From contig NSGV01000003.1 in assembly GCA_002300355.1 (NCBI GenBank), forward strand, positions 930,001-994,000: a stretch of DNA of 64,000 nucleotides, in the 5' to 3' direction. A program made the translations under genes and the position numbers. The notes beneath the pieces were generated by a model. It saw only the letters and a list, made by a program, of their open reading frames with translations, was not told the DNA's origin and ran no database searches. Origin of the DNA: Streptomyces sp. TLI_235. GTDB taxonomy: Bacteria > Actinomycetota > Actinomycetes > Streptomycetales > Streptomycetaceae. Shown here piece by piece: positions 1 through 64,000 of the stretch. Every line of letters begins with the position of its first letter. Within the stretch, counting starts at the first letter, position 1.

Positions 1-808
1 CGGTGAGGCGGCGGGTCATGAGGCCGATCATGGCGACGTGGACCATGGCTTCCGAGCGGGCCGGGAGTGCCTCGTAGTCGCGGGCCAGGCGCCGGGGGTT
101 CATGAGCCAGCCGAAGGTGCGCTCGACGATCCATCTGCGGGGCTGGACGACGAATCCCCTGGTGGTGGGGTCGCGTCGGACGATCTCGAGGTCGATGCCG
201 AGAGTGGCGGCGTGTTCGACGACGGCGTTCTTGTAGCCCATGTCGGCCCAGGCCTTGCGGACGGTGGGGTGCTCGGCCGCGACGGCGGTCAGCAGCTGTC
301 GGCCGGCGGTGCCGTCCTGGACGCTCGCGGCGGTGACCAGCACCACGAGCAGCAGGCCGATCGTGTCGGTGACGATGTTGCGTTTCCTACCGACGATCCG
401 CTTCCCGACATCGGCGCCCTGGCCAGCGACAGGGACGTTCGTGGAGGTCTTGATGCTCTGCGAGTCGATGATGCACGCAGTGGGTTCCGGATCGCGGCCC
501 TCGGCGGTGCGGACCAGCCGCCGGAGAAGGCCATTGAGCTGCTCGAACACTCCTTCCTTCTGCCAGCGGGCGAAGTAGGCGTAGACCGTCTCCCAGGGCG
601 GGTAGTCGTGGGGGAGGTAGCGCCAGGGGATGCCGGTGCGGTCGACGTAGAGGATCGCATCGAGGAGGTCGCGCAGCTCGTGCCCGGGAGGCCGACCGAA
701 CGCCAGGGCGCGTCCGGTGCGGGCTCGGCGCCAGGCGGTGAGGGTGGGTTTGACCAGGGCCCAGCGGGCGTCGGACAGGTCGCTCGGATACGGTCGACGA
801 TCCGTCAT
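1..808 (-). CDS. IS5-family transposase (3' end outside window)
   Basis: DDE transposase of IS-A, complete in the other copy at 9160-9999 (279 aa). The ATG lies at 808-806 and the last 10 or so codons fall outside the window. The protein starts with the IS5-type N-terminal domain (SDARWALVEP). It carries the catalytic acidic motifs IIDSQSIK, ADMGYKN and the terminal VERTFGW. It catalyses cut-and-paste transposition of IS-A. Nothing in the visible part is broken. Confidence 0.9.
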   Translation of the reverse strand, partial: MTDRRPYPSDLSDARWALVKPTLTAWRRARTGRALAFGRPPGHELRDLLDAILYVDRTGIPWRYLPHDYPPWETVYAYFARWQKEGVFEQLNGLLRRLVRTAEGRDPEPTACIIDSQSIKTSTNVPVAGQGADVGKRIVGRKRNIVTDTIGLLLVVLVTAASVQDGTAGRQLLTAVAAEHPTVRKAWADMGYKNAVVEHAATLGIDLEIVRRDPTTRGFVVQPRRWIVERTFGWLMNPRRLARDYEALPARSEAMVHVAMIGLMTRRLT

Positions 809-1040
809 GATGACGGCATGCTGCGGAATCTCGCTTCCGCCCAGAGGCAGCGGAACTCAGGGGACAACTGTGGTCCAGCCAGGCTTCCTGGGATGAGACA
901 GGACGATGTACACAGTTCCGGCGGACATTCGTGTAACGGCGGCACTCCTGTCACCAGAGCCCCAAGCGTCACCGAAAGCGAGCAGTCTGGGCGCCTCGAA
1001 AACCGGCATAAGCCGGCCCACGTAAGGGCAAAACGCCCAG
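1..1040 (-). mobile_element. IS5-family insertion sequence IS-A, left copy (cut by window edge)
   Basis: This is the inverted twin of the element at 8928-10027. Compared with that 1100-bp copy, about 60 bp at the transposase 3' side lie outside the window. The visible end reads ...aaaacgcccag at 1040, which matches the terminal ctgggcgttt of the other copy. TTA follows at 1041-1043; a 3-bp TNA duplication is common in several IS5 subgroups. The two copies differ very little: one C/T difference was seen in the non-coding end. This suggests recent movement. With the right copy it brackets 1041-8927 in the manner of a composite transposon. Confidence 0.9.
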
Positions 1041-1061
1041 TTACTGATCGTTTCAGAATGA
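1041..1061. repeat. TTA plus 18-bp copy of the IS-B right terminus, inverted
   Basis: Bases 1044-1061 are the exact reverse complement of the 18 bp that end IS-B at 8907-8924 (tcattctgaaacgatcag). In both places IS-A follows after three bases: TTA here, which reads TAA in the orientation of the other copy, and TTA at 8925-8927. The match stops after 18 bp. Either IS-A selected the same target twice next to IS-B-type ends, or recombination duplicated the junction. Confidence 0.75.
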
Positions 1062-1160
1062 ACTGCTACGGCGGTCGCTGAGTGGGTGTCCGCGGCGGTC
1101 ATCGTGGCGGTCCCAGTCCCTGCACGGTTCACGTCAGCGGCCCTGGCTATCGTCCATGTC

Positions 1161-1742
1161 ATGGCCTCAAGCGATCATCTGCTCGACCTAATCCAGGGCA
1201 CGCCGGACATCCGCGGGCTGCTGCGGGCGTCCTTCGAGTTCGACATCGAGCGTAAGGAGTGCGGTGCCGGCCTGAAGCTTGCCTCGGGCGCGCCGTTGGA
1301 GCCGATCGCAGGGGATTTCACAGGCGGGGCGTACTTCCTGTGCACCGAGGAAGGCGGCCGCCGACCGGTGGTGTTCGCGAGCTCCGAAGGGGAGGGAGGG
1401 CTGATCGCCGACGATCTGGCGGACGCGCTGGAGATCATCATCGGGTTGCAGTGGCGGGACTGCCTGAGCTTCTCCGGCAGTGGCGACCTGGAGGTCATGC
1501 TGGCTTCCGCCCAGCATCTTGAGAGGTATCTGGCCAGGGACAATCCGGAGATCGCCGAAGAGCGCGCTCGGGTGGCTGCGGGTCTGTCACTGCGTGTCCT
1601 TCCTGTCCCCGACCTTGTCATCCGCCTTGAGGAGGCCGCGTCAAGGACCGAACCTCACTACGTGGTGGTCACCGACGACGGGGACGTCTACGACCCGCTG
1701 TTCGGCGAGTACTCGGAACCACGGCACGGTGGCTGGCGCTGA
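1161..1742 (+). CDS. Hypothetical protein, 193 aa, trapped between IS elements
   Basis: I do not recognise this family. The frame is open from 1086, but the ATG at 1161 gives the more natural start (MASSDHLLDLIQ). The protein is acidic and looks globular, with no signal peptide or membrane segment. It ends in a tyrosine/aspartate-rich stretch (YDPLFGEYSEPRHGGWR). The block GGAYFLCTEEGGRRPVVF followed by a helical region loosely recalls SUKH/SMI1-type immunity proteins, but this is only an impression. It is the only non-transposition gene between the two inverted IS-A copies, so it may be cargo or a chromosomal survivor. Its function is unknown. Confidence 0.55.
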   Translation: MASSDHLLDLIQGTPDIRGLLRASFEFDIERKECGAGLKLASGAPLEPIAGDFTGGAYFLCTEEGGRRPVVFASSEGEGGLIADDLADALEIIIGLQWRDCLSFSGSGDLEVMLASAQHLERYLARDNPEIAEERARVAAGLSLRVLPVPDLVIRLEEAASRTEPHYVVVTDDGDVYDPLFGEYSEPRHGGWR

Positions 1743-2094
1743 TTCGGACGGATTCCCGATCGTTCGAGACGTCGACCATGGCAGCTCCATTGGCATCTGC
1801 CGGCGGGTCTCGGCAGACTCTGCGCCCATGTCCGCTGATCTCGTTCCTGATGACCTGTGGGTACGCATAGCTCCGCTTCTTCCCACGCGGCCTGCCCGGC
1901 GCCATCGGCACCCCGGGCGGCTGCCGGTATCGGACCGCGTGGCACTGGCCGGCATCATCTACGTGTTGCGAAAGGGAGTTGCCTGGCGAGATCTCGGCGA
2001 CGGGTGAAAACTGACCGCTGAACGGCGGATCAACGGTGACCCACCTCGCGATCGTCTGATCATCCTGATCTTCATTGAGGGTCAGGAGGAGAGG

Positions 2095-3363
2095 GTGATT
2101 TCCGTGGAGGACTGGGCTGAGATCCGTCGGCTGCACCGGGCCGAGCACCTGCCGATCCGGGCGATCGCCCGGCACCTGGGCATCTCGAAGAACACGGTGA
2201 AGCGGGCCCTGGCCACCGACCGGCCGCCGGTCTACCAGCGCCCGCTGAAGGGATCGGCGGTGGACGCGGTCGAGCCGGCCATCCGCGAGCTGCTGAAGCA
2301 GACCCCGACGATGCCCGCGACCGTCATCGCCGAGCGGATCGGGTGGGAGCGCGGGATGACGATCCTCAAGGAACGCGTGCGCGAGCTGCGGCCGGCCTAT
2401 CTCCCGGTGGACCCCGTCTCGCGGACGCTCTATGAGCCCGGCGGGCTCGCGCAGTGCGACCTGTGGTTTCCCGCCGTGGACATCCCGCTCGGCTACGGCC
2501 AGTGCGGACGGCCCCCGGTGCTGGTCATCGTGTCCGGGTATTCGCGGGTGATCACCGCCCGGATGCTGCCCTCCCGGCAGAGTGGCGACCTGATCGACGG
2601 CCACTGGCGCCTGCTCGCCGACGGCTGGGGAGCGGTCCCGAAGACACTGGTCTGGGACAACGAGGCCGGAGTCGGCAAAGGTCGTCTGACCAGTGAGTTC
2701 GCCGCGTTCGCCGGCCTGCTCGCGGTCAAGGTCCACCTCTGTCGGCCCCGAGATCCGGAGGCGAAGGGCCTGGTCGAGCGGGCCAACGGCTACCTGGAGA
2801 CGAGTTTCCTGCCCGGCCGTGTCTTCACGGGCCCCGACGACTTCAACACCCAGCTGACGGCCTGGCTGCAGATCGCCAACCGCCGGCAGCACCGCTCGAT
2901 CGGCGCCCGCCCGGTGGACCGCTGGGAGGCCGACCGCGCCGCGATGCTGCAGGTCCCGCCCGTCTCACCGCCGCACTGGTGGCGTTTCCACACCCGCATC
3001 GGCCGCGACCACTACATCCGCGTCGACACCAACGACTACTCGGTCCATCCCCGTGCCATCGGCCACCGCGTTATGGTCCGTGCCGACACCGAGGAGATCA
3101 CCGTCACCGCCGGCAACGACATCGTGGCCCGCCACAGCCGTTGCTGGGCCAGACACCAGACCCTGACCGATCCCGAGCACGCCGCCGCGGCCAACGTCAT
3201 GCGCGGCGAGGTCATCCACCAGCAGGCCGCCCGCGCGCATGCCGCCCGCGCCGCGCTCCTGGCCCCGGACAGTCTCGGCATCGAGGTCGAACAGCGCGAA
3301 CTGGGCTCCTATGACCGCATGTTCACCCTCATCGAAGGCGGCGCCGGCAAGGAGGACACCTGA
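2095..3363 (+). CDS. istA: IS21-family transposase IstA
   Basis: The protein has 422 aa. The GTG at 2095 follows an aggagagg ribosome binding site. An N-terminal helix-turn-helix (about residues 5-40, IRAIARHLGISKNTVKRAL) precedes a retroviral-integrase-like DDE core with candidate acidic residues D122 (QCDLWF), D188 (VWDNEAG) and E228 (EAKGLVERAN). A C-terminal beta domain of the Mu type follows (YIRVDTNDYSVHP). Its TGA overlaps the istB ATG (TGATG), the usual translational coupling. istA is intact but its partner istB is split, so transposition would need IstB from elsewhere. Confidence 0.92.
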   Translation: MISVEDWAEIRRLHRAEHLPIRAIARHLGISKNTVKRALATDRPPVYQRPLKGSAVDAVEPAIRELLKQTPTMPATVIAERIGWERGMTILKERVRELRPAYLPVDPVSRTLYEPGGLAQCDLWFPAVDIPLGYGQCGRPPVLVIVSGYSRVITARMLPSRQSGDLIDGHWRLLADGWGAVPKTLVWDNEAGVGKGRLTSEFAAFAGLLAVKVHLCRPRDPEAKGLVERANGYLETSFLPGRVFTGPDDFNTQLTAWLQIANRRQHRSIGARPVDRWEADRAAMLQVPPVSPPHWWRFHTRIGRDHYIRVDTNDYSVHPRAIGHRVMVRADTEEITVTAGNDIVARHSRCWARHQTLTDPEHAAAANVMRGEVIHQQAARAHAARAALLAPDSLGIEVEQRELGSYDRMFTLIEGGAGKEDT

Positions 3364-5747
3364 TGGCCCGCACTGCTTCGAACACTACGGCCGGCACGAC
3401 GAAGCCGGACGGACAGACGTCCCACACCGGCCGGCAGACCGCCGCCGACCTGGCGTTCCTCGCCCGCGCGATGAAGGCTCCCGCGCTGCTGGACGCCGCC
3501 GAGCGCCTGGCGGAGCGCGCCCGCACCGAGTCCTGGACCCACACCGAGTACCTGGTCGCCTGCCTGCAGCGCGAGGTCTCCGCCCGTGACAGCCACGGCG
3601 GCGAGGGCCGCATCCGCGCCGCCCGCTTCCCCGCGGTCAAGACCATCGAGGAACTCGATGTCGCCCATCTGCGGGGTCTGACGCGCCAACAGCTCGGTCA
3701 CCTGGGAACATTGGACTTCATAGCGGCCAGGGAGAACGCCGTTTTTCTGGGGCCGCCAGGCACCGGCAAGACGCACCTGGCCACCGGCCTCGCGGTGAGG
3801 GCCTGCCAGGCCGGCCACCGGGTCGCGTTCGCCACCGCCGCCCAGTGGGTCGACCGCCTCGCCGCAGCCCACCAGGCCGGCCGGCTCCAGGAGGAGCTGG
3901 TCAAGCTCGGCCGCTACCCGCTGATCGTGATCGATGAGGTCGGCTACATCCCGTTCGAGTCTGAGGCGGCGAACCTGTTCTTCCAGCTCGTCTCGAACCG
4001 CTACGAGAGGGCCAGCGTGATCGTCACCTCGAACAAGCCCTTCGGACGGTGGGGAGAGACCTTCGGCGACGAGACCGTCGCCGCCGCCATGATCGACCGG
4101 CTCGTCCACCACGCCGAGGTCCACTCCACCAACGGAACGCAGACGGTCTTCGCTGGACGGTGTGGGACGGAGGGGGCTGGTCTCGGGTCGCGTGGGCTCG
4201 GCCGGTGGTTCGTCGAGCGGGATCCGTAGGCGGATCTTCACTTGCCAGCCGCTCACCTCGATCTCTTCGACGGCCAGGCGGAGTAGGGCCTGCTGCTGCT
4301 CGAAGTCGAGGGCGTCGAGGCCTGCGAGTACACGTTGCGCGAAGTCGTCCAATCTGTGTTGCAGTTGGCCGGCCTGCGCGAGTTCGTGGCGGCGTGCGGT
4401 GAGTTCCCCCCGGCGCCGGGCCAGGTCGCTGCGGCGGTGTTCGAGGCCGGTGGCGCGACGCTGCAGCTCGGGCAGGTCGATCAGTGCGGCCTGGTAGAGG
4501 TCGGCCAGTCGGCCGCGCTCGGCCTGGGCGGCGGTGAGCTTGCGGTCGAGACCTGCCAGTTCGCGGTCCAGCAGCTCGGCGTTGCCGGCCCGCTCCGCGG
4601 TGGCCTGCTCGCCGGCCAGGAGGACGTCGGGACGCAGGAGGGCCTGGCGGACCTCGCTGAAGACGAAGGCGTCCAGTGCGTCGGCTCGGATGTTGCGTTC
4701 GGGGCAGCGGCGGTCGCTGCCGCCGGCGCGGATCGGGTCGTGGTTGCGGCAGTGGTAGTAGCGGTGCCAGGTGCCGTTGCGCCCGCGCATCTTGTGGCAG
4801 TTGGTGCCCACGTGGCAGGAGCCGCACTTCACCAGGCCGCGCAGCAGCCACTGGCCGGGCTCGGTGCGGCGGGGGCTCCACTGGCTGTTGTCGTAGGTGA
4901 CCCGGCTGACAGCGGCGAAGGTCTCCTCGGAGACGATGGCGGGCACCGCGATGGCGATCCACTCCTCGCGGGGCCGGGGGATCTGCCGGTGGCGGTGTCC
5001 TGGCTTGGGGTTGGGGACCGCCTCGGTGCGGTTGAAGTAGACCCGGCCGATGTAGGCCTCGTTGTGCAGGAGGCGGCCCAGGGTGGATGTGCCCCAGGTG
5101 CCGTTGCCGCTCCTGGGGGTGGGGACCTGGTCCGCGGCCAGGCCGCGGGCGATCTGCCGCATCGACAGGCCCCGCTCGGTGTAGTCGCGGAAGATCCGTC
5201 GCACCACCGCCGCCTCCGGCTCGAAGACCTCCAGGTGCGCGGGCAGCTCGTGGTCGCGCGGGATCCGCCGGTAGCCGTAGGGCGCCCGCCAGGACAACAC
5301 CTCACCGGCCCGGGAGCGGAAGAGCTTGCCGCGCCGGTACCGCTCGGCGATCTTCGCCCGCTCGTACTCGGCGATCACTCCCTGGATCTGGGTCAACAAG
5401 GTGGCCTGCGGATCGTCTGTGATCGGCGGCGCATCGGTGAAGCACACCTTCACCCGCAGGCGGGCCAGTTCGTCCAGGACGACGACCTGGTAGGCGTAGA
5501 CGCGGGCCAGCCGGTCCGGGGACAGGCACCACACCCGGGCGAACAGGCCCGCCTCGGCGGCGTCCCGTAGTGCATCCAGACCGGGTCGGTCCAGTCGGGC
5601 GCCCGAGCAGCCGTCGTCGGTGAACTCCGCGACCAGGTCGTCGCCCTCAGCCGCGACCCGCTCTCGCAGCACGGCCAGTTGGGAGCCGATTGTGCCGCGG
5701 GCCTGCTGGCCCTCGGTGGACACCCGCGCGTAGAGCGCCGCCCTCAC
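3309..5747 (-). CDS. Large serine recombinase (transposase/integrase) of the 2.69-kb element
   Basis: The GTG at 5747 overlaps the stop of the upstream gene (GTGA). The catalytic resolvase domain is N-terminal, with YARVST holding the likely nucleophile Ser10 and LSPDRLAR downstream. A recombinase domain follows (RRIFRDYTERGLSMRQIA), then a zinc-ribbon region with CGSC, HCRNHDP and RRCPERN, a long coiled coil (ELLDRELAGLDRKL onwards), and a C-terminal beta tail. Only about 540 codons lie within the element. No stop codon occurs before the element end at 4127. The frame therefore runs out through antisense istB to a stop at 3309, adding about 271 codons of non-native sequence. The family cuts and rejoins DNA at a 2-bp core, which fits the GA found at both ends of the element. 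Confidence 0.85.
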   Translation of the reverse strand: MRAALYARVSTEGQQARGTIGSQLAVLRERVAAEGDDLVAEFTDDGCSGARLDRPGLDALRDAAEAGLFARVWCLSPDRLARVYAYQVVVLDELARLRVKVCFTDAPPITDDPQATLLTQIQGVIAEYERAKIAERYRRGKLFRSRAGEVLSWRAPYGYRRIPRDHELPAHLEVFEPEAAVVRRIFRDYTERGLSMRQIARGLAADQVPTPRSGNGTWGTSTLGRLLHNEAYIGRVYFNRTEAVPNPKPGHRHRQIPRPREEWIAIAVPAIVSEETFAAVSRVTYDNSQWSPRRTEPGQWLLRGLVKCGSCHVGTNCHKMRGRNGTWHRYYHCRNHDPIRAGGSDRRCPERNIRADALDAFVFSEVRQALLRPDVLLAGEQATAERAGNAELLDRELAGLDRKLTAAQAERGRLADLYQAALIDLPELQRRATGLEHRRSDLARRRGELTARRHELAQAGQLQHRLDDFAQRVLAGLDALDFEQQQALLRLAVEEIEVSGWQVKIRLRIPLDEPPAEPTRPETSPLRPTPSSEDRLRSVGGVDLGVVDEPVDHGGGDGLVAEGLSPPSEGLVRGDDHAGPLVAVRDELEEQVRRLRLERDVADLIDHDQRVAAELDQLLLEPAGLVGCGEAVDPLGGGGERDPVAGLAGPHREAGGQVRLAGAWRPQKNGVLPGRYEVQCSQVTELLARQTPQMGDIEFLDGLDRGEAGGADAALAAVAVTGGDLALQAGDQVLGVGPGLGAGALRQALGGVQQRGSLHRAGEERQVGGGLPAGVGRLSVRLRRAGRSVRSSAGHQVSSLPAPPSMRVNMRS
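4125..4141. repeat. Left end of the serine-recombinase element: core TC plus 15-bp inverted repeat
   Basis: Core TC at 4125-4126 is followed by caccaacggaacgca. In a circular intermediate with one core, this end and the other end (6804-6820) would form a 32-bp near-perfect palindrome with GA at its centre. Serine recombinases typically act at such attachment sites. The last recombinase codons are read through this repeat. Confidence 0.85.
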
Positions 5748-6085
5748 CGCGCCCACCGCCCCGACCCGTCGCTCCGGCCGGCATCGAGTCGACCGGCCGC
5801 CTCCAGCAGCACCGCGACGACCGCGGCGAGAGTATCCAGGCGCGGATCGTGGTGCGGACTCCACGCGGGCCGCCGGGCGCCCACCAGCTCGGCCTGCAAC
5901 GCACACTCTCCGTGAGGCCAGACAATCAGGCCGGCCAGCCCGCGGCGTGCGAAGCGGGTTGCAGCCAGCGAGGACGGCGGCCGCCCGTGCTCGATCACGT
6001 GCGCCCGCAGCAGCTCGTACTCGGCCTGCGCAGGCTCGCCGGGCAGGAGGAACCAACCGCACTGCGCGGGCCAGGAGGGGCTCAT
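5744..6085 (-). CDS. Small protein of the serine-recombinase element, 113 aa
   Basis: The ATG at 6085 overlaps the TGA of the upstream gene (ATGA), and its own TGA overlaps the recombinase GTG, so the three genes are translationally coupled. The N-terminal stretch WFLLPGEPAQAEYELLRAHV is clearly related to FFLAQDKVQVKYEMLRAHA in the neighbouring 142-aa protein, followed by the same RxG-L spacing. The two are probably duplicated DNA-binding or accessory proteins. No catalytic motif is visible. A role in directing or regulating the recombinase is inferred from position only. Confidence 0.75.
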   Translation of the reverse strand: MSPSWPAQCGWFLLPGEPAQAEYELLRAHVIEHGRPPSSLAATRFARRGLAGLIVWPHGECALQAELVGARRPAWSPHHDPRLDTLAAVVAVLLEAAGRLDAGRSDGSGRWAR

Positions 6086-6510
6086 CGCCGCCGGATCCGT
6101 TCCACTGTGCGGCGGTGCAGCAGCACCCCGAACCGCCGTTCCACCTCGCCGGCCAGCACCGCGCCGGAGGCCTCCGGCGCCGCGGCGCGCAGGAACTCGG
6201 CGATGTCCTCGGTGACCTTCAGCGGGCCGCGCCGTCCGGGCCTCCCGTCCATCAGACCGGTCATGCCCGTCTCCTCGAACGCCGTCTTGACCAGGTAGAA
6301 CCCGGACCGCGAGTAGCCGTGGGCCGCCGCGGCAGCACTCGCGCTCCAGTCCTCGACCGCATGCGCGCGCAGCATCTCGTACTTGACCTGGACCTTGTCC
6401 TGGGCGAGGAAGAACCCGCCACTGCGGAACAGCGGCGCGCTGACCGTGTGCGCCTGCGGGTGCATCAGCCCCGACGCTTCCAGGACCTTCAGCCTCGTCA
6501 ACTCGCTCAT
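6082..6510 (-). CDS. Helix-turn-helix protein of the serine-recombinase element, 142 aa
   Basis: First gene of the three-gene operon, starting at the ATG at 6510. Residues about 35-75 share the pattern F-L-x5-Q-x2-YE-LRAH with the downstream 113-aa protein. The middle (AAHGYSRSGFYLVKTAFEETGMTGLMDGRPGRRGP) resembles the helix-turn-helix N-terminal regions of IS481/IS630-type transposases. The C-terminal part (EVERRFGVLLHRRTVERIRR) looks like a second DNA-binding helix pair. It has no DDE catalytic domain, so it is probably an accessory DNA-binding protein or repressor of the element. Confidence 0.75.
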   Translation of the reverse strand: MSELTRLKVLEASGLMHPQAHTVSAPLFRSGGFFLAQDKVQVKYEMLRAHAVEDWSASAAAAAHGYSRSGFYLVKTAFEETGMTGLMDGRPGRRGPLKVTEDIAEFLRAAAPEASGAVLAGEVERRFGVLLHRRTVERIRRR

Positions 6511-6818
6511 CGCACCAGCCTCCTACCGCGGACGGTAGGACGGCCGTCCCCGCGTGTCGACAGTTTCCCGCCGCATGCTCCCAATGCGCCCCATCGGCCG
6601 ACGGCGCACGCCCCGCAGTTGAGGGGAAACGCCCCCTCGCAGGGCTCTTCGACGGCATAGCCCGCTGGACAGGGCGGTGACGATCACTGCACATCGGGGA
6701 CTCCCTCCACAATGGGCCGACGCAGGCGTCGGCGGTGGTCAGGGTGCAGATACAGACCTTCCACCGGCCCGCCGGAGTCCAGGGTGACCGTCAGATACAG
6801 CTTTGCGTTCCGTTGGTG
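6511..6818 (-). other. Leader region of the serine-recombinase element, with an open 44-codon tail
   Basis: No independent gene is evident here. The stretch should hold the promoter of the three-gene operon. On the minus strand, 6818-6684 is open for 44 codons (starting HQRNAKLYLTVTLDSGGPV) and ends at TGA 6686-6684. This frame is exactly the one that the stopless recombinase would enter if the element closed into a circle through one GA core. Confidence 0.6.
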
Positions 6819-6820
6819 TC
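6804..6820. repeat. Right end of the serine-recombinase element: 15-bp inverted repeat plus core TC
   Basis: tgcgttccgttggtg at 6804-6818 is the exact complement of the left end and is followed by TC at 6819-6820. Directly after it the istB reading frame resumes with the codons for LKGESYR. Position and symmetry define the element boundary to the base. Confidence 0.85.
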
Positions 6821-7061
6821 CCTCAAGGGCGAGTCCTACCGCATGCGGGGCCGCGAACTCGGTCGCGTCCCCACCACCGACAACGACTGAGCACGAGCAC
6901 CGACGACGCGAGGGTCAGAACTCAACCGCCCAAACTGGGTCACGGTTCAGCCGCCGCCGACACGAGACGTGCCTGCCCAGGTCGTGGGCTGTTCGGGGGT
7001 GACGGCCTGGCGGCGTCTGCGGGACTGGACTGTCAATCCCCTGGGAGCGTAGAGACCTTCC

Positions 7062-8005
7062 TTATGCGGCCAGGTCCTCCTGATGGCGGCTGGCGCGTGC
7101 TTCGCTGATGATTCGTTCGAACTCCATAGGCGGCAGTCCGCCAGCGGCGCTGTGTCTGCGACGCGTGTTGTAGAAGTCGCTGATCCAGGTGGCGATCTTG
7201 ATTCGGGCCTCGGCTCGGGTGGCGAAGGTGTGCCGGTGGATGTACTCGACCTTGATCAGCGAGTTGAAGCTCTCGGCTGCGGCGTTGTCCAGCGCCGATC
7301 CCACCCGCCCCATGCAACACCACCTCAATCGAGGTGTTGCGACGATCAGTTGAATCCGCCCTCGCTCCCGCGGTCGCTGTGGAAGATCACTCCGTCCACC
7401 GCGCCGCCCCGGGTGGTGGCGGCCATCTTGAGTGATGCCGCGACCAGGCTCGCGTCGTGGCGAGCGCCCATCGCGTAGCCGAGAAGGCGGCGAGAGAACA
7501 GGTCGATGACCGTGGCCAGGTACAACTTCCCCTCCTCGGTGTCGATCTCGGTCATGTCGCCGCACCACAGCAGGTTCGGCGCGACGGCGTCGAAGTGCCG
7601 GCCGACCAGGTCGCGGGCGGCCTTGCGCCTGCCCTGACGGGTCAGCGACCGGCGCCGGGGCGGCTTGCGGCCCTGCAGACCGAGCTCTGCCATGACCTCG
7701 GCGACCGTGTTCACCGAGACCTTCCAGCCCTCGGCCCACAGGTCCAGCGTGATCCTCGGAGAGCCGTAGGTGCCGCCCGACCGGCGGAAGAAGTACGTGA
7801 TCCGCTCGGCCAGCTTCGCCCGCCTGACCTCGCGGTCCGTGGGCCGGCAAGGTCTGCGGCGCCATTTGTAGAACCACGCCTCGGACACGCCGAGCGCGCG
7901 GCAGGAGACGGAGTGCGGGATGCCGTGCTCGGTCCTCTGGTCGCTGATCACCCCGGCGAGTACCGCCGGGTCCGCCTCAGCTACTTCACCCACAGGACCA
8001 TGCAT
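7062..8005 (-). pseudogene. IS3-family transposase OrfB, disrupted
   Basis: The N-terminal HTH_21-like part and integrase core are intact from 8005 (LLWCGDMTEIDTEEGKLYLA, IFHSDRGSE). The frame then enters an unrelated segment of about 45 nt and stops at 7346. The normal C-terminal part resumes in another frame (MGRVGSALDNAAAESFNSLIK through FYNTRRRHSAAGG) and ends at 7062. The expected linker of about 18 residues is missing. The foreign segment (about 7313-7357) contains a gcaacac/gtgttgc hairpin. A full-length OrfAB cannot be made. The last catalytic acidic residue lies downstream of the damage. Confidence 0.85.
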
Positions 8006-8277
8006 CGCTTGAGGACATCACGCTCCATCTCCAACTCCCGGATTCGCTTGGCCTGTTCAGCCTCGCGACGCCGCAGCCGGGCCAGCTCCTCCCGGTCGGA
8101 GGCACCCAGCGTTCCGTCCCCGCCGGCCTTTCGCGCCCGCGACACCCAGGTGGCGAGCGTGGTCTCGTTGATTCCCAGCTCCCTCGCGACCTCCGCGGCC
8201 GGCCTGCCGGTCTCGGACACGATCCGGACAGCCCCCTCACGGAACTCCGCGTCGAACTTCCGCCTCTTCTCCGCCAT
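7981..8277 (-). CDS. IS3-family transposase OrfA
   Basis: The protein has 98 aa from the ATG at 8277. A TTG at 8286 is also open, but MAEKRRKFDAEFR is the usual start. It has a HTH_Tnp_1 domain (FREGAVRIVSETGRPAAEVARELGI) followed by a leucine-zipper-like helix (ELARLRRREAEQAKRIRELEMERDVL). It provides end binding and multimerisation for the OrfAB fusion. It overlaps orfB by 25 nt, typical for -1 frameshifting. It looks intact, while its partner does not. Confidence 0.88.
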   Translation of the reverse strand: MAEKRRKFDAEFREGAVRIVSETGRPAAEVARELGINETTLATWVSRARKAGGDGTLGASDREELARLRRREAEQAKRIRELEMERDVLKRCMVLWVK

Positions 8278-8927
8278 GACTCCCAACTTCCCCTCCAGCC
8301 ACGGCCTCTACGCTACGAGGGGAACCTCAGGACCGAGGCCGGAGTCTGGCTCCGCCTGCATGAGGTACTGCTCACCGAGCTGAGAGTCAACGGTGGCCTG
8401 GACATGGATGATTGCGCGGTCGACGGCTCTCACGTCAGGGCGCTGAAAGGGGGGATCATGTTGGCCCCTCGCCCGTCGACCGCGCACGTCCAGGCTCCAA
8501 GCACCATGTGATCGTCGACCGACACGGCACGCCACTGGCCGTCACACTGACCGGCGGGAATCGCCACGACGTCACCCAGCTCCTGCCGCTGCTGGACGCG
8601 ATTCCACCGGTCCGGGGCCTGCGTGGTCGTCCCCGCCAGCGGCCACGCAGGCTGTTCGCAGACCGCGGCTACGACTACGACAAGTACCGCCGCCTGCTCT
8701 GGAAGCGCGGAATCAAGCCGCTCGTCGCCCGCCGCGGCGTCGCCCACGGCTCCGGCCTGGGCAAGACCCGCTGGGTCGTCGAACGGACCTTCGCCTGGCT
8801 CCACCAGTTCAAGCGACTCCGCATCCGCTACGAGATACGCGCCGACCTCCACCTGGGCCTGCTCCAACTCGCTTGCGGCATCATCTGCCTGCGACGACTC
8901 CGGACCTCATTCTGAAACGATCAGTTA

Positions 8928-10027
8928 CTGGGCGTTTTGCCCTTACGTGGGCCGGTTTATGCCGGTTTTCGAGGCGCCCAGACTGCTCGCTTTCGGTGAC
9001 GCTTGGGGCTCTGGTGACAGGAGTGCCGCCGTTACACGAATGTCCGCCGGAACTGTGTACATCGTCCTGTCTCATCCCAGGAAGCCTGGCTGGACCACAG
9101 TTGTCCCCTGAGTTCCGCTGCCTCTGGGCGGAAGCGAGATTCCGCAGCATGCCGTCATCATGACGGATCGTCGACCGTATCCGAGCGACCTGTCCGACGC
9201 CCGCTGGGCCCTGGTCGAACCCACCCTCACCGCCTGGCGCCGAGCCCGCACCGGACGCGCCCTGGCGTTCGGTCGGCCTCCCGGGCACGAGCTGCGCGAC
9301 CTCCTCGATGCGATCCTCTACGTCGACCGCACCGGCATCCCCTGGCGCTACCTCCCCCACGACTACCCGCCCTGGGAGACGGTCTACGCCTACTTCGCCC
9401 GCTGGCAGAAGGAAGGAGTGTTCGAGCAGCTCAATGGCCTTCTCCGGCGGCTGGTCCGCACCGCCGAGGGCCGCGATCCGGAACCCACTGCGTGCATCAT
9501 CGACTCGCAGAGCATCAAGACCTCCACGAACGTCCCTGTCGCTGGCCAGGGCGCCGATGTCGGGAAGCGGATCGTCGGTAGGAAACGCAACATCGTCACC
9601 GACACGATCGGCCTGCTGCTCGTGGTGCTGGTCACCGCCGCGAGCGTCCAGGACGGCACCGCCGGCCGACAGCTGCTGACCGCCGTCGCGGCCGAGCACC
9701 CCACCGTCCGCAAGGCCTGGGCCGACATGGGCTACAAGAACGCCGTCGTCGAACACGCCGCCACTCTCGGCATCGACCTCGAGATCGTCCGACGCGACCC
9801 CACCACCAGGGGATTCGTCGTCCAGCCCCGCAGATGGATCGTCGAGCGCACCTTCGGCTGGCTCATGAACCCCCGGCGCCTGGCCCGCGACTACGAGGCA
9901 CTCCCGGCCCGCTCGGAAGCCATGGTCCACGTCGCCATGATCGGCCTCATGACCCGCCGCCTCACCGGCGAATCCACCCCAACCTGGCGCGGAACCTGAC
10001 GTCCAAAGTCAGGGACGAAACGCCCAG
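8928..10027 (+). mobile_element. IS5-family insertion sequence IS-A, complete right copy
   Basis: The element is 1100 bp. Its ends ctgggcgttttgccc and gggacgaaacgcccag are imperfect inverted repeats. TTA flanks it at 8925-8927 and 10028-10030, a 3-bp target duplication. It abuts the IS-B end on the left and the IS-C end on the right, separated only by TTA on each side. Confidence 0.9.
9160..9999 (+). CDS. IS5-family transposase of IS-A
   Basis: The protein has 279 aa, starting at the ATG at 9160. The IS5-type N-terminal domain (SDARWALVEPTLTAW; GIPWRYLPHDYPPWETVYAYF) is followed by DDE motifs in IIDSQSIKTS, ADMGYKNAV and IVERTFGWLMNPRRLARDYE. The length is normal for the group and no lesion is visible, so this copy is a candidate active element that could also mobilise its inverted twin at the window start. 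Confidence 0.93.
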   Translation: MTDRRPYPSDLSDARWALVEPTLTAWRRARTGRALAFGRPPGHELRDLLDAILYVDRTGIPWRYLPHDYPPWETVYAYFARWQKEGVFEQLNGLLRRLVRTAEGRDPEPTACIIDSQSIKTSTNVPVAGQGADVGKRIVGRKRNIVTDTIGLLLVVLVTAASVQDGTAGRQLLTAVAAEHPTVRKAWADMGYKNAVVEHAATLGIDLEIVRRDPTTRGFVVQPRRWIVERTFGWLMNPRRLARDYEALPARSEAMVHVAMIGLMTRRLTGESTPTWRGT

Positions 10028-10030
10028 TTA

Positions 10031-11308
10031 GAGGACGTTAAGTCCGTTTCTAGATGATCTGGTGTCGCCCGTTCGTGGGTACGGAGGCATTCGGGCTGAC
10101 TCGCGTGTCGTGTGCATGATGGGGTCGGGGCATGGAACGGATGCCGTACTCAACGGACTTGTCCGACGGGCAGTGGGCCTTGATCGAGCCGCTGGTCACC
10201 ACCTGGAAGCAGGAGCGGGTGTCGCGGTCGGCGACCGGGGACCCGGGCTCCTGCGACCTGCGCGAGGTCGTGAACGCGCTGCTGTACCAGAACCGGACGG
10301 GCTGTCAGTGGAGGCTCCTGCCGCACGACTTACCGGCCTGGTCGGCGGTGTTCTACTACTTCACCCTGTGGCGCCAGGACGGCCTTGACCAGCGGATCCA
10401 GGAAATCCTGCGCTGCCAGGTGCGGGAGCGGGCCCGACGATTAGAGGACCCGTCCCTGGTGATCATCGACACCCAGTCCGTCCGCGTGGCGGCCGGGGTG
10501 CCGAAGGAGACCACGGGACTGGACGCGAACAAGAAGACGCCCGGCAGGAAGCGGGGACTCGCCGTCGACGTGCTGGGCCTGATCATCGGCGTGGTGGTCC
10601 TCGCCGCGAGCGCCCACGACAACGAGGCCGGCATCGCACTGCTGGACCAGGCGGCCGAACGGTGCGGGATGCGCCTGGAGAAGGCCCTGGTCGACCAGGG
10701 CTTCAAGGACGCCGTGATCATCCACGGGGCGGTGAAGGACATCACCGTCGAGGTGGTCCGGCGCAACTCCGACGACGCGGGCAAGGGGTTCGTCCCGCAA
10801 CCGAAGCGGTGGGTGGTCGAGCAGGTCAACGGCACCCTCATGCTCCACCGGCGCCTCGCCCGTGACTACGACCACCGGCCCGACAACGCCGCCTCCCGCG
10901 TCTACTGGGCCTCCACCGCCGGCATGCTCCGCCGCCTCACCACCCCCAGCCCCGCCTGGCGCGACGACGTCGAGCTGGCCGCGTGAACGTCACCGAACTC
11001 CTGCGGCTGCTGCAGGCCGAACACGACGAGACCGCCGCACACGCCGACTACCTGCACGAACAGATCGAGCAACTCACCGGCGCCCTGGCCCAGGCCGAGG
11101 CCCGCCTCGCAGAGATCGTCACCACCGGCAAGGTCATCGACGGCCTCACCCTGCCCGACCACGAACCGGCCCCCGCGGAAACCGCCACGGTCTACCAGCG
11201 CATCGTGACCGCCTTCAACGAGCACCCCAGCCGGGTCTTCCGGGTTCGCGACCTACACGAACTCCTCGGCCTGCCCACCGACGAGCCCTCGATCAACGTC
11301 ACCCGCTC
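10031..11308 (+). mobile_element. IS5-family insertion sequence IS-C, right end lost
   Basis: The left end begins gaggacgttaagtccgttt directly after the TTA that follows IS-A. No inverted partner of that end occurs on the right. The sequence instead changes inside the companion ORF (after the codons for SINVTRS, about 11307) into the phosphatase remnant. This implies a deletion that removed the IS-C right end and the 5' part of the neighbouring gene. Confidence 0.75.
10132..10986 (+). CDS. IS5-family transposase of IS-C
   Basis: The protein has 284 aa from the ATG at 10132. It is related to but distinct from the IS-A transposase. The N-terminal IS5-type domain (SDGQWALIEPLVTTW; GCQWRLLPHDLPAWSAVFYYF) precedes DDE motifs in LVIIDTQSVRV, LVDQGFKDAV and VVEQVNGTLMLHRRLARDYD. 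The E of the last motif is followed by QVNG instead of RTFGW, a divergent form. Its stop overlaps the GTG of the next ORF (GTGA). It looks intact, but the element has lost one end. Confidence 0.9.
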   Translation: MERMPYSTDLSDGQWALIEPLVTTWKQERVSRSATGDPGSCDLREVVNALLYQNRTGCQWRLLPHDLPAWSAVFYYFTLWRQDGLDQRIQEILRCQVRERARRLEDPSLVIIDTQSVRVAAGVPKETTGLDANKKTPGRKRGLAVDVLGLIIGVVVLAASAHDNEAGIALLDQAAERCGMRLEKALVDQGFKDAVIIHGAVKDITVEVVRRNSDDAGKGFVPQPKRWVVEQVNGTLMLHRRLARDYDHRPDNAASRVYWASTAGMLRRLTTPSPAWRDDVELAA

Positions 11309-11375
11309 AGCATGTGGCCCGTCCGGGACGCCGAGGGCACGGTGCGCGCGGTCGCGAACTGGGGATTCGACATGA
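10983..11375 (+). pseudogene. IS-C companion protein, C-terminus lost and replaced
   Basis: The GTG at 10983 overlaps the transposase stop. The N-terminal half is a coiled coil (LLRLLQAEHDETAAHADYL...QLTGALAQAEARLAEI). The second half (TATVYQRIVTAFNEHPSRVFRVRDLHELLGLPTDEPSINVTRS) resembles a winged-helix. Native sequence ends at about 11307 and the rest of the frame is the neighbouring gene read out of register. The role of such companions is unknown to me; regulation of the transposase is a guess. Confidence 0.7.
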
Positions 11376-13125
11376 GCGCCGAGTACTGGGCCCGCCAGCG
11401 CCTGCTCATCCTCAACGAGGCCAGCAGCGGTATCGGTCGGACCCTCGACGTGATCAGCACCGCCCGGGAGCTGGCGACGACCCCGGTCCCGGGCTTCGTC
11501 GACCTCGCCACCGTCGACCTCTTCGACGAGGTGCTGCGCGGAGAGGAACCGCCCGTCCACGCTGCGGTCACCGCCGGCGGCACCATCACGCTCAGCCGCG
11601 CCGCCCAACACAGCGCGAAGGAGGACCCGGACCGGCCTCCCGGACCGGCGACGCCGGTCGGCTACGCCCCCGGCTCCATCGTCGCCCGCTGCATGGCCAC
11701 CGGCAGGTCCACGGTGCAGCTCGCCGCCGAACCCAGCCAGGGCGGCGAATGGGCCTTCGGCCCAGGTCTCGCCGCCGACCCCGCCCACTGGCCGCCCGAC
11801 ACCCCGCTGATCGACCCGTCCATCGCCGCGAAGGGGCTCACCGGCCGGATCACCGTGCCGCTGCTGGCGCGCGGCGCCGTGCTCGGCGTCGTCGCGTTCG
11901 CCCGCCGCGACCGGCCCGAGGCCTTCACCGCCGACCACCTGATCCTGGCCGAGGAACTGGCCGCCAAGGCCGCCGTAGCCATCGACAACGCCCGCCGGTA
12001 CACGCGCGAGCACACGACCGCGCTGACCCTGCAACGCAGCCTGCTGCCGCAGCGGCTGCCGCGCCAGGAGGCGATCGAGGTGGCGTCCGGCGACCTGCCC
12101 GCCGGGGCCGGCGCGGGCATGGGCGGCGACTGGTTCGACGTCATCCCGCTGTCAGGCGCCCGGGTCGCCCTCGTGGTCGGCGATGTCGTCGGTCACGGCC
12201 TGCACGCTTCGGCCAGCATGGGCCGGCTGCGCACGGCGGTCCGCACCCTGGCCGACGTGGACCTGCCGCCGGACGAGCTGCTGACCCACCTGGACGACCT
12301 GGTCCTCCGCCTTCCCGACGACCTCCATCCCGAAAGCCGTTTCGAATCGACCGGCGAGTCCGGGGCCACCTGCCTGTACGCCGTCCACGACCCGGTCTCC
12401 CGCCGCTGCGCCATGGCGAGCGCGGGCCATCCACTGCCGCTGATCATCGCGGCGGACGGCAGCAGGACCTCGCTGTCGGTACAGCCTGGACCGCCGCTCG
12501 GCATCGGTGGGCTGCCGTTCGAAGCGACCGAGGTCGAGGTGCCCGAGGGCAGCCTGCTCGCCCTCTACACCGACGGACTGGTGGAGAGCCGCGAACGCGA
12601 CGCCGAGCAGGGGATCGCCGAACTGCTCCGGGTCCTGAGCCGGCCACCTCGCTGGAGGCCCTCTGCGACACGGCGATCACTGTCCTGCTCCCCGACCACC
12701 GCACCGACGACGCGGCCCTGCTCCTCGCCCGAACCCACGCGCTGACCGCCGACCGCGTCGCCGATTGGAACGTCGAGCCCGACGTCTCACAGGTGCCGCC
12801 CGCCCGGCAGTTCGCCGTCGAGCAACTGGCCACCTGGGGCCTGGAGGAGGAGGCGTTCGTCACCGAGTTGGTCGTCAGCGAGCTGGTAACCAACGCGATC
12901 AAGTATGGCGAGCCACCGATCAGGCTGCGGCTGATCCGTGACACCGCGCTGATCTGCGAGGTCTCCGACGCCAGCAAGACCACCCCGCACCTGCGCCGGG
13001 CCCGCGCCTTCGACGAGGGCGGCCGGGGCCTGATGCTCGTCGCCCAGCTCACCCAGGGCTGGGGCACCCGGCACACCACCAACGGCAAGACGATCTGGTG
13101 CGCGCAGACCATCGAGTCGAGGTAG
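11309..13125 (+). pseudogene. GAF-SpoIIE phosphatase-HATPase regulator, 5'-truncated and frameshifted
   Basis: The remnant begins within a PAS-like end (MWPVRDAEGTVRAVANWGFDMS). A GAF domain follows (about 11400-12000), then a PP2C/SpoIIE phosphatase domain (MGGDWFDVIPL, VVGDVVGHGLHASASMGRLR, LYTDGLVE) to about 12640. There one base is missing and the frame changes. The shifted part is a RsbW-like ATPase domain (FVTELVVSELVTNAIKYG, GGRGLMLVAQL) ending at 13125. Such proteins control anti-sigma/anti-anti-sigma switches in actinomycetes. Loss of the N-terminus at the IS-C junction and the frameshift make it non-functional as written. Confidence 0.85.
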
Positions 13126-13292
13126 CGAGCGTCGTACGGGGGCCACGGTCTCGCGCCGGCTGCGCTCGTCGCCGGCGGCTCCGACGTAAACTCCGCGGCC
13201 GTCTCAGAAAATTCTTCGAGGGGCGGCAACCTTTTCTCCACCGGCGACCACTGGGAGGTGAAACAGCGACCTGACCTACCGGACGGACGAGC

Positions 13293-14261
13293 ATGAGCAC
13301 AACGAAGCACGGCGCTCAGCGGGAGCGGCGCGCGCGAAACCGCGGACGAGCAGTCGGCATTCCGCTGGTGTTGACCGCAGTGGCAGCGGTGGCCTGCCTG
13401 GCCGTCGCGCTGTTCCCCGGGAGCGGCACCGGCCGGCCGGCCGGCGCGGCCGTGGCGGGGGCCCCGGCGGGCGACCCGACGAGTTCCGGCTCCGCTGAGC
13501 CGGCGACCGGCGCGCCGACCGACTCGGCGCAGCCGTCGGTCTCTGCTTCCGTCTCCGCCTCCGCCACCCCGTCCGCTTCGGCCTCGGCCCGGTCCTCCGC
13601 CTCGGCCCCGGGCAGCCCGCGGTCCGCGGCCGCGGCTCCCGCCGCGGGGCGGATCCGCCCCGGTGTCGGCTACCAGGGCGTGGCGACCGCGTACGAGGCC
13701 GCCGACGGCAACGGTGCCTGCCTGTTCGGCCCGTCCGGCGACATGATGATCGCGGCGATGAACCACACCGACTACGAGTCGTCCCGGGCGTGCGGCGCGT
13801 ACGTCCAGGTCCGGGCCGCCAACGGGGCCACGATCACGGTGCGGATCGTCAACGAGTGCCCGCTGCCCTGCGCCCCTGGGCAGCTCGACCTCAGCCAGCA
13901 GGCGTTCGCCAAGCTCGCCGATCTGAAGGTCGGCCGGCTCCCGATCACCTGGAGCCTGCTGAGCCCCGCCGGCGCACCGGCCACGCTCTCCGTCCGGTAC
14001 AAGACCGGGTCCAGCCAGTACTGGTGCGGCATCCAGGTGATCGGGCACCGGAATCCGGTCGCCGCTCTGGAGGTGCGGACCGCGAGCGGCTGGCGGCAGC
14101 TGCCGCGTACCGACTACAACTACTTCCTCGCCGCCGACGGCAACGGCTGCGGCTCCTCGATCAGGATCACGGACATCTACGGCGAGCACCTGACCGTGGA
14201 CGGCCTGGCGGTGAGACCGGATGTCGCCCAACCCACTCGGGTCCAGTTCGCCCGGCACTGA
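13293..14261 (+). CDS. Secreted expansin-like protein
   Basis: The protein has 322 aa. It opens with a short basic N-terminus and one hydrophobic segment (about residues 23-42), which act as a signal or anchor. A low-complexity Ser/Ala/Pro linker (about 45-120) precedes an RlpA/expansin double-psi beta-barrel (GVATAYEAADGNGACLFG...VRIVNECPLPC...LDLSQQAFAKL). The C-terminal domain resembles the beta-sandwich of bacterial expansins (SSQYWCGIQVIGHRNPVAALEVR). Expansins loosen cellulose-hemicellulose contacts without hydrolysis. It stands upstream of the sigma-factor remnant and beside a hemicellulase locus, so a role in plant-wall attack is likely. Confidence 0.8.
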   Translation: MSTTKHGAQRERRARNRGRAVGIPLVLTAVAAVACLAVALFPGSGTGRPAGAAVAGAPAGDPTSSGSAEPATGAPTDSAQPSVSASVSASATPSASASARSSASAPGSPRSAAAAPAAGRIRPGVGYQGVATAYEAADGNGACLFGPSGDMMIAAMNHTDYESSRACGAYVQVRAANGATITVRIVNECPLPCAPGQLDLSQQAFAKLADLKVGRLPITWSLLSPAGAPATLSVRYKTGSSQYWCGIQVIGHRNPVAALEVRTASGWRQLPRTDYNYFLAADGNGCGSSIRITDIYGEHLTVDGLAVRPDVAQPTRVQFARH

Positions 14262-14388
14262 TCGTGGTATCCATCCACCGCCACCGTCACGCCGCCGCAG
14301 GCGGCGACCGTTCGGTCGTGGTGACGGGCGCTGTCGGCCCGGGCCGATTGTCAACGCACACATCGCAGGGAGAGGGCGACCGGGGGAG

Positions 14389-14917
14389 GTGCGCCTCGAG
14401 GACGCGTCCGCGGAGTTCCACGACTTCTTCGAACGTCACCATGCCGAACTGGTCCGACTCGCCTATCTGCTGACCGGCGAGCCGGACGCGGCCGACGACA
14501 TCGCCGCGGACGCCCTGGTGGCGCTGTGGCAGCACTGAGACCGCTTCCGGCGGCCCGCCACCCGCTCGCCCACGCGCGGGGCGTGGTGGCCGACCTGGTG
14601 CGCGAGCGCATCCGCAGCGCCGTCCGCGAGCGGCGCAGGATCGCGCTGTTCTGGTCACGCGCCCCCGGGGCGATCGACCTGCCGGACATGGCCGGCACCT
14701 TGGCCATCCGGGCGGCGCTCGCCCGGCTGCCGTTCCGCAAGCGGGCGTGCGTCGTGCTGCGCCATGCCTTCGACCTGTCGGAGCAAGACACCGCGATGGC
14801 ACTGGGCATATCGGTCGTTACGTGAAGAGCCAGACTTCGAAGGCGGTGGCCGAGTTGGAGCGACTGCTCGGCGTACCGGCGACCGGCGAGCCGGTGTTGG
14901 GAGGGAGGACCCGGTGA
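14389..14917 (+). pseudogene. SigE-type ECF RNA polymerase sigma factor, broken
   Basis: The GTG at 14389 follows a gggggagg ribosome binding site. Region 2 is recognisable (FHDFFERHHAELVRLAYLLTGEPDAADDIAADALVALWQH). A TGA at 14536-14538 then replaces the expected Trp codon and the frame shifts within about 10 nt. Region 4 (ALARLPFRKRACVVLRHAFDLSEQDTAMALGIS) lies in the next frame. A second shift near 14815 leads into SQTSKAVAELERLLGV, ending at 14917. A nonsense change and two indels argue for a real pseudogene more than the single lesions elsewhere. Its stop overlaps the next gene's GTG. Confidence 0.85.
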
Positions 14918-15681
14918 ACGAGGAAATCGGTCGGCAGCTGCGCGAGGCTGCCGAGCACCACCACCCCGACCGGGCCAAGATCGTCGCGCTGTTCGAGCAG
15001 CGCGCGGCCGGCCCGACGCTCCGACACCGCGCGCCCTCGATCGCCCGGTCCGGGCGCAGGGTGGCCCTCGCCGCTCTCGCCACTGCCGGCATCCTGGCCA
15101 CCGGCGGCCTCGCCGTGGCCGGTATCGTCAGCGCCCCGCCACCGGCGCCCGCGGTGACAGCGCCCGCCGACCCGGCCCCCGTCGACAGCCCCACCCCGTC
15201 CGCGCCCTCCACGGCGACCGGTTCGGCGCCGAGCGGCACCGGCGGGTCGCAGCCGAGTCCAAGTCCGTCACTCCCGACCGGGCGGGTCCAGAACGGTCCG
15301 CTGTGGACCGAGGGTTCGGTGGACGGGCACAGCACGGTCTACTGGAGCCAGAGCAACCTCGTCCTCGGGACCTCCCAGCCGCTCACCTCGCTCACGGTGG
15401 AGCTGCGGGTCGCGCAGACCGGCGGGCTGCGCGACCCGGCTTCCTGGCGGACCCTGCCGGCCGACGACTTCACGGTCACCGTCCAGGAGTCCGGTGGCTC
15501 GCTGGTCTATCGCTGGGTCCTCAAGCCGGGCCGTACCGTGCCGGCCGGGCAGCACGAGTTCGCCGCGCAGTTCAACCACTCCACCGGCGTCCGCGCCACG
15601 GCCGGCGACAGCTACCGTGTCGACGCCAAGACCGCCGCCTCCTCCGTCACTCTCCGAGGAGGTTTCGCCCCGGCACACTGA
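14914..15681 (+). CDS. Membrane-anchored protein partnered with the ECF sigma gene
   Basis: The protein has 255 aa. The GTG at 14914 overlaps the sigma gene stop (GTGA) behind a gggagggagg ribosome binding site. Residues 1-45 form a charged cytoplasmic part (NEEIGRQLREAAEHHHPDRAKIVALFEQ). One membrane segment follows (VALAALATAGILATGGLAVAGIV), then a Pro/Ser/Thr linker and an extracellular beta-rich domain (about 130-255, GPLWTEGSVDGHSTVYWSQS). The position and topology suit an anti-sigma-like or sensor protein for the neighbouring sigma factor, but no ZAS zinc motif is present. The external domain could sense or bind wall material; that is inference. Confidence 0.7.
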   Translation: MNEEIGRQLREAAEHHHPDRAKIVALFEQRAAGPTLRHRAPSIARSGRRVALAALATAGILATGGLAVAGIVSAPPPAPAVTAPADPAPVDSPTPSAPSTATGSAPSGTGGSQPSPSPSLPTGRVQNGPLWTEGSVDGHSTVYWSQSNLVLGTSQPLTSLTVELRVAQTGGLRDPASWRTLPADDFTVTVQESGGSLVYRWVLKPGRTVPAGQHEFAAQFNHSTGVRATAGDSYRVDAKTAASSVTLRGGFAPAH

Positions 15682-15723
15682 GGGCTTCACCGCGGCGCGC
15701 CGAGGGTTTCACCGCGGCGCGCC
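15680..15723. repeat. Tandem 22-bp direct repeat
   Basis: Two adjacent 22-bp units (15680-15701 and 15702-15723) differ at a single base. Each contains the palindrome ggcgcgcc. They begin at the stop codon of the membrane protein gene. No function is evident. Confidence 0.8.
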
Positions 15724-15797
15724 AGGCGTTTCCGTCCCTACCCGTCGGGCCGGCGGGCGGCGGGATGGACGGACAGGCCCAAGGGGTCGGGGATGAG

Positions 15798-15811
15798 TGT
15801 GAGCGCTCACT
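15798..15811. promoter_or_regulatory. LacI-type palindromic operator candidate
   Basis: The core gtgagcgctcac is a perfect 12-bp palindrome with a central CG, the form bound by LacI/GalR regulators. It resembles the TGGGAGCGCTCCCA box of the Streptomyces cellobiose regulator CebR but differs at the third base of each half. It lies about 285 bp before the GH62 start. Confidence 0.5.
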
Positions 15812-15946
15812 GACCTTCCGTCAACTGCCGGACGGCCTCCTTGGAATCCTCTGCTCGACTTGCGATGGATCCGTACATGACATATTGACAGCCCCTCAGG
15901 GCCGTGCTTTTCTCCCTGGCGAACGCCGGATCTTCACCTTTCGAAT

Positions 15947-15960
15947 TGTTAACGCTAACA
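15947..15960. promoter_or_regulatory. TGTTAACGCTAACA palindrome upstream of GH62
   Basis: Near-perfect 14-bp dyad with a central CG, only 134 bp before the GH62 start. Its form fits a LacI-family operator, possibly for an arabinose or arabinoxylan regulator encoded elsewhere. Neither LacI gene in this window has a matching site near its own gene. Confidence 0.5.
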
Positions 15961-16093
15961 GTCCACTGCTTGCCGGCTCCCCCACCCCAGGGCCGACCCC
16001 TGCACGCCGCCCGTCCCTACCGGGCCGGATGACCCCGGATCCGCGCAGGACCGGGGGCTCGGCCCTGCCCAACCGCCCCGAGGAGGGCGCAAC

Positions 16094-17644
16094 ATGGACA
16101 CGCGCAGCAAGTCCCGACGGACCTTGCAGCGGCGAGGATGGCGGTCACGGCTGGCCGCTCTGCTCTCGGCGACCTTCCTGGCCGGATTCCTGGTAGCGGT
16201 GGACACCACCGGCGCCTCGGCCGCGACGGTCGACACGGCGAAGTGGTACGTGCTGGTCAACCGCAACAGTGGCAAGGCGCTGGAGGACTACAACTTCGGG
16301 ACGGCCAACGGCTCCTCGGTCGTGCAGTGGTCCCGGACCGACGCCGCAACCAGCAGTGGCGCTTCCTCGACTCCGGCAACGGCTGGTACCGGTTGCAGAA
16401 CCGCACCTCCGGCAAGGTCCTCGACGACACAACTGGTCCACCGCCGACGGCACCGACATCGTCCAGTGGACGGACTTCGACACCGCCAGCCAGCACTTCA
16501 AGCTCGCCGACTCCACCGGTGGCTACGTCCGCCTGCTGAACCAGCACAGCAGCAAGGCCCTGGAGGTCCAGGGCGCGTCCACCGCCGACGGCGGAAAGGT
16601 CGTCCAGTACGCGGACTGGGGCGGCGCCAACCAGCAGTGGCAGCCCGTCCCGGTCTCCGACAGCGGCAGCGGCGGCACCGGCTCGCTTCCGTCCACCTTC
16701 CGGTGGAGCTCCAGCGGCGCGCTGGCCGGCCCGAAGTCCGACTCGACGCACACCGTCGAGGGGATCAAGGACTTCTCCGTCGTCCGCCACAACGACAAGT
16801 GGCTGGTCTATGCCACCACCGCCAGCAAGACCGCCGGCTGGGGCTGGAGATGTTCTCCTTCTCGGACTGGTCCCAGGCGGCCTCGGCGACCCCGACCTAC
16901 CTGGACAGCGCCTCGGCGATCGGCTCCGGCTACCGGGCCGCACCGCAGCTGTTCTACTGCGCCCCGCAGAACCTGTGGTACCTGGTCTACCAGACCGGCC
17001 CGCCGACCTACTCGACCGGCACCGACCCGAGCAACCCGGCGTCCTGGTCCGCGCCGCGCACCTTCATCAGCACCGAGCCCGCCATCGTCACCCAGAACAA
17101 GGGCAACGGCACCTGGATCGACTTCTGGACGATCTGCGACTCCGCCAACTGCTACCTGTTCTTCGCCGACGACAACGGCCACATGTACCGGGCGCAGACC
17201 ACCCTCGCCAACTTCCCCAACGGCTTCGGCAACACCCAGATCGTGATGTCCGACAGCAACCGCAACAACCTCTTCGAGGCGTCCAACGTCTACAAGATCC
17301 AGGGCAAGGACCAGTACCTGATGCTCGTCGAGGCGATCGGCTCCACCGGCCGCCGCTACTTCCGCTCCTGGACCTCCACCAGCCTCACCGGCACCTGGAC
17401 CCCGCTGGCCGCCACCGAGAACGAGCCGTTCGCCGGCCGTAACAACGTCAGCTTCCCGGGCACCGCATGGACCCAGGACATCAGCCACGGCGAGATGGTC
17501 CGGGCGGGCAACGACCAGACCCTGACCGTCAACCCGTGCAAACTCCAGTACGTCTACCAGGGACTCGATCCCAACGCCGGCGGTGACTACATCGCACTCC
17601 CCTACCGGATGGGCCTGCTGACCCAGACCAACAGCGCCTGCTGA
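16094..17644 (+). pseudogene. Secreted GH62 alpha-L-arabinofuranosidase with N-terminal CBM13, frameshifted
   Basis: A Sec signal peptide (about residues 1-43, ending GASAA) precedes a CBM13 ricin-type trefoil and the GH62 catalytic domain (FRWSSSGALAGPKSD, IKDFSVVRHNDKWLVYATT, NNLFEASNVYK, WTQDISHGEMVRAGND). GH62 enzymes remove arabinofuranose from arabinoxylan and arabinan. As written the gene changes frame three times, near 16340, 16434 and 16848. Each shift is explained by one missing base within a codon whose expected residue is obvious (for example DTNWSTADG, GWGLEMF). Sequencing indels are a real possibility. The enzyme is complete if the bases are restored. Confidence 0.85.
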
Positions 17645-17657
17645 ACCCCGCCGGTAC

Positions 17658-17687
17658 GGGGCCCGGGCGTCTCCCCGCCCGGGCCCC
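17658..17687. terminator. Bidirectional terminator between GH62 and GH95
   Basis: A 12-bp perfect GC stem (17658-17669 with 17676-17687) and a 6-nt loop lie between the convergent stops at 17644 and 17699. No U-tract is present, which is normal in this group. Confidence 0.75.
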
Positions 17688-17698
17688 CGTCCTGCACT

Positions 17699-20121
17699 TC
17701 AGCGTCCGGACCGCCCGGCCGGAAAGGAGAGCCGGTAGTGCACGCCCGCCCGGAGTGCGAAACGCAGCTGTCGCCCGTCGTCGCAGACCCCGTCCGGCAC
17801 GACCTTGCCCCCGGCCGGGCCCGTGACGACCGGTCGGCCGGAGCCGTCGGGAAGGCGGATGTCGACCGTACCGTCTCGTTCGGTCCGCAGGTCCGCGCCG
17901 GTCAGCGAGCCCTGACGCCAGGTCAGGTCCACCACCGCGCCGCCCCGCGCGCGCAGGCCGCGGACCTCGCCGTCCGGCCAGGACGGCGGCAGGGCGGGCA
18001 GCAGCCGCAGGATGCCGTTGTGGCTCTGCAGCAGCATCTCGGCGATGGCGGCGGTGATGCCGAAGTTGCCGTCGACCTGGAAGAGCCGCGGCGGGTGCAG
18101 GTCGAAGAGGTTGGGCGCGACGGAGGTGGCGAGCAGGCGCTCGACGGCGTGCCCGGCGAGGGCGCCGTCGCCGAGCCGGGCGGCCAGCGCGGCGACCCAC
18201 GCGAGGCTCCAGCCGGTGCCGCCGCCGCCGTGTTCCAGCCGGCGGTCCAGCGCGCGGCGGGCCGGGGCGAGCAGGGTGTCGTCGGTGAGCGGGTCGACGG
18301 CACTGCCCGGATAGAGGCCGTACAGGTGGGAGAGGTGGCGGTGGCCGGGGTCCTCCTCGGGCAGGTCCTCCGCCCACTCCAGCAGGCGCCCGTCGGCACC
18401 GAGCGCAGGAGGCCGCAGCCGGGCGCGGACGCGGGCCGACTCCCGGGCGAGGTCGTGGTCGGTGTCCAGTTCCCTGGCGGTCGCGACGGTGTTGTCGAGC
18501 AGCTCGGCGGTCAGCCAGTAGTCCATCGTGCAGCCGGCGGTGACGGCGGACAGGGTGCCGTCGGCCAGCCTGAAGTGGTGCTCGGGCGAGGTGGACGGGC
18601 AGCTGACCAGGGTGCCGTCCGGGGCCTCGACCAGCAGGTGGGTGACGAAGCGGGCGGCCTCTCGCATCACCGGGTAGGCGCGCTCGGCGAGGAAGGCGCG
18701 GTCGCCGTGGAAGAGGTGGTGGTCCCACAGGTGGGCGGCCAGCCACGGCCCGGCCATCGGCCAGTTCGCCCAGACGGGGTCACCGGAGACGGGGTTGGTG
18801 GCGCGCCACAGGTCGACGTTGTGGTGGCAGCACCAGCCGGGGGCGTCGTAGTAGGAGCGCGCGGTGTTCCGCCCCGCCTCGGCGAGGTCGGCGACCAGGT
18901 CGAACAGCGACTCGTGGCACTCGGCGAGGCCGGTGGTCTCGGCCGGCCAGTAGTTCATCTGGACGTTGATGTTGGACGTCCAGTCGGAATCCAGGGCGGG
19001 GCGACCTCGGTGTTCCAGATGCCCTGGAGGTTCGCCGGCTGGGTGCCGGGCCGCGAGGAGGCGATCAGCAGGTAGCGGCCGTAGGCGAAGAGCAGGGCGG
19101 CGAGGCCCGGGTCGGGGGCGCCGGCGTTGGCGGCGGCGAGGCGTTCACCGGTCGGGCGGTCCGCTGCGGCCGCCGGGCCGTGGAGGCGGAGCGCGGCGGC
19201 GCCGAAGAGCCTGCGGTGGTCGGCCAGGTGCTCGGCGCGCAGCTTCTCGTAGTCCTGCCCCCCGGCGCCCGCCAGCCACCGGCGGGCCTCGGCCAGCGCG
19301 GCCTGCGGGCCGTCGGGCTGCTCGCGCCAGCCCCGGTAGCCGGTGCCGACGGCGACCAGCACCACCGCTTCGTCGGCGCCGGTGACGGCGAGTCCGTCCC
19401 CGTCGGCGCCGACCTGCCCGCCGACGGTGTGCACGCGCAGCGCGGCTGCGAACCCCGTACCCCGGTCGGCCCGGTAGTCGGCCGGGTGCACCTGCCTGCG
19501 CGTGAGGTGGGACGGGGCGCGTCCGCGGACGGCGAGGACGCCGTCCGGTTCGACGGACAGTTGCGCGTCCGGGTGGGGCGTGGTGAAGCCCGCGCGGAAG
19601 GAGAGGGATCCGGGGGCGTCGGTGGTGAGGCGGATGGCGAGCACCCCGGCGGGGGCGGAGACGAAGCTCTCCCGGCGGTACGCGACTCCGTCCGCCGTGT
19701 AGGACACCGTGTGCAGCGCTTGGTCGAGGTCGAGTTCCCGCCGGTAGTAGGCGACTTGGTCCGCCTCGGTCGGCGGGAAGGCCAGCAGCAGGGTGGCCAG
19801 CGGCTGGTACGCCTCGGTGTCCGGGCCCTGCAGGTGGGCGGCGGCGAGCGCATCGGCGCGGGCGTGGTCGCGGTCGCGCAGCACGGCCGCGCGGACGGCG
19901 GACAGGTGCTCGGCGGCGCCCGCCCGGTCGCGGGGGCCCGGGCCGCCCGACCACAGCGTGTCGGCGTTGAGGTCGATCCGCTCGGTGGCGATGCCTCCGT
20001 GGGTCATCGCGCCGAGCCGGCCGTTGCCGAGCGGGAGCGCGTCGAGGAAGTCGGCGGCGGGATGCCGGTACCAGAGCTGGTCGGCAGGGACGGGGGTGGG
20101 GACGTGGTCATGGAGAGACAC
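17699..20121 (-). pseudogene. GH95 alpha-L-fucosidase, single frameshift
   Basis: The N-terminal part starts at the GTG at 20121 (WYRHPAADFLDALPLGNGRLGAM, a GH95 hallmark). The frame breaks near 18997, where one base is missing in the codons for NTEVAPALDSDW. It continues as INVQMNYWPAETTGLAECHESLFDL to RLFQVDGNFGITAAIAEMLLQSH and stops at 17699. With the base restored it would be about 807 aa. GH95 enzymes invert alpha-1,2-fucosyl linkages, such as those on galactose in xyloglucan; some act on L-galactose. There is no signal peptide, so it is probably cytoplasmic. It is divergent from the SDR remnant, with palindromes between. Confidence 0.87.
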
Positions 20122-20138
20122 ATCGACAAGCTAACAGG

Positions 20139-20149
20139 ACATCCTATGT
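20139..20149. promoter_or_regulatory. Operator candidate ACATCCTATGT near GH95
   Basis: An inverted repeat ACAT-N3-ATGT lies 18 bp upstream of the GH95 GTG. A close variant (CCATCCCATGT) occurs at 20283-20293 before the divergent SDR gene. The paired placement suggests one regulator for both; GntR-type proteins often bind sites of this size. Confidence 0.5.
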
Positions 20150-20282
20150 ATCGGGGAGTAATAGCGAACGACGAGCGACTGAATCCCTGCCTGCTGCCGC
20201 CACACCTTTCCCTACAATCTGGCACTTTGTGGCCTAGATCGCCGCACCCTCTGGACGGATCACGGCCACGTCTTCTATAAAT

Positions 20283-20293
20283 CCATCCCATGT
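20283..20293. promoter_or_regulatory. Operator candidate CCATCCCATGT near the SDR gene
   Basis: Second copy of the motif at 20139, with two differences, placed 17 bp before the SDR ATG and partly overlapping its leader. It supports a shared control of the divergent pair. Confidence 0.45.
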
Positions 20294-20310
20294 ATTGAGG
20301 AGGAGCAGCC

Positions 20311-20881
20311 ATGGGTGAGCCCGACTTCGCGGGTCTGGCGGCCGTCGTCACCGGCGGCGCATCGGGCATCGGGCTGGCCACGGCCCGCCTGCTGGCGGCC
20401 CGTGGCGCGCGGGTCGCCTGCCTCGACGTGCGACCGGAAGGCGTCCCGTCCACGCTGGTTCGGGCGTACGCCGATGTCGCGGACGAGCAGTCGGTCCGCG
20501 CCGGGGTGGCCTGGGCCGCCGAACTGCTGGGCGGCATCGACATCCTGGTCAACTGCGCCGGTGTCGGCGCCCGCGACGGTGTCGAGCTGGGCGGCGAGGA
20601 GGAGTGGCGCAGAATGTTCGAGGTCGGCGTCCTCGGGGTGATGCGCACGACCCGGGCTCCCTGACCGCGCCGGGTTCGGAGCCGCTGCCGGACGCCGGCT
20701 CCGGGCCGACCCCCGACCGGGCCTCCGCGGAGGCTGGCAGCCGCACCGGCCACCCGGTGACCGCCGAGCGGGTGGCCACCGCCATCGCCTACCTGGCCGG
20801 CCCGCACACCGGTGCCACCACCGGCACCGACCTCGCCGTGGACGGCGGCGTGCGCGGCCCGCGCCTCCTCCCCCGCGACTA
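20311..20881 (+). pseudogene. Short-chain dehydrogenase/reductase with internal deletion
   Basis: The ATG at 20311 follows a strong gaggaggag ribosome binding site. The Rossmann start is normal (AVVTGGASGIGLATARLLAARGA...DILVNCAGVGARDGVE). After GVLGVMRTTRA about 20648 the catalytic Ser-Tyr-Lys region is missing. Sequence resumes in another frame with the C-terminal part (VTAERVATAIAYLAGPHTGATTGTDLAVDGG). About 80 residues appear to be lost. SDR enzymes of this kind oxidise sugars such as L-fucose or 2-keto-3-deoxy-fuconate. That role is inferred from the two fucosidases beside it. Confidence 0.8.
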
Positions 20882-20929
20882 GGCCCGCCCGCGGGCCCCG
20901 ACTTCCGTTCCCGTACGCGAGGAGACACC

Positions 20930-22924
20930 GTGTTCCGCCCCACTCCGCCCGACCCGAGCCGGTTCCCGCGCCGCACGGTGCACCTGGACTTCCACACCGG
21001 GCCCGACATCCCGGACGTCGGCCGGGACTTCGACCCGGCGGCCTTCGCACGGACCTTCCAGGACGCCGCCGTCGACAGCGTCACCGTCTTCGCCAAGTGC
21101 CACCACGGCCACCTCTACCACGCCACCGACCGGCCCGAGCGCCACCCCGGTCTCGCCCCCGGCCTCGACCTGCTGGCCGAACAGATCGACGCCCTGCACG
21201 CGGTGGGGATCCGCGCGCCGATCTACCTCTCCCTCCAGGTCGACGAGTACGCCGCCCGGGAGCACCCCGAGTGGATCGGACACGGCGAGGACCTGAAACT
21301 CAACCGCTGGACCACCTCCGCCTTCGACGCCGGCTGGAACGTGCTCGACATGTCCAGCCCGTACGCGGACTACTTCGCCGACCAGTTGGACGAGGTGCTG
21401 CGGCGCTTCGCGCCGGTCGACGGGATCTTCATCGACATGTGCTGGGACCAGCCGAGCGCGAGCCGCTGGGCGGTCGACGGCATGCGCCGCGCGGGCCTCG
21501 ACCCCGCCGACGCCGACCACCGGGCGCGCTACGCCACCCTGGTGGCCCACCGCTACATGGCGCGGTACTCCGCCATGGTGGAGAAGGCGCTGCCGGCGGA
21601 CGCCGCACAGGGCGTCTGGTTCAACAGCCGGCTCAAGGCCCGGCTGTCCGAGGAACGGCAGTTCGTGCGCCACGCCGAGATCGAGGGTCTGCCGACCGGC
21701 GGCTGGGGCTACACCTTCCTGCCGTACGTGGCCCGCTTCGTCCGGCCGATGGGTCTGCCGACCCTCAGTCACACGGGCCGGTTCCACGAGAGCTGGGGGG
21801 ACAACGCCGCCCTCAAGCCGCGGGCCGCCCTGCTCTACGAGTGCAGCCAGATGCTCAGCCACGGGCTGACCAGCGGCGTCGGCGACGTCCTGCACCCGCG
21901 CGGCACCCCGTCCGCGGCGGTGTACGAGCTGATCGGCTCGGTCTACCGGCACATCGAGCGGTGCGAACCGTTCGTCGAGGGCGGCCGCGTGCTCAGCGAG
22001 GTCGCGCTGGTCTCCGACCCCGCGCTCGGCGACAACCCCGGGGCGAGCATCATCGGCGCGGTGCGCGCCCTGCAGCAGCTGCGGGTGCAGTTCGACGTGG
22101 TCACCCCCGCCTCGGACCTGACCGGGTACCGGGCCGTGCTGGTACCGGAGACCACCCGGGTCGACGACTCCCTCGCCGCCCGCCTCCAGGAGTGCCGCAC
22201 GGGCGGCGGGGCGGTGCTGCTGATCGGGCCCGCACTGCTGAACGGTACCGAACCGGCCCTCCCCGACCTGCCGGTCGAGGGGCTGGCGCCCGCCCCGGAC
22301 GGCGAGTCCTTCCTGGCCTGCCAGGGCGTACCCGGCGTGGCGGAGGACTTCCCGGTGATCAGCCACGGCGCCCGGCTGACCGCTCGGGCCCGGGCCGGCG
22401 CGGAGGTGCTGGCCCGGGTGGTGGATCCGTACTTCCCCCGCAGCTGGGACAGGTTCTGCGGCCACTCGTACACGCCGCCGGCCGACCTCACGGACGAGGT
22501 CGCCGTGGCGGTGGCCGACGGGATGGGCGCGGTGACGGTGCCACTGCTGGAGGCGTTCCACGAGCACGGCCTGGAGACGTACCGGCAGCTGCTCGGGGCG
22601 GCGCTGGACCGGCTGCTGCCCGATCCGCTGGTGCGGGCCGGCGGGCCGGTCCACCTGGAGACCGGCGTGGTCCGCACGCCCACCGGCACGGTGGTGCACC
22701 TGATCAGCTTCGTGCCGGCCCGGGAGACCCCGGCGCTGGACCTGGTGCATGACCCGTTCCCGCTGGTGGACGTGCCGGTCTCGGTGCGCGTGACGGGCGA
22801 GCCGAGCGCGGTGCGGCTGCAGCCGGCCGGGCAGGAGCTCGACTGGCAGTACGACGGCGAGTACGTCCACGTGCGGGTGACCAGCCTGGACGGGCACGCG
22901 ATGGTCGTGGTCGACCACGGCTGA
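20930..22924 (+). CDS. Putative GH151-type alpha-L-fucosidase
   Basis: The protein has 664 aa and a GTG start at 20930 behind gcgaggaga. The N-terminal half is a TIM-barrel of the GHL6/alpha-amylase-like type (VHLDFHTGPDIPDVG, VTVFAKCHHGHLYH, DGIFIDMCWDQPSA). A beta-galactosidase trimerisation-like domain follows (about 375-570, VALVSDPALGDNPGASIIGAV, YRAVLVPETTRVDDSLA), then a C-terminal beta domain. This architecture fits family GH151 fucosidases. It has no signal peptide, so it would act on imported oligosaccharides. Its neighbours are a GH95 fucosidase and an SDR remnant. Assignment to GH151 rests on pattern recognition; another GH activity is possible. Confidence 0.65.
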   Translation: MFRPTPPDPSRFPRRTVHLDFHTGPDIPDVGRDFDPAAFARTFQDAAVDSVTVFAKCHHGHLYHATDRPERHPGLAPGLDLLAEQIDALHAVGIRAPIYLSLQVDEYAAREHPEWIGHGEDLKLNRWTTSAFDAGWNVLDMSSPYADYFADQLDEVLRRFAPVDGIFIDMCWDQPSASRWAVDGMRRAGLDPADADHRARYATLVAHRYMARYSAMVEKALPADAAQGVWFNSRLKARLSEERQFVRHAEIEGLPTGGWGYTFLPYVARFVRPMGLPTLSHTGRFHESWGDNAALKPRAALLYECSQMLSHGLTSGVGDVLHPRGTPSAAVYELIGSVYRHIERCEPFVEGGRVLSEVALVSDPALGDNPGASIIGAVRALQQLRVQFDVVTPASDLTGYRAVLVPETTRVDDSLAARLQECRTGGGAVLLIGPALLNGTEPALPDLPVEGLAPAPDGESFLACQGVPGVAEDFPVISHGARLTARARAGAEVLARVVDPYFPRSWDRFCGHSYTPPADLTDEVAVAVADGMGAVTVPLLEAFHEHGLETYRQLLGAALDRLLPDPLVRAGGPVHLETGVVRTPTGTVVHLISFVPARETPALDLVHDPFPLVDVPVSVRVTGEPSAVRLQPAGQELDWQYDGEYVHVRVTSLDGHAMVVVDHG

Positions 22925-22934
22925 CGGTGAGCAT

Positions 22935-22996
22935 GCCGACCACGGGGCGGGGAGCTGCGCGACCGGCCCCGTGGTCGGCGTCGCAGCTCCCCGCCC
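22935..22996. terminator. Interlocked inverted repeats between convergent genes
   Basis: Two perfect repeats overlap: a 14-bp pair (22935-22948 with 22966-22979) and a 15-bp pair (22945-22959 with 22982-22996). Their order is A-B-A'-B', so the two stems compete or form a pseudoknot. They lie between the stops at 22924 and 23002, so they probably act as a bidirectional terminator. Confidence 0.7.
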
Positions 22997-23001
22997 GGCG
23001 G

Positions 23002-23982
23002 CTACCCCAGGGCCCGGACGCGGTCGACCGCCTCGGCGACCATGCCTCGGCAGAACGACACGTGCTCGCCCTGGTACCCGCGAGGGCCGCATTCGACGAC
23101 CAGCAGCAGGGCCAGGTACAGCTGGTAGAGCGCGATGCGGTGCCGGAGGGCGGGGGTGAAGTCGAGGCGTCCGCCCGCGCCGGTGTGGCCCGCCACCAGG
23201 TCGCTGTCCGGTCCGGTGTCGCCGCCGAAGGCCAGCGAGACCAGCTCGGCGGCGGGGTCGCCCCAGAACGCGCGCTCGTGGTCGATCAGCCCGGTGACCC
23301 GGGGGCCCGCCGGATCCACGAAGATGTTGCCCGGCCACAGGTCGAAGTGGACCAGCTTCGGCTCGGTGACCTCGGCGAGGGCATGGCCGCCTTCGGCCAC
23401 CATGGTCCGCAGCTCGTCGGGCCGCAGGCCGAGCGGGGACTGCCACCGGTCGGCGTCCTCGAGAGTCGCCTCCACCATCGCGGTGAACGCCGTCCGCCAG
23501 TCGTCGGCGGCCAGTGCGGACTCGGCCGCGGGGTACCCGAAGCGGCCGTCCGCCGGGGCCAGGCTGTGCAGGCGCGCGGTGATCGCGCCGAGTTGCCGGC
23601 GCAGCTCCGCCGACGCGCCGGGGGTCAGCTCCTCCCAGGACTTCTCCCACGGGATCCCGTCCAGGACGGACAGGACGAGGAACTCCTCCCCCTCGTACAG
23701 CAGTCGGGGTGCCGGTACGGCGCCGGCCGGCAGGGTTGCGAGCAACCGGTAGACCATCGCCTCGGTGGCGAGGATGCCGCGTTCGTACCGGAGCACCGGC
23801 ACGTCGGGCGGCGGGGCGAGTTTGACCACGGCGGGCCGGCCGTCGTCCAGCCGGACGCGGTGGACGCTGTTGAACCAGCCGTCGGTCAGTTCGCCCTCCA
23901 CCCGGCAGCCGAGGCCGGTGGAGGTGCGCAGCAGGGTGTCGAGTTCGTCGGCGGTCAGCCGGCGTTTGGTGAGGCTTTCCAT
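23002..23982 (-). CDS. APH/ChoK-like phosphotransferase
   Basis: The protein has 326 aa from the ATG at 23982. It shows the aminoglycoside-phosphotransferase/choline-kinase fold: a nucleotide-binding N-lobe (VHRVRLDDGRPAVVKLAPP), the catalytic loop LVHFDLWPGNIFVD and the metal-binding IDHERAFWGDPAAEL. Substrates of this broad group include antibiotics, sugars and small alcohols. Beside fucosidase and xylosidase genes a sugar kinase role is conceivable but unproven. It is followed on the same strand upstream by the GH31 operon, from which a terminator hairpin at 24018-24051 separates it. Confidence 0.8.
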   Translation of the reverse strand: MESLTKRRLTADELDTLLRTSTGLGCRVEGELTDGWFNSVHRVRLDDGRPAVVKLAPPPDVPVLRYERGILATEAMVYRLLATLPAGAVPAPRLLYEGEEFLVLSVLDGIPWEKSWEELTPGASAELRRQLGAITARLHSLAPADGRFGYPAAESALAADDWRTAFTAMVEATLEDADRWQSPLGLRPDELRTMVAEGGHALAEVTEPKLVHFDLWPGNIFVDPAGPRVTGLIDHERAFWGDPAAELVSLAFGGDTGPDSDLVAGHTGAGGRLDFTPALRHRIALYQLYLALLLVVECGPRGYQGEHVSFCRGMVAEAVDRVRALG

Positions 23983-24017
23983 GGCGGCTCTTCGGGGTCG
24001 TGGGGACGGCGGTACGG

Positions 24018-24051
24018 CGAAGGCGGGGCCCTGGTGGGGGCCCCGCCTTCG
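24018..24051. terminator. Terminator of the CE7-GH1-GH31 operon
   Basis: A 14-bp perfect stem (24018-24031 with 24038-24051) and a 6-nt loop sit 8 bp past the GH31 stop on the minus strand. Confidence 0.8.
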
Positions 24052-24058
24052 GCGCGGT

Positions 24059-26341
24059 TCAGGCCGGGTACGGGAGGTGGGCCTCGGGGGTGCCGGCCTG
24101 CTGGGTGTGCAGGGGGCGGTACGGGCCGCCGATGCGCACGTGCCAAGGGTGCGGGCTGTCGGTGGTGACGGTGAGCCGGTCGCCGGTGCGGCGCAGGTGG
24201 AAGCGGGCGGCGTCGCCGACGCCGTCGCTGCGCGGGACGGTGACGGTGCGTTCGGCGCCGTCGGCGAAGGCGTGGACGAGCAGTTCGACTCCGTCGGCCC
24301 AGGCGGAGACCGGGCGCTGGTCGTCGGCGGCGAGCGGGATGACGGAGTCGGGGCGGGCGAGCAGCGGGAGGGTGTGGAAGCCGTGCTGCTCCTTGGCCCA
24401 GCGCGGGCCGACGACCTGGCGGCCGGTCAGGACGTTGGTCCAGGTGCCCTCGGGGACGTAGTACTCGACGGTGCCGTCGTCGGTGAAGACCGGGGCGACC
24501 AGGAGATCGTCGCCGAGCAGGTACTGCCGGTCGAGGGTGGCGGCGGCGGGGTCGTCGGGGAACTCGAGCACCATGGCGCGCATCACCGGGATGCCGGTGG
24601 CGTGCGCGTGCTGGGCGGCGCGCTGCAGGTAGGGCGCGAGGCGGTGCTTGAGCAGGGTGAACTCGCGGGTGACCTCCACCGCCTCCTCACCGTAGTCCCA
24701 CGGCACCCGGTAGGACTTGCTGCCGTGCAGGCGGCTGTGCGAGGAGAGCAGACCGAACTGCACCCAGCGCTTGAACACCGTGGGGGTGGGGGTGCCTTCG
24801 AAGCCGCCGATGTCGTGGCTCCAGAAGCCGAAGCCGGACAGGCCGAGGGAGAGCCCGCCGCGCAGGGACTCGGCCATGGCGTTGAAGTGGGACTCGCAGT
24901 CGCCGCCCCAGTGCACCGGGTACTGCTGCCCGCCGGCGGTGGCGGAGCGGGCGAACAGCAGCGTCTCGCCCTCGCCGCGTTCCTCGCGCAGCAGCTCGAA
25001 GACGGCCCGGTTGTAGAGGTGGGTGTAGTAGTTGTGCATCCGCTCGGGGTCGGAGCCGTCGTGCCAGACGACGTCGGTGGGGATGCGCTCGCCGAAGTCG
25101 GTCTTGATGCAGTCCACGCCTTGCGCGAGCAGGGTGCGCAGCTTGCCGGTGTACCAGTCGCGGGCGGCCGGGTTGGTGAAGTCGACCAGGGCCATGCCGG
25201 GCTGCCACAGGTCCCACTGCCACACGCTGCCGTCCGCCCGGCGCACCAGGTACCCCTCGCGCATCCCCTCCTCGAAGAGCGCGGACTTCTGCGCGATGTA
25301 CGGGTTGATCCAGGCCGAGATCCGCAGGCCCTGCTGCTTGAGGCGGGCCAGCATGCCGGCCGGGTCGGGGAAGGTGTCGGCGTCCCAGTCGAAGTCGCAC
25401 CACTGGTACTCGCGCATCCAGAAGCAGTCGAGGTGGAAGACGCTGAGCGGGATGCCGCGTTCGGCCATGCCGCCGACGAAGCGGTTGACGGTGGCCTCGT
25501 CGTAGTCGGTGGTGAAGGAGGTGGTGAGCCACAGTCCGAGCGCCCAGGCGGGCGGCAGGGCGGGGCGGCCGGTGAGCGCGGTGTACCGCTCCAGGATCTC
25601 CTTGGGTGTGGGGCCGTAGACGACGAAGTACTCGAGCGACTGGTCCTCGACGCTGAACTGCACCTGTCCGACCGACTCGGATCCGACCTCGTAGCTGACC
25701 TTCCCGGGGTGGTTGACGAAGACGCCGTAGCCCCGGTTGGTCAGATGGAACGGGACGTTCTTGTAGGACTGTTCGCTGCTGGTGCCGCCGTCGGCCTGCC
25801 AGATGTCGACCACCTGGCCGTTGCGGACGAACGGGGTGAACCGCTCCCCCAGCCCGTAGACCAGTTCGCCGACACCTAGCGCGAGTTGGCCGAGCATGTG
25901 GTGCCGACCGTCGGCGTCGGTGACGAAGGCGGTGCCGCGCTCGCCGACGCTGGTCAGCACCCGGCCGCCGGCGGTGAACTCCAGACGCCAGGGCTGGGAG
26001 GTGTCCACGCGCAGCGTCAGTTCGCCGGCGCTGAGCTCCACCACCGCCCCGTCGCGGTGGACCTTCCCGCTGCCGTCCTGCGCGCCGGGCAGGGCGAACT
26101 CCGGTCCGCGGCGGACGGATCCGGCGTGATGGGTGGCGCGCACCCCGATCACGCCTTCTGCCGGGGACCAGCACTCGACGGTCAGCAGCGGGCTGTTGAG
26201 CGTGTCGCCGCGGCCGCGCACGTGCTTGACGGGCGCGTAGAGGGTGAGCCGGTGCTCCTCGGCCCGGACGTCGGCGACCTCGGCGGCGTAGCGGGCGGTG
26301 CAGCCCGGACGCATCAGCCAGTAGCCGTCGGTGAACTTCAT
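24059..26341 (-). CDS. GH31 alpha-xylosidase, YicI-like
   Basis: The protein has 760 aa from the ATG at 26341, which overlaps the GH1 stop (ATGA). The N-terminal GH31 beta domain (YGLGERFTPFVRNGQ) precedes the barrel, with nucleophile Asp415 in CIKTDFGERIP and acid/base Asp481 in HWGGDCESHF. These positions nearly equal Asp416 and Asp482 of E. coli YicI, a cytoplasmic alpha-xylosidase acting on isoprimeverose units of xyloglucan. WQWDLWQPGMALVDFTNP is also typical. No signal peptide is present. It is the last gene of the esterase-GH1-GH31 operon and the strongest marker that the locus targets xyloglucan. Confidence 0.9.
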   Translation of the reverse strand: MKFTDGYWLMRPGCTARYAAEVADVRAEEHRLTLYAPVKHVRGRGDTLNSPLLTVECWSPAEGVIGVRATHHAGSVRRGPEFALPGAQDGSGKVHRDGAVVELSAGELTLRVDTSQPWRLEFTAGGRVLTSVGERGTAFVTDADGRHHMLGQLALGVGELVYGLGERFTPFVRNGQVVDIWQADGGTSSEQSYKNVPFHLTNRGYGVFVNHPGKVSYEVGSESVGQVQFSVEDQSLEYFVVYGPTPKEILERYTALTGRPALPPAWALGLWLTTSFTTDYDEATVNRFVGGMAERGIPLSVFHLDCFWMREYQWCDFDWDADTFPDPAGMLARLKQQGLRISAWINPYIAQKSALFEEGMREGYLVRRADGSVWQWDLWQPGMALVDFTNPAARDWYTGKLRTLLAQGVDCIKTDFGERIPTDVVWHDGSDPERMHNYYTHLYNRAVFELLREERGEGETLLFARSATAGGQQYPVHWGGDCESHFNAMAESLRGGLSLGLSGFGFWSHDIGGFEGTPTPTVFKRWVQFGLLSSHSRLHGSKSYRVPWDYGEEAVEVTREFTLLKHRLAPYLQRAAQHAHATGIPVMRAMVLEFPDDPAAATLDRQYLLGDDLLVAPVFTDDGTVEYYVPEGTWTNVLTGRQVVGPRWAKEQHGFHTLPLLARPDSVIPLAADDQRPVSAWADGVELLVHAFADGAERTVTVPRSDGVGDAARFHLRRTGDRLTVTTDSPHPWHVRIGGPYRPLHTQQAGTPEAHLPYPA

Positions 26342-27756
26342 CGGGAGGATTCCTCCGTCCGCGCGCGGTGCGCGGTGATCAGGCCCCGGTACCAGTGGTA
26401 GCTGTCCTTGGGCGTTCGGGTCAGGGTGTCGTAGTCGACGTGGACCAGGCCGAAGCGCTGGCCGTAGCCGCGGGCCCACTCGAAGTTGTCCAGCAGCGAC
26501 CAGACGTAGTAGCCGCGCACGTCCACCAGGGCCGCGGCCGCGTCGGCGACGGCGGCCAGGTGCGCGGCGAGGTACCGGGTCCGCTCCGGGTCGTGGACGC
26601 GCCCCTCCGGGCGGGCCACGTCCTCGAAGGCGGCGCCGTTCTCGGTGATCCAGACCGGTGGCAGCTGCGGGTAGCGGGCATGCAGCTCGCACAGCAGCTC
26701 GGTGAGCGCGGCCGGGACGACCGGCCAACCCATGGTGGTGTGCCGGGTGCCGTACGGGTCCAGCTCGGTGACGCCGATGTCCACGGCGGTGCGTGCTTCT
26801 CGGTCGTCCGTGCGGTGAGGGGCGGCGGCGACGGTGATCGGGCGGTAGAAGTTGACGCCGAGGAAGTCCAGCGGCGCGCCGATCACCTCCAGGTCGCCGG
26901 GCTGCCGCCAGGGGCCGTCGGCGAGACCGGCCCAGGTCTCGGCCTCCTGCGCGGGGTAGCGTCCGGCGAGGAGCGGCTCGGTCCAGACGTCGTTGTGCAG
27001 CACCTCGGCGCGGCGCACGGCGGCGAGGTCCTCGGGGCGGTCGGAGGCGGCGTGGATGCGGTCGAGGTTGAGGGCGATGCCGATCTCCCGGGCGCCGGCG
27101 GCGCGCAGCTCCCGTACGGCCAGCCCGTGGGCGACCAGCAGGTGGTGTGCGGCGGCGAGCGCGCCGCGGCCCTCCTGGACGCCGGGGGCGTGCCGGCCTT
27201 CGGCGTAGCCGACGAACGCGGAGCAGTACGGCTCGTTGAGGGTGATCCAGCGCTCCACCCGGTCGCCGTAGCGTTCGGCGGCGAGGGCCGCGTACGACGC
27301 GAACGCCTCGGCGGTCTCCCGGACGCGCCAGCCGCCACGGTCCTCCAGGGCCTGCGGCAGGTCCCAGTGGTAGAGGGTGACGGCGGGTCGGATTCCGGCG
27401 GCGAACAGGTCGTCGATCAGGCGGTCGTAGAAGTCCAGGCCCTTCCGGTTCACCGGGCCGGTTCCCTGGGGCAGCAGGCGGGGCCAGGCGATCGAGAAGC
27501 GGTAGCTGTCGACGCCGAGCCCGCGCAGCAGGCCCACGTCCTCCCGGTAGCGGTGGTAGTGGTCGCAGGCGGTGTCGCCGGTTGCGCCGCCGAGGGTGTG
27601 TCCGGGTGTGTGGCTGAAGGTGTCCCAGATGGAGGGGGCACGGCCGTCCAGGTCGTGGGCGCCCTCGATCTGGTACGCGGCGGTGGCGGCGCCGAAGCGG
27701 AATCCGGCGGGCAGCGCGGGGAAGTCCGGCTCCTCCCAGGGGGTCACGGCGGTCAC
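26338..27756 (-). CDS. GH1 beta-glucosidase
   Basis: The protein has 472 aa. The GTG at 27756 overlaps the stop of the esterase gene (GTGA), and its own TGA overlaps the GH31 start. Catalytic acid/base Glu175 lies in ITLNEPYCSAF and nucleophile Glu372 in VWITENGAAF. The N-terminal FRFGAATAAYQIEGA and C-terminal YVWSLLDNFEWARGYGQRFGLVHVDY are GH1 signatures. It has no signal peptide, so it probably removes glucose from imported cello- or xyloglucan oligosaccharides in the cytoplasm, after or alternating with the alpha-xylosidase encoded next to it. Confidence 0.93.
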   Translation of the reverse strand: MTAVTPWEEPDFPALPAGFRFGAATAAYQIEGAHDLDGRAPSIWDTFSHTPGHTLGGATGDTACDHYHRYREDVGLLRGLGVDSYRFSIAWPRLLPQGTGPVNRKGLDFYDRLIDDLFAAGIRPAVTLYHWDLPQALEDRGGWRVRETAEAFASYAALAAERYGDRVERWITLNEPYCSAFVGYAEGRHAPGVQEGRGALAAAHHLLVAHGLAVRELRAAGAREIGIALNLDRIHAASDRPEDLAAVRRAEVLHNDVWTEPLLAGRYPAQEAETWAGLADGPWRQPGDLEVIGAPLDFLGVNFYRPITVAAAPHRTDDREARTAVDIGVTELDPYGTRHTTMGWPVVPAALTELLCELHARYPQLPPVWITENGAAFEDVARPEGRVHDPERTRYLAAHLAAVADAAAALVDVRGYYVWSLLDNFEWARGYGQRFGLVHVDYDTLTRTPKDSYHWYRGLITAHRARTEESSR

Positions 27757-28736
27757 CGCCCCGGCCCGAGGCCGCGCTGGTGGAGCCAGGCCAGTTGGGT
27801 GGGCGGGTTGGAGCCGCATCCGCCGCCGTGGTCGGCGAACGGCCAGACCGTCATGGTGCGGTCCTCGCCGGCGTAGCGGTTGAAGGCGGCGTAGACCGTC
27901 CGCGGCGGGCAGACCGGGTCCATCAGGCCGACGCTGAACAGGGCCGGGGCGGTGGCCCGCGAGGCGAAGTGGACGCCGTCGAAGTACTCGAGGGTGGCGA
28001 AGGTCGGCTGTACGCGCTGCCGGCTGTGCCAGCGCAGGTACTTGACGAGCTCCTGGTACGGCCCGTCCAGGGAGGTCTGCGCGCCCTCACGGTAGTGGCA
28101 GAGGAACGGGACGTCCGGCATCACCGCGGCCACCTGGTGCCCGGTGAGCCCGGCGGCGGCGAGCGCCAGCCCACCGCCCTGGCTGCCGCCGGTCACCACG
28201 ATCCGGTCCGGGTCGAGGCCGGGCAGCTGCTCGACGGCGTCGACGGCGCGCGCGCAGTCGGTCATCAGCCGCCGGAAGTAGTGGTTCTCCGGGGAGTCGA
28301 TACCGCGGGTCATGAAGCCCTCGGCCCACTGGGTGCCGTCGCCCATGCTTCGGTCCGGGGTGTCGTGGCCCTGGCCGCGGCTGTCCACGACGAGGTGGGC
28401 GTAGCCGGCGGCGGACCAGAACAGGTGCTCGGTGGGCAGGCCGCGGCCGCCGCTGTAGCCCTGGTAGCTGACGACGACGGGCAGCGGTCCCTCCACACCG
28501 CGCGGGCGCAGCAGCCAGGCGGCCACCGGCTCGCCGTTCCAGCCGGGGAACCGTACGTCGTCGACCTCGACAGTGCGCAGTCCGTAATGCGCGGTGACGC
28601 GTTCGGCCTTGACCGCCCCGCCGTGCGAGCGGGCCTCGGCGAGGGTGCGCTGCCAGAACTCGTCGAAATCCTGCGGGATGGTCGACTCGGGCTGGTAGCC
28701 GGCGAGTTCGTCGAGTCCGAAGTCGGTGAGCGGCAC
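27753..28736 (-). CDS. CE7 acetyl esterase (acetyl xylan esterase/cephalosporin C deacetylase type)
   Basis: The protein has 327 aa. The GTG at 28736 is preceded by cggagga at good spacing; a longer frame to 28796 lacks a site. The alpha/beta-hydrolase triad is Ser185 (GGSQGGG), Asp273 (GLMDPVCPP) and His303 (ADHGGG), with the CE7 marker RGQGHD. The length matches the family. It removes O-acetyl groups from oligosaccharides; xyloglucan and xylan are naturally acetylated. It is the first gene of the operon CE7-GH1-GH31 and has no signal peptide, so it acts on imported sugars. Confidence 0.9.
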   Translation of the reverse strand: MPLTDFGLDELAGYQPESTIPQDFDEFWQRTLAEARSHGGAVKAERVTAHYGLRTVEVDDVRFPGWNGEPVAAWLLRPRGVEGPLPVVVSYQGYSGGRGLPTEHLFWSAAGYAHLVVDSRGQGHDTPDRSMGDGTQWAEGFMTRGIDSPENHYFRRLMTDCARAVDAVEQLPGLDPDRIVVTGGSQGGGLALAAAGLTGHQVAAVMPDVPFLCHYREGAQTSLDGPYQELVKYLRWHSRQRVQPTFATLEYFDGVHFASRATAPALFSVGLMDPVCPPRTVYAAFNRYAGEDRTMTVWPFADHGGGCGSNPPTQLAWLHQRGLGPGR

Positions 28737-28884
28737 GGGGGATTCCTCCGGGTGTTGCGAGGACGAGGTGAGGTGGTGGGGCGTGAGCAGTGACATGGGG
28801 CCGCCTCCGGGCGGCGGGTGACGGGGTCGGAACGGATGCGGCAGCGGGCGGGTCTCCCGGCTCGCAGGCCTGGCAGGGACTGGA

Positions 28885-28914
28885 GGCGGTCCGCCCCCTC
28901 ATGGGCGGACCGCC
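28885..28914. terminator. Terminator after the GH3 gene
   Basis: A 12-bp perfect stem (28885-28896 with 28903-28914) and a 6-nt loop lie just past the GH3 stop at 28934 on the minus strand. It separates GH3 from the CE7 operon, whose promoter must lie between 28737 and 28885. No clear operator was seen there. Confidence 0.75.
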
Positions 28915-28933
28915 GGTCTGTGGGGCGGGATCC

Positions 28934-31786
28934 TCAGCCGGCCGCGCCGAAGCGGTAGGCGGCGAGCCGGAAGTCGCCGTGCAGCGTCAGGCTCAGGTCG
29001 CGCACGCCGTGGAGCGGGGCGTCGAGTTCGGTGGTGGTGCTCGTCCAGGCTCGGCGGTCTCCGGTCACGGGCACGTCGATCTCGGCCAGCACCCGGCCGG
29101 CGGCCCGGACTTCGAGTCGCGCGCCGCCCGTGCCGCCGCCCTCGCGGGCGATCTCGATGTCGATCGTGCAGGCGCCGGAAAGGTCGAGCTCGCGGAAGAG
29201 CAGCGTTGCCGGCTGTGCGGGATCGGCGGGCGTGACGGCGTCGCCGTCGGTGCGGGTGGCGTCGACGATGGCGGCACCCGCGTAATCGTCGAAGTCGACG
29301 GCCAGGACGCGGCGTCCGACCACCGCGCGCGGCCCGGGCGCCGTTCCGGTGACGGTGAGCGGCGCGGTGAGCACCGGGTGCTCGGCCGAGCGGGCGATGA
29401 CGATCTCGTAGCCGCCGGGGTCGACGGTGAAGGCGCCGGTGGCGACGTCCCAGTGGGCGAACCGCTCGGCCGGCAGGTGGAAGGTCAGCTCGCGGCTCTC
29501 GCCCGGCTCCAGGCTGACCTTGGCGAAGTCCACCAGGCGCAGCCGGGGCGCATGGTAGCGGGCGTCCAGGGCGCGGACGTAGAGCTGGACCACCTCGCTG
29601 CCGGTCCGCTGTCCGGTGTTGGCCAGCGTCAGGGTGGCGTCGAGGGCGCCGTCCTGCTCGATCGACGCCTCGGACAGGCGCAGGTCACGGTGGGCGAACT
29701 CGGTGTAGGAGAGCCCGTGGCCGAACGGGTAGAGCGGCACGGCCCGGTGGTACTGGTAGGTCCAGCCGGCTTTGATGATGTCGTAGTCCAGCGGCGCCGG
29801 CAGGGTGTCGTCGCCCCGGTACCAGGTCTGCGGGAGGCGGCCGGCCGGCTCGGCCTCGCCGAGCAGCACGGCGGCCAGCGCGTGGCCGGTCTCCTGGCCG
29901 CCGTGGGAGGTCCACAGCACGGCGGGCAGGTGGGCGTCGGCCCAGTCGACGGCGTACGGGTAGCTGCTCATCACCACCAGCGCGGTCTGCGGCCGTACGG
30001 CGGCGACGGCGCGCAGCAGTGCTTCCTGCCCGGCGGGCAGGGCGATGTCGACCCGGTCCTCGGTCTCGCGGCCGTTGACCAGCGGGTGGTTGCCGAGCAC
30101 CACGACGGCGACGTCGGCGCCCTCGGCCGCGGCGCGGGCCTCGGCGGTGCCGTCGCGCAGCAGGTCGCGATGCCAGCGCTCGGCGTCCTCGGCGCTGTCG
30201 GCGGTGACGGTGACCCGGCCGTCGGCCGGATCGACGGCGGCGTAGCGGCCGGTGAAGACGGAGCGCACCAGCACGGTGCCGTCCTCGGCCGGTTCCAGGT
30301 GGAAGGTCTCCTGGACGAACCAGCTCTTGATCACCTGCGTGTCGGCGACCAGGGTGGCGTCGTCCTTGAGGCAGAGGTAGCGGCCGGTGTCGGCGTCGCG
30401 CAGGGTCAGCCTGGAGCGTCCCCAGTCGGTCACGTCGAACGCGGTGCCGCCGAGCAGTTCGCCGGTGGTGCGCGAGCGCAGCGTGATCCGGTCGCTGCCC
30501 TCCACCCGGACGACCTCGCCGCCGTGGGCGCCGAGTGCGGCGGTGAGGCCGTCGGCGACGGTGGCCTGATAGGGCAGGGTGCCGCTGTACCAGTCCTCGC
30601 ACAGCATGTCGGAGAGCGGGCCGATCACGGCCACCCGCGAGGTGCGGGCGAGGCCCAGCGGGAGCAGGCCGTCGTTCTTGAGCAGCACCGTCGTCTCCGC
30701 GGCGGCGTGCCGGGCGAGCTCGCGGTGCTCCGCGCAGTTGACCACTTCCGGACCGATTCCCGTGTACGGGTCCAGCTCCGGGTCGAACTCGCCGAGGCGG
30801 AAGCGCACTTCGAGCTGGCGGCGGACCGCGCCGTCGATGTCGTCCTGCGAGATCAGACCGCGCTCCAGGGCTTCGCGCAGCCGGCCGACGACCGTCTCGC
30901 TGTCCTCGCCGTGGTCGGTGAAGCTGTCGATGCCGGCCTTGAGCGCGGCCGCGTGGCCCTCGGCGTGGTCGTCGAAGTAGTGCTCGGGGTCGACCAGGTT
31001 GGACGGGGCCTCGGCGTCGCTGACCACGAACAGCTCGTGCCCGGTACCCCGCGCCCAGCGGCGCAGCTCGTCCGCGATCAGCGGACTGACGTGGCAGGGA
31101 CGGCCGTTGACCAGGTTGTAGGCGGCCATCGCGCCGGTCGCGGCGCCGGAGCCGACCACCGGGCGGAAGGCCGCCAGGTCGTACTCCTGCAGCACCCGCG
31201 GGCGCAGGCCGGACGAGGTCAAGCAGCGGTCGTCCTCGTTGTTGTAGGCGAGGAAGTGCTTGAGCACCGACGCCGAGCGCAGGTACGCCGGGTGGTCGCC
31301 GGCCAGGCCGCGGCAGTACGCCTCGCCGAGCCGGGCGGTGTGCACCGGGTCCTCGGAGTAGCCCTCCTCGTTGCGCCCCCAGCGGGGGTCGCGCAGCAGG
31401 TTCAGCACCGGGGCCCAGGCCTGCAGGCTGTTGGGCCCGCGGTCGGGGGCCACCGCCGGCGGCCGGTGGTGGTGGAAGGCGCGCAGCTCGACGGAGACCG
31501 CCTCGGCGACCCGGCGCAGCAGCGCTTCGTCCCAGCTGGCGCCGAGGCCGACGGCCTGCGGGAAGACGGTCGCCTCACCGAGCCAGGAGACGCCGTGCAG
31601 CGCCTCGCTGCCGGTGCGGAACGCGGCGATGCCCAGGCGTGGTACGGCCGGCGCGTACTGGTGCAGCATCGCGGTCCGCTCCTCGGGCGTGAGCCGCCCC
31701 AGCAGGTCGTCGATGCGCTTGCGCAGGGGGAGCGCTGGATCACGGAACGGGAGCAGCTGAGCTGCGGACATGGCGGGGGTAGTCAA
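28934..31786 (-). CDS. GH3 beta-glycosidase with beta-trefoil insert and CBM6-like C-terminus
   Basis: The protein has about 950 aa. A TTG at 31786 has gaaggg upstream; the ATG at 31771 is the alternative. The GH3 barrel carries DPRWGRNEEGYSEDP and the nucleophile Asp257 in LFVVSDAEA. The second GH3 domain (TTVLLKNDGLLPL) is interrupted at about residues 430-545 by a fascin-like beta-trefoil stretch (TGRYLCLKDDATLVAD, FTGRYAAVDP) where a PA14 insert is more usual. A fibronectin-III-like domain follows, then a CBM6-like domain (about 820-950). No signal peptide is seen. It probably hydrolyses beta-glucosides or beta-xylosides. It is divergent from the ABC operon, with shared palindromes. Confidence 0.87.
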   Translation of the reverse strand: MTTPAMSAAQLLPFRDPALPLRKRIDDLLGRLTPEERTAMLHQYAPAVPRLGIAAFRTGSEALHGVSWLGEATVFPQAVGLGASWDEALLRRVAEAVSVELRAFHHHRPPAVAPDRGPNSLQAWAPVLNLLRDPRWGRNEEGYSEDPVHTARLGEAYCRGLAGDHPAYLRSASVLKHFLAYNNEDDRCLTSSGLRPRVLQEYDLAAFRPVVGSGAATGAMAAYNLVNGRPCHVSPLIADELRRWARGTGHELFVVSDAEAPSNLVDPEHYFDDHAEGHAAALKAGIDSFTDHGEDSETVVGRLREALERGLISQDDIDGAVRRQLEVRFRLGEFDPELDPYTGIGPEVVNCAEHRELARHAAAETTVLLKNDGLLPLGLARTSRVAVIGPLSDMLCEDWYSGTLPYQATVADGLTAALGAHGGEVVRVEGSDRITLRSRTTGELLGGTAFDVTDWGRSRLTLRDADTGRYLCLKDDATLVADTQVIKSWFVQETFHLEPAEDGTVLVRSVFTGRYAAVDPADGRVTVTADSAEDAERWHRDLLRDGTAEARAAAEGADVAVVVLGNHPLVNGRETEDRVDIALPAGQEALLRAVAAVRPQTALVVMSSYPYAVDWADAHLPAVLWTSHGGQETGHALAAVLLGEAEPAGRLPQTWYRGDDTLPAPLDYDIIKAGWTYQYHRAVPLYPFGHGLSYTEFAHRDLRLSEASIEQDGALDATLTLANTGQRTGSEVVQLYVRALDARYHAPRLRLVDFAKVSLEPGESRELTFHLPAERFAHWDVATGAFTVDPGGYEIVIARSAEHPVLTAPLTVTGTAPGPRAVVGRRVLAVDFDDYAGAAIVDATRTDGDAVTPADPAQPATLLFRELDLSGACTIDIEIAREGGGTGGARLEVRAAGRVLAEIDVPVTGDRRAWTSTTTELDAPLHGVRDLSLTLHGDFRLAAYRFGAAG

Positions 31787-31824
31787 CGGGGGACCCTTCG
31801 GACAGGCAGGGCGCTATGGCCGTT

Positions 31825-31842
31825 CGTCGAAGCGCTTCGACG
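31825..31842. promoter_or_regulatory. 18-bp palindromic operator in the GH3/ABC divergent promoter
   Basis: cgtcgaagcgcttcgacg is a perfect palindrome with the LacI-type core AAGCGCTT, 39 bp upstream of the GH3 start. A second AAGCGCTT site lies at 31950. The LacI gene at 35625 in the same operon is the likely binder. Confidence 0.75.
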
Positions 31843-31945
31843 CTGACACGCATCAAGCCCGCTGTCAACTTCCCTGCAAACAAGGGTTTTTGCATTTGTT
31901 CAGGCACTTGCCCAATCGGAAACGCGTCGTTAGTCTCGCCGCAAC

Positions 31946-31960
31946 ATTCAAGCGCTTCGA
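31946..31960. promoter_or_regulatory. Second AAGCGCTT operator before the solute-binding protein gene
   Basis: ttcaagcgcttcgac shares the aagcgcttcga core with the site at 31825 and lies 36 bp before the ATG at 31996. The 125-bp spacing between the centres would allow looping or separate control of both directions. Confidence 0.7.
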
Positions 31961-31995
31961 CGCTTTGGCACCTCGACGGAGAAGGATCATGCGCC

Positions 31996-33677
31996 ATGAG
32001 ATCTGACTTGGACCGAAGGAGCTTCCTGGGCGCCGCTGCCACGGTCGCGGGAGCCGCAGCGATGGCACCGCTGCTCACCGCCTGCGGCGGCGGCGCCGCA
32101 AAGAAGGCAGGCGCGAACACCAAGGAGGGCCTGAAGGCGGCGCTGCCGGCCCACGTGCCGAACGGCAACGCGGTCAAGCCGGACATCGCCTCCGTGCAGG
32201 GCGGACCGGACGCCGCGACCGACCCGGCCTACCTCTCCTACCCCGCCTCCCCGCCCGCCAGCGTCTCCGGCGTCCCGGGCAAGGGCGGCAGCTACACGGC
32301 GGTCACCCCGCTGTGGGGCACCAACCCGCCGGCCGGCAACTCCTTCTTCCAGGCGATGAACAAAGCGCTCGGGGTCGAGCTGACCGTCAAGCCCGCGGAC
32401 GGGAACACCTACGACACCATCGTCCCGACGATGACCGCCGCCAAGAAGCTGCCGGACTGGATCAACCTGCCGGCCTGGTGGAACGCCAAGTTCAACACCG
32501 GCGCGCTGGTGGGCAGCCAGCTCGCGGACCTGACCCCGTACCTGTCCGGCGACAACATCAAGAAGTACCCGAACCTGGCCGCCCTCCCCACCGGCGCCTG
32601 GCAGAACGGGGTCTGGGGCGACAAGCTCTACGGGATCCCCTGCTTCTCCACCAGCTTCGGCATCCCGGGAGCCACCTTCTACCGCCGGGACATCCTCGAA
32701 GCCCGGGGCATCACGGCCGACCAGGTGAAGTCCGCCGACGACCTGATGAACATCGGCAAGGAGCTGACCGACGCCAAGCGCGGCGTGTGGGCCTTCGACG
32801 ACGTGTGGACCTACCTCCAGTTCAGCTGGGGCGTCCCCATGAACTGGAGGGTCGACAACGGCAAGCTGGTCCACCCGTTCGAGACCCAGGAGTTCCTGGA
32901 GGCCCTCGACTGGCACTACCGCCTGGCCACCGCCGGCTACATGCACCCGGACGCGCTCGCCGGTGACAACGCCAACGGTTCCACCCGCTTCTACAGCGGG
33001 AAGGTGCTCATCGCGGGCGGCGGACTGGGCGCCTGGAACCTGGCCGACCACCAGTCCGGCACCGCCGCGGACCCGAACTACCGGCGCGGCGCCCTCAACG
33101 CCGTCACCGCCGGCGGAACAGGCACGCCGGTGATCTACATGGGTGCCTCCGCCAGCATGATCAGCTATCTCAACGCCGACCTGAAGCCCGCGCAGATCGA
33201 GGAACTCCTCTCCGTCGCGAACTACCTGGCCGCCCCCTACGGCACCGCCGAGTACACCCTGGTCAACTTCGGTGTCGAGGGCGTCCACCACACCCGGGTC
33301 AACGGCGTGCCGACCTTCACGGACGAGGGCAAGAAGGACGTCCAGGCGACGGCCTTCCCCTTCCTGGCCGCCTCCTCCTCCGTGATCAGCAACCCGGGCG
33401 GCGACCAGGTCACCAAGGACTACGCGACCTGGTCGGCCGCCAACGTCAAGTACCTCACCAAGCCGCCCTTCTGGGCATGAACTTCACCATGCCCCAGGCG
33501 ATCGCCTCGGCCGCGGCGGCGCAGAACGTCAACGACACCATCAAGGACTGCTACCACGGCAAGAAAAAGGTCTCCGAGGTGCAGGACGCCATCTCCAGCT
33601 GGCGGTCCGGCCCCGGCGAGCGACTCAAGCAGTGGATGACCGACAACGTCCTCGACAAGTACGGCACCGGCCAGTGA
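31996..33677 (+). pseudogene. ABC sugar importer solute-binding lipoprotein, single frameshift
   Basis: The ATG at 31996 gives a twin-arginine lipoprotein signal (DRRSFLGAAATVAG...LLTAC). The mature part is an extracellular solute-binding protein of the LplA type, seen with LplB/YtcP permeases. At about 33474 one G of a GGGG run appears missing. The frame stops at 33480 (FWA), while the natural C-terminus (MNFTMPQAIASAAAAQNVND...LDKYGTGQ) follows in the next frame to 33677. Restored, the protein would be about 560 aa. It would bring oligosaccharides to the permeases encoded immediately downstream. A sequencing error is quite possible. Confidence 0.88.
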
Positions 33678-34621
33678 GCACCACAGCACCGCACCGCCCC
33701 GCCGGCACCGTGCACCGCAACTGGCGGATCAGACTGCGGCGCGACAAGTCGCTCCTCCTGATGACCGTGCCCGCGGTGGTCCTGCTCCTGGTGTTCAACT
33801 ACGTCCCGCTCTTCGGCATCGTCACCGCCTTCCAGGAGTACGACCCGCTGGTCGGGGTCTGGCACAGTGAATGGGTCGGATTCGACCAGTTCCAGCAGCT
33901 GTTCGGCGACCCGGCGTTCTGGGCCTCGATGAGGAACACGCTGTACCTGAGCTTCGTCCAGCTGGTCCTGTTCTTCCCGGTCCCGATCGCGCTCGCCCTG
34001 CTGCTCAACTCGGTGATGAGCGAGCGGATCCGCAACCTGTTCCAGTCCGTGGTCTACCTGCCGCACTTCTTCTCGTGGGTGCTCGCGATCACCATCTTCC
34101 AACAGATGCTGGGCGGCGCCGGCGCGCTCAACCAGTTCCTGCGCCAGCACGACATCGGCACCTGGGACATCATGACCAACCCGGACACCTTCGCGCTGCT
34201 GGTCACCTCCCAGGCGATCTGGAAGGAGGCCGGCTGGGGAATCATCGTCTTCCTCGCGGCGCTGAGCGCGATCAACAGCGAGCTGTACGAGGCCGCGGCG
34301 GCGGATGGCGCGGGACCGCTGAGGCGGATGTGGCACATCACGCTGCCGGGCCTGCGCGGGGTGATCGTCCTGATGCTGGTCCTGCGCCTCGGCAACGCGC
34401 TGTCCGTCGGCTTCGAGCAGTTCCTGATCCAGCGCGACGCGGTCGGCCACGAGGCGGCGGACGTCCTGGACACCTTCTCCTTCTACTACGGCATCGCCAC
34501 CGGCGGCTACAGCTACGGCGCGGCGGCCGGGCTCTTCAAGAGCGTGGTCTCGCTGCTGCTGATCTGGGGCGCCAACAAGCTGGCACACGCCTTCGGCGAG
34601 GACGGGCTGTACCGAAAATGA
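33674..34621 (+). CDS. ABC sugar transporter permease, LplB-type
   Basis: The protein has 315 aa. The GTG at 33674 overlaps the stop of the solute-binding protein gene. Six membrane segments are apparent, beginning SLLLMTVPAVVLLLVFNYVPLFG. The EAA loop is ELYEAAAADGAGPLRRMWHITLPGL. This family imports complex oligosaccharides in Gram-positive bacteria and lacks a dedicated ATPase in the operon. A shared MsiK-type ATPase encoded elsewhere would be needed, as is usual in streptomycetes. Its own stop overlaps the ATG of the partner permease. Confidence 0.9.
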   Translation: MSTTAPHRPAGTVHRNWRIRLRRDKSLLLMTVPAVVLLLVFNYVPLFGIVTAFQEYDPLVGVWHSEWVGFDQFQQLFGDPAFWASMRNTLYLSFVQLVLFFPVPIALALLLNSVMSERIRNLFQSVVYLPHFFSWVLAITIFQQMLGGAGALNQFLRQHDIGTWDIMTNPDTFALLVTSQAIWKEAGWGIIVFLAALSAINSELYEAAAADGAGPLRRMWHITLPGLRGVIVLMLVLRLGNALSVGFEQFLIQRDAVGHEAADVLDTFSFYYGIATGGYSYGAAAGLFKSVVSLLLIWGANKLAHAFGEDGLYRK

Positions 34622-35592
34622 CCAACGCACTCACCATCGGCTCCCGGCGCGAGCGGCGCGGCCGGGAAGCACGCACCACCCGGCGCGGGGCCCGCTCCGC
34701 CCGCCCGCCCTGGGAGGAGCCGCCCACCGTCGTCGGCCGGACCGCCAAGGGGCTGACGCTCGGGACGACGCTCGCCGTCATCCTGGGCCCGCTCTGGATC
34801 ATCGTGCTGACCAGCTTCTCCACGCCCGGTGCCGTCAACCGGGCCGGCGGTCTGGTGATCTGGCCGGACGGCCTGAGCACCGAGGCGTACCGTCAGATGC
34901 TCAGCGACCCGACGGTCGTCACCGCCCTGATGGTGAGCCTGGGCATCACGGTGGTCGGAACGGCGGTGTCCATGGCCGTCTCGGTCCTGTGCGCCTACGG
35001 CCTCTCCCGGTCGCGCTCCCTCGGGCACCGCTTCATCCTGATGCTGCTGATCGTCACGATGTTCGTCGGCGGTGGCCTGATCCCGAGCTTCCTGGTGGTC
35101 ACAGGGCTGGGCGGCTACGGCCAGTGGTGGGCGCTGATCCTGCCGGGCGCGGTCTCCGTCTTCAACATCCTGGTGCTGCGCGCCTTCTACCAGGGCACCT
35201 CCTCCGAACTGATCGACGCCGCCCGGATGGACGGCGCCGGCGACTGGCGGATCCTGTGGTCCGTCGTCCTGCCCACCTCACGTGCCGTCACCGCGGTCAC
35301 CGCGCTGTTCTACGCCGTGGGTTACTGGAACTCGTTCTTCAACGTCATGCTCTACATGCCGACGGACAGTCAGAAGTGGCCGCTTCAGTACGTGCTGCTC
35401 ACGTACGTCAACCGGGGCAACGGCCTGCCCGGTTCCGTCAACTCCGGCTTCGGCAGCGCCCACGCCCAGACCGCACCGCTGTCACTCCAGATGGCGGTCG
35501 TGGTCCTCACCCTGGTGCCGCTGGTGATCGTGTACCCGTTCGTGCAGAAGCACCTGCGCACCGGTGTCCTGACCGGCGCGATCAAGGGCTGA
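34618..35592 (+). CDS. ABC sugar transporter permease, YtcP/LplC-type
   Basis: The protein has 324 aa, with the ATG at 34618 overlapping the previous stop (ATGA). An unusually basic N-terminal extension of about 45 residues (RRERRGREARTTRRGARSAR) precedes six membrane segments. The EAA motif is ELIDAARMDGAGDWRILWSVVLP, and the C-terminal LRTGVLTGAIKG is typical of the group. It forms the translocation pore with the upstream permease. Confidence 0.9.
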   Translation: MTNALTIGSRRERRGREARTTRRGARSARPPWEEPPTVVGRTAKGLTLGTTLAVILGPLWIIVLTSFSTPGAVNRAGGLVIWPDGLSTEAYRQMLSDPTVVTALMVSLGITVVGTAVSMAVSVLCAYGLSRSRSLGHRFILMLLIVTMFVGGGLIPSFLVVTGLGGYGQWWALILPGAVSVFNILVLRAFYQGTSSELIDAARMDGAGDWRILWSVVLPTSRAVTAVTALFYAVGYWNSFFNVMLYMPTDSQKWPLQYVLLTYVNRGNGLPGSVNSGFGSAHAQTAPLSLQMAVVVLTLVPLVIVYPFVQKHLRTGVLTGAIKG

Positions 35593-35624
35593 GCCCCACC
35601 GGAACCCCTACGAAGGAAACAGCG

Positions 35625-36653
35625 ATGGTGACACTCGCCGATGTGGCCAAACACGCCGGCGTCTCGTCGAGCACGGTCAGCTACGCCCTCAGCGGCAAGC
35701 GGCCGATCGCGGACCGGACCAGGACCCGCATCGAGCAGGCCGTCACGGAACTCGGCTACCACCCCAACGCGGGCACCCGGGCCCTGGCCGGCAGGCGCTC
35801 GCACGTCATCGCCCTGGTGGTGCCGCTCCACCCCGAGGTGCACGTGCCCACCATGATGGAGATCGCCATCGCGGTCACTGTGGCCGCCCGCGAACACGGC
35901 TACGACGTCCTGCTGCTCACAAACGACGAAGGGCCCGAAGGCGTCCGCCGGGTCGCCGCCACCGGACTCGCGGACGGCGTCATCCTCATGGACGTCCGAC
36001 TGCACGACGACCGCGTCCCGGTCCTGCGCGCCGAGCAGATCCCGGCCGCCCTCATCGGTCTGCCCGACGATCCCACCGGCCTCTCCTGCGCCGATCACGA
36101 CTTCGCCACCGCGGGCGCCCTGTGCGCCGACCACCTGGCGGACCTCGGCCACCGCGACATCGCCTTCATCGGCTACAGCAGCGGCGTCTACCGGCGGCAC
36201 GCCGGCTACGCCGAACGCACCCTGAACGGCTTCCGTGCCCGCGCCGAGCGGCGCGACCTGCGCTTCCTCCACCGACCGTGCGAAGGCAGCTACGAGAGCA
36301 CCGCAGGCACCCTGGCACGCATCCTCGCGGACCGCCCGGAGACCACCGGGTTCGTGGTGCAGAACGAAGCCGCCATCGGCCCGCTGCTCACCTTGCTGCG
36401 CGCCAGTGGGCGGACCGTGCCGGAGGACGCCTCCGTCGTCGCCATCTGCCCCGACCCGATGGCCGAGCAGCACTCCCCCCGACTCACCTCTGTGACCGGC
36501 CCGCAGAAGGACCTCGGACAGGTCGCCGTCGAGCAGGTCATGGCGAGGATCGCCGCGACCACCGCGGGTGACCGGCCCGAGGACCAACTCCTCCTGATGC
36601 CACCGGAACTGGTGGTCCGCGAAAGCACCGCCGCGGCCCCGCGCCGCACGTGA
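35625..36653 (+). CDS. LacI-family regulator of the ABC/GH42/GH36 operon
   Basis: The protein has 342 aa; the ATG at 35625 follows gaagga. The HTH is VTLADVAKHAGVSSSTVSYALSGKRPIADRTRTRIEQA, with the LacI hinge helix NAGTRALAGRRS. The periplasmic-binding-like effector domain follows (about 60-335). It lies within the operon, between the permease and beta-galactosidase genes. It probably represses through the AAGCGCTT palindromes at 31825-31842 and 31946-31960, released by an oligosaccharide; this is inferred from location and the LacI-type site. Confidence 0.9.
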   Translation: MVTLADVAKHAGVSSSTVSYALSGKRPIADRTRTRIEQAVTELGYHPNAGTRALAGRRSHVIALVVPLHPEVHVPTMMEIAIAVTVAAREHGYDVLLLTNDEGPEGVRRVAATGLADGVILMDVRLHDDRVPVLRAEQIPAALIGLPDDPTGLSCADHDFATAGALCADHLADLGHRDIAFIGYSSGVYRRHAGYAERTLNGFRARAERRDLRFLHRPCEGSYESTAGTLARILADRPETTGFVVQNEAAIGPLLTLLRASGRTVPEDASVVAICPDPMAEQHSPRLTSVTGPQKDLGQVAVEQVMARIAATTAGDRPEDQLLLMPPELVVRESTAAAPRRT

Positions 36654-36680
36654 CACCGCTCCCGGAAGGACGGTTCCCAG

Positions 36681-38666
36681 ATGGACATCCGACGGCTCAC
36701 CGACCGACTCGGCGGTCTCGCCTTCGGCGGGGACTACAACCCCGAGCAGTGGGACGAGCAGGTCTGGAAGCAGGACGACGAACTGATGCGCCGGGCGCGG
36801 GTCAACCTCACCACCGTGGGCGTCTTCTCCTGGGCCCTGCTGGAGCCCGAGGAGGGACGGTACGACTTCGACTGGCTCGACGCCCACCTCGACCGCCTGC
36901 ACGCCAACGGCGTCGCCGTCGACCTCGCCACCCCGACCGCTTCACCGCCGCCCTGGTTCACTCTCGCCCACCCCGACGCCCTGCCGGTCCGCCCGGACGG
37001 CACCCGCCTGACCCACGGCAGCCGGGACACCTACTGCCTCACCGCCCCTGCCTACCGCCGGGCCGCCCGCCGTATCGCCGGCGCCCTCGCCGAACGCTAC
37101 GGGGACCACCCGGCGCTCGCCCTGTGGCACGTCCACAACGAGTACGTGACGCTCTGCCTGTGCGACCACACCGCCGCCGCCTTCCGGGTCTGGCTGCGTG
37201 CCCGACACGGATCCCTCGACGCCCTCAACGAGGCCTGGGGGACGGCCTTCTGGAGCCAGCGCTACACATCCTGGGAACAGATCCTGCCGCCCCGCGACAG
37301 CCAGTGGCACCGCAACCCCGGCCAGGCACTGGACTTCAGCCGCTTCTGGTCCGACGAGACCCTCGCCGCCTACCGCGAGCAGCGCGACGCGATCCGCGTC
37401 CGCAGCGACCTGCCGGTGACGACCAACCTCATGGTGCCCGGCTACCAGAACCTGGACCTGTGGGCCTTCGGCCGCGAGGTCGACCTGGTCGCCATCGACC
37501 ACTACCCCGGCGCACCCGGCGTCGACGCCGCCGCCCATGCCGCCTTCGACGCCGACCGGGCCCGCTCGATCGCCGCCGGAGCTCCCTGGCTGCTGATGGA
37601 ACAGGGCACCAGCACCGTCTACGCCGGCGGCCGCGTCCTCGCCAAGGAGCCGGGGGAGATCCTGCGCCACTCGCTCGCCCACATCGCCCGCGGCTCGGAG
37701 GGCGCCCTGTTCTTCCAGTGGCGGCAGTCCCGGGCCGGCGCCGAGCAGTGGCACTCGGCGATGGTCCCGCACGCCGGTCCTGACAGCCGGATCTTCCGCG
37801 AGGTCACGGCGGCCGGAGAGGCCGTCGCCCGGCTCGGCGAACTCGCCGGCTCCACCGTCCGGGCAGAGGTGGCGGTCCTGCACGACTCGGACGCCTGGTG
37901 GGCCATGCGCGTGGACGGGCTCCCGTCGTCCGAGCTGGACTACTTCGCCGCACTGCGCGGCGCCCACCGGGCGCTGTGGGACGCCGGTGTCACCGCCGAC
38001 TTCGCGCATCCCGAGCACGACCTGAGCCGCTACCGGCTGGTCCTCGCCCCCGCCCTGTTCCTGGTCACCGACACGGGCGCCGAGAACCTGCGACGCTACG
38101 TCGCCGCCGGTGGCACCCTGCTGGTGCAGTTCTTCAGCGGCATGGTCGACGAGCGCCTGCACACCCGGCTCGGCGGCTACCCGGCCGCCCCGCTGCGCGA
38201 GGCGCTCGGCATCCGGGTCGAGGAGTACCGCCCGCTGCGCCAGGACGAGCAGCTCACGCTCTCCGACGGCTCGACGGCCGGCTCCTGGAGCGAGTCCCTG
38301 CGCACCGAGGGTGCCGAGACGCTCGCCGCCTACACCCACGGCATGCTCGCCGGCAGCCCCGCGCTCACCCGTCACGACTTCGGCTCCGGCTACGGCTGGT
38401 ACCTCTCCACCCGCCTCGACGACACCGGCTACGCCGCCCTGCTCGGCCGGCTGCTCACCGAGGCCGGAGTCGCCGCGGAGCTGCCGGGCCTGCCGCCCGG
38501 CGTCGAGGCCGTCGCCCGGCACGCCCCCGACGGCCGGCGCTGGCTCCTGCTGCTCAACCACCGAGACGACGCGGTCCAGCTGCCCCGCCCGGGCCACGAC
38601 CTCCTCACGGACGGGCCCCTGCGCGAACTGCCGCCTGGCGGCTGCGCCGTCCTGCGAGCGCACTGA
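36681..38666 (+). CDS. GH42 beta-galactosidase
   Basis: The protein has 661 aa from the ATG at 36681, 27 bp after the LacI gene. The barrel begins GGDYNPEQWDEQVW, a GH42 hallmark. Acid/base Glu154 lies in WHVHNEYV and nucleophile Glu307 in LLMEQGTS. The trimerisation domain (about 395-600) and a small C-terminal beta domain follow. It has no signal peptide, so it is cytoplasmic and removes beta-galactose from imported oligosaccharides. In the order of xyloglucan trimming it would act after fucose removal. Confidence 0.93.
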   Translation: MDIRRLTDRLGGLAFGGDYNPEQWDEQVWKQDDELMRRARVNLTTVGVFSWALLEPEEGRYDFDWLDAHLDRLHANGVAVDLATPTASPPPWFTLAHPDALPVRPDGTRLTHGSRDTYCLTAPAYRRAARRIAGALAERYGDHPALALWHVHNEYVTLCLCDHTAAAFRVWLRARHGSLDALNEAWGTAFWSQRYTSWEQILPPRDSQWHRNPGQALDFSRFWSDETLAAYREQRDAIRVRSDLPVTTNLMVPGYQNLDLWAFGREVDLVAIDHYPGAPGVDAAAHAAFDADRARSIAAGAPWLLMEQGTSTVYAGGRVLAKEPGEILRHSLAHIARGSEGALFFQWRQSRAGAEQWHSAMVPHAGPDSRIFREVTAAGEAVARLGELAGSTVRAEVAVLHDSDAWWAMRVDGLPSSELDYFAALRGAHRALWDAGVTADFAHPEHDLSRYRLVLAPALFLVTDTGAENLRRYVAAGGTLLVQFFSGMVDERLHTRLGGYPAAPLREALGIRVEEYRPLRQDEQLTLSDGSTAGSWSESLRTEGAETLAAYTHGMLAGSPALTRHDFGSGYGWYLSTRLDDTGYAALLGRLLTEAGVAAELPGLPPGVEAVARHAPDGRRWLLLLNHRDDAVQLPRPGHDLLTDGPLRELPPGGCAVLRAH

Positions 38667-38704
38667 CTTCGCACCCGACGTCTCCCGCATCGAGGAAGGC
38701 CGCC

Positions 38705-40846
38705 ATGACCGACCCGCTCGAGACGATCCGCTGGGGTCACGCCGCCCTGGAGCTGGAGATCGCCCTGGACGAGCCCGGCCCGCCGCGCCTGGTCCGCATC
38801 GGCGCACCCGGTGAGAAGACCGCCGCCCCACGCCCCGCCGCACCGCTGCCGCTGGTGGAGGTGACGACCGCCGGCCTCGGCCGCTACTGGTCGGGCCGCC
38901 ACCTCGTCAACACCGTCCTCGGCTCGCGGCTGCGCCACCGCTCCCACCACGCGGTTAGGGACGGCGACTGGCACGTACTCACCGTCGACCTCCACGAGCC
39001 CGAGACCGGCCTGATCGCCCAGGCGGTCTACCGGTCCCCGGACGGCCTGCCGGTGCTGCGCAGCGAAGTCCTGCTGCGCAACGAAGGGGATCGGACTCTC
39101 CACCTGGAGTCGGTCGGGTCCCTCGTCGCGGGCTGCCTCACCGGGGGCGACCCGGCGGCCCTGGACAGCGCGGAGCTGTTGTGGGCGGAGAACGAATGGT
39201 TCGCCGAATGTCGCTGGCAGCGCCGGCCGCTGCGGGTGTCCTCGCCCGAGCGGGGCGGCCGCTTCCACACCACAGCCGGCCGCAGCACCCGCGTCGTCGC
39301 CGGTCAGGGCGTGTGGTCCAGCTGCGGCCGGCTGCCGATGGGCGGCCTGACGGAACGCGAGTCCGGCCGTACCTGGCTGTGGCAGATCGAGCACAACGGC
39401 GGCGGCTGGCGCTGGGAGTGCGGTGTGCGCGACGACACCGCGTACGCGGCACTGTACGGCCCGAATGCCGCCGACCACGGCTGGCGCCACCCGCTGGAGC
39501 CCGGCACCGAGTTCCGCACCGTGCCGGTGGCCCTGGCGCTGGCTGCGGAGGGCGGCCCCGACGGTGCCTTCGCCGCCCTCACCAGCTACCGCCGCGCCAC
39601 CCGCCGACCGCACCCCGACCACCGCCGACTGCCGGTGATCTTCAACGACTACATGAACTGCCTGATGGGCGACCCCACCACGGCCAAGCTGCTGCCGCTG
39701 GTCGAAGCCGCCGCCGAGGCCGGCGCGGAGTACTTCGTCATCGACGCCGGCTGGTACGACGACGGCGACAACTGGTGGAGCTCCGTCGGGGCTTGGGAGC
39801 CGTCAGCCTCCCGGTTCCCCGGCCCGAACGGGATCCACGAGGTGCTGGACCGCATCCGGGAGCGGGGCATGGTCCCCGGCCTGTGGCTGGAGCCCGAGGC
39901 GGTCGGGACGAACAGTCCGGTGGCCGCCTCCCTGCCGGAGGAGGCGTTCTTCCGCCGCGACGACCGGCGCGTGGAGGAGGGCGGCGGCCGCTACCACCTC
40001 GACCTGCGCCACCCGGCCGCCCGGGCCCACCTGGACGGCGTGGTGGACCGCCTGGTCGGCGAGTGGGGCATCGGCTACCTCAAGCTCGACCACAACACCG
40101 ACCCCGGGTCCGGCACCAGCAGCCACCCGGCCGAGGCCCCGGCGGCCGGCCTGCTCGGCCACAACCGGGCCCAGCTCGACTGGCTGGACGGCATCCTGGA
40201 CCGGTACCCGGACCTGGTGATCGAGAACTGCGCCTCCGGCGGCATGCGGATGGACTACGCCCTGCTCTCCCGGCTCCAGCTGCAGTCCACCAGCGACCAG
40301 CAGGACCTGCTGCGCTACGCCCCGATCGCGGCGGCGGCCCCCACCGCCGTCACCCCCGAGCAGGGCGCCGTCTGGGCGTACCCGCTGCCCGAGGACTCCC
40401 TCGACGAGGTCGCCTTCACCATGGCGAGCGCGCTCCTCGGCCGCATCCACCTCTCCGGCCGCCTCACCGAACTCTCCCCGGAAGCCCGGGACCTGGTCCA
40501 CGAGGCGGTGGCCGTCCACAAGTCGATCCGCGCCGGTCTCCGCGAGGCGGTGCCCGCCTGGCCGCTCGGGCTCCCCAACTGGGAGGACCCGTGGATCACC
40601 CTGGCGCTGCGCACCCCGGACACCACCTACGTCACCGCCTGGCGGCGCACCGGCGAGGAGACCGTCAGGGACCTCGACCTGCCCCACCTGGCCGGTGCGG
40701 ACGTCCACGTCGAGGTGCTCTACCCGGCCTCCAGCAGGGCCGGCACTGTCTGGAGGCCGGATGCCGCCGAACTCGCTCTGACCCTCCCGGCGGCGCCGTC
40801 CGCCGTCCTGCTGCGCCTCACCAGGACCTCTCCCGAACGGAGTTGA
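38705..40846 (+). CDS. GH36 alpha-galactosidase
   Basis: The protein has 713 aa from the ATG at 38705. An N-terminal beta supersandwich precedes the barrel. The nucleophile is Asp462 in YLKLDHN and the acid/base Asp531 in QSTSDQQD, with FVIDAGWYDD and NCASGGMRMD as GH36 signatures. No signal peptide is present. It hydrolyses alpha-galactosides, so the operon also handles galactomannan- or raffinose-type side chains. Some GH36 members act on other alpha sugars, so the substrate should not be taken as settled. It is separated from GH42 by 38 bp. Confidence 0.9.
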   Translation: MTDPLETIRWGHAALELEIALDEPGPPRLVRIGAPGEKTAAPRPAAPLPLVEVTTAGLGRYWSGRHLVNTVLGSRLRHRSHHAVRDGDWHVLTVDLHEPETGLIAQAVYRSPDGLPVLRSEVLLRNEGDRTLHLESVGSLVAGCLTGGDPAALDSAELLWAENEWFAECRWQRRPLRVSSPERGGRFHTTAGRSTRVVAGQGVWSSCGRLPMGGLTERESGRTWLWQIEHNGGGWRWECGVRDDTAYAALYGPNAADHGWRHPLEPGTEFRTVPVALALAAEGGPDGAFAALTSYRRATRRPHPDHRRLPVIFNDYMNCLMGDPTTAKLLPLVEAAAEAGAEYFVIDAGWYDDGDNWWSSVGAWEPSASRFPGPNGIHEVLDRIRERGMVPGLWLEPEAVGTNSPVAASLPEEAFFRRDDRRVEEGGGRYHLDLRHPAARAHLDGVVDRLVGEWGIGYLKLDHNTDPGSGTSSHPAEAPAAGLLGHNRAQLDWLDGILDRYPDLVIENCASGGMRMDYALLSRLQLQSTSDQQDLLRYAPIAAAAPTAVTPEQGAVWAYPLPEDSLDEVAFTMASALLGRIHLSGRLTELSPEARDLVHEAVAVHKSIRAGLREAVPAWPLGLPNWEDPWITLALRTPDTTYVTAWRRTGEETVRDLDLPHLAGADVHVEVLYPASSRAGTVWRPDAAELALTLPAAPSAVLLRLTRTSPERS

Positions 40847-41015
40847 CCATGCGCTCGGCGAGCGCGCGCGCCCCACCGCGCCGGCCCGCATCCGTACCGA
40901 CCACGCTTCTCGTCCGGGCCCGACCCCGTGCAACCGTGCCGGGCCCCACCGTCCAGAACGCAGGAGTTCGACCCCCAACCGAACTCCACGCACCCCCACC
41001 CCCTGGAGGGACGCA

Positions 41016-42785
41016 ATGAGAAGGTCAGTCCAGTCCTGTCATGGGCGCGCCATAGCCGTCGCGGCGGCCCTCGCGCTCGCCGCCACCGGCGCGATCGCCG
41101 CCGTCGCACCGCCCGCCGTCGCCGCGAACTCCGTGTCGGTGTCCGTCGACGCCGCCCTGCAGCTCGCCACCGTCCCCGCCACCGGCGTCGGCGTGAACAT
41201 CCCGGTCTACGACGCCAACATGAACTCCGCCGCCACCCCCGGCCTGCTCAGCACGGCCGGCTTCAACACCGTCCGCTACCCCGGCGGCAGCCACTCCGAC
41301 GTCTACCACTGGCAGACCGGCACCGCCGAGGCCGGTGCGTACGTCGCCCCGAACACCGGCTTCGACGCCTTCATGGGCACCGTGCGCGCCGCCGGAGCGC
41401 AGCCGATCATCACCGCCAACTACGGGTCCGGCACCCCCCAGGAGGCCGCCGGCTGGGTCCGGTACGCCAACGTCACCAAGGGCTACGGCGTCAAGTACTG
41501 GGAGATCGGCAACGAGGTCTACGGCAACGGCGAGTACAGCAACGGCAACGGCTGGGAGTACGACACCCACAGCAGCAAGAGCGCCACGACCTACGCCAAC
41601 AACCTGGTGCAGTACGTCTCGGCGATGAAGGCGGTCGACCCGGGCATCAAGATCGGCGCCGTGCTGACCACCCCCGGTTACTGGCCGGACGGCATCGTCG
41701 GCCCGGGCGACACCATGGACTGGAACCACACCGTCCTGTCGATCGCCGGCTCGAAGATCGACTTCGCCATCGTGCACGCCTACCCGACCAGCACCAGCCC
41801 GGCCGACCTGCTCACCAAGCCGCAGGCCCAGAACCCGGCCATCGCCGGCGCCGTGCGCTCGCTGATCAACCAGTACGCCGGGACCAACGCCCCCAACGTC
41901 GGCATCGCGGTGACCGAGGCGAACGCCCAGGCGTACCTGGACACCTCCCCGAACGGCCTGTTCGCGCCGGACAACTACCTCACCTGGATCGAGAGCGGCG
42001 CGTTCAACGTCGACTGGTGGGACCTGCGCAACGGCACCGACTGCACCAAGGTGACCACCGTCGAGGGCGCCACCGACTACAACGACGGCGGCATGGTCTC
42101 CAGCGGCGCCGGCTGCGAGCCGACCGTCAACACGCCCTTCCCCGCCTACTACGGCACCCAGATGATCTCCAAGCTGGGCGCGCCCGGGGACACGCTGGTC
42201 AAGGCCGCCAGCTCGTCCTCGCTGCTCTCCGCACACGCCGTGCGGAAGGCCGACGGCGACGTGACCGTCATGCTGATCAACAAGGACCCGAACAACGCCG
42301 CCACGGTCAGCCTGTCGTACACCGGCTTCACCCCGTCCTCCGCCACCCCGACCGTCTACTCGTACCTGAAGAACGGTCACTCGATCGGCTCGGCCCAGTC
42401 CGGCAGCACCACCGTCCAGACCGTGCCGGCCTACGGGATCACCGTGGTGCAGATGCACCCGACCAGCGCGCCCTGCCGGGTCGTCTACAACAAGAACGAG
42501 TGGCCGGGCGGCATGGTCGGCACCGTCACCGTCGTCAACAACAGCCTCGGCCAGGTCAACGGCTGGAGCCTCGGCTTCACCTTCCCCGGCGACAACGCCA
42601 TCACCAACACCTGGAGCGCCTCGGTGTCGCAGAGCGGCACGAGCGTCAACGCCGCGAACGTGTGGTACGACGCCGCCGTCCCGCAGGGCGGGAGCGTCCA
42701 GTGGGGCTTCAACGCCACCTGGTCCAGGAGCGATGCCAACCCCTCCGCCTTCTGGTTCAACGGCGCCTCCTGCGCGATCGGCTGA
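41016..42785 (+). CDS. Secreted clan-A glycoside hydrolase with C-terminal CBM2
   Basis: The protein has 589 aa, with ctggaggg before the ATG at 41016 and a signal peptide ending PPAVAA (about residue 37). The catalytic barrel resembles GH51/GH39-type arabinofuranosidases: VRYPGGSHSDVYHW, acid/base Glu167 in WEIGNEVYG and probable nucleophile Glu301 in IAVTEANAQ. A beta-sandwich follows, then a CBM2 (about 487-589, CRVVYNKNEWPGGMVGTVTV...WSLGFTF), which binds cellulose or xylan. A role in releasing arabinose from wall polymers is plausible, but I cannot fix the family or linkage. An 8-bp inverted repeat (40963-40970/40980-40987) lies in the leader. Confidence 0.8.
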   Translation: MRRSVQSCHGRAIAVAAALALAATGAIAAVAPPAVAANSVSVSVDAALQLATVPATGVGVNIPVYDANMNSAATPGLLSTAGFNTVRYPGGSHSDVYHWQTGTAEAGAYVAPNTGFDAFMGTVRAAGAQPIITANYGSGTPQEAAGWVRYANVTKGYGVKYWEIGNEVYGNGEYSNGNGWEYDTHSSKSATTYANNLVQYVSAMKAVDPGIKIGAVLTTPGYWPDGIVGPGDTMDWNHTVLSIAGSKIDFAIVHAYPTSTSPADLLTKPQAQNPAIAGAVRSLINQYAGTNAPNVGIAVTEANAQAYLDTSPNGLFAPDNYLTWIESGAFNVDWWDLRNGTDCTKVTTVEGATDYNDGGMVSSGAGCEPTVNTPFPAYYGTQMISKLGAPGDTLVKAASSSSLLSAHAVRKADGDVTVMLINKDPNNAATVSLSYTGFTPSSATPTVYSYLKNGHSIGSAQSGSTTVQTVPAYGITVVQMHPTSAPCRVVYNKNEWPGGMVGTVTVVNNSLGQVNGWSLGFTFPGDNAITNTWSASVSQSGTSVNAANVWYDAAVPQGGSVQWGFNATWSRSDANPSAFWFNGASCAIG

Positions 42786-42793
42786 ACCCGACC

Positions 42794-42824
42794 GGTGGTG
42801 CCCCGGACTCCCTGGGGCACCACC
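42794..42824. terminator. Terminator-like hairpin between the CBM2 enzyme and GH43 genes
   Basis: An 11-bp perfect stem (42794-42804 with 42814-42824) and a 9-nt loop start 8 bp after the stop. The GH43 gene starts 34 bp later, so this may be a partial terminator or an mRNA-stabilising stem. Confidence 0.65.
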
Positions 42825-42857
42825 CCCGAACGCGAACCACCGAAAGGAACCGACCAC

Positions 42858-44369
42858 GTGTCAGAGCAGATCCAGCCGTCCGGCACCGTCCCCAACCCGG
42901 TGATCCCCGGCTTCCACCCCGACCCCAGCGTCTGCCGCGTGGGCGACGACTACTACCTGGTGTGCTCCAGCTTCGAGTACTTCCCCGGCATCCCGGTCTT
43001 CCACAGCCGGGACCTGGTGAACTGGACGCAGATCGGCAACGCCCTCGACCGGCCGAGCCAGCTGCGCCTGCCGCGCGACATGCCGTCCTCCGGCGGCATC
43101 TACGCGCCGACCCTGCGCCACCACGACGGCCGATTCTGGCTGATCGTCACCAACGTCGGCGACGGCGGCAACATGCTCTTCACCGCCACCGACCCGGCCG
43201 GACCCTGGTCCGACCCGGTCCGGCTGCCCGGGGTTCCCGGGATCGACCCCGACCTCGCCTGGGACGAGGACGGCACTTGCTGGTGCACCGTCGCCGGCGT
43301 CTCCCAGGTCCGCCTCGACCCGACGACCGGCGAGACCCTCGGCGAGCCGTACCGGATCTGGTCCGGCACCCCCGGCTCCATGGCCCCCGAGGCCCCCCAC
43401 CTGTACCGGATCGGCGACTACTGGTACCTGATGATCGCCGAGGGCGGCACCGAACGCGGCCACGGCGTCTCCATCGCCCGCGGCCTGACGCCCTCCGGCC
43501 CGTTCGAGCCGTGCCCGGCGAACCCGGTCCTGACCCACCGCGGCACCGCCAGTCCCATCCAGAACACCGGGCACGCCGACCTCGTCCAGGCGCCCGACGG
43601 CTCCTGGTGGATGGTGCTGCTCGCGGTCCGGCCGCGCGGCGGCACTCCCGGCTGGTACGTCCTCGGCCGGGAGACCTTCCTCGCCCCCGTCCAGTGGGTG
43701 GACGGTTGGCCGGTGGTCGGCGAGGTCACCGCCGAACTGCCCACGCCCGCCTGGCCGCTGCACTCCGCCCCCGCCGTGCCGGCCCGGGACGACTTCGACC
43801 AGGCCGAGCTGCACCCCCGGTGGATCTCGGTGCGCGAGCGCCCGGAGGGCTCGTGCACCACGAAGGAACGATCCGGATGGCTCACCCTGCGCGCCGCCGG
43901 CGCCTCCCTGGACGAGACCGACACGGTGTTCGTGGGCCGCCGCCAGCAGCACCTCGCCTGCCGCGCGAGCACCCTGATCGATCCCGCCGACGGCCGCGGC
44001 GGCCTGGCCGTCCGCCTGGACGAGGAGCACCACTACGAGATCGAGGCGGCTGACGGCGTAGTGAAGGTGTTCGCCCGGATCGGCCCGCTGCGCACCGAGC
44101 TCGCCACCCGGCCGGTGCCCGCCGGAGCGGTGGTGCTCGGCGTCGAGATCCTCCCGCGGCCAACGCGCGGCCCGCGCACCGGACCTGACGACGTCATCTT
44201 CGGCATCGAGGAGCCCGACGGCACCTTCACCGTGCTCGCCGGCCTCGACGGCCGCTACCTGTCCACCGAGGTGGCCGGCGGTTTCACCGGCCGGGTCATC
44301 GGCGTGTACGCCGCGGCCGGCACCGTCCACTTCGACCGGTTCGACTACGAGCCGCTCCCGCTCCCCTGA
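42858..44369 (+). CDS. GH43 beta-xylosidase/alpha-L-arabinofuranosidase
   Basis: The protein has 503 aa; the GTG at 42858 follows gaaagga. The five-bladed propeller carries the GH43 triad: Asp22 (GFHPDPSV), Asp130 (GIDPDLAW) and Glu178 (MAPEAPHLY). A C-terminal beta-sandwich (about 315-500, RDDFDQAELHPRWISV) matches the subfamily 11-type enzymes, which are mostly exo-acting xylosidases. It has no signal peptide, so it works on imported xylo- or arabino-oligosaccharides. Confidence 0.9.
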   Translation: MSEQIQPSGTVPNPVIPGFHPDPSVCRVGDDYYLVCSSFEYFPGIPVFHSRDLVNWTQIGNALDRPSQLRLPRDMPSSGGIYAPTLRHHDGRFWLIVTNVGDGGNMLFTATDPAGPWSDPVRLPGVPGIDPDLAWDEDGTCWCTVAGVSQVRLDPTTGETLGEPYRIWSGTPGSMAPEAPHLYRIGDYWYLMIAEGGTERGHGVSIARGLTPSGPFEPCPANPVLTHRGTASPIQNTGHADLVQAPDGSWWMVLLAVRPRGGTPGWYVLGRETFLAPVQWVDGWPVVGEVTAELPTPAWPLHSAPAVPARDDFDQAELHPRWISVRERPEGSCTTKERSGWLTLRAAGASLDETDTVFVGRRQQHLACRASTLIDPADGRGGLAVRLDEEHHYEIEAADGVVKVFARIGPLRTELATRPVPAGAVVLGVEILPRPTRGPRTGPDDVIFGIEEPDGTFTVLAGLDGRYLSTEVAGGFTGRVIGVYAAAGTVHFDRFDYEPLPLP

Positions 44370-44417
44370 CCGACCGGCAGGGCTCCCCGCACTCTGTCCA
44401 CACGAAAGGGACATCCC

Positions 44418-46163
44418 GTGAACGACGCACAGCAGACCGCCCGCCCGCACAGCCGCCGGCTCCACCGGACGGCCGCCCTCGTGGTGGCCCTCGCCACCAC
44501 CGGCAGCCTCGCCTACGGCACCGCCGTCGCCACACCGGCCGACCAGGCCCGGACCCGGGGCCGGGCGGTCATCGTCCCGCAGGACCCGATGGCCGCCGTG
44601 GCCGCGATGCAGCCGAGCTGGAACCTCGGCAACACCCTGGACGCCATCCCCGACGAGACCTCCTGGGGCAACCCGCTCACCACCAAGGCCACGTTCGACG
44701 GCCTCCGGGCCCAGGGCTTCCGCAGCGTCCGGATCCCCGTCACCTGGTACCCCCACCAGTCCGCCACCGCCCCGTACACCATCGACCCGGCGTACCTGAA
44801 GCGGGTGAAGCAGGTGGTGGACTGGGCCCTGGCGGACGGCCTCTACGTCGAGATCAACGTCCACCACGACTCCTGGCAGTGGATCGCGAACATGTCCACC
44901 GACCACGACAACGTGCTCGCCCGGTTCAACGCGACCTGGCAGCAGATCGCCACCGCCTTCCGGGACGAGCCGCGCGCGCTGCTGATGGAGAGCATCAACG
45001 AGCCGCAGTTCAACAACGCGACCGACGCCCAGAAGACCCAGTACCTGCGGGAGCTCAACACCTCGTTCCAGAAGATCGTCCGGGGCAGCGGCGGGGGGAA
45101 CAAGGACCGCCTGCTCGTCCTGCCCTCGGAGGAGACCAACAACGCCCAGCACTGGCTCGACGACCTGTCGACGACGATCAACTCGCTGCACGACCGCAAC
45201 CTGGTGGCGACCGTGCACTACTACAGCTGGTACCCGTTCAGCGTGAACATCGCCAACGGCCCGAGCTACGACGCCACGGCGCAGAAGGACCTCACCGACG
45301 GCTTCCGGCGGGTGCACGACACCCTCGTCGCCAAGGGCGTCCCCGTCTACCTCGGCGAGTACGGCCTGCTCACCTCGCCCTACTCGGGCGTCGTCGAGCG
45401 CGGCGAGATGCTCAAGTACTTCGAGCACGTCAACTACGAGGCCCGGGCCAACGGCATGACCACCGCGCTCTGGGACGCCGCCAACGACTTCCTGAACCGC
45501 AGCACCATGCAGTGGCAGGTCCCCGAGATGGAGGCCCTGATCAAGTCGGGCTGGCGGACCCGCTCGGGCACCGCCTCCAGCGACAACGTCTTCGTGCCGG
45601 GCTCCGGCCCCATCACGGCGCAGACCATCACGCTGAACCCCAACGGGCTATGGTTCACCGGGCTCTGGCAGGGCGACGTCCCGCTGATGCCGACGCGCGA
45701 CTACACCCTCAACGGCGACCAGCTCACGCTGACCGCCGAGGCCCTCACCCGGCTCGCCGGCAACCGGGCCCTCGGGCTCAACGCGACCCTCCAGGTCCGG
45801 TACTCCGACGGAGTCCCCTGGAAGCTCTTCGTGCGCTCGTACGACAAGCCGGTCCTCTCCGGCGCCACCGGAACGGCCGACGGGCTCACCATCCCGACCC
45901 GGTTCAACGGCGATCTGATGGCCAACGTGGAGTCCACCTACGCCGACGGCACCGCCGCCGGCCCGGCCTCCTGGACCACCTTCCAGTCGTTCGACAACTA
46001 CCGCGCCGACTACGGCGCCGGCACCACCACCGTCAAGGCCGACTTCCTCAAGTCGCTGAAGGACGACGCCCCGGTGACGCTCACCTTCCGCTTCTGGACC
46101 GGCGCCACCGTCACCTACCACCTGACCAAGTCCGGCAACACCGTCACCGGCACCGCCGGCTGA
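44418..46163 (+). CDS. Secreted GH5 endo-beta-1,4-glucanase with X2 and CBM46 domains (copy 1)
   Basis: The protein has 581 aa with a GTG start at 44418 behind gaaaggga. A signal peptide covers about residues 1-40. The GH5 barrel has acid/base Glu195 (LLMESINEPQF) and nucleophile Glu314 (PVYLGEYGLL). After about residue 390 come a CBM_X2 domain (ITLNPNGLWFTGLWQGDVPL...LTLTAEALTRL) and a CBM46-like domain to the end. This GH5-X2-CBM46 layout is known from GH5_4 enzymes that cleave xyloglucan and beta-glucans, where CBM46 helps form the xyloglucan-binding cleft. It is the likely backbone endo-enzyme of the locus. Confidence 0.88.
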   Translation: MNDAQQTARPHSRRLHRTAALVVALATTGSLAYGTAVATPADQARTRGRAVIVPQDPMAAVAAMQPSWNLGNTLDAIPDETSWGNPLTTKATFDGLRAQGFRSVRIPVTWYPHQSATAPYTIDPAYLKRVKQVVDWALADGLYVEINVHHDSWQWIANMSTDHDNVLARFNATWQQIATAFRDEPRALLMESINEPQFNNATDAQKTQYLRELNTSFQKIVRGSGGGNKDRLLVLPSEETNNAQHWLDDLSTTINSLHDRNLVATVHYYSWYPFSVNIANGPSYDATAQKDLTDGFRRVHDTLVAKGVPVYLGEYGLLTSPYSGVVERGEMLKYFEHVNYEARANGMTTALWDAANDFLNRSTMQWQVPEMEALIKSGWRTRSGTASSDNVFVPGSGPITAQTITLNPNGLWFTGLWQGDVPLMPTRDYTLNGDQLTLTAEALTRLAGNRALGLNATLQVRYSDGVPWKLFVRSYDKPVLSGATGTADGLTIPTRFNGDLMANVESTYADGTAAGPASWTTFQSFDNYRADYGAGTTTVKADFLKSLKDDAPVTLTFRFWTGATVTYHLTKSGNTVTGTAG

Positions 46164-46195
46164 CCCCGCCCGTCCACACGGAAGGAACAACCCTC

Positions 46196-47938
46196 GTGAA
46201 CAACGCGCAGCAGACCTTACGCCGGCGCAGCCGCCGCCTCCAGCGGACGGCCGGGCTCGTGGTGGCGCTGGTCACCACCGGTGCGCTGAGCGCCGTCCCC
46301 GCCTTCGCGGCGCCGACCTCCCCGGACGCCGCGCAGTCCACCGGCATGTCCGTCCCCAAGGACCCGATGGCCGCGGTCGCCGCGATGCAGCCCAGTTGGA
46401 ACCTCGGCAACACGCTGGACGCCATCCCCGACGAGACCTCCTGGGGCAACCCGCTCACCACCAAGGCACTGTTCGACCGCATCAAGGCAGAGGGCTTCCG
46501 CAGCGTCCGGATCCCCGTCACCTGGTCCGGCCACCAGTCCGCCACCGCCCCGTACACCATCGACCCGGTGTGGATGGCGCGGGTCAGGCAGGTGGTCGAC
46601 CTGGCCCTGGCGGACGGCCTCTACGTCGAGATCAACGTCCACCACGACTCGTGGCAGTGGATCAACAAGATGTCCACCGACCACGACAACGTCGTGGCCC
46701 GGTTCAACGCGACCTGGCAGCAGATCGCCACCGCCTTCAAGGACGAGCCGCGCAAGCTGCTCATGGAGAGCATCAACGAGCCGCAGTTCGCCGACGCGAC
46801 CGACGCGCAGAAGACCCAGTACCTGCGGGAACTCAACACCTCCTTCCACAGCATCGTCCGGGGCAGCGGCGGGGTGAACAAGGACCGCCTGCTCGTGCTG
46901 CCCTCGGAGGAGACCAACAACGCCCAGCACTGGCTCGACGACCTGTCGACCACGATGAGTTCGCTGCACGACCGCAACCTGGTGGCGACCGTCCACTACT
47001 ACAGCTTCTGGCCGTTCAGCGTGAACGTCGCCAACGGCACGACGTACGACGCCAGGACCCAGGCGGATCTGACCGAGGGCTTCGCCCGGGTGCACGACAC
47101 CTTCGTCGCCAAGGGCATCCCCGTCTACCTCGGCGAGTACGGCCTGCTCAGCGAGCCCAACTCCGGCATCGTCGAGCGCGGGGAGATGCTGAAGTACTAC
47201 GAGCACGTCAACTACGCCGCCCGGGCCAACGGCATCACCACCGCACTCTGGGACGACGCCAACTACCTGAACCGCGCCACCATGCAGTGGCGGGACCCGG
47301 ACCTCATGGCCCTGATCAAGTCGTCCTGGAGGACCCGCTCCGGCACCGCCTCCTCCGACAACCTCTTCCTGCCGAAGTCCGGCCCCATCACGGCGCAGAC
47401 CGTCACCCTGAACCCCAACGGACTCTGGTTCGCGGGGCTGTGGCAGGGCGACCGCCCGCTGGTCCCGTTCCTCGACTACACCCTCGACGGCGACCGGCTC
47501 ACGCTGACCGCGGACGCCCTCACCCGGCTCGCCGGCGACCGCGCCCACGGGGTCAACGCGACCCTCCAGGTCCGCTACTCCGACGGCGTCCCCTGGAAGC
47601 TCAACGTGCGCAGCGCCGGGCAACCGGTGCTGTCCGACGCCACCGGGACCGCCGACGGGCTCGCCGTCCCGACCCGGTTCAACGGCGACCTGCTGGCCAA
47701 CGTGGAGTCCACGTACGCCGACGGCAGCGCCGCCGGCCCGTACGGCTGGACCACGTACCAGGAGTTCAACAACTACGCCGCCGACTATGACGCCAACACC
47801 ACCGCCGTCAAGGCCGGCTTCATCCAGTCGCTGAAGGACGACGCCCCGGTGACACTCACCTTCCGCTTCTGGAGCGGCGCGACCGTCACGTACCACGTGA
47901 CCAAGTCCGGCACCACGGTGACCGGCACCGCCTCCTGA
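46196..47938 (+). CDS. Secreted GH5 endo-beta-1,4-glucanase with X2 and CBM46 domains (copy 2)
   Basis: The protein has 580 aa with a GTG start at 46196, 32 bp after copy 1. It is collinear with copy 1 from the mature N-terminus (DPMAAVAAMQPSWNLGNTLDAIP) to the last residues. Most residues are identical and both catalytic motifs are kept (MESINEPQF, YLGEYGLL). Differences cluster in loops: YPHQS/SGHQS, HYYSWYPF/HYYSFWPF, and DAANDFLNR/DDANYLNR with one residue less. This is a tandem gene duplication with active-site-cleft divergence, which may shift substrate preference. A terminator hairpin follows. Confidence 0.88.
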   Translation: MNNAQQTLRRRSRRLQRTAGLVVALVTTGALSAVPAFAAPTSPDAAQSTGMSVPKDPMAAVAAMQPSWNLGNTLDAIPDETSWGNPLTTKALFDRIKAEGFRSVRIPVTWSGHQSATAPYTIDPVWMARVRQVVDLALADGLYVEINVHHDSWQWINKMSTDHDNVVARFNATWQQIATAFKDEPRKLLMESINEPQFADATDAQKTQYLRELNTSFHSIVRGSGGVNKDRLLVLPSEETNNAQHWLDDLSTTMSSLHDRNLVATVHYYSFWPFSVNVANGTTYDARTQADLTEGFARVHDTFVAKGIPVYLGEYGLLSEPNSGIVERGEMLKYYEHVNYAARANGITTALWDDANYLNRATMQWRDPDLMALIKSSWRTRSGTASSDNLFLPKSGPITAQTVTLNPNGLWFAGLWQGDRPLVPFLDYTLDGDRLTLTADALTRLAGDRAHGVNATLQVRYSDGVPWKLNVRSAGQPVLSDATGTADGLAVPTRFNGDLLANVESTYADGSAAGPYGWTTYQEFNNYAADYDANTTAVKAGFIQSLKDDAPVTLTFRFWSGATVTYHVTKSGTTVTGTAS

Positions 47939-47953
47939 CCCGGACCCGTCCCC

Positions 47954-47983
47954 GCCCCGGCCGTCGCTCCCGGCGGCCGGGGC
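47954..47983. terminator. Terminator after the GH5 pair
   Basis: A 10-bp perfect stem (47954-47963 with 47974-47983) and a 10-nt loop, 16 bp past the stop of GH5 copy 2. Confidence 0.65.
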
Positions 47984-48005
47984 CTCGCCCTGCCGAGGTT
48001 TGCGC

Positions 48006-50122
48006 ATGTTCCCACTGTCCCCGCGCGTCCTGTTCGGCGCCGCCTACTATCCCGAGTACCAGCCGTACGACCGGTTGAAGGAAGACCTCGACCTGATGGC
48101 GGCGGCGAAGTTCACCGTCGTCCGGGTCGGCGAGTCGGTCTGGTCCACCTGGGAGCCCGAGAGCGGCCGGTTCGAACTGGACTGGCTGCAGCCGGTGCTC
48201 GACGGTGCCCACGAGCGCGGCATCGCGGTCGTGCTCGGTACGCCCACCTACGCCGTGCCGCCGTGGCTGAGCCGGCAGTACCCGGAGATCGCCGTCGAGC
48301 ACGCCACCGGGCGCCCCATGGGCTGGGGCGCCCGCCAGGAAGCCGACTTCAGCCACCCCGCCTTCCGCTTCCACGCCGAGCGCGTCAGCCGCGCCATCCT
48401 CGCCCGCTACGCCGCACACCCCGCCGTGATCGGCTTCCAGGTGGACAACGAGCCCGGCCTGCGGCTGCCGCACAACCACGGCGTCTTCCAGCGCTTCGTC
48501 GACCACCTGCGGCAGACGTACGGCGACGTGGAGACCCTCAACCGCGCGTGGGGGCTGGTCTACTGGTCGCACCGGCTGTCCACCTGGGCCGACCTGTGGA
48601 AGCCCGACGGCAACCAGCAGCCGCAGTACGACGTGGCCTGGCGGGCCTTCCAGGCGCGGCAGACCACCGAGTTCGTCGCCTGGCAGGCCGCCATCGCCCG
48701 CGAGTACGCCCGCCCCGAGCAGTTCGTCACCACCTGCCTCGCCTACGAGCACCCGGCGATGGAGGACGACGAGGTGACCGACGTCCTGGACGTCACGGCG
48801 GCCAACCCGTACTACGAGATGCAGGACGCCCTCGCCCTGCCCGACCCCACGCCCGACGACCACGAGCAGCAGTGGATGACCACCGGCGTCTGGGCGCTCT
48901 ACCGGAGCGCGGACCGGATCTTCTCCTCCCGGCAGGAGCCGTTCCTGGTCACCGAGACCAACGCCCAGGCGATCAGCGGCACCTCGGACAACCGGCCGGC
49001 CTTCGACGGCCAGTGGCGGCAGGCCGCCTGGGCGCTGGTCTCCCGCGGCGCCCGGATGATCGAGTACTGGCACTGGCACACCCTGCACTTCGGCACCGAG
49101 ACCTACTGGGCCGGCGTCCTCCCGCACAGCGGCCGCCCGGGCCGGGTGTACGCGGAACTCGCGCGGCTCGGCGCGGAGTTCGAGACGGCGGGCGGCTGGT
49201 CGCCGGGATCGAGCCGGACGCCGACATCGCCATGGTGTACTCCGTGCCCAGCAAGTGGCTGATGCAGAAGTACCCGCCGCTGGCCGGCGCCGACGGCAGC
49301 CCGGACGCCACCTCCTACCACCGGATCTTCGACCCGTTCTACCGCGGCGCCTTCGAGGCCGGCCGCCAGGTGCGGATCCTGCACGCCCGGCAACTTCACG
49401 ACGCCCGGGGCGAGCGCGAGGGCATGGCACCGGAGGAGGCGGCGCGGCGCCACCCGGTGCTGATCGCCCCGGCCCTCTACCTGGCCGAGGACTCCCTGCT
49501 CGACTGGCTCGGCTCCTACGCCCACGCCGGCGGGCACCTGGTGCTCGGCCCGCGCACCGGCTACGCCGACCAGGAGGCCCGGGCACGCCACGAACCGGCC
49601 CCCGGACGGCTGGTGGCGGCCGCCGGCGCCTGGTACGACGAGCTCAGCAACCTCTCCGCCGACCTGCCGGTCCGCGCCACGCCCGGCAGCCCGCTGACGC
49701 TGCCCCCCGGCGCCACCGCGACCCGCTGGGTGGAGGGCCTGACCGCCGTCGACGCCACCGCGCTGGTGGAGTACGACCACCCGCACTTCGGCCGCTGGCC
49801 CGCCGTCACCACCCGCCGCCACGGCGCCGGCCGGGTGACCTGCGTGGGCACCGTGCCCGGCCGCGACCTCGCCCGCGAGCTCGCCGCCTGGCTGGCCCCG
49901 GTCGCCGCCGGCGGCTGGCACGGCCTGCCCGAGTCCGTCACCGCGACCACCGGCACGGCCGCCGACGGGCGCCGGGTCCACGTGGTGCACAACTGGAGCT
50001 GGCAACCGGCCGAGGTGCGGACACCCGCCGCCCTGACCGACGTCCTGGACGGCAGCGCGCTCGACGCGGGCGCCCCGGTCCGGCTGGGCGCCTGGGACGT
50101 ACGGGTCCTCACCTCAGGCTGA
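48006..50122 (+). pseudogene. Second GH42 beta-galactosidase, single frameshift
   Basis: The ATG at 48006 gives MFPLSPRVLFGAAYYPEYQP, a GH42 start. Acid/base Glu149 lies in FQVDNEPGL and nucleophile Glu317 in FLVTETNAQ. Near 49198 one base appears missing (expected ETAGGRLVAGIEPDAD). The upstream frame stops at 49262, while the trimerisation and C-terminal domains continue in the next frame to 50122. Restored, the protein would be about 705 aa. It is distant from the GH42 at 36681 (different N-terminal and catalytic contexts), so the two probably differ in substrate. A sequencing indel is possible. Confidence 0.86.
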
Positions 50123-50214
50123 CCTGGTCACGGCGGGTGCCGGCGGGCCGCCCGGGCACTGCGGCCGGCCGCGCCACCTCGCCTTCGTCAGCCGCCGACG
50201 GATCTCCGGCGACA

Positions 50215-51261
50215 CTAGGAAGGCATACGCCGCACGGCCTCGTCCGGTTGGGCGGATCGCACGGGGCCGGTGCTGCCGCGCAGGGACACCGGCGGAGCCA
50301 GCAGGATGTTGCGCAGGGGGGTCGCGGGGTCAACCATGCGCTCGAGCAGCAGGTCCATGGCCTGGGTACCGATGTCATCGGCCGGAACATCCGCGGCGGT
50401 CAGCGGGGGGCGGAACTCCTCGGCCCAGGTGCGGCCGACGACGCCGGTGATGGAGAAGTCCCTGGGCACGGTGAGGCCGGCCTCCTCCAGGCCGCGCTGG
50501 ATGCCGGGCAGCGCGGCTTCGTTGATGGTCGCGACCGCGGTGACGTCGGGGTGGTCTTGCAGGAGCCGGGTGGCACACTCCAGGCCGGCGGCGGCGTCGT
50601 CCCCGCACTCCAGGTCGACGCCCTCGATGCCTCGCTGGGCGAGAGCGGCGACGAACCCGTCACGGGCCCGGTGTCCGGGCCCGTAACCGGCTGCCATCAG
50701 CTCGACGGAGCGGTTGACCAGCGCGATCCGGGTGTGGCCCAGGTCCGCGAGGTGGTGAACGCACCGGTTGATCACGGTGGTGTAGTCGACGTCGATCCAG
50801 CACATCTCGTGGGCGCGGGCCGTGTGCCCGATGCCGACGAACGGCAGCTTGGCGTTCTGCAGCCTGCGAACCCGGGAGTCCTCGAGGCGGATCTCCATCA
50901 GAATGACTCCGTCGACGCGCCCTCCGGAGAGGAGGCGCTCGAACGATCGGTCGTGGTCGCCCCCGGAGGGGGACAGCAGGACGTCCAGGTCGGCACGGGC
51001 CGCGGCTTCGACCACGCTGGCCACAAAACCCAACTGCATGTGGGTCAGACGCCTGCTGGCGGGAGGGATCACCAGGCCGATGGTCCGGGTCCGGCCTTCC
51101 TTGAGGGCGCGGGCAGCGGCATTGGGCCGGTACCCGAGCTCGTCGATGACCTCCTGGATGCGCTTTCGAGTGGCATCCGAGACCGGGCGCTTGCCGCTGA
51201 GCGTGTAGGAGACTGTGCTCCGCGAGACGCCCGCCCGTCTGGCGATCTCCCCGATGTTCAT
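50215..51261 (-). CDS. LacI-family regulator of the second ABC module
   Basis: The protein has 348 aa; the ATG at 51261 has gaggac upstream (an ATG at 51273 has none). The HTH is NIGEIARRAGVSRSTVSYTLSGKRPVSDATRKR, the hinge helix NAAARALKEGRT, and the effector domain spans about 60-330. The HTH differs from the LacI at 35625 at the start of the recognition helix (SRSTVSYT against SSSTVSYA). The palindromes found around it also differ (GAAYCGATTC). It is divergent from the solute-binding protein gene at 51604 and very likely represses it and itself. Confidence 0.9.
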   Translation of the reverse strand: MNIGEIARRAGVSRSTVSYTLSGKRPVSDATRKRIQEVIDELGYRPNAAARALKEGRTRTIGLVIPPASRRLTHMQLGFVASVVEAAARADLDVLLSPSGGDHDRSFERLLSGGRVDGVILMEIRLEDSRVRRLQNAKLPFVGIGHTARAHEMCWIDVDYTTVINRCVHHLADLGHTRIALVNRSVELMAAGYGPGHRARDGFVAALAQRGIEGVDLECGDDAAAGLECATRLLQDHPDVTAVATINEAALPGIQRGLEEAGLTVPRDFSITGVVGRTWAEEFRPPLTAADVPADDIGTQAMDLLLERMVDPATPLRNILLAPPVSLRGSTGPVRSAQPDEAVRRMPS

Positions 51262-51334
51262 CGCTGTCCTCATGGAAATGGGGTGGCCTTGATTCGCTGG
51301 TGGCGCGCGTGGCGCGCACGTGTCGCACCGGTCG

Positions 51335-51348
51335 TCGAACCGATTCGG
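51335..51348. promoter_or_regulatory. GAACCGATTC operator in front of the LacI gene
   Basis: tcgaaccgattcgg contains the near-palindromic core GAACCGATTC with a central CG. It lies 74 bp upstream of the LacI ATG, so it fits autoregulation. The same core recurs at 51494. Confidence 0.65.
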
Positions 51349-51492
51349 TAGACGGTAGTGCGCTTCTCCGCGCGCCGCAAGCGCACGCCACGTGCCTCCT
51401 CCGCCAGGCGGTGAGTGACTCGACCGCGGCCGCCCTGCGACGAAGTTCACCCGATCTATTGACGCCCCCAGATGCCAGTCCTATGTTCCTGT

Positions 51493-51517
51493 CGAACCGA
51501 TTCGCGGAATCGATTCG
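51493..51517. promoter_or_regulatory. Twin operators GAACCGATTC and GAATCGATTC before the solute-binding protein gene
   Basis: The cores at 51494-51503 and 51507-51516 have centres 13 bp apart; the second is a perfect palindrome. They precede the ATG at 51604 by about 90 bp, within the expected promoter. With 51335-51348 they make three sites in the 342-bp gap between the divergent genes. The rest of that gap shows no gene. Confidence 0.7.
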
Positions 51518-51603
51518 ACACCGGGCTGTGACGCAGGGATGGCGTCCTCGCCGCCCGGTCCCCACCTCTCAGCGCCTTCCGCAAGACCGAAGGGTTCGGT
51601 GCC

Positions 51604-52860
51604 ATGAACAGATCCACCGGCCGGCGGCTCGCCGCCGCCTCGCTCGCCGCCGTCGTCCTTGCCTTCGCCGGCACCGCGTGCTCCTCCTCGGCGGGGATGT
51701 CCGCCGCCGACGGGGGAAGCGCCTCCGCCGGCGGGGCCTACACCGTCTGGGACCCGTACCCGCAGTTCGACGGCGCCTCGGCCTGGGCCAAGCTGTTGGA
51801 CACCTGCGGCGCCCAGGCCGGCGTGCAGATCAAGCGGACCGCCTTCGACACCAGCGACCTCACCAACAAGGCGCTCCTCGCGGCGCAGCAGGGCAACTCC
51901 CCGGACGTGCTGATCGTCGACAATCCGGTGGTGTCCACGCTTGCCCAGGCCGGTGTGCTGACGTCGACCAAGGAGAACAAGGTGGACACCTCGGCGGTGT
52001 CGCCCAACCTGCTCGCGGCCGGTCAGAGCGGCGGCGAGACGTTCGGCACCCCGATCGGCGCGAACACGCTGGCGCTGTACTACAACAAGGCGGTCCTGAC
52101 GTCCGCCGGCGTGGACGTCGCCTCGATCAAGGACTGGGCGTCGCTGACCGCCGCCCTGACGAAGGTCAAGGCCTCGGGCAAGAAGGGCATCACCTTCTCC
52201 GCGATCGGCACCGAGGAGGGGAGCTTCCAGTTCCTCCCGTGGTTCTGGGGGTCGGGTGCGCAGCTCACTCACCTGGACTCCGCCCAGGCCGCTTCCGCGC
52301 TGTCGCTGTGGACGGACTGGGTCAAGCAGGGCCTGGCTCCCAACTCGGTCATCAACAACACGCAGACCACCAGCTGGCAGGAGTTCGCCACGGGTGAGTT
52401 CGCCTTCGCCGAGAACGGCACCTGGCAGCTGGCCAACGCGAAGAAGGCCGGCTTCGAGTACGGGGTCGTCCCGGTCCCCGGTATGACCGGTGGCACCGCC
52501 CCGGCGCCGACCGGTGGCGAGTTCGTCACCGTCCCGGTCCAGAAGAAGACCGGCCGCTACGGCGTCTCGGACAAGCTGGTGTCCTGCCTGACCAGCGCGG
52601 ACAACTCCCTCGCCACCGACACCACGCTGTCCTACATCGCCCCCACCCCGGCCGTGCAGGACAAGCAAGCCGCAGCCGACCCCGGTCTGAAGCCGTGGAT
52701 CGACGCGGTCAAGGCCGCCAAGGGCCGCACCAGCCAGGACCTGGGCACCAAGTACCCCAAGATCTCCGAGCAGTTGTGGACCTCGCTCCAGGCCGCGCTG
52801 ACCGGTTCCAAGTCGCCGCAGGCCGCCCTGTCCGCGGCGCAGTCGGCCGCCGCCCGCTAG
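51604..52860 (+). CDS. ABC sugar importer solute-binding lipoprotein
   Basis: The protein has 418 aa from the ATG at 51604. It has a lipoprotein signal with lipobox LAFAGTAC (Cys about 26). The mature part is a family 1 solute-binding protein (GNSPDVLIVDNPVVSTLAQAG, LALYYNKAVL, FATGEFAFAENGTWQLA). Permease genes of the MalF/MalG type follow at 33 bp and then with overlap. The sugar is unknown. The nearby GH63-type and clan-A secreted enzymes suggest a different oligosaccharide from that of the first importer. Confidence 0.9.
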   Translation: MNRSTGRRLAAASLAAVVLAFAGTACSSSAGMSAADGGSASAGGAYTVWDPYPQFDGASAWAKLLDTCGAQAGVQIKRTAFDTSDLTNKALLAAQQGNSPDVLIVDNPVVSTLAQAGVLTSTKENKVDTSAVSPNLLAAGQSGGETFGTPIGANTLALYYNKAVLTSAGVDVASIKDWASLTAALTKVKASGKKGITFSAIGTEEGSFQFLPWFWGSGAQLTHLDSAQAASALSLWTDWVKQGLAPNSVINNTQTTSWQEFATGEFAFAENGTWQLANAKKAGFEYGVVPVPGMTGGTAPAPTGGEFVTVPVQKKTGRYGVSDKLVSCLTSADNSLATDTTLSYIAPTPAVQDKQAAADPGLKPWIDAVKAAKGRTSQDLGTKYPKISEQLWTSLQAALTGSKSPQAALSAAQSAAAR

Positions 52861-52892
52861 CGCCACCAGCCGCGAGGACGACAGGACCTCTG

Positions 52893-53885
52893 ATGAACGA
52901 CACAGCACAGATTCCGGAGAACCGCTCTGTGCACGACGGAGACGGGGCGGCCGCCACCGCCCCGGCCCTCGGACGCACCGGCAGCGAACGCACCAGGTCC
53001 CGCCCCCGCTCCCCGCAGTGGGCGGCCTGGGGATTCCTGACACCGGTGGTGATCTACCTCGGCGTGTTCTACGCCTATCCCCTCTACCGCAACATCGACC
53101 TGAGCCTGCGCAACTACACGGTGCGCTCGTTCGTGAACGGCGATGCCCCCTTCACCGGACTGGCGAACTACCGCGTGGTCCTGGACGACCCCACATTCGT
53201 GCCCGCGCTGCTCCACACCGTGGTGTTCACCGCCGCCAGCCTTCTGCTGCAGTACGGGATCGGCCTGGCCCTCGCGGTCTTCTTCACCCATCACTTCCGC
53301 CTGGCGGCCACGCTTCGCGCCCTGTTCCTGGTGCCCTGGCTGCTGCCGCTGATCGTGTCCGCCTCCACCTGGTCGTGGATGCTCAACAGCGACTCCGGCG
53401 TCGTCAACTCCGTCCTGCACGCGATGGGCATCGGCCCGGTCAACTGGCTCACCTCCCCGAGCTGGTCCCTGGCGTCGGTGGTGATCGCGAACATCTGGAT
53501 CGGGATCCCGTTCAACCTGGTGGTCCTGTACAGCGGTCTGCAGAGCATTCCGGCATCCCTCTACGAAGCCGCCGCCCTGGACGGCGCGAACGCCTGGCAG
53601 CGCTTCCGCCACGTCACCTTGCCGCTGCTGCGGCCGGTGTCGGCGATCACCCTGCTGCTGGGCCTGATCTACACCCTCAAGGTCTTCGACATCATCTGGA
53701 TCACGACCAGGGGCGGCCCGGTCGACTCCTCGACCACGCTGGCGACCTGGTCCTACCGGCTCGGCTTCGGGAACGCGCTGCCGGCCTTCGGGCACGGCGC
53801 TGCCGTCGGAAACCTGCTGGTCCTGATCGCCCTGTTCTTCGGCATGGTCTACATCCGCGTCCAGCGAAAGCAGCAGGCGTCATGA
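52893..53885 (+). CDS. ABC sugar transporter permease, MalF-like
   Basis: The protein has 330 aa with the ATG at 52893. It has a disordered N-terminus (about 45 residues) and six membrane segments beginning WGFLTPVVIYLGVFYAYPL. The EAA motif is SLYEAAALDGANAWQRFRHVTLPLL. Its stop overlaps the ATG of the next permease. No ATPase gene is present, so a shared MsiK-type ATPase is likely. Confidence 0.9.
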   Translation: MNDTAQIPENRSVHDGDGAAATAPALGRTGSERTRSRPRSPQWAAWGFLTPVVIYLGVFYAYPLYRNIDLSLRNYTVRSFVNGDAPFTGLANYRVVLDDPTFVPALLHTVVFTAASLLLQYGIGLALAVFFTHHFRLAATLRALFLVPWLLPLIVSASTWSWMLNSDSGVVNSVLHAMGIGPVNWLTSPSWSLASVVIANIWIGIPFNLVVLYSGLQSIPASLYEAAALDGANAWQRFRHVTLPLLRPVSAITLLLGLIYTLKVFDIIWITTRGGPVDSSTTLATWSYRLGFGNALPAFGHGAAVGNLLVLIALFFGMVYIRVQRKQQAS

Positions 53886-54703
53886 CCACACGACACCCCT
53901 CCTGGTGGAAGACCGCGACCGGCGTCGTGCTGACCGCGCTGATGCTGTTCCCGGTCTACTGGATGCTGAACGTCTCCTTCACCCGCGACCAGGACATGCG
54001 CAAGTCCCCACCGGACTGGTTCCCGGCCCACGGCACGCTGGAGGGCTACCGGGCCGTCCTGGACCAGCAACTCCCCTATCTGGGCACCAGCCTGGTCATC
54101 GCCCTCGGCACCGTCGCCCTCACCGTGGCCCTCACCGCACCCGCCGGCTATGCGCTGGCGAAGCTGCGTCCGCGAGGCGGTGGAGCCGTCGGCTTCGTGC
54201 TGCTGGTCGCGCAGATGGTCCCCGGCATCACCATGGCGATGGGCTTCTACACCATCTACCTCAAGCTCGGGATGCTGCAGTCCGTGCCGGGCCTGATCGT
54301 CGCCGATTCCACGATCGCCGTCCCGTTCGCCGTGCTGATCTTCACCGCGTTCATGGACGGCATCCCCGGCGAACTGCTGCAGGCCGCCAGGACCGACGGC
54401 GCGGGCAACCTGCGGACCTTCTGGTCGATCGTCCTGCCGATGAGCCGCAACGCGATCGTCACCGTCTCGCTGTTCGCATTCCTCTGGTCCTGGTCCGACT
54501 TCGTCTTCGCCAGCACCCTGGACGGCGGCGGCGCCCACGAGCCGATCACGCTGGGGATCTACCACTACATCGGCAACAACAACCAGCAGTGGAACGCCAT
54601 CATGGCCACCGCCGTGGTCGCCTCGATCCCCACCGCCCTGATCCTGGTCCTGGCCCAGCGCTACGTCGCCGCCGGCGTCACCGCCGGAGCCGTCAAGGAC
54701 TGA
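53882..54703 (+). CDS. ABC sugar transporter permease, MalG-like
   Basis: The protein has 273 aa, with the ATG at 53882 overlapping the previous stop (ATGA). Six membrane segments start VVLTALMLFPVYWMLNVSF. The EAA motif is ELLQAARTDGAGNLRTFWSIVLPMS, and the C-terminal RYVAAGVTAGAVKD is normal for the group. It pairs with the upstream permease. Confidence 0.92.
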   Translation: MTTRHPSWWKTATGVVLTALMLFPVYWMLNVSFTRDQDMRKSPPDWFPAHGTLEGYRAVLDQQLPYLGTSLVIALGTVALTVALTAPAGYALAKLRPRGGGAVGFVLLVAQMVPGITMAMGFYTIYLKLGMLQSVPGLIVADSTIAVPFAVLIFTAFMDGIPGELLQAARTDGAGNLRTFWSIVLPMSRNAIVTVSLFAFLWSWSDFVFASTLDGGGAHEPITLGIYHYIGNNNQQWNAIMATAVVASIPTALILVLAQRYVAAGVTAGAVKD

Positions 54704-54813
54704 CACCCACCAGCACCTCCCGCCCCGGAAGCCTCTGCCCGTAGGCCGACCGCGTACCGCGGCCGCCACGAGGTCGGCAGAGCACGCCCCGCACCAGAAA
54801 CGAGCGCCCTGCG

Positions 54814-56565
54814 ATGACCGACGCCCCGACCGGCCCGGCCTTCAACATCCGCGAGATTCCGTTCAGCGGCCACGGCTCCTGGTTCAACATCTCACCCGTG
54901 ACCTCCGAGCACGACCGCGCCCAGGACCTGCACCTGGTCTCCCACCAGAGCGGCATGCACCCCGTGCTCCGCCTGGTCCCCGTCCGGGGGGCGGGCGGCG
55001 AACGGGTCGAGACGCACTGGAACGCCACACCGGGGCGGCTGACCTGGGCCGGGCAGAGCGGGCAGATCGAACTGACCTACCAGTCCGCCGACACCCTGCG
55101 GCTGCGCGGTACCGGCCTGAGCCTGCGGATCTGCGCCGCGGCCGAACGGCTCACGCCGTTCAGCGGCACGTACTTCCTCCACGACCCGCTCGACGGCTCC
55201 TACCTGTTCACCTCCTACGAGACCGGCAGGCGCTACCGCATCAGCGTGCTGGCCGGGCAGGATGCGGACGTCCGGGGTGTGGAATCGCTCGGCGCCGCCG
55301 ACCGCGGGCTGACCCTGATCGGCGACGACACCGGCTGGTGGGAAGCGGCCGTCGAGGAGCTCGACAGCGCCCGGCCACCCTACGTACCGTCAGACACCCA
55401 CGAGAAGACGGCGGACCGGGCCGACCGGACGTTCACCGAGTTCGCCGACGCGGTCACCCCCTGGCGCACTCCGGACACCCCGGCCGCCGAACTGGCCGCC
55501 TACGTGCTGTGGTCCGCGACGGTGGGACCGTCCGGGTTCCTCGAGCGCCCTGCCGTACTGATGTCCAAGCACTGGATGGACAAGGTCTGGAGCTGGGACC
55601 ACTGCTTCAACGCTCTCGCCCTGGCCCCCGGAGCCCCGGAGTTGGCCTGGGACCAGTTTCAGATCATGTTCGACCACCAGGACGGGAGCGGCGCACTGCC
55701 CGACTCCGTGACCCACTCCGAAATCCTCTACAACTTCGTCAAGCCCCCCATCCACGGCTGGGCCCTGCGCCACCTGCGCCGGCGCCTGCCGCGCCCGCTG
55801 AGCCGGACCGAACTCACCGAGTCGTACCACCGCCTGGAACGGTGGAGCCGGTTCTGGCTCGACTCCAGGCGCGCCCCCGGACAGACGCTTCCGCACTACC
55901 AGCACGGCAACGACAGCGGCTGGGACAACTCCACCGCCTTCGACCCCGGGCGCGTGCGGATCACCGCCGATCTCTCCGCCTTCCTGATCCTGCAACTGCG
56001 CGAACTCGCCGATCTGGCCACCGAGCTCGACCGCGCCGACGAAGCCACCGCTTGGGCGCACTCGGCCGAAACCCTCCAGGCCGCCGTGATCCGGGAACTG
56101 TGGACGGGCGAATGCTTCCAGGCCCGGTCCCCCCACACCGGCGCGGGCACCACCAGCCTGAGCCTGCTGGACCTGATGCCCATCGCCCTCGGCGAGCACC
56201 TGCCCACCGAGATCAGCACCAGGCTGGCCGCCCGAATCGAGACCCACCTGACCGCCCACGGGCTGGCCACCGAGCGCCCCGACTCGCCCCACTACCAGGC
56301 CGACGGCTACTGGCGCGGACCCATCTGGGCACCCGCCACCGTCCTCGTCGAGGACGGCCTGCGCCGCGCCGGGCACGTGGACCTGGCCGACGAGATCAGC
56401 GCCCGCTTCCGCGCCCTGTGCGAGAAGTCCGGCTTCGCCGAGAACTTCGACGCCCTCACCGGCGAAGGCCTGCGTGACCGCGCCTACACCTGGACCGCCA
56501 GCAGCTACCTCCTCCTCGCCGAGGCACACATCAGGCGCATCCACCCCGGAACGACGACCACCTGA
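54814..56565 (+). CDS. GH63-type (amylo-alpha-1,6-glucosidase-like) glycosidase
   Basis: The protein has 583 aa from the ATG at 54814, 110 bp after the permease. An N-terminal beta-sandwich (about 1-190) precedes an (alpha/alpha)6 barrel with MDKVWSWDHCFNALAL, the acidic motif GNDSGWDNSTAFDPG and YWRGPIWAPATVLVEDGL. These are typical of bacterial GH63 enzymes. It has no signal peptide, so it processes what the adjoining importer brings in. Known GH63 activities are on alpha-glucosides and alpha-mannosylglycerate; the substrate here is unknown. The clustering with wall-degrading genes makes an alpha-linked side chain or storage oligosaccharide the likely target. Confidence 0.8.
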   Translation: MTDAPTGPAFNIREIPFSGHGSWFNISPVTSEHDRAQDLHLVSHQSGMHPVLRLVPVRGAGGERVETHWNATPGRLTWAGQSGQIELTYQSADTLRLRGTGLSLRICAAAERLTPFSGTYFLHDPLDGSYLFTSYETGRRYRISVLAGQDADVRGVESLGAADRGLTLIGDDTGWWEAAVEELDSARPPYVPSDTHEKTADRADRTFTEFADAVTPWRTPDTPAAELAAYVLWSATVGPSGFLERPAVLMSKHWMDKVWSWDHCFNALALAPGAPELAWDQFQIMFDHQDGSGALPDSVTHSEILYNFVKPPIHGWALRHLRRRLPRPLSRTELTESYHRLERWSRFWLDSRRAPGQTLPHYQHGNDSGWDNSTAFDPGRVRITADLSAFLILQLRELADLATELDRADEATAWAHSAETLQAAVIRELWTGECFQARSPHTGAGTTSLSLLDLMPIALGEHLPTEISTRLAARIETHLTAHGLATERPDSPHYQADGYWRGPIWAPATVLVEDGLRRAGHVDLADEISARFRALCEKSGFAENFDALTGEGLRDRAYTWTASSYLLLAEAHIRRIHPGTTTT

Positions 56566-56665
56566 GCGCACTGCACCGCTGAACCGTGAACAACAACCCA
56601 CCCACGCGTCCGGCACGGGGCCGGCGCACCAGCAACGAGTCCTACCCCTGAAGGGACGCCAGGAC

Positions 56666-59600
56666 ATGCCAAGAATCGGGCAAAGACTCTCGACCGCGAG
56701 ACGCCTCCTCCACGGCGTCACCACGACGCTGCTCCCCCTGACCCTCGTCGCCGGTATCACCACCGCGACGGCGACTCCGGCCTCCGCAGCCACCCCCACC
56801 CTCACCGTCGACCTGGGCAACAGCACCGGAGGCGTCCACGGCGGTGCCTCCGGCGCCCTGTACGGCCTGTACGGCCAGGACGTGCCGACGAACAACCTCA
56901 TCGAGGGGATGGGACTCCGGACCACCAACACCAAGGCACAGGACGGACAACAGCACCCGGGTTCGGACGCGCTGGAGGTCGCCAAGCCGTTCCTGGACAG
57001 CGGCGGCGAGGACGTCATGATCTACATGACGGACGTGTACCGCACGTTCAAATACGAGCGGACCAGCTACGCCGCCTACCAGGCGGCCATGAAGACCCAG
57101 ATCGACCAGATCCTGGCGAGCCCCTCCAAGGACCACATCGTCCTGGTCCCCTACAACGAGCCCGACGGCATGTGGTTCCCAGGCGCGCGCAGCCAGTCGA
57201 CGCCGCTGGCCGCCTTCGAGTCCGAGTGGCTCCAGACGTACAACTACATCAAGGGCCTCTGGCCCCAGGCCCGGATCGCCGGCCCCAACTTCTCCAGCTA
57301 CACCGAGTTCGCCTACAAGGGCTTCCTCACCTACTGCAAGGCCAACAACTGCCTGCCGGACATCGCGACCTGGCACACCCTGGGCAGCCCTGCGGCCGTA
57401 CGCACCACCGTCGACAACTTCCGCGCGGCCGAGACCTCGGTGGGTCTCACCTCGCACCTGCCGATCAACCTCAACGAGTACGCCTTCCGCTACCACCTGA
57501 CCGACCCCGGCCAGATGGTGCAGTGGATCGCGGCCATGGAGGACGAGAAGATCGACGGCAACCTGCCGTACTGGAACATCAACGGCAACCTCGGCGACTC
57601 CGCCGCCGCCCAGAACACCCCCAACGCCCAGTGGTGGCTGTACAACTGGTACAGCTCCATGAGCGGCAACACCGTCAAGGTCGCCAGCACCGGGGCCAAT
57701 GCCGCCTACACGCTCCAGGGCCTGGCGAGTCTGGACACGGCCAAGAAGCAGGCCCGCGTGATCCTCGCCGGCGGTGGCACCAGCGGTGAATCCAGCACGG
57801 TCATCAAGAACATCGACCCCGCGGTCTTCGGCAGCACCGTGCACGTCAGCGTGTTCCAGGACCGCTACAGCGGCTACATCGGGGCGGCGGCCACCCCGAC
57901 CCGGCTCTCCGACGCCGACGTCGCCGTGGGCTCCGACGGCTCGATCACCGTCCCCATCACCCTCGACGCGATGTCCGCGTACCAGGTGATCGTCTCCCCG
58001 GGCGGCACCGGCAGCACCACCGCCTCGGACAGCACCTGGCGGGCCTCGTACGAGGCCGAGAACGCCACGCTCAGCGGCAGCGGCTACAACATCAACACCG
58101 AGGGCACCCCCAGTAGGCTCGACAAGTTCGCCACCTCCGGCACCAAGGACGTCGGCGGCCTGCGCACCGGCTCGACCACGGTGATCTCCTTCAACGTCTC
58201 CGTGCCCACCACCGGCGACTACAACCTCTCGGTGTTCGGCAACAGCTACGCCAAGGATTCCGACGTCAAGGGCCCGACCAACATCTACGCGCGGGTCGAC
58301 GGCGGTGCCTCCACCAGGATCGACATCCCGGTGGGCTTCCAGTGGGTGGTGTGGGGACACGATGACGCCACCGTGCACCTCACCGCGGGCAGCCACACCA
58401 TCACCCTGGCCACCACCGGCGACAACGGCGCGACGACCGTCGGCGACGCCATCGTCGACAAGATCGACCTCCAGTACGAGGACCCCGCGGTCCAGGGCAC
58501 CACGCTCTACGAGGCCGAGCAGGCGAACCTCTCCGACAGCGCCACCGCCACCTACACCGCCCAGGGCCAGTCCGGCGCGGGCGCGGTGAACCTCACCTCC
58601 GGCCAGTCCGCCACGTTCTGGGTCTACTCGGCGCGGGACGGCTACGCCGACCTGACCGCCCGCTTCCGCAACACCGGCCAGGCCGACCTCACCGTCAACG
58701 GCAGGACCGTCAACGACCAGACCCTCTCCGGCGCGACCACCAACGCCTGGTACACCTCCACCAACCGGATCTACCTGAGCGGCGGCATCAACAAGGTGAA
58801 GGTGACCGGCACCGGCGGCACCCTCGCCCTGGACGACCTGGCGGTGACCCCGTTCAGCGCCACCGACCCGGTCACCATCGGCAACGTCGTCACCTACCAG
58901 GCCGAGAACGGCACCCTCACCGGCACCGCGGCCGTCGACAACACCTACAGCCAGGCCAACGGCGGCGTCGTCACCGGCATCGGCAACGGAACCGCCAACT
59001 CCCTGACCCTCGACGTCAACGCGCCCACGGCCGGAACCTACGCCATGACCATGCGCTACACCAACAACGAGGAACTGCCCTCCAACCACTACAACCCCGA
59101 CCTGTACGCCGAGCACGCCGACGTCAGCGTCAACGGCGGCACCGCCACCCGCGTCAACTTCGCCAGCACCCTGCACTGGAACCAGCTCCAGAACTACACC
59201 GTCCCCATCACGCTCACCAAGGGCGCCAACACCGTCAAGTTCACCGCCTCACAGCTCTACAACTGGGACGGCACCACCATCGGCGTCGTCCACTCCGGCG
59301 GTGGCAGCGACATCGGACAGCCCATGCGCTCCAGCTCCGCGCCCCACCTCGACCAGATCTCCATCGCACCCGCGACCCCGCACATCGGCGCATCGTCCGG
59401 CTTCTCCTCCACGGCCGTCGCCCAGCACAGCCAGCTCTGCCTCGAAGACCCCGGCCGGTCCACCGCCAACGGCACCCAGTACCGGCAGAACACCTGCACG
59501 AGCGGCCAGGAGCAGACCTTCGACTTCCACCCCGTCGCCGGCACCGCCGACACCTACACCGTCGTCAACCACGCCAGCGGCAAGTGCCTGGACGTCTCGG

Positions 59601-59860
59601 CCCTGTCCACGGCCGACGGCGCCGCCGTCCAGCAGTGGACCTGCCTCAACGGCACCAACCAGCGCTTCACGCTCAGGGCGGTGACCGCGCTCGGCAACAA
59701 CCACGACTACCAGCTGGTCGCCGTCCACAGCGGCAAGTGCGTCGACGTCAGCACCATCTCCACCGCACCCGGCGCCCTCGTCCACCAGTGGGCCTGCGAC
59801 CCGGCAAGCGCCCTGACCACCAAGAAGAACCAGATCTGGCGCCTGACCGGCAAGGCATGA
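56666..59860 (+). CDS. Large secreted clan-A glycoside hydrolase with three carbohydrate-binding-like domains and a ricin trefoil
   Basis: The protein has 1064 aa. The ATG at 56666 follows gaaggga, and a signal peptide ends near ATPASAA (about residue 43). The barrel (about 45-330) has a probable acid/base Glu in VPYNEPDGMW and nucleophile Glu in INLNEYAFRY. Beta-sandwich modules follow: one at about 460-610 (SYEAENATLSGSGYN), one at about 615-725 (LYEAEQANLSDSATAT) and one at about 745-900 (YQAENGTLTGTAAVDN). All start with the YEAE-type signature of CBM6/CBM35. The C-terminal 140 residues are a ricin B/CBM13 trefoil. The family could be GH39-like, but the linkage attacked is unknown. Confidence 0.75.
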   Translation: MPRIGQRLSTARRLLHGVTTTLLPLTLVAGITTATATPASAATPTLTVDLGNSTGGVHGGASGALYGLYGQDVPTNNLIEGMGLRTTNTKAQDGQQHPGSDALEVAKPFLDSGGEDVMIYMTDVYRTFKYERTSYAAYQAAMKTQIDQILASPSKDHIVLVPYNEPDGMWFPGARSQSTPLAAFESEWLQTYNYIKGLWPQARIAGPNFSSYTEFAYKGFLTYCKANNCLPDIATWHTLGSPAAVRTTVDNFRAAETSVGLTSHLPINLNEYAFRYHLTDPGQMVQWIAAMEDEKIDGNLPYWNINGNLGDSAAAQNTPNAQWWLYNWYSSMSGNTVKVASTGANAAYTLQGLASLDTAKKQARVILAGGGTSGESSTVIKNIDPAVFGSTVHVSVFQDRYSGYIGAAATPTRLSDADVAVGSDGSITVPITLDAMSAYQVIVSPGGTGSTTASDSTWRASYEAENATLSGSGYNINTEGTPSRLDKFATSGTKDVGGLRTGSTTVISFNVSVPTTGDYNLSVFGNSYAKDSDVKGPTNIYARVDGGASTRIDIPVGFQWVVWGHDDATVHLTAGSHTITLATTGDNGATTVGDAIVDKIDLQYEDPAVQGTTLYEAEQANLSDSATATYTAQGQSGAGAVNLTSGQSATFWVYSARDGYADLTARFRNTGQADLTVNGRTVNDQTLSGATTNAWYTSTNRIYLSGGINKVKVTGTGGTLALDDLAVTPFSATDPVTIGNVVTYQAENGTLTGTAAVDNTYSQANGGVVTGIGNGTANSLTLDVNAPTAGTYAMTMRYTNNEELPSNHYNPDLYAEHADVSVNGGTATRVNFASTLHWNQLQNYTVPITLTKGANTVKFTASQLYNWDGTTIGVVHSGGGSDIGQPMRSSSAPHLDQISIAPATPHIGASSGFSSTAVAQHSQLCLEDPGRSTANGTQYRQNTCTSGQEQTFDFHPVAGTADTYTVVNHASGKCLDVSALSTADGAAVQQWTCLNGTNQRFTLRAVTALGNNHDYQLVAVHSGKCVDVSTISTAPGALVHQWACDPASALTTKKNQIWRLTGKA

Positions 59861-59878
59861 CCGGCCGCCTCCGCAGCT

Positions 59879-59899
59879 CCGGGACCGCTCCGGTCCCGG
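59879..59899. terminator. Short hairpin between the two ricin-domain enzymes
   Basis: A 9-bp perfect stem (59879-59887 with 59891-59899) with a 3-nt loop, 18 bp past the first enzyme's stop and 37 bp before the next ATG. It may be a weak terminator or processing stem. Confidence 0.55.
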
Positions 59900-59935
59900 C
59901 ACCTTCACCGCACTCCCACCCAGAGGAGCCGCACC

Positions 59936-61789
59936 ATGAAGTCACCCACCGCACGTCCCCGGCCGACGACCCGCACCGGACGACGAGCGGCCTCGAGCGT
60001 CGCCGTCCTGCTGGCCGCCCTGGCCGCGAACCTGGTGTCCGCCGCGCCGTCACCGGCCGCCGACACCTCGGTCGCCGTCGACTTCTCCACCGCCGGAGGC
60101 GCCCCCAACTACCGCGCCTCGGGCATGATCTACGGGCTGACCCCCGACGGGTCGCTGCCGCCGGACCACTTCTTCAAGGACATCAAGTGGCACTTCGAGC
60201 GGGCCGGCGGCGCGCAGCTCAACGGTGGCGGCTACGCCACCAGCCTCGCCGACTACCGGACCCGCTGGAACGCCACCCTCGCCCAGTACCGGCGCACCGT
60301 CGCCCTCGGCGGCACGTTCGTCATCCTGCCGCACGACCTGTGGGGCGCCGACGGCACCACCAGCCAGGGCTTCCCCGGCGACAACGGCAACTGGACGCTG
60401 TTCGACAACTTCGTCAACCAGCTGATCTCCGACGTCAAGGCCAACAACATGACGGTGGAGTGGGACCTGTGGAACGAGCCTGACCTCAACGGCTTCTGGA
60501 GCCGGTCCCAGAGCCAGTACCTGCAGATGTGGTCGCGGTTCCACGCCGCGGTGCGCGCCAAGCTGCCGGGGCAGCTCATCGTCGGCCCCAGCACGGCGAA
60601 CCCGCCCGGTGCGTCCAACACCTGGTGGACCACCTATCTGAACCACGTGAAGTCCACCAACTCCGCCCCCGACATCTACAGTTGGCACGCCATCCCGCAC
60701 GACCCCGTCACGGCCGTCGGCAGCGCCAACTCGACCATCGCCGCCGCGGGCCTGAGCAACACCCGCCCGTACCAGATCAACGAGTACGCCGGGGTCGAGC
60801 AGCACAACCCCGGTGGCGGCGGCTGGTTCATCAGCCGCCTGGAGCGGGCCGGCGCCGACGGCCTGCGCTCCAACTGGGGAGGCGGCCCCGGCCTGCACGA
60901 CTACGCGGCCAACCTGCTCACCAAGAACAGCTCCGGTCAGTACCTGCCGAAGGGCGAGTGGTTCCTCTACCGGTACTACGGCTCCCAGACCGGAAACATC
61001 GTGAACCTCACGCCCGGTGCCAACACCGACGGGCTGGCGACCAAGGACAGCACCGCGCGCAACGCGAAGATCCTGCTGGGCAGCAACGGCAACACCGGCA
61101 ACGTCACCGTCAACCTGGGCCGCCTCGACACCACCTCGGTGCCGGAGAACGGCCAGGTGCGGGCGATCGTCCAGCGCATACCGAACAACGGCGGCGGCGC
61201 GGTGACGGGGCCGGTGACGGTCTCCGACCAGACCCTGGCCGTGAACAACAACTCGGCCTCGGTGAACGTGCCGTGGACGGACGCCGCGGACGGCTACACC
61301 GTCACCCTGCTGCCGCCGTCCAACACCACCGTCTCCACCACCGCGGTGGTGCAGCACAGCGGTCAGTGCCTGGACGACACCAACCTCAGCGCCGCCGACG
61401 GCACCCAGTACCAGCAGTACCTCTGCGAGGGCGGCTACCAGCAGATGCTCGCCCTCAAGCCGGTCGCCGGCCGGGCGAACACCTACACGGTGGTCAACGA
61501 GTACAGCGGCAAGTGCCTCGACGTCTCCGGCGCCTCCACGGCCGACGGCGCCGCCGTCATCCAGTGGACCTGCAGCGGCGGCACCAACCAGATGTTCACC
61601 TTCCAGCCCGTCACCGCACTCGGCAACAGCCAGGACTACCAGCTCGTGGCCGTCCACAGCGGCAAGTGCGTCGACGTCTCCGGCGTCTCGACCACCCCGG
61701 GCGCCCTCGTCCACCAGTGGACCTGCGACCCGGCGAGCAACCTGCCCAACAAGAGGAACCAGATCTGGCGCCTGACCGGCAAGGGCTGA
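59936..61789 (+). CDS. Secreted clan-A glycoside hydrolase with C-terminal ricin trefoil
   Basis: The protein has 617 aa; the ATG at 59936 follows cagagga, and a signal peptide ends near SPAA (about residue 42). The barrel has acid/base Glu in VEWDLWNEPDLNGFW and nucleophile Glu in YQINEYAGVEQ, a GH39-like arrangement. A small beta domain precedes a ricin/CBM13 trefoil (about 470-617). That trefoil is closely similar to the one ending the preceding protein, with long shared runs such as QDYQLVAVHSGKCVDVS against HDYQLVAVHSGKCVDVS. The substrate is unknown; the context suggests a side-chain-rich wall polymer. Confidence 0.78.
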   Translation: MKSPTARPRPTTRTGRRAASSVAVLLAALAANLVSAAPSPAADTSVAVDFSTAGGAPNYRASGMIYGLTPDGSLPPDHFFKDIKWHFERAGGAQLNGGGYATSLADYRTRWNATLAQYRRTVALGGTFVILPHDLWGADGTTSQGFPGDNGNWTLFDNFVNQLISDVKANNMTVEWDLWNEPDLNGFWSRSQSQYLQMWSRFHAAVRAKLPGQLIVGPSTANPPGASNTWWTTYLNHVKSTNSAPDIYSWHAIPHDPVTAVGSANSTIAAAGLSNTRPYQINEYAGVEQHNPGGGGWFISRLERAGADGLRSNWGGGPGLHDYAANLLTKNSSGQYLPKGEWFLYRYYGSQTGNIVNLTPGANTDGLATKDSTARNAKILLGSNGNTGNVTVNLGRLDTTSVPENGQVRAIVQRIPNNGGGAVTGPVTVSDQTLAVNNNSASVNVPWTDAADGYTVTLLPPSNTTVSTTAVVQHSGQCLDDTNLSAADGTQYQQYLCEGGYQQMLALKPVAGRANTYTVVNEYSGKCLDVSGASTADGAAVIQWTCSGGTNQMFTFQPVTALGNSQDYQLVAVHSGKCVDVSGVSTTPGALVHQWTCDPASNLPNKRNQIWRLTGKG

Positions 61790-61852
61790 CCTACCGTCCC
61801 CGATACTTCCGGGTCGCCTGACGGTGCCACCGTGTGGGCGTGAAATCCGGCA

Positions 61853-62341
61853 TCAAGGAGACAAGTTCTGGGCCCGGGCGGCGAGGCTCGCCCGGGCCGC
61901 CGTCATGAAGGCGGTTTTGTGCTCCTCCACGTGCTCGTTGACCTCCTTGTCGCCGATCTCCCGCCACACCGCCTGGTTGAGCGAGCGCCCATAGTCGTGA
62001 ACGGGGGTGTGAAGGATCGAGTCGCAGAGCAACACCAAGTGCCGTTCGGCGACCCAGAGCCGGGTCATGGCTTCGCCGGCGGCCTTGTTCCAGCCGTCAT
62101 CATCACCCCAAGATTCCGGTCGGTTGTAGGCGATCCGCTCAGCGTCCTGGGCACAGGCGATGAACTCCTTGATCGCCTGCAACTGTTCGGCGCGGCGTGC
62201 CTCGGCGGTTGCCGCACTCTGCCGCCGTTCGTAGGCCCGGTCGGCGGCACGATGGCCGGCACGCTGGGTGAGCGCGGTCAGTCCGCCGCCCAGCACAACA
62301 CCACCGAGCGAGAAGGCAGATGCCCACAGTTCCAGTGCCAC
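61853..62341 (-). CDS. Hypothetical protein with one N-terminal membrane segment
   Basis: The protein has 162 aa. I chose the GTG at 62341 (VALELWASAFSLGGVVLGGGLTAL) because the longer frame to 62395 adds a non-hydrophobic lead. One membrane helix is followed by a charged helical region (AERIAYNRPESWGDDDGW, TRLWVAERHLVLLCDSIL). Similar small proteins of unknown function are common in streptomycetes. It has no evident link to the sugar genes, and its base composition is slightly less biased than its neighbours. Confidence 0.7.
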   Translation of the reverse strand: MALELWASAFSLGGVVLGGGLTALTQRAGHRAADRAYERRQSAATAEARRAEQLQAIKEFIACAQDAERIAYNRPESWGDDDGWNKAAGEAMTRLWVAERHLVLLCDSILHTPVHDYGRSLNQAVWREIGDKEVNEHVEEHKTAFMTAARASLAARAQNLSP

Positions 62342-62438
62342 TCCGGCGCCCCCTACGACAAGTCCTTGCGCATGATCGTGGACATCGTCTCGCACCTACG
62401 GATCGAGGCGCCGGGCGCCTTGGCTCCTGGGCGCGCGC

Positions 62439-62474
62439 GGGCCCGGCTCTCACGAGGTCGTGAGAGCCGGGCCC
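62439..62474. terminator. Strong terminator after the second GH62 gene
   Basis: A 17-bp perfect inverted repeat (62439-62455 with 62458-62474) separated by only two bases, so the real loop is formed by the innermost bases. It lies 24 bp past the GH62 stop on the minus strand. Confidence 0.8.
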
Positions 62475-62497
62475 GGCTCATGCCTTCAGGAATGCGG

Positions 62498-64000
<1,503 letters not shown>

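Follow-up and report, generated by a model that had tools for sequence, protein, structure and literature searches.

Three α-l-fucosidases of glycoside hydrolase family 151 (GH151) have been characterized, and two of these are weak or inactive on trisaccharides (PMC11189522). In ALfuk2 (iso2) of Paenibacillus thiaminolyticus (PDB 6TVK), D154 is the nucleophile, E235 is the acid/base, and His503 is contributed by the adjacent monomer (PMC10154630). With Mfuc3, recovered from a soil metagenome, release amounted to 2% from 2′-FL, 1% of fucose from citrus xyloglucan, and, for two other xyloglucans, 7% of the epitope (PMC4723247). The induction of a GH151 enzyme lacking activity on 2′FL and 3FL has been called unclear (PMC7522266), and the status of GH151 enzymes as genuine fucosidases has been questioned (PMC8395109, 2021). 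GH151 thus combines few characterized members with a doubtful natural substrate. A soil clade in which GH151 is linked to genes of l-fucose catabolism would supply enzymes that can be tested, and a defined substrate of plant origin to try. Among the papers listed by our literature searches, drawn mostly from outside the subscription journals, we found no study of the GH151 clade treated here or of the GH151-GH95 operon of Rhizobium.

Here we describe a gene that very probably specifies a GH151-type α-l-fucosidase, as judged from sequence and a structural model, within a 64,000-nucleotide stretch of DNA (the window). To this family call, ordinary but sound, which adds a new member to a family already known, the locus contributes a broken GH95 gene and a recurrent tie to l-fucose breakdown.

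Results

Domain layout, fold, and predicted catalytic residues

The reading frame begins with GTG, 5 bases behind a GAGGAG stretch, and continues for 664 uninterrupted codons with a third-position G+C of 0.97, a strong coding bias (Table 1). Pfam matched GHL6 to residues 35-170 (E 2.6e-27), part of Alpha_L_fucos to residues 32-230 (E 2.8e-08, above the cut-off; profile positions 92-274 of 345), and a short GH42M trimerisation domain to the 52 residues 379-430 (E 5.9e-06; 26.4 bits vs a cut-off of 25.8). From these three matches we take the layout of barrel plus trimerisation domain, already read from the sequence in a preliminary description, to be real. A like pair of domain matches, GHL6 and an A4 β-galactosidase middle domain, was reported for Mfuc3, which was placed in GH151 later (PMC4723247, PMC10154630). 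NCBIfam profiles returned 0 families for the 664-residue protein. No signal peptide was seen by eye, and the protein is probably cytoplasmic.

A phmmer search of 177,635 distinct PDB sequences returned two matches at E up to 1, namely, 6TVK (E 1.5e-89, residues 15-663) and 6GN6, the isoenzyme 1 α-l-fucosidase of P. thiaminolyticus (E 1e-4). 6TVK, the sole GH151 α-l-fucosidase structure found in this search, is 30.7% identical to the window protein across 638 aligned columns. The AlphaFold2 monomer model (mean pLDDT 92.6, pTM 0.91) was built on an alignment of 49 rows that holds one locus fewer (L006 omitted) than the 51-row alignment described below. It superposes on 6TVK with a Z score of 39.8 and an rmsd of 2.0 Å over 642 residues (Foldseek TM 0.92), and the superposition displays a (β/α)8 barrel, a Rossmann-like middle domain, and a C-terminal β-sandwich. 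The next structural match is another fucosidase (Z 23.1), and the best GH42 enzyme among the matches listed reaches Z 21.7. Two other families were considered and rejected: GH29, on account of the partial Alpha_L_fucos match, the E value of 6GN6, and a far lower fold score; and GH42, on account of a GH42M match confined to 52 residues, the lack of a Glyco_hydro_42 barrel (PF02449) at E up to 1, and again a far lower fold score.

The functional residues of ALfuk2 correspond to D183, E264, and H532 of the 6TVK chain, a constant offset of 29 that serves to verify the numbering, and align with D169, E252, and H512 of the window protein. All three columns are invariant in 51 of 51 rows (the window, 49 loci, and 6TVK). 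For D169 and H512 this conservation is partly by choice, because, of the six peptide patterns used to collect the 61 loci, two include one or the other residue; none includes E252. The alignment excludes seven loci, mostly partial matches (L050, L052, L054, L058, L059, L060, and L062), and 5 more were dropped for stop codons within the matched span. A second set found without peptide patterns keeps the three residues in 15 of 15 rows (the window, 6TVK, 2 Rhizobiaceae, and 11 members of the window's genus); at least 6 of the 11 genus rows are genomes already among the 61 loci, and the 2 Rhizobiaceae rows are independent. The preliminary assignment of the gene to GH151 thus has good support from sequence match, fold, and functional residues.

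Table 1. Features of the GH151 locus (window coordinates) and candidate fucose pathway genes farther along the same contig (prefix C3)
Feature	Position	Strand	Basis or remark
Two-frame GH62 with ricin-type lectin part	16094-17644	+	Shift at ~16830-16860
GH95, C-terminal piece (rest of catalytic part, C-terminal domain)	17699..18958	-	ORFs, Pfam
GH95, N-terminal piece, ending at frame shift near 18990	18955..20121	-	ORFs, Pfam; intact in G025
Broken short-chain dehydrogenase (SDR), 5′ piece	20311..20664	+	adh_short 2.8e-21
Same SDR gene, 3′ piece, other frame	20682..20882	+	adh_short_C2 1.7e-06
GH151-type α-l-fucosidase (predicted), 664 aa	20930..22924	+	ORF, Pfam, 6TVK match, AF2 model
D169 codon, aligned with ALfuk2 nucleophile D154	21434..21436	+	Alignments; model barrel strand 166-169 ends there
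E252 codon, aligned with ALfuk2 acid/base E235	21683..21685	+	Alignments; model strand 249-252 ends there
H512 codon, aligned with ALfuk2 His503 (lent to neighboring subunit's active site)	22463..22465	+	Alignments
APH/fructosamine-kinase-like protein, converging on GH151, conserved in G002	23002..23982	-	Pfam
GH31 α-xylosidase	24059..26341	-	Pfam; NCBIfam equivalog, 1222 bits vs cut-off 606
GH1 β-glycosidase	26338..27819	-	Pfam
AXE1 acetyl esterase	27753..28796	-	Pfam
GH3 β-glycosidase with CBM6	28934..31786	-	Pfam
Probable lipoprotein sugar-binding protein	31816..33480	+	Lipobox-like stretch inside ORF, by eye; no Pfam match
ABC sugar permease	33632..34621	+	Pfam
LacI regulator	34989..36653	+	Pfam; domains from residue 215
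GH42 β-galactosidase	36681..38666	+	Pfam
GH5 with CBM_X2 and CBM46	44418..46163	+	Pfam
l-Fuconate dehydratase relative, 82%	C3:1006624-1007973		Sequence match
SDR relative, 75%, ~76 kb from GH151	C3:1027061-1027819		Sequence match
Hydrolase relative, 69%	C3:1027935-1028783		Sequence match
Fuconolactonase relative, ~56-60%	C3:1033502-1034356		187.8 of 400 bits, below NCBIfam cut-off

Relatives and selection

GH151 relatives occur in 17 of the 70 genomes of the window's genus, near full length and without stops in 14 and as fragments in 3; in one genome (G019), the N-terminus matches as two overlapping pieces. Among 297 genomes of the family searched at E up to 1e-50, a single match, itself partial, lies outside the genus. 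In a midpoint-rooted tree of 53 proteins, the window protein falls within a Streptomycetaceae group with Kineococcus adjacent, followed by other Actinomycetota, Chloroflexota, Abditibacteriota, and PVC-group bacteria, while 6TVK and the two Rhizobiaceae proteins stand apart from this clade on long branches. The dN/dS ratio is 0.19-0.35 against 10 relatives and 0.33 with the nearest (G002); as judged from these sequence comparisons, the gene is under purifying selection.

Broken neighbors of GH151

The GH95 gene that the preliminary description placed next to GH151 is present at 17699-20121 (-), but it is divided between two overlapping ORFs whose frames differ, a split that the description did not mention. 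Elsewhere in the genus the gene is intact in a single frame of 810 residues (G025; L024/L096), reduced to a remnant (G002), or interrupted (G019). An error in this assembly is conceivable, since a nearby GH62 gene shows a similar frame change; a second GH62, at 62498-63925, is matched by its whole profile. The deduction that two adjacent fucosidase families indicate different fucose linkages finds no support, because GH95 is frame-shifted and the known preferences of the families overlap: characterized GH95 enzymes cleave Fuc-α1,2-Gal (PMC11189522), and GH151 enzymes too act on Fuc-α1,2-Gal disaccharides (PMC10154630).

Upstream of GH151, at a distance of 47 bases, the SDR gene lacks 202 bases relative to genome G002 and changes frame, and this loss is not an error of the frame-shift kind. 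Deletion and frame change together rule out a working l-fucose dehydrogenase encoded by this SDR gene. By eye, the catalytic YxxxK motif of SDRs appears lost from the GH151-side SDR in three genomes (G002, G005, and G068) and is present in G025; another genome (G032) carries an intact SDR paralogue ~9 kb upstream of GH151. The best 60 PDB matches of the SDR are various generic dehydrogenases only. Two adjacent IS4/5-type transposase genes lie at window positions 9160-10986 (+).

A probable xyloglucan-type gene set and a candidate route for l-fucose

Xyloglucan is degraded by taking off fucose, galactose, xylose, and glucose in turn, while esterases remove acetyl groups. The genes around GH151 (Table 1) appear to form a set of this type, which also includes a GH43 gene among the GH42 and GH5 genes; the GH5 enzyme is probably of the endo-glucanase/xyloglucanase type. 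For GH31 we took as the start an internal Met from which the family match runs, and the true start of the LacI gene is probably internal too, given that its domains begin only at residue 215.

The window's contig also holds two further GH29 genes (at 1001263 and 1044813) as well as fragments of one more near 1041400-1042200. A search of the genome for l-fucose isomerase (PF07881) returned nothing. Together with the oxidative-pathway relatives on the contig, this makes an oxidative route the most likely fate of freed fucose.

Linkage of GH151 with fucose genes elsewhere

Gene neighborhoods were viewed in 12 of the 14 genus genomes with near-full-length GH151 (in G004 and G043 the gene sits at a contig end). 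At least one fucose-related gene was found in 10 of these 12 stretches of 20 kb vs 1 of 40 control stretches, which had been placed by hand in even steps across 8 genomes rather than at random; since the stretches are related by descent, the Fisher P value of 4.4e-8 overstates the significance. GH95 occurs in 6 stretches, broken or as a remnant in 3 of them (the window, G002, and G019), fuconolactonase-like genes in 5, GH29 (probed with catalytic parts only) in 4, and l-fuconate dehydratase in 2; two stretches have none of the four. The sole positive control is a fuconolactonase-like match. By hand count, any GH95 gene is present in 14 of 17 genus genomes with GH151 vs 29 of 53 without, a weak difference (P 0.049), whereas a GH95 subtype with high scores (E ≤ 1e-150) is present in 9 of 17 vs 4 of 53 (P 1.6e-4).

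Beyond the genus, Kineococcus L009 has an l-fuconate dehydratase (E 5.5e-206 to 1YEY) and a fuconolactonase-like gene (187.5 bits against an NCBIfam cut-off of 400), both within ~8 kb of GH151, and a second Kineococcus locus (L013) has a relative of l-fuconate dehydratase nearby. In Planotetraspora (L017), GH29 and GH98 accompany GH151, and a 2,4-didehydro-3-deoxy-l-rhamnonate hydrolase match below the cut-off lies ~8 kb on. GH29 matches obtained with the L017 query among the 61 loci and in the window's genome may reflect the GntR domain of that query. The GH98 protein of Planotetraspora mira, encoded directly after GH151 (L017:10007-16485), has 1487 residues and F5/F8-type domains. An isomerase and a kinase downstream of GH151 in L007, candidates for rhamnose use, were identified by NCBIfam as xylose isomerase and xylulokinase. 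None of the fucose genes searched for was found in 51 of the 61 loci, all non-Actinomycetota included (E 1e-12; actinobacterial and rhizobial probes; many short contigs).

GH151 relatives were also found in 27 plasmid records, 25 of them from Rhizobium. Two of the 27 were viewed, one being a Rhizobium record, and both of these Rhizobiaceae records have the order importer-GH151-LacI-UgpC-GH95. Since GH95 accompanies GH151 in both, and given the excess of fucose-related genes over control stretches in the genus, the GH151-GH95 pairing looks non-accidental. In Actinomycetota, l-fuconate dehydratase and fuconolactonase-like genes turn up near GH151 repeatedly, an argument for regarding GH151 enzymes as genuine fucosidases.

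Discussion

We propose that the GH151 protein would act as a cytoplasmic, retaining α-l-fucosidase, in which D169 would attack the anomeric carbon of a terminal α-l-fucoside, E252 would serve as the acid/base, and H512 from the neighboring subunit would complete the pocket. Activity, retention, oligomer, substrate, and cell location are all predicted. The substrates would be small imported plant oligosaccharides, most likely the Fuc-α1,2-Gal units of xyloglucan, and removal of fucose would precede the action of the GH42, GH31, GH1, and GH3 enzymes encoded alongside. Freed l-fucose would then enter the oxidative pathway through fuconolactonase and l-fuconate dehydratase, whose likely genes lie ~54-81 kb downstream. 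We regard the chances of xyloglucan being the source as evenly balanced; the uncertainty arises because Mfuc3 is poor on both 2′-FL and xyloglucans.

A rather less probable but serious contender is a GH151 enzyme with another natural substrate, either another l-sugar or a non-xyloglucan fucoside (such as an α-l-galactoside, fucose of pectin or arabinogalactan, or fucosyl disaccharides from other enzymes). The poor performance of characterized GH151 enzymes on trisaccharides and xyloglucan, the distance of the window's clade from 6TVK, and a barrel fold common to GH29 α-l-galactosidases would all suit such a substrate, but the repeated linkage of l-fucose catabolism genes to GH151 and the xyloglucan type of this locus weigh against it. 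It is unlikely that the gene belongs to an eroding island and is decaying into a pseudogene with no present role. The breakage of GH95, SDR, and the nearby GH62, the fragments that are all that 3 of the 17 GH151-bearing genus genomes retain, and the state of GH95 near GH151 (broken or a remnant in 3 of 6) hint at decay, whereas the GH151 ORF is intact, retains all three residues, and has dN/dS ratios of 0.33 to its nearest relative, G002, and 0.19-0.35 to 9 further ones. Finally, a GH42-like β-galactosidase or α-l-arabinopyranosidase merely sharing domains with fucosidases, as the GH42M match, Foldseek ranks 2-15 (all GH42 enzymes), and the β-galactosidase annotation of some Rhizobium relatives might suggest, is highly improbable against the far better match to 6TVK (Z 39.8 vs 21.7 and TM 0.92 vs 0.67 for GH42 among the matches listed), the conserved fucosidase nucleophile and acid/base, the absence of the Pfam GH42 barrel at E up to 1, and the failure of Mfuc3, another GH151 enzyme, to cut pNP-β-galactoside (PMC4723247).

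For GH151 enzymes in general, a more specific role can be put forward, doubtfully: rather than generalist fucosidases, they may serve specifically as the intracellular first step that feeds the oxidative l-fucose pathway, and would act after import on short fucosides (disaccharides) left by GH29/GH95 or endo-enzymes. If true, this would explain why GH151 enzymes look inactive on trisaccharides yet recur near ABC importers, GH95, and l-fuconate dehydratase across unrelated lineages.

Among known systems, ALfuk2 has the same three domains, fold, nucleophile, acid/base, and histidine position as the window protein; the two differ in sequence (30.7% identity) and belong to separate clades. GH29 α-l-fucosidases share the barrel fold with the model (Z ~21-23), but only ~266-366 residues align, at 10-17% identity among the matches listed, and the other domains are unlike. 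Mfuc3, likened by description, has a soil origin and the GHL6/β-galactosidase middle domain in common with the window protein (PMC4723247). The locus of Blon_0346, a GH151 enzyme of Bifidobacterium longum subsp. infantis, likewise has an ABC importer and l-fuconate dehydratase (PMC7522266), a likeness of locus content, not of sequence, in a human-milk setting. In the Rhizobiaceae (R. johnstonii 3841 plasmid pRL12, L102; Sinorhizobium sp. B11, L101), GH151 and GH95 lie ~2.3 kb apart together with a sugar ABC importer and LacI. There, the genes form a single co-directional run on large plasmids and GH95 is annotated as one gene, whereas in the window the two genes are divergent and GH95 is broken.
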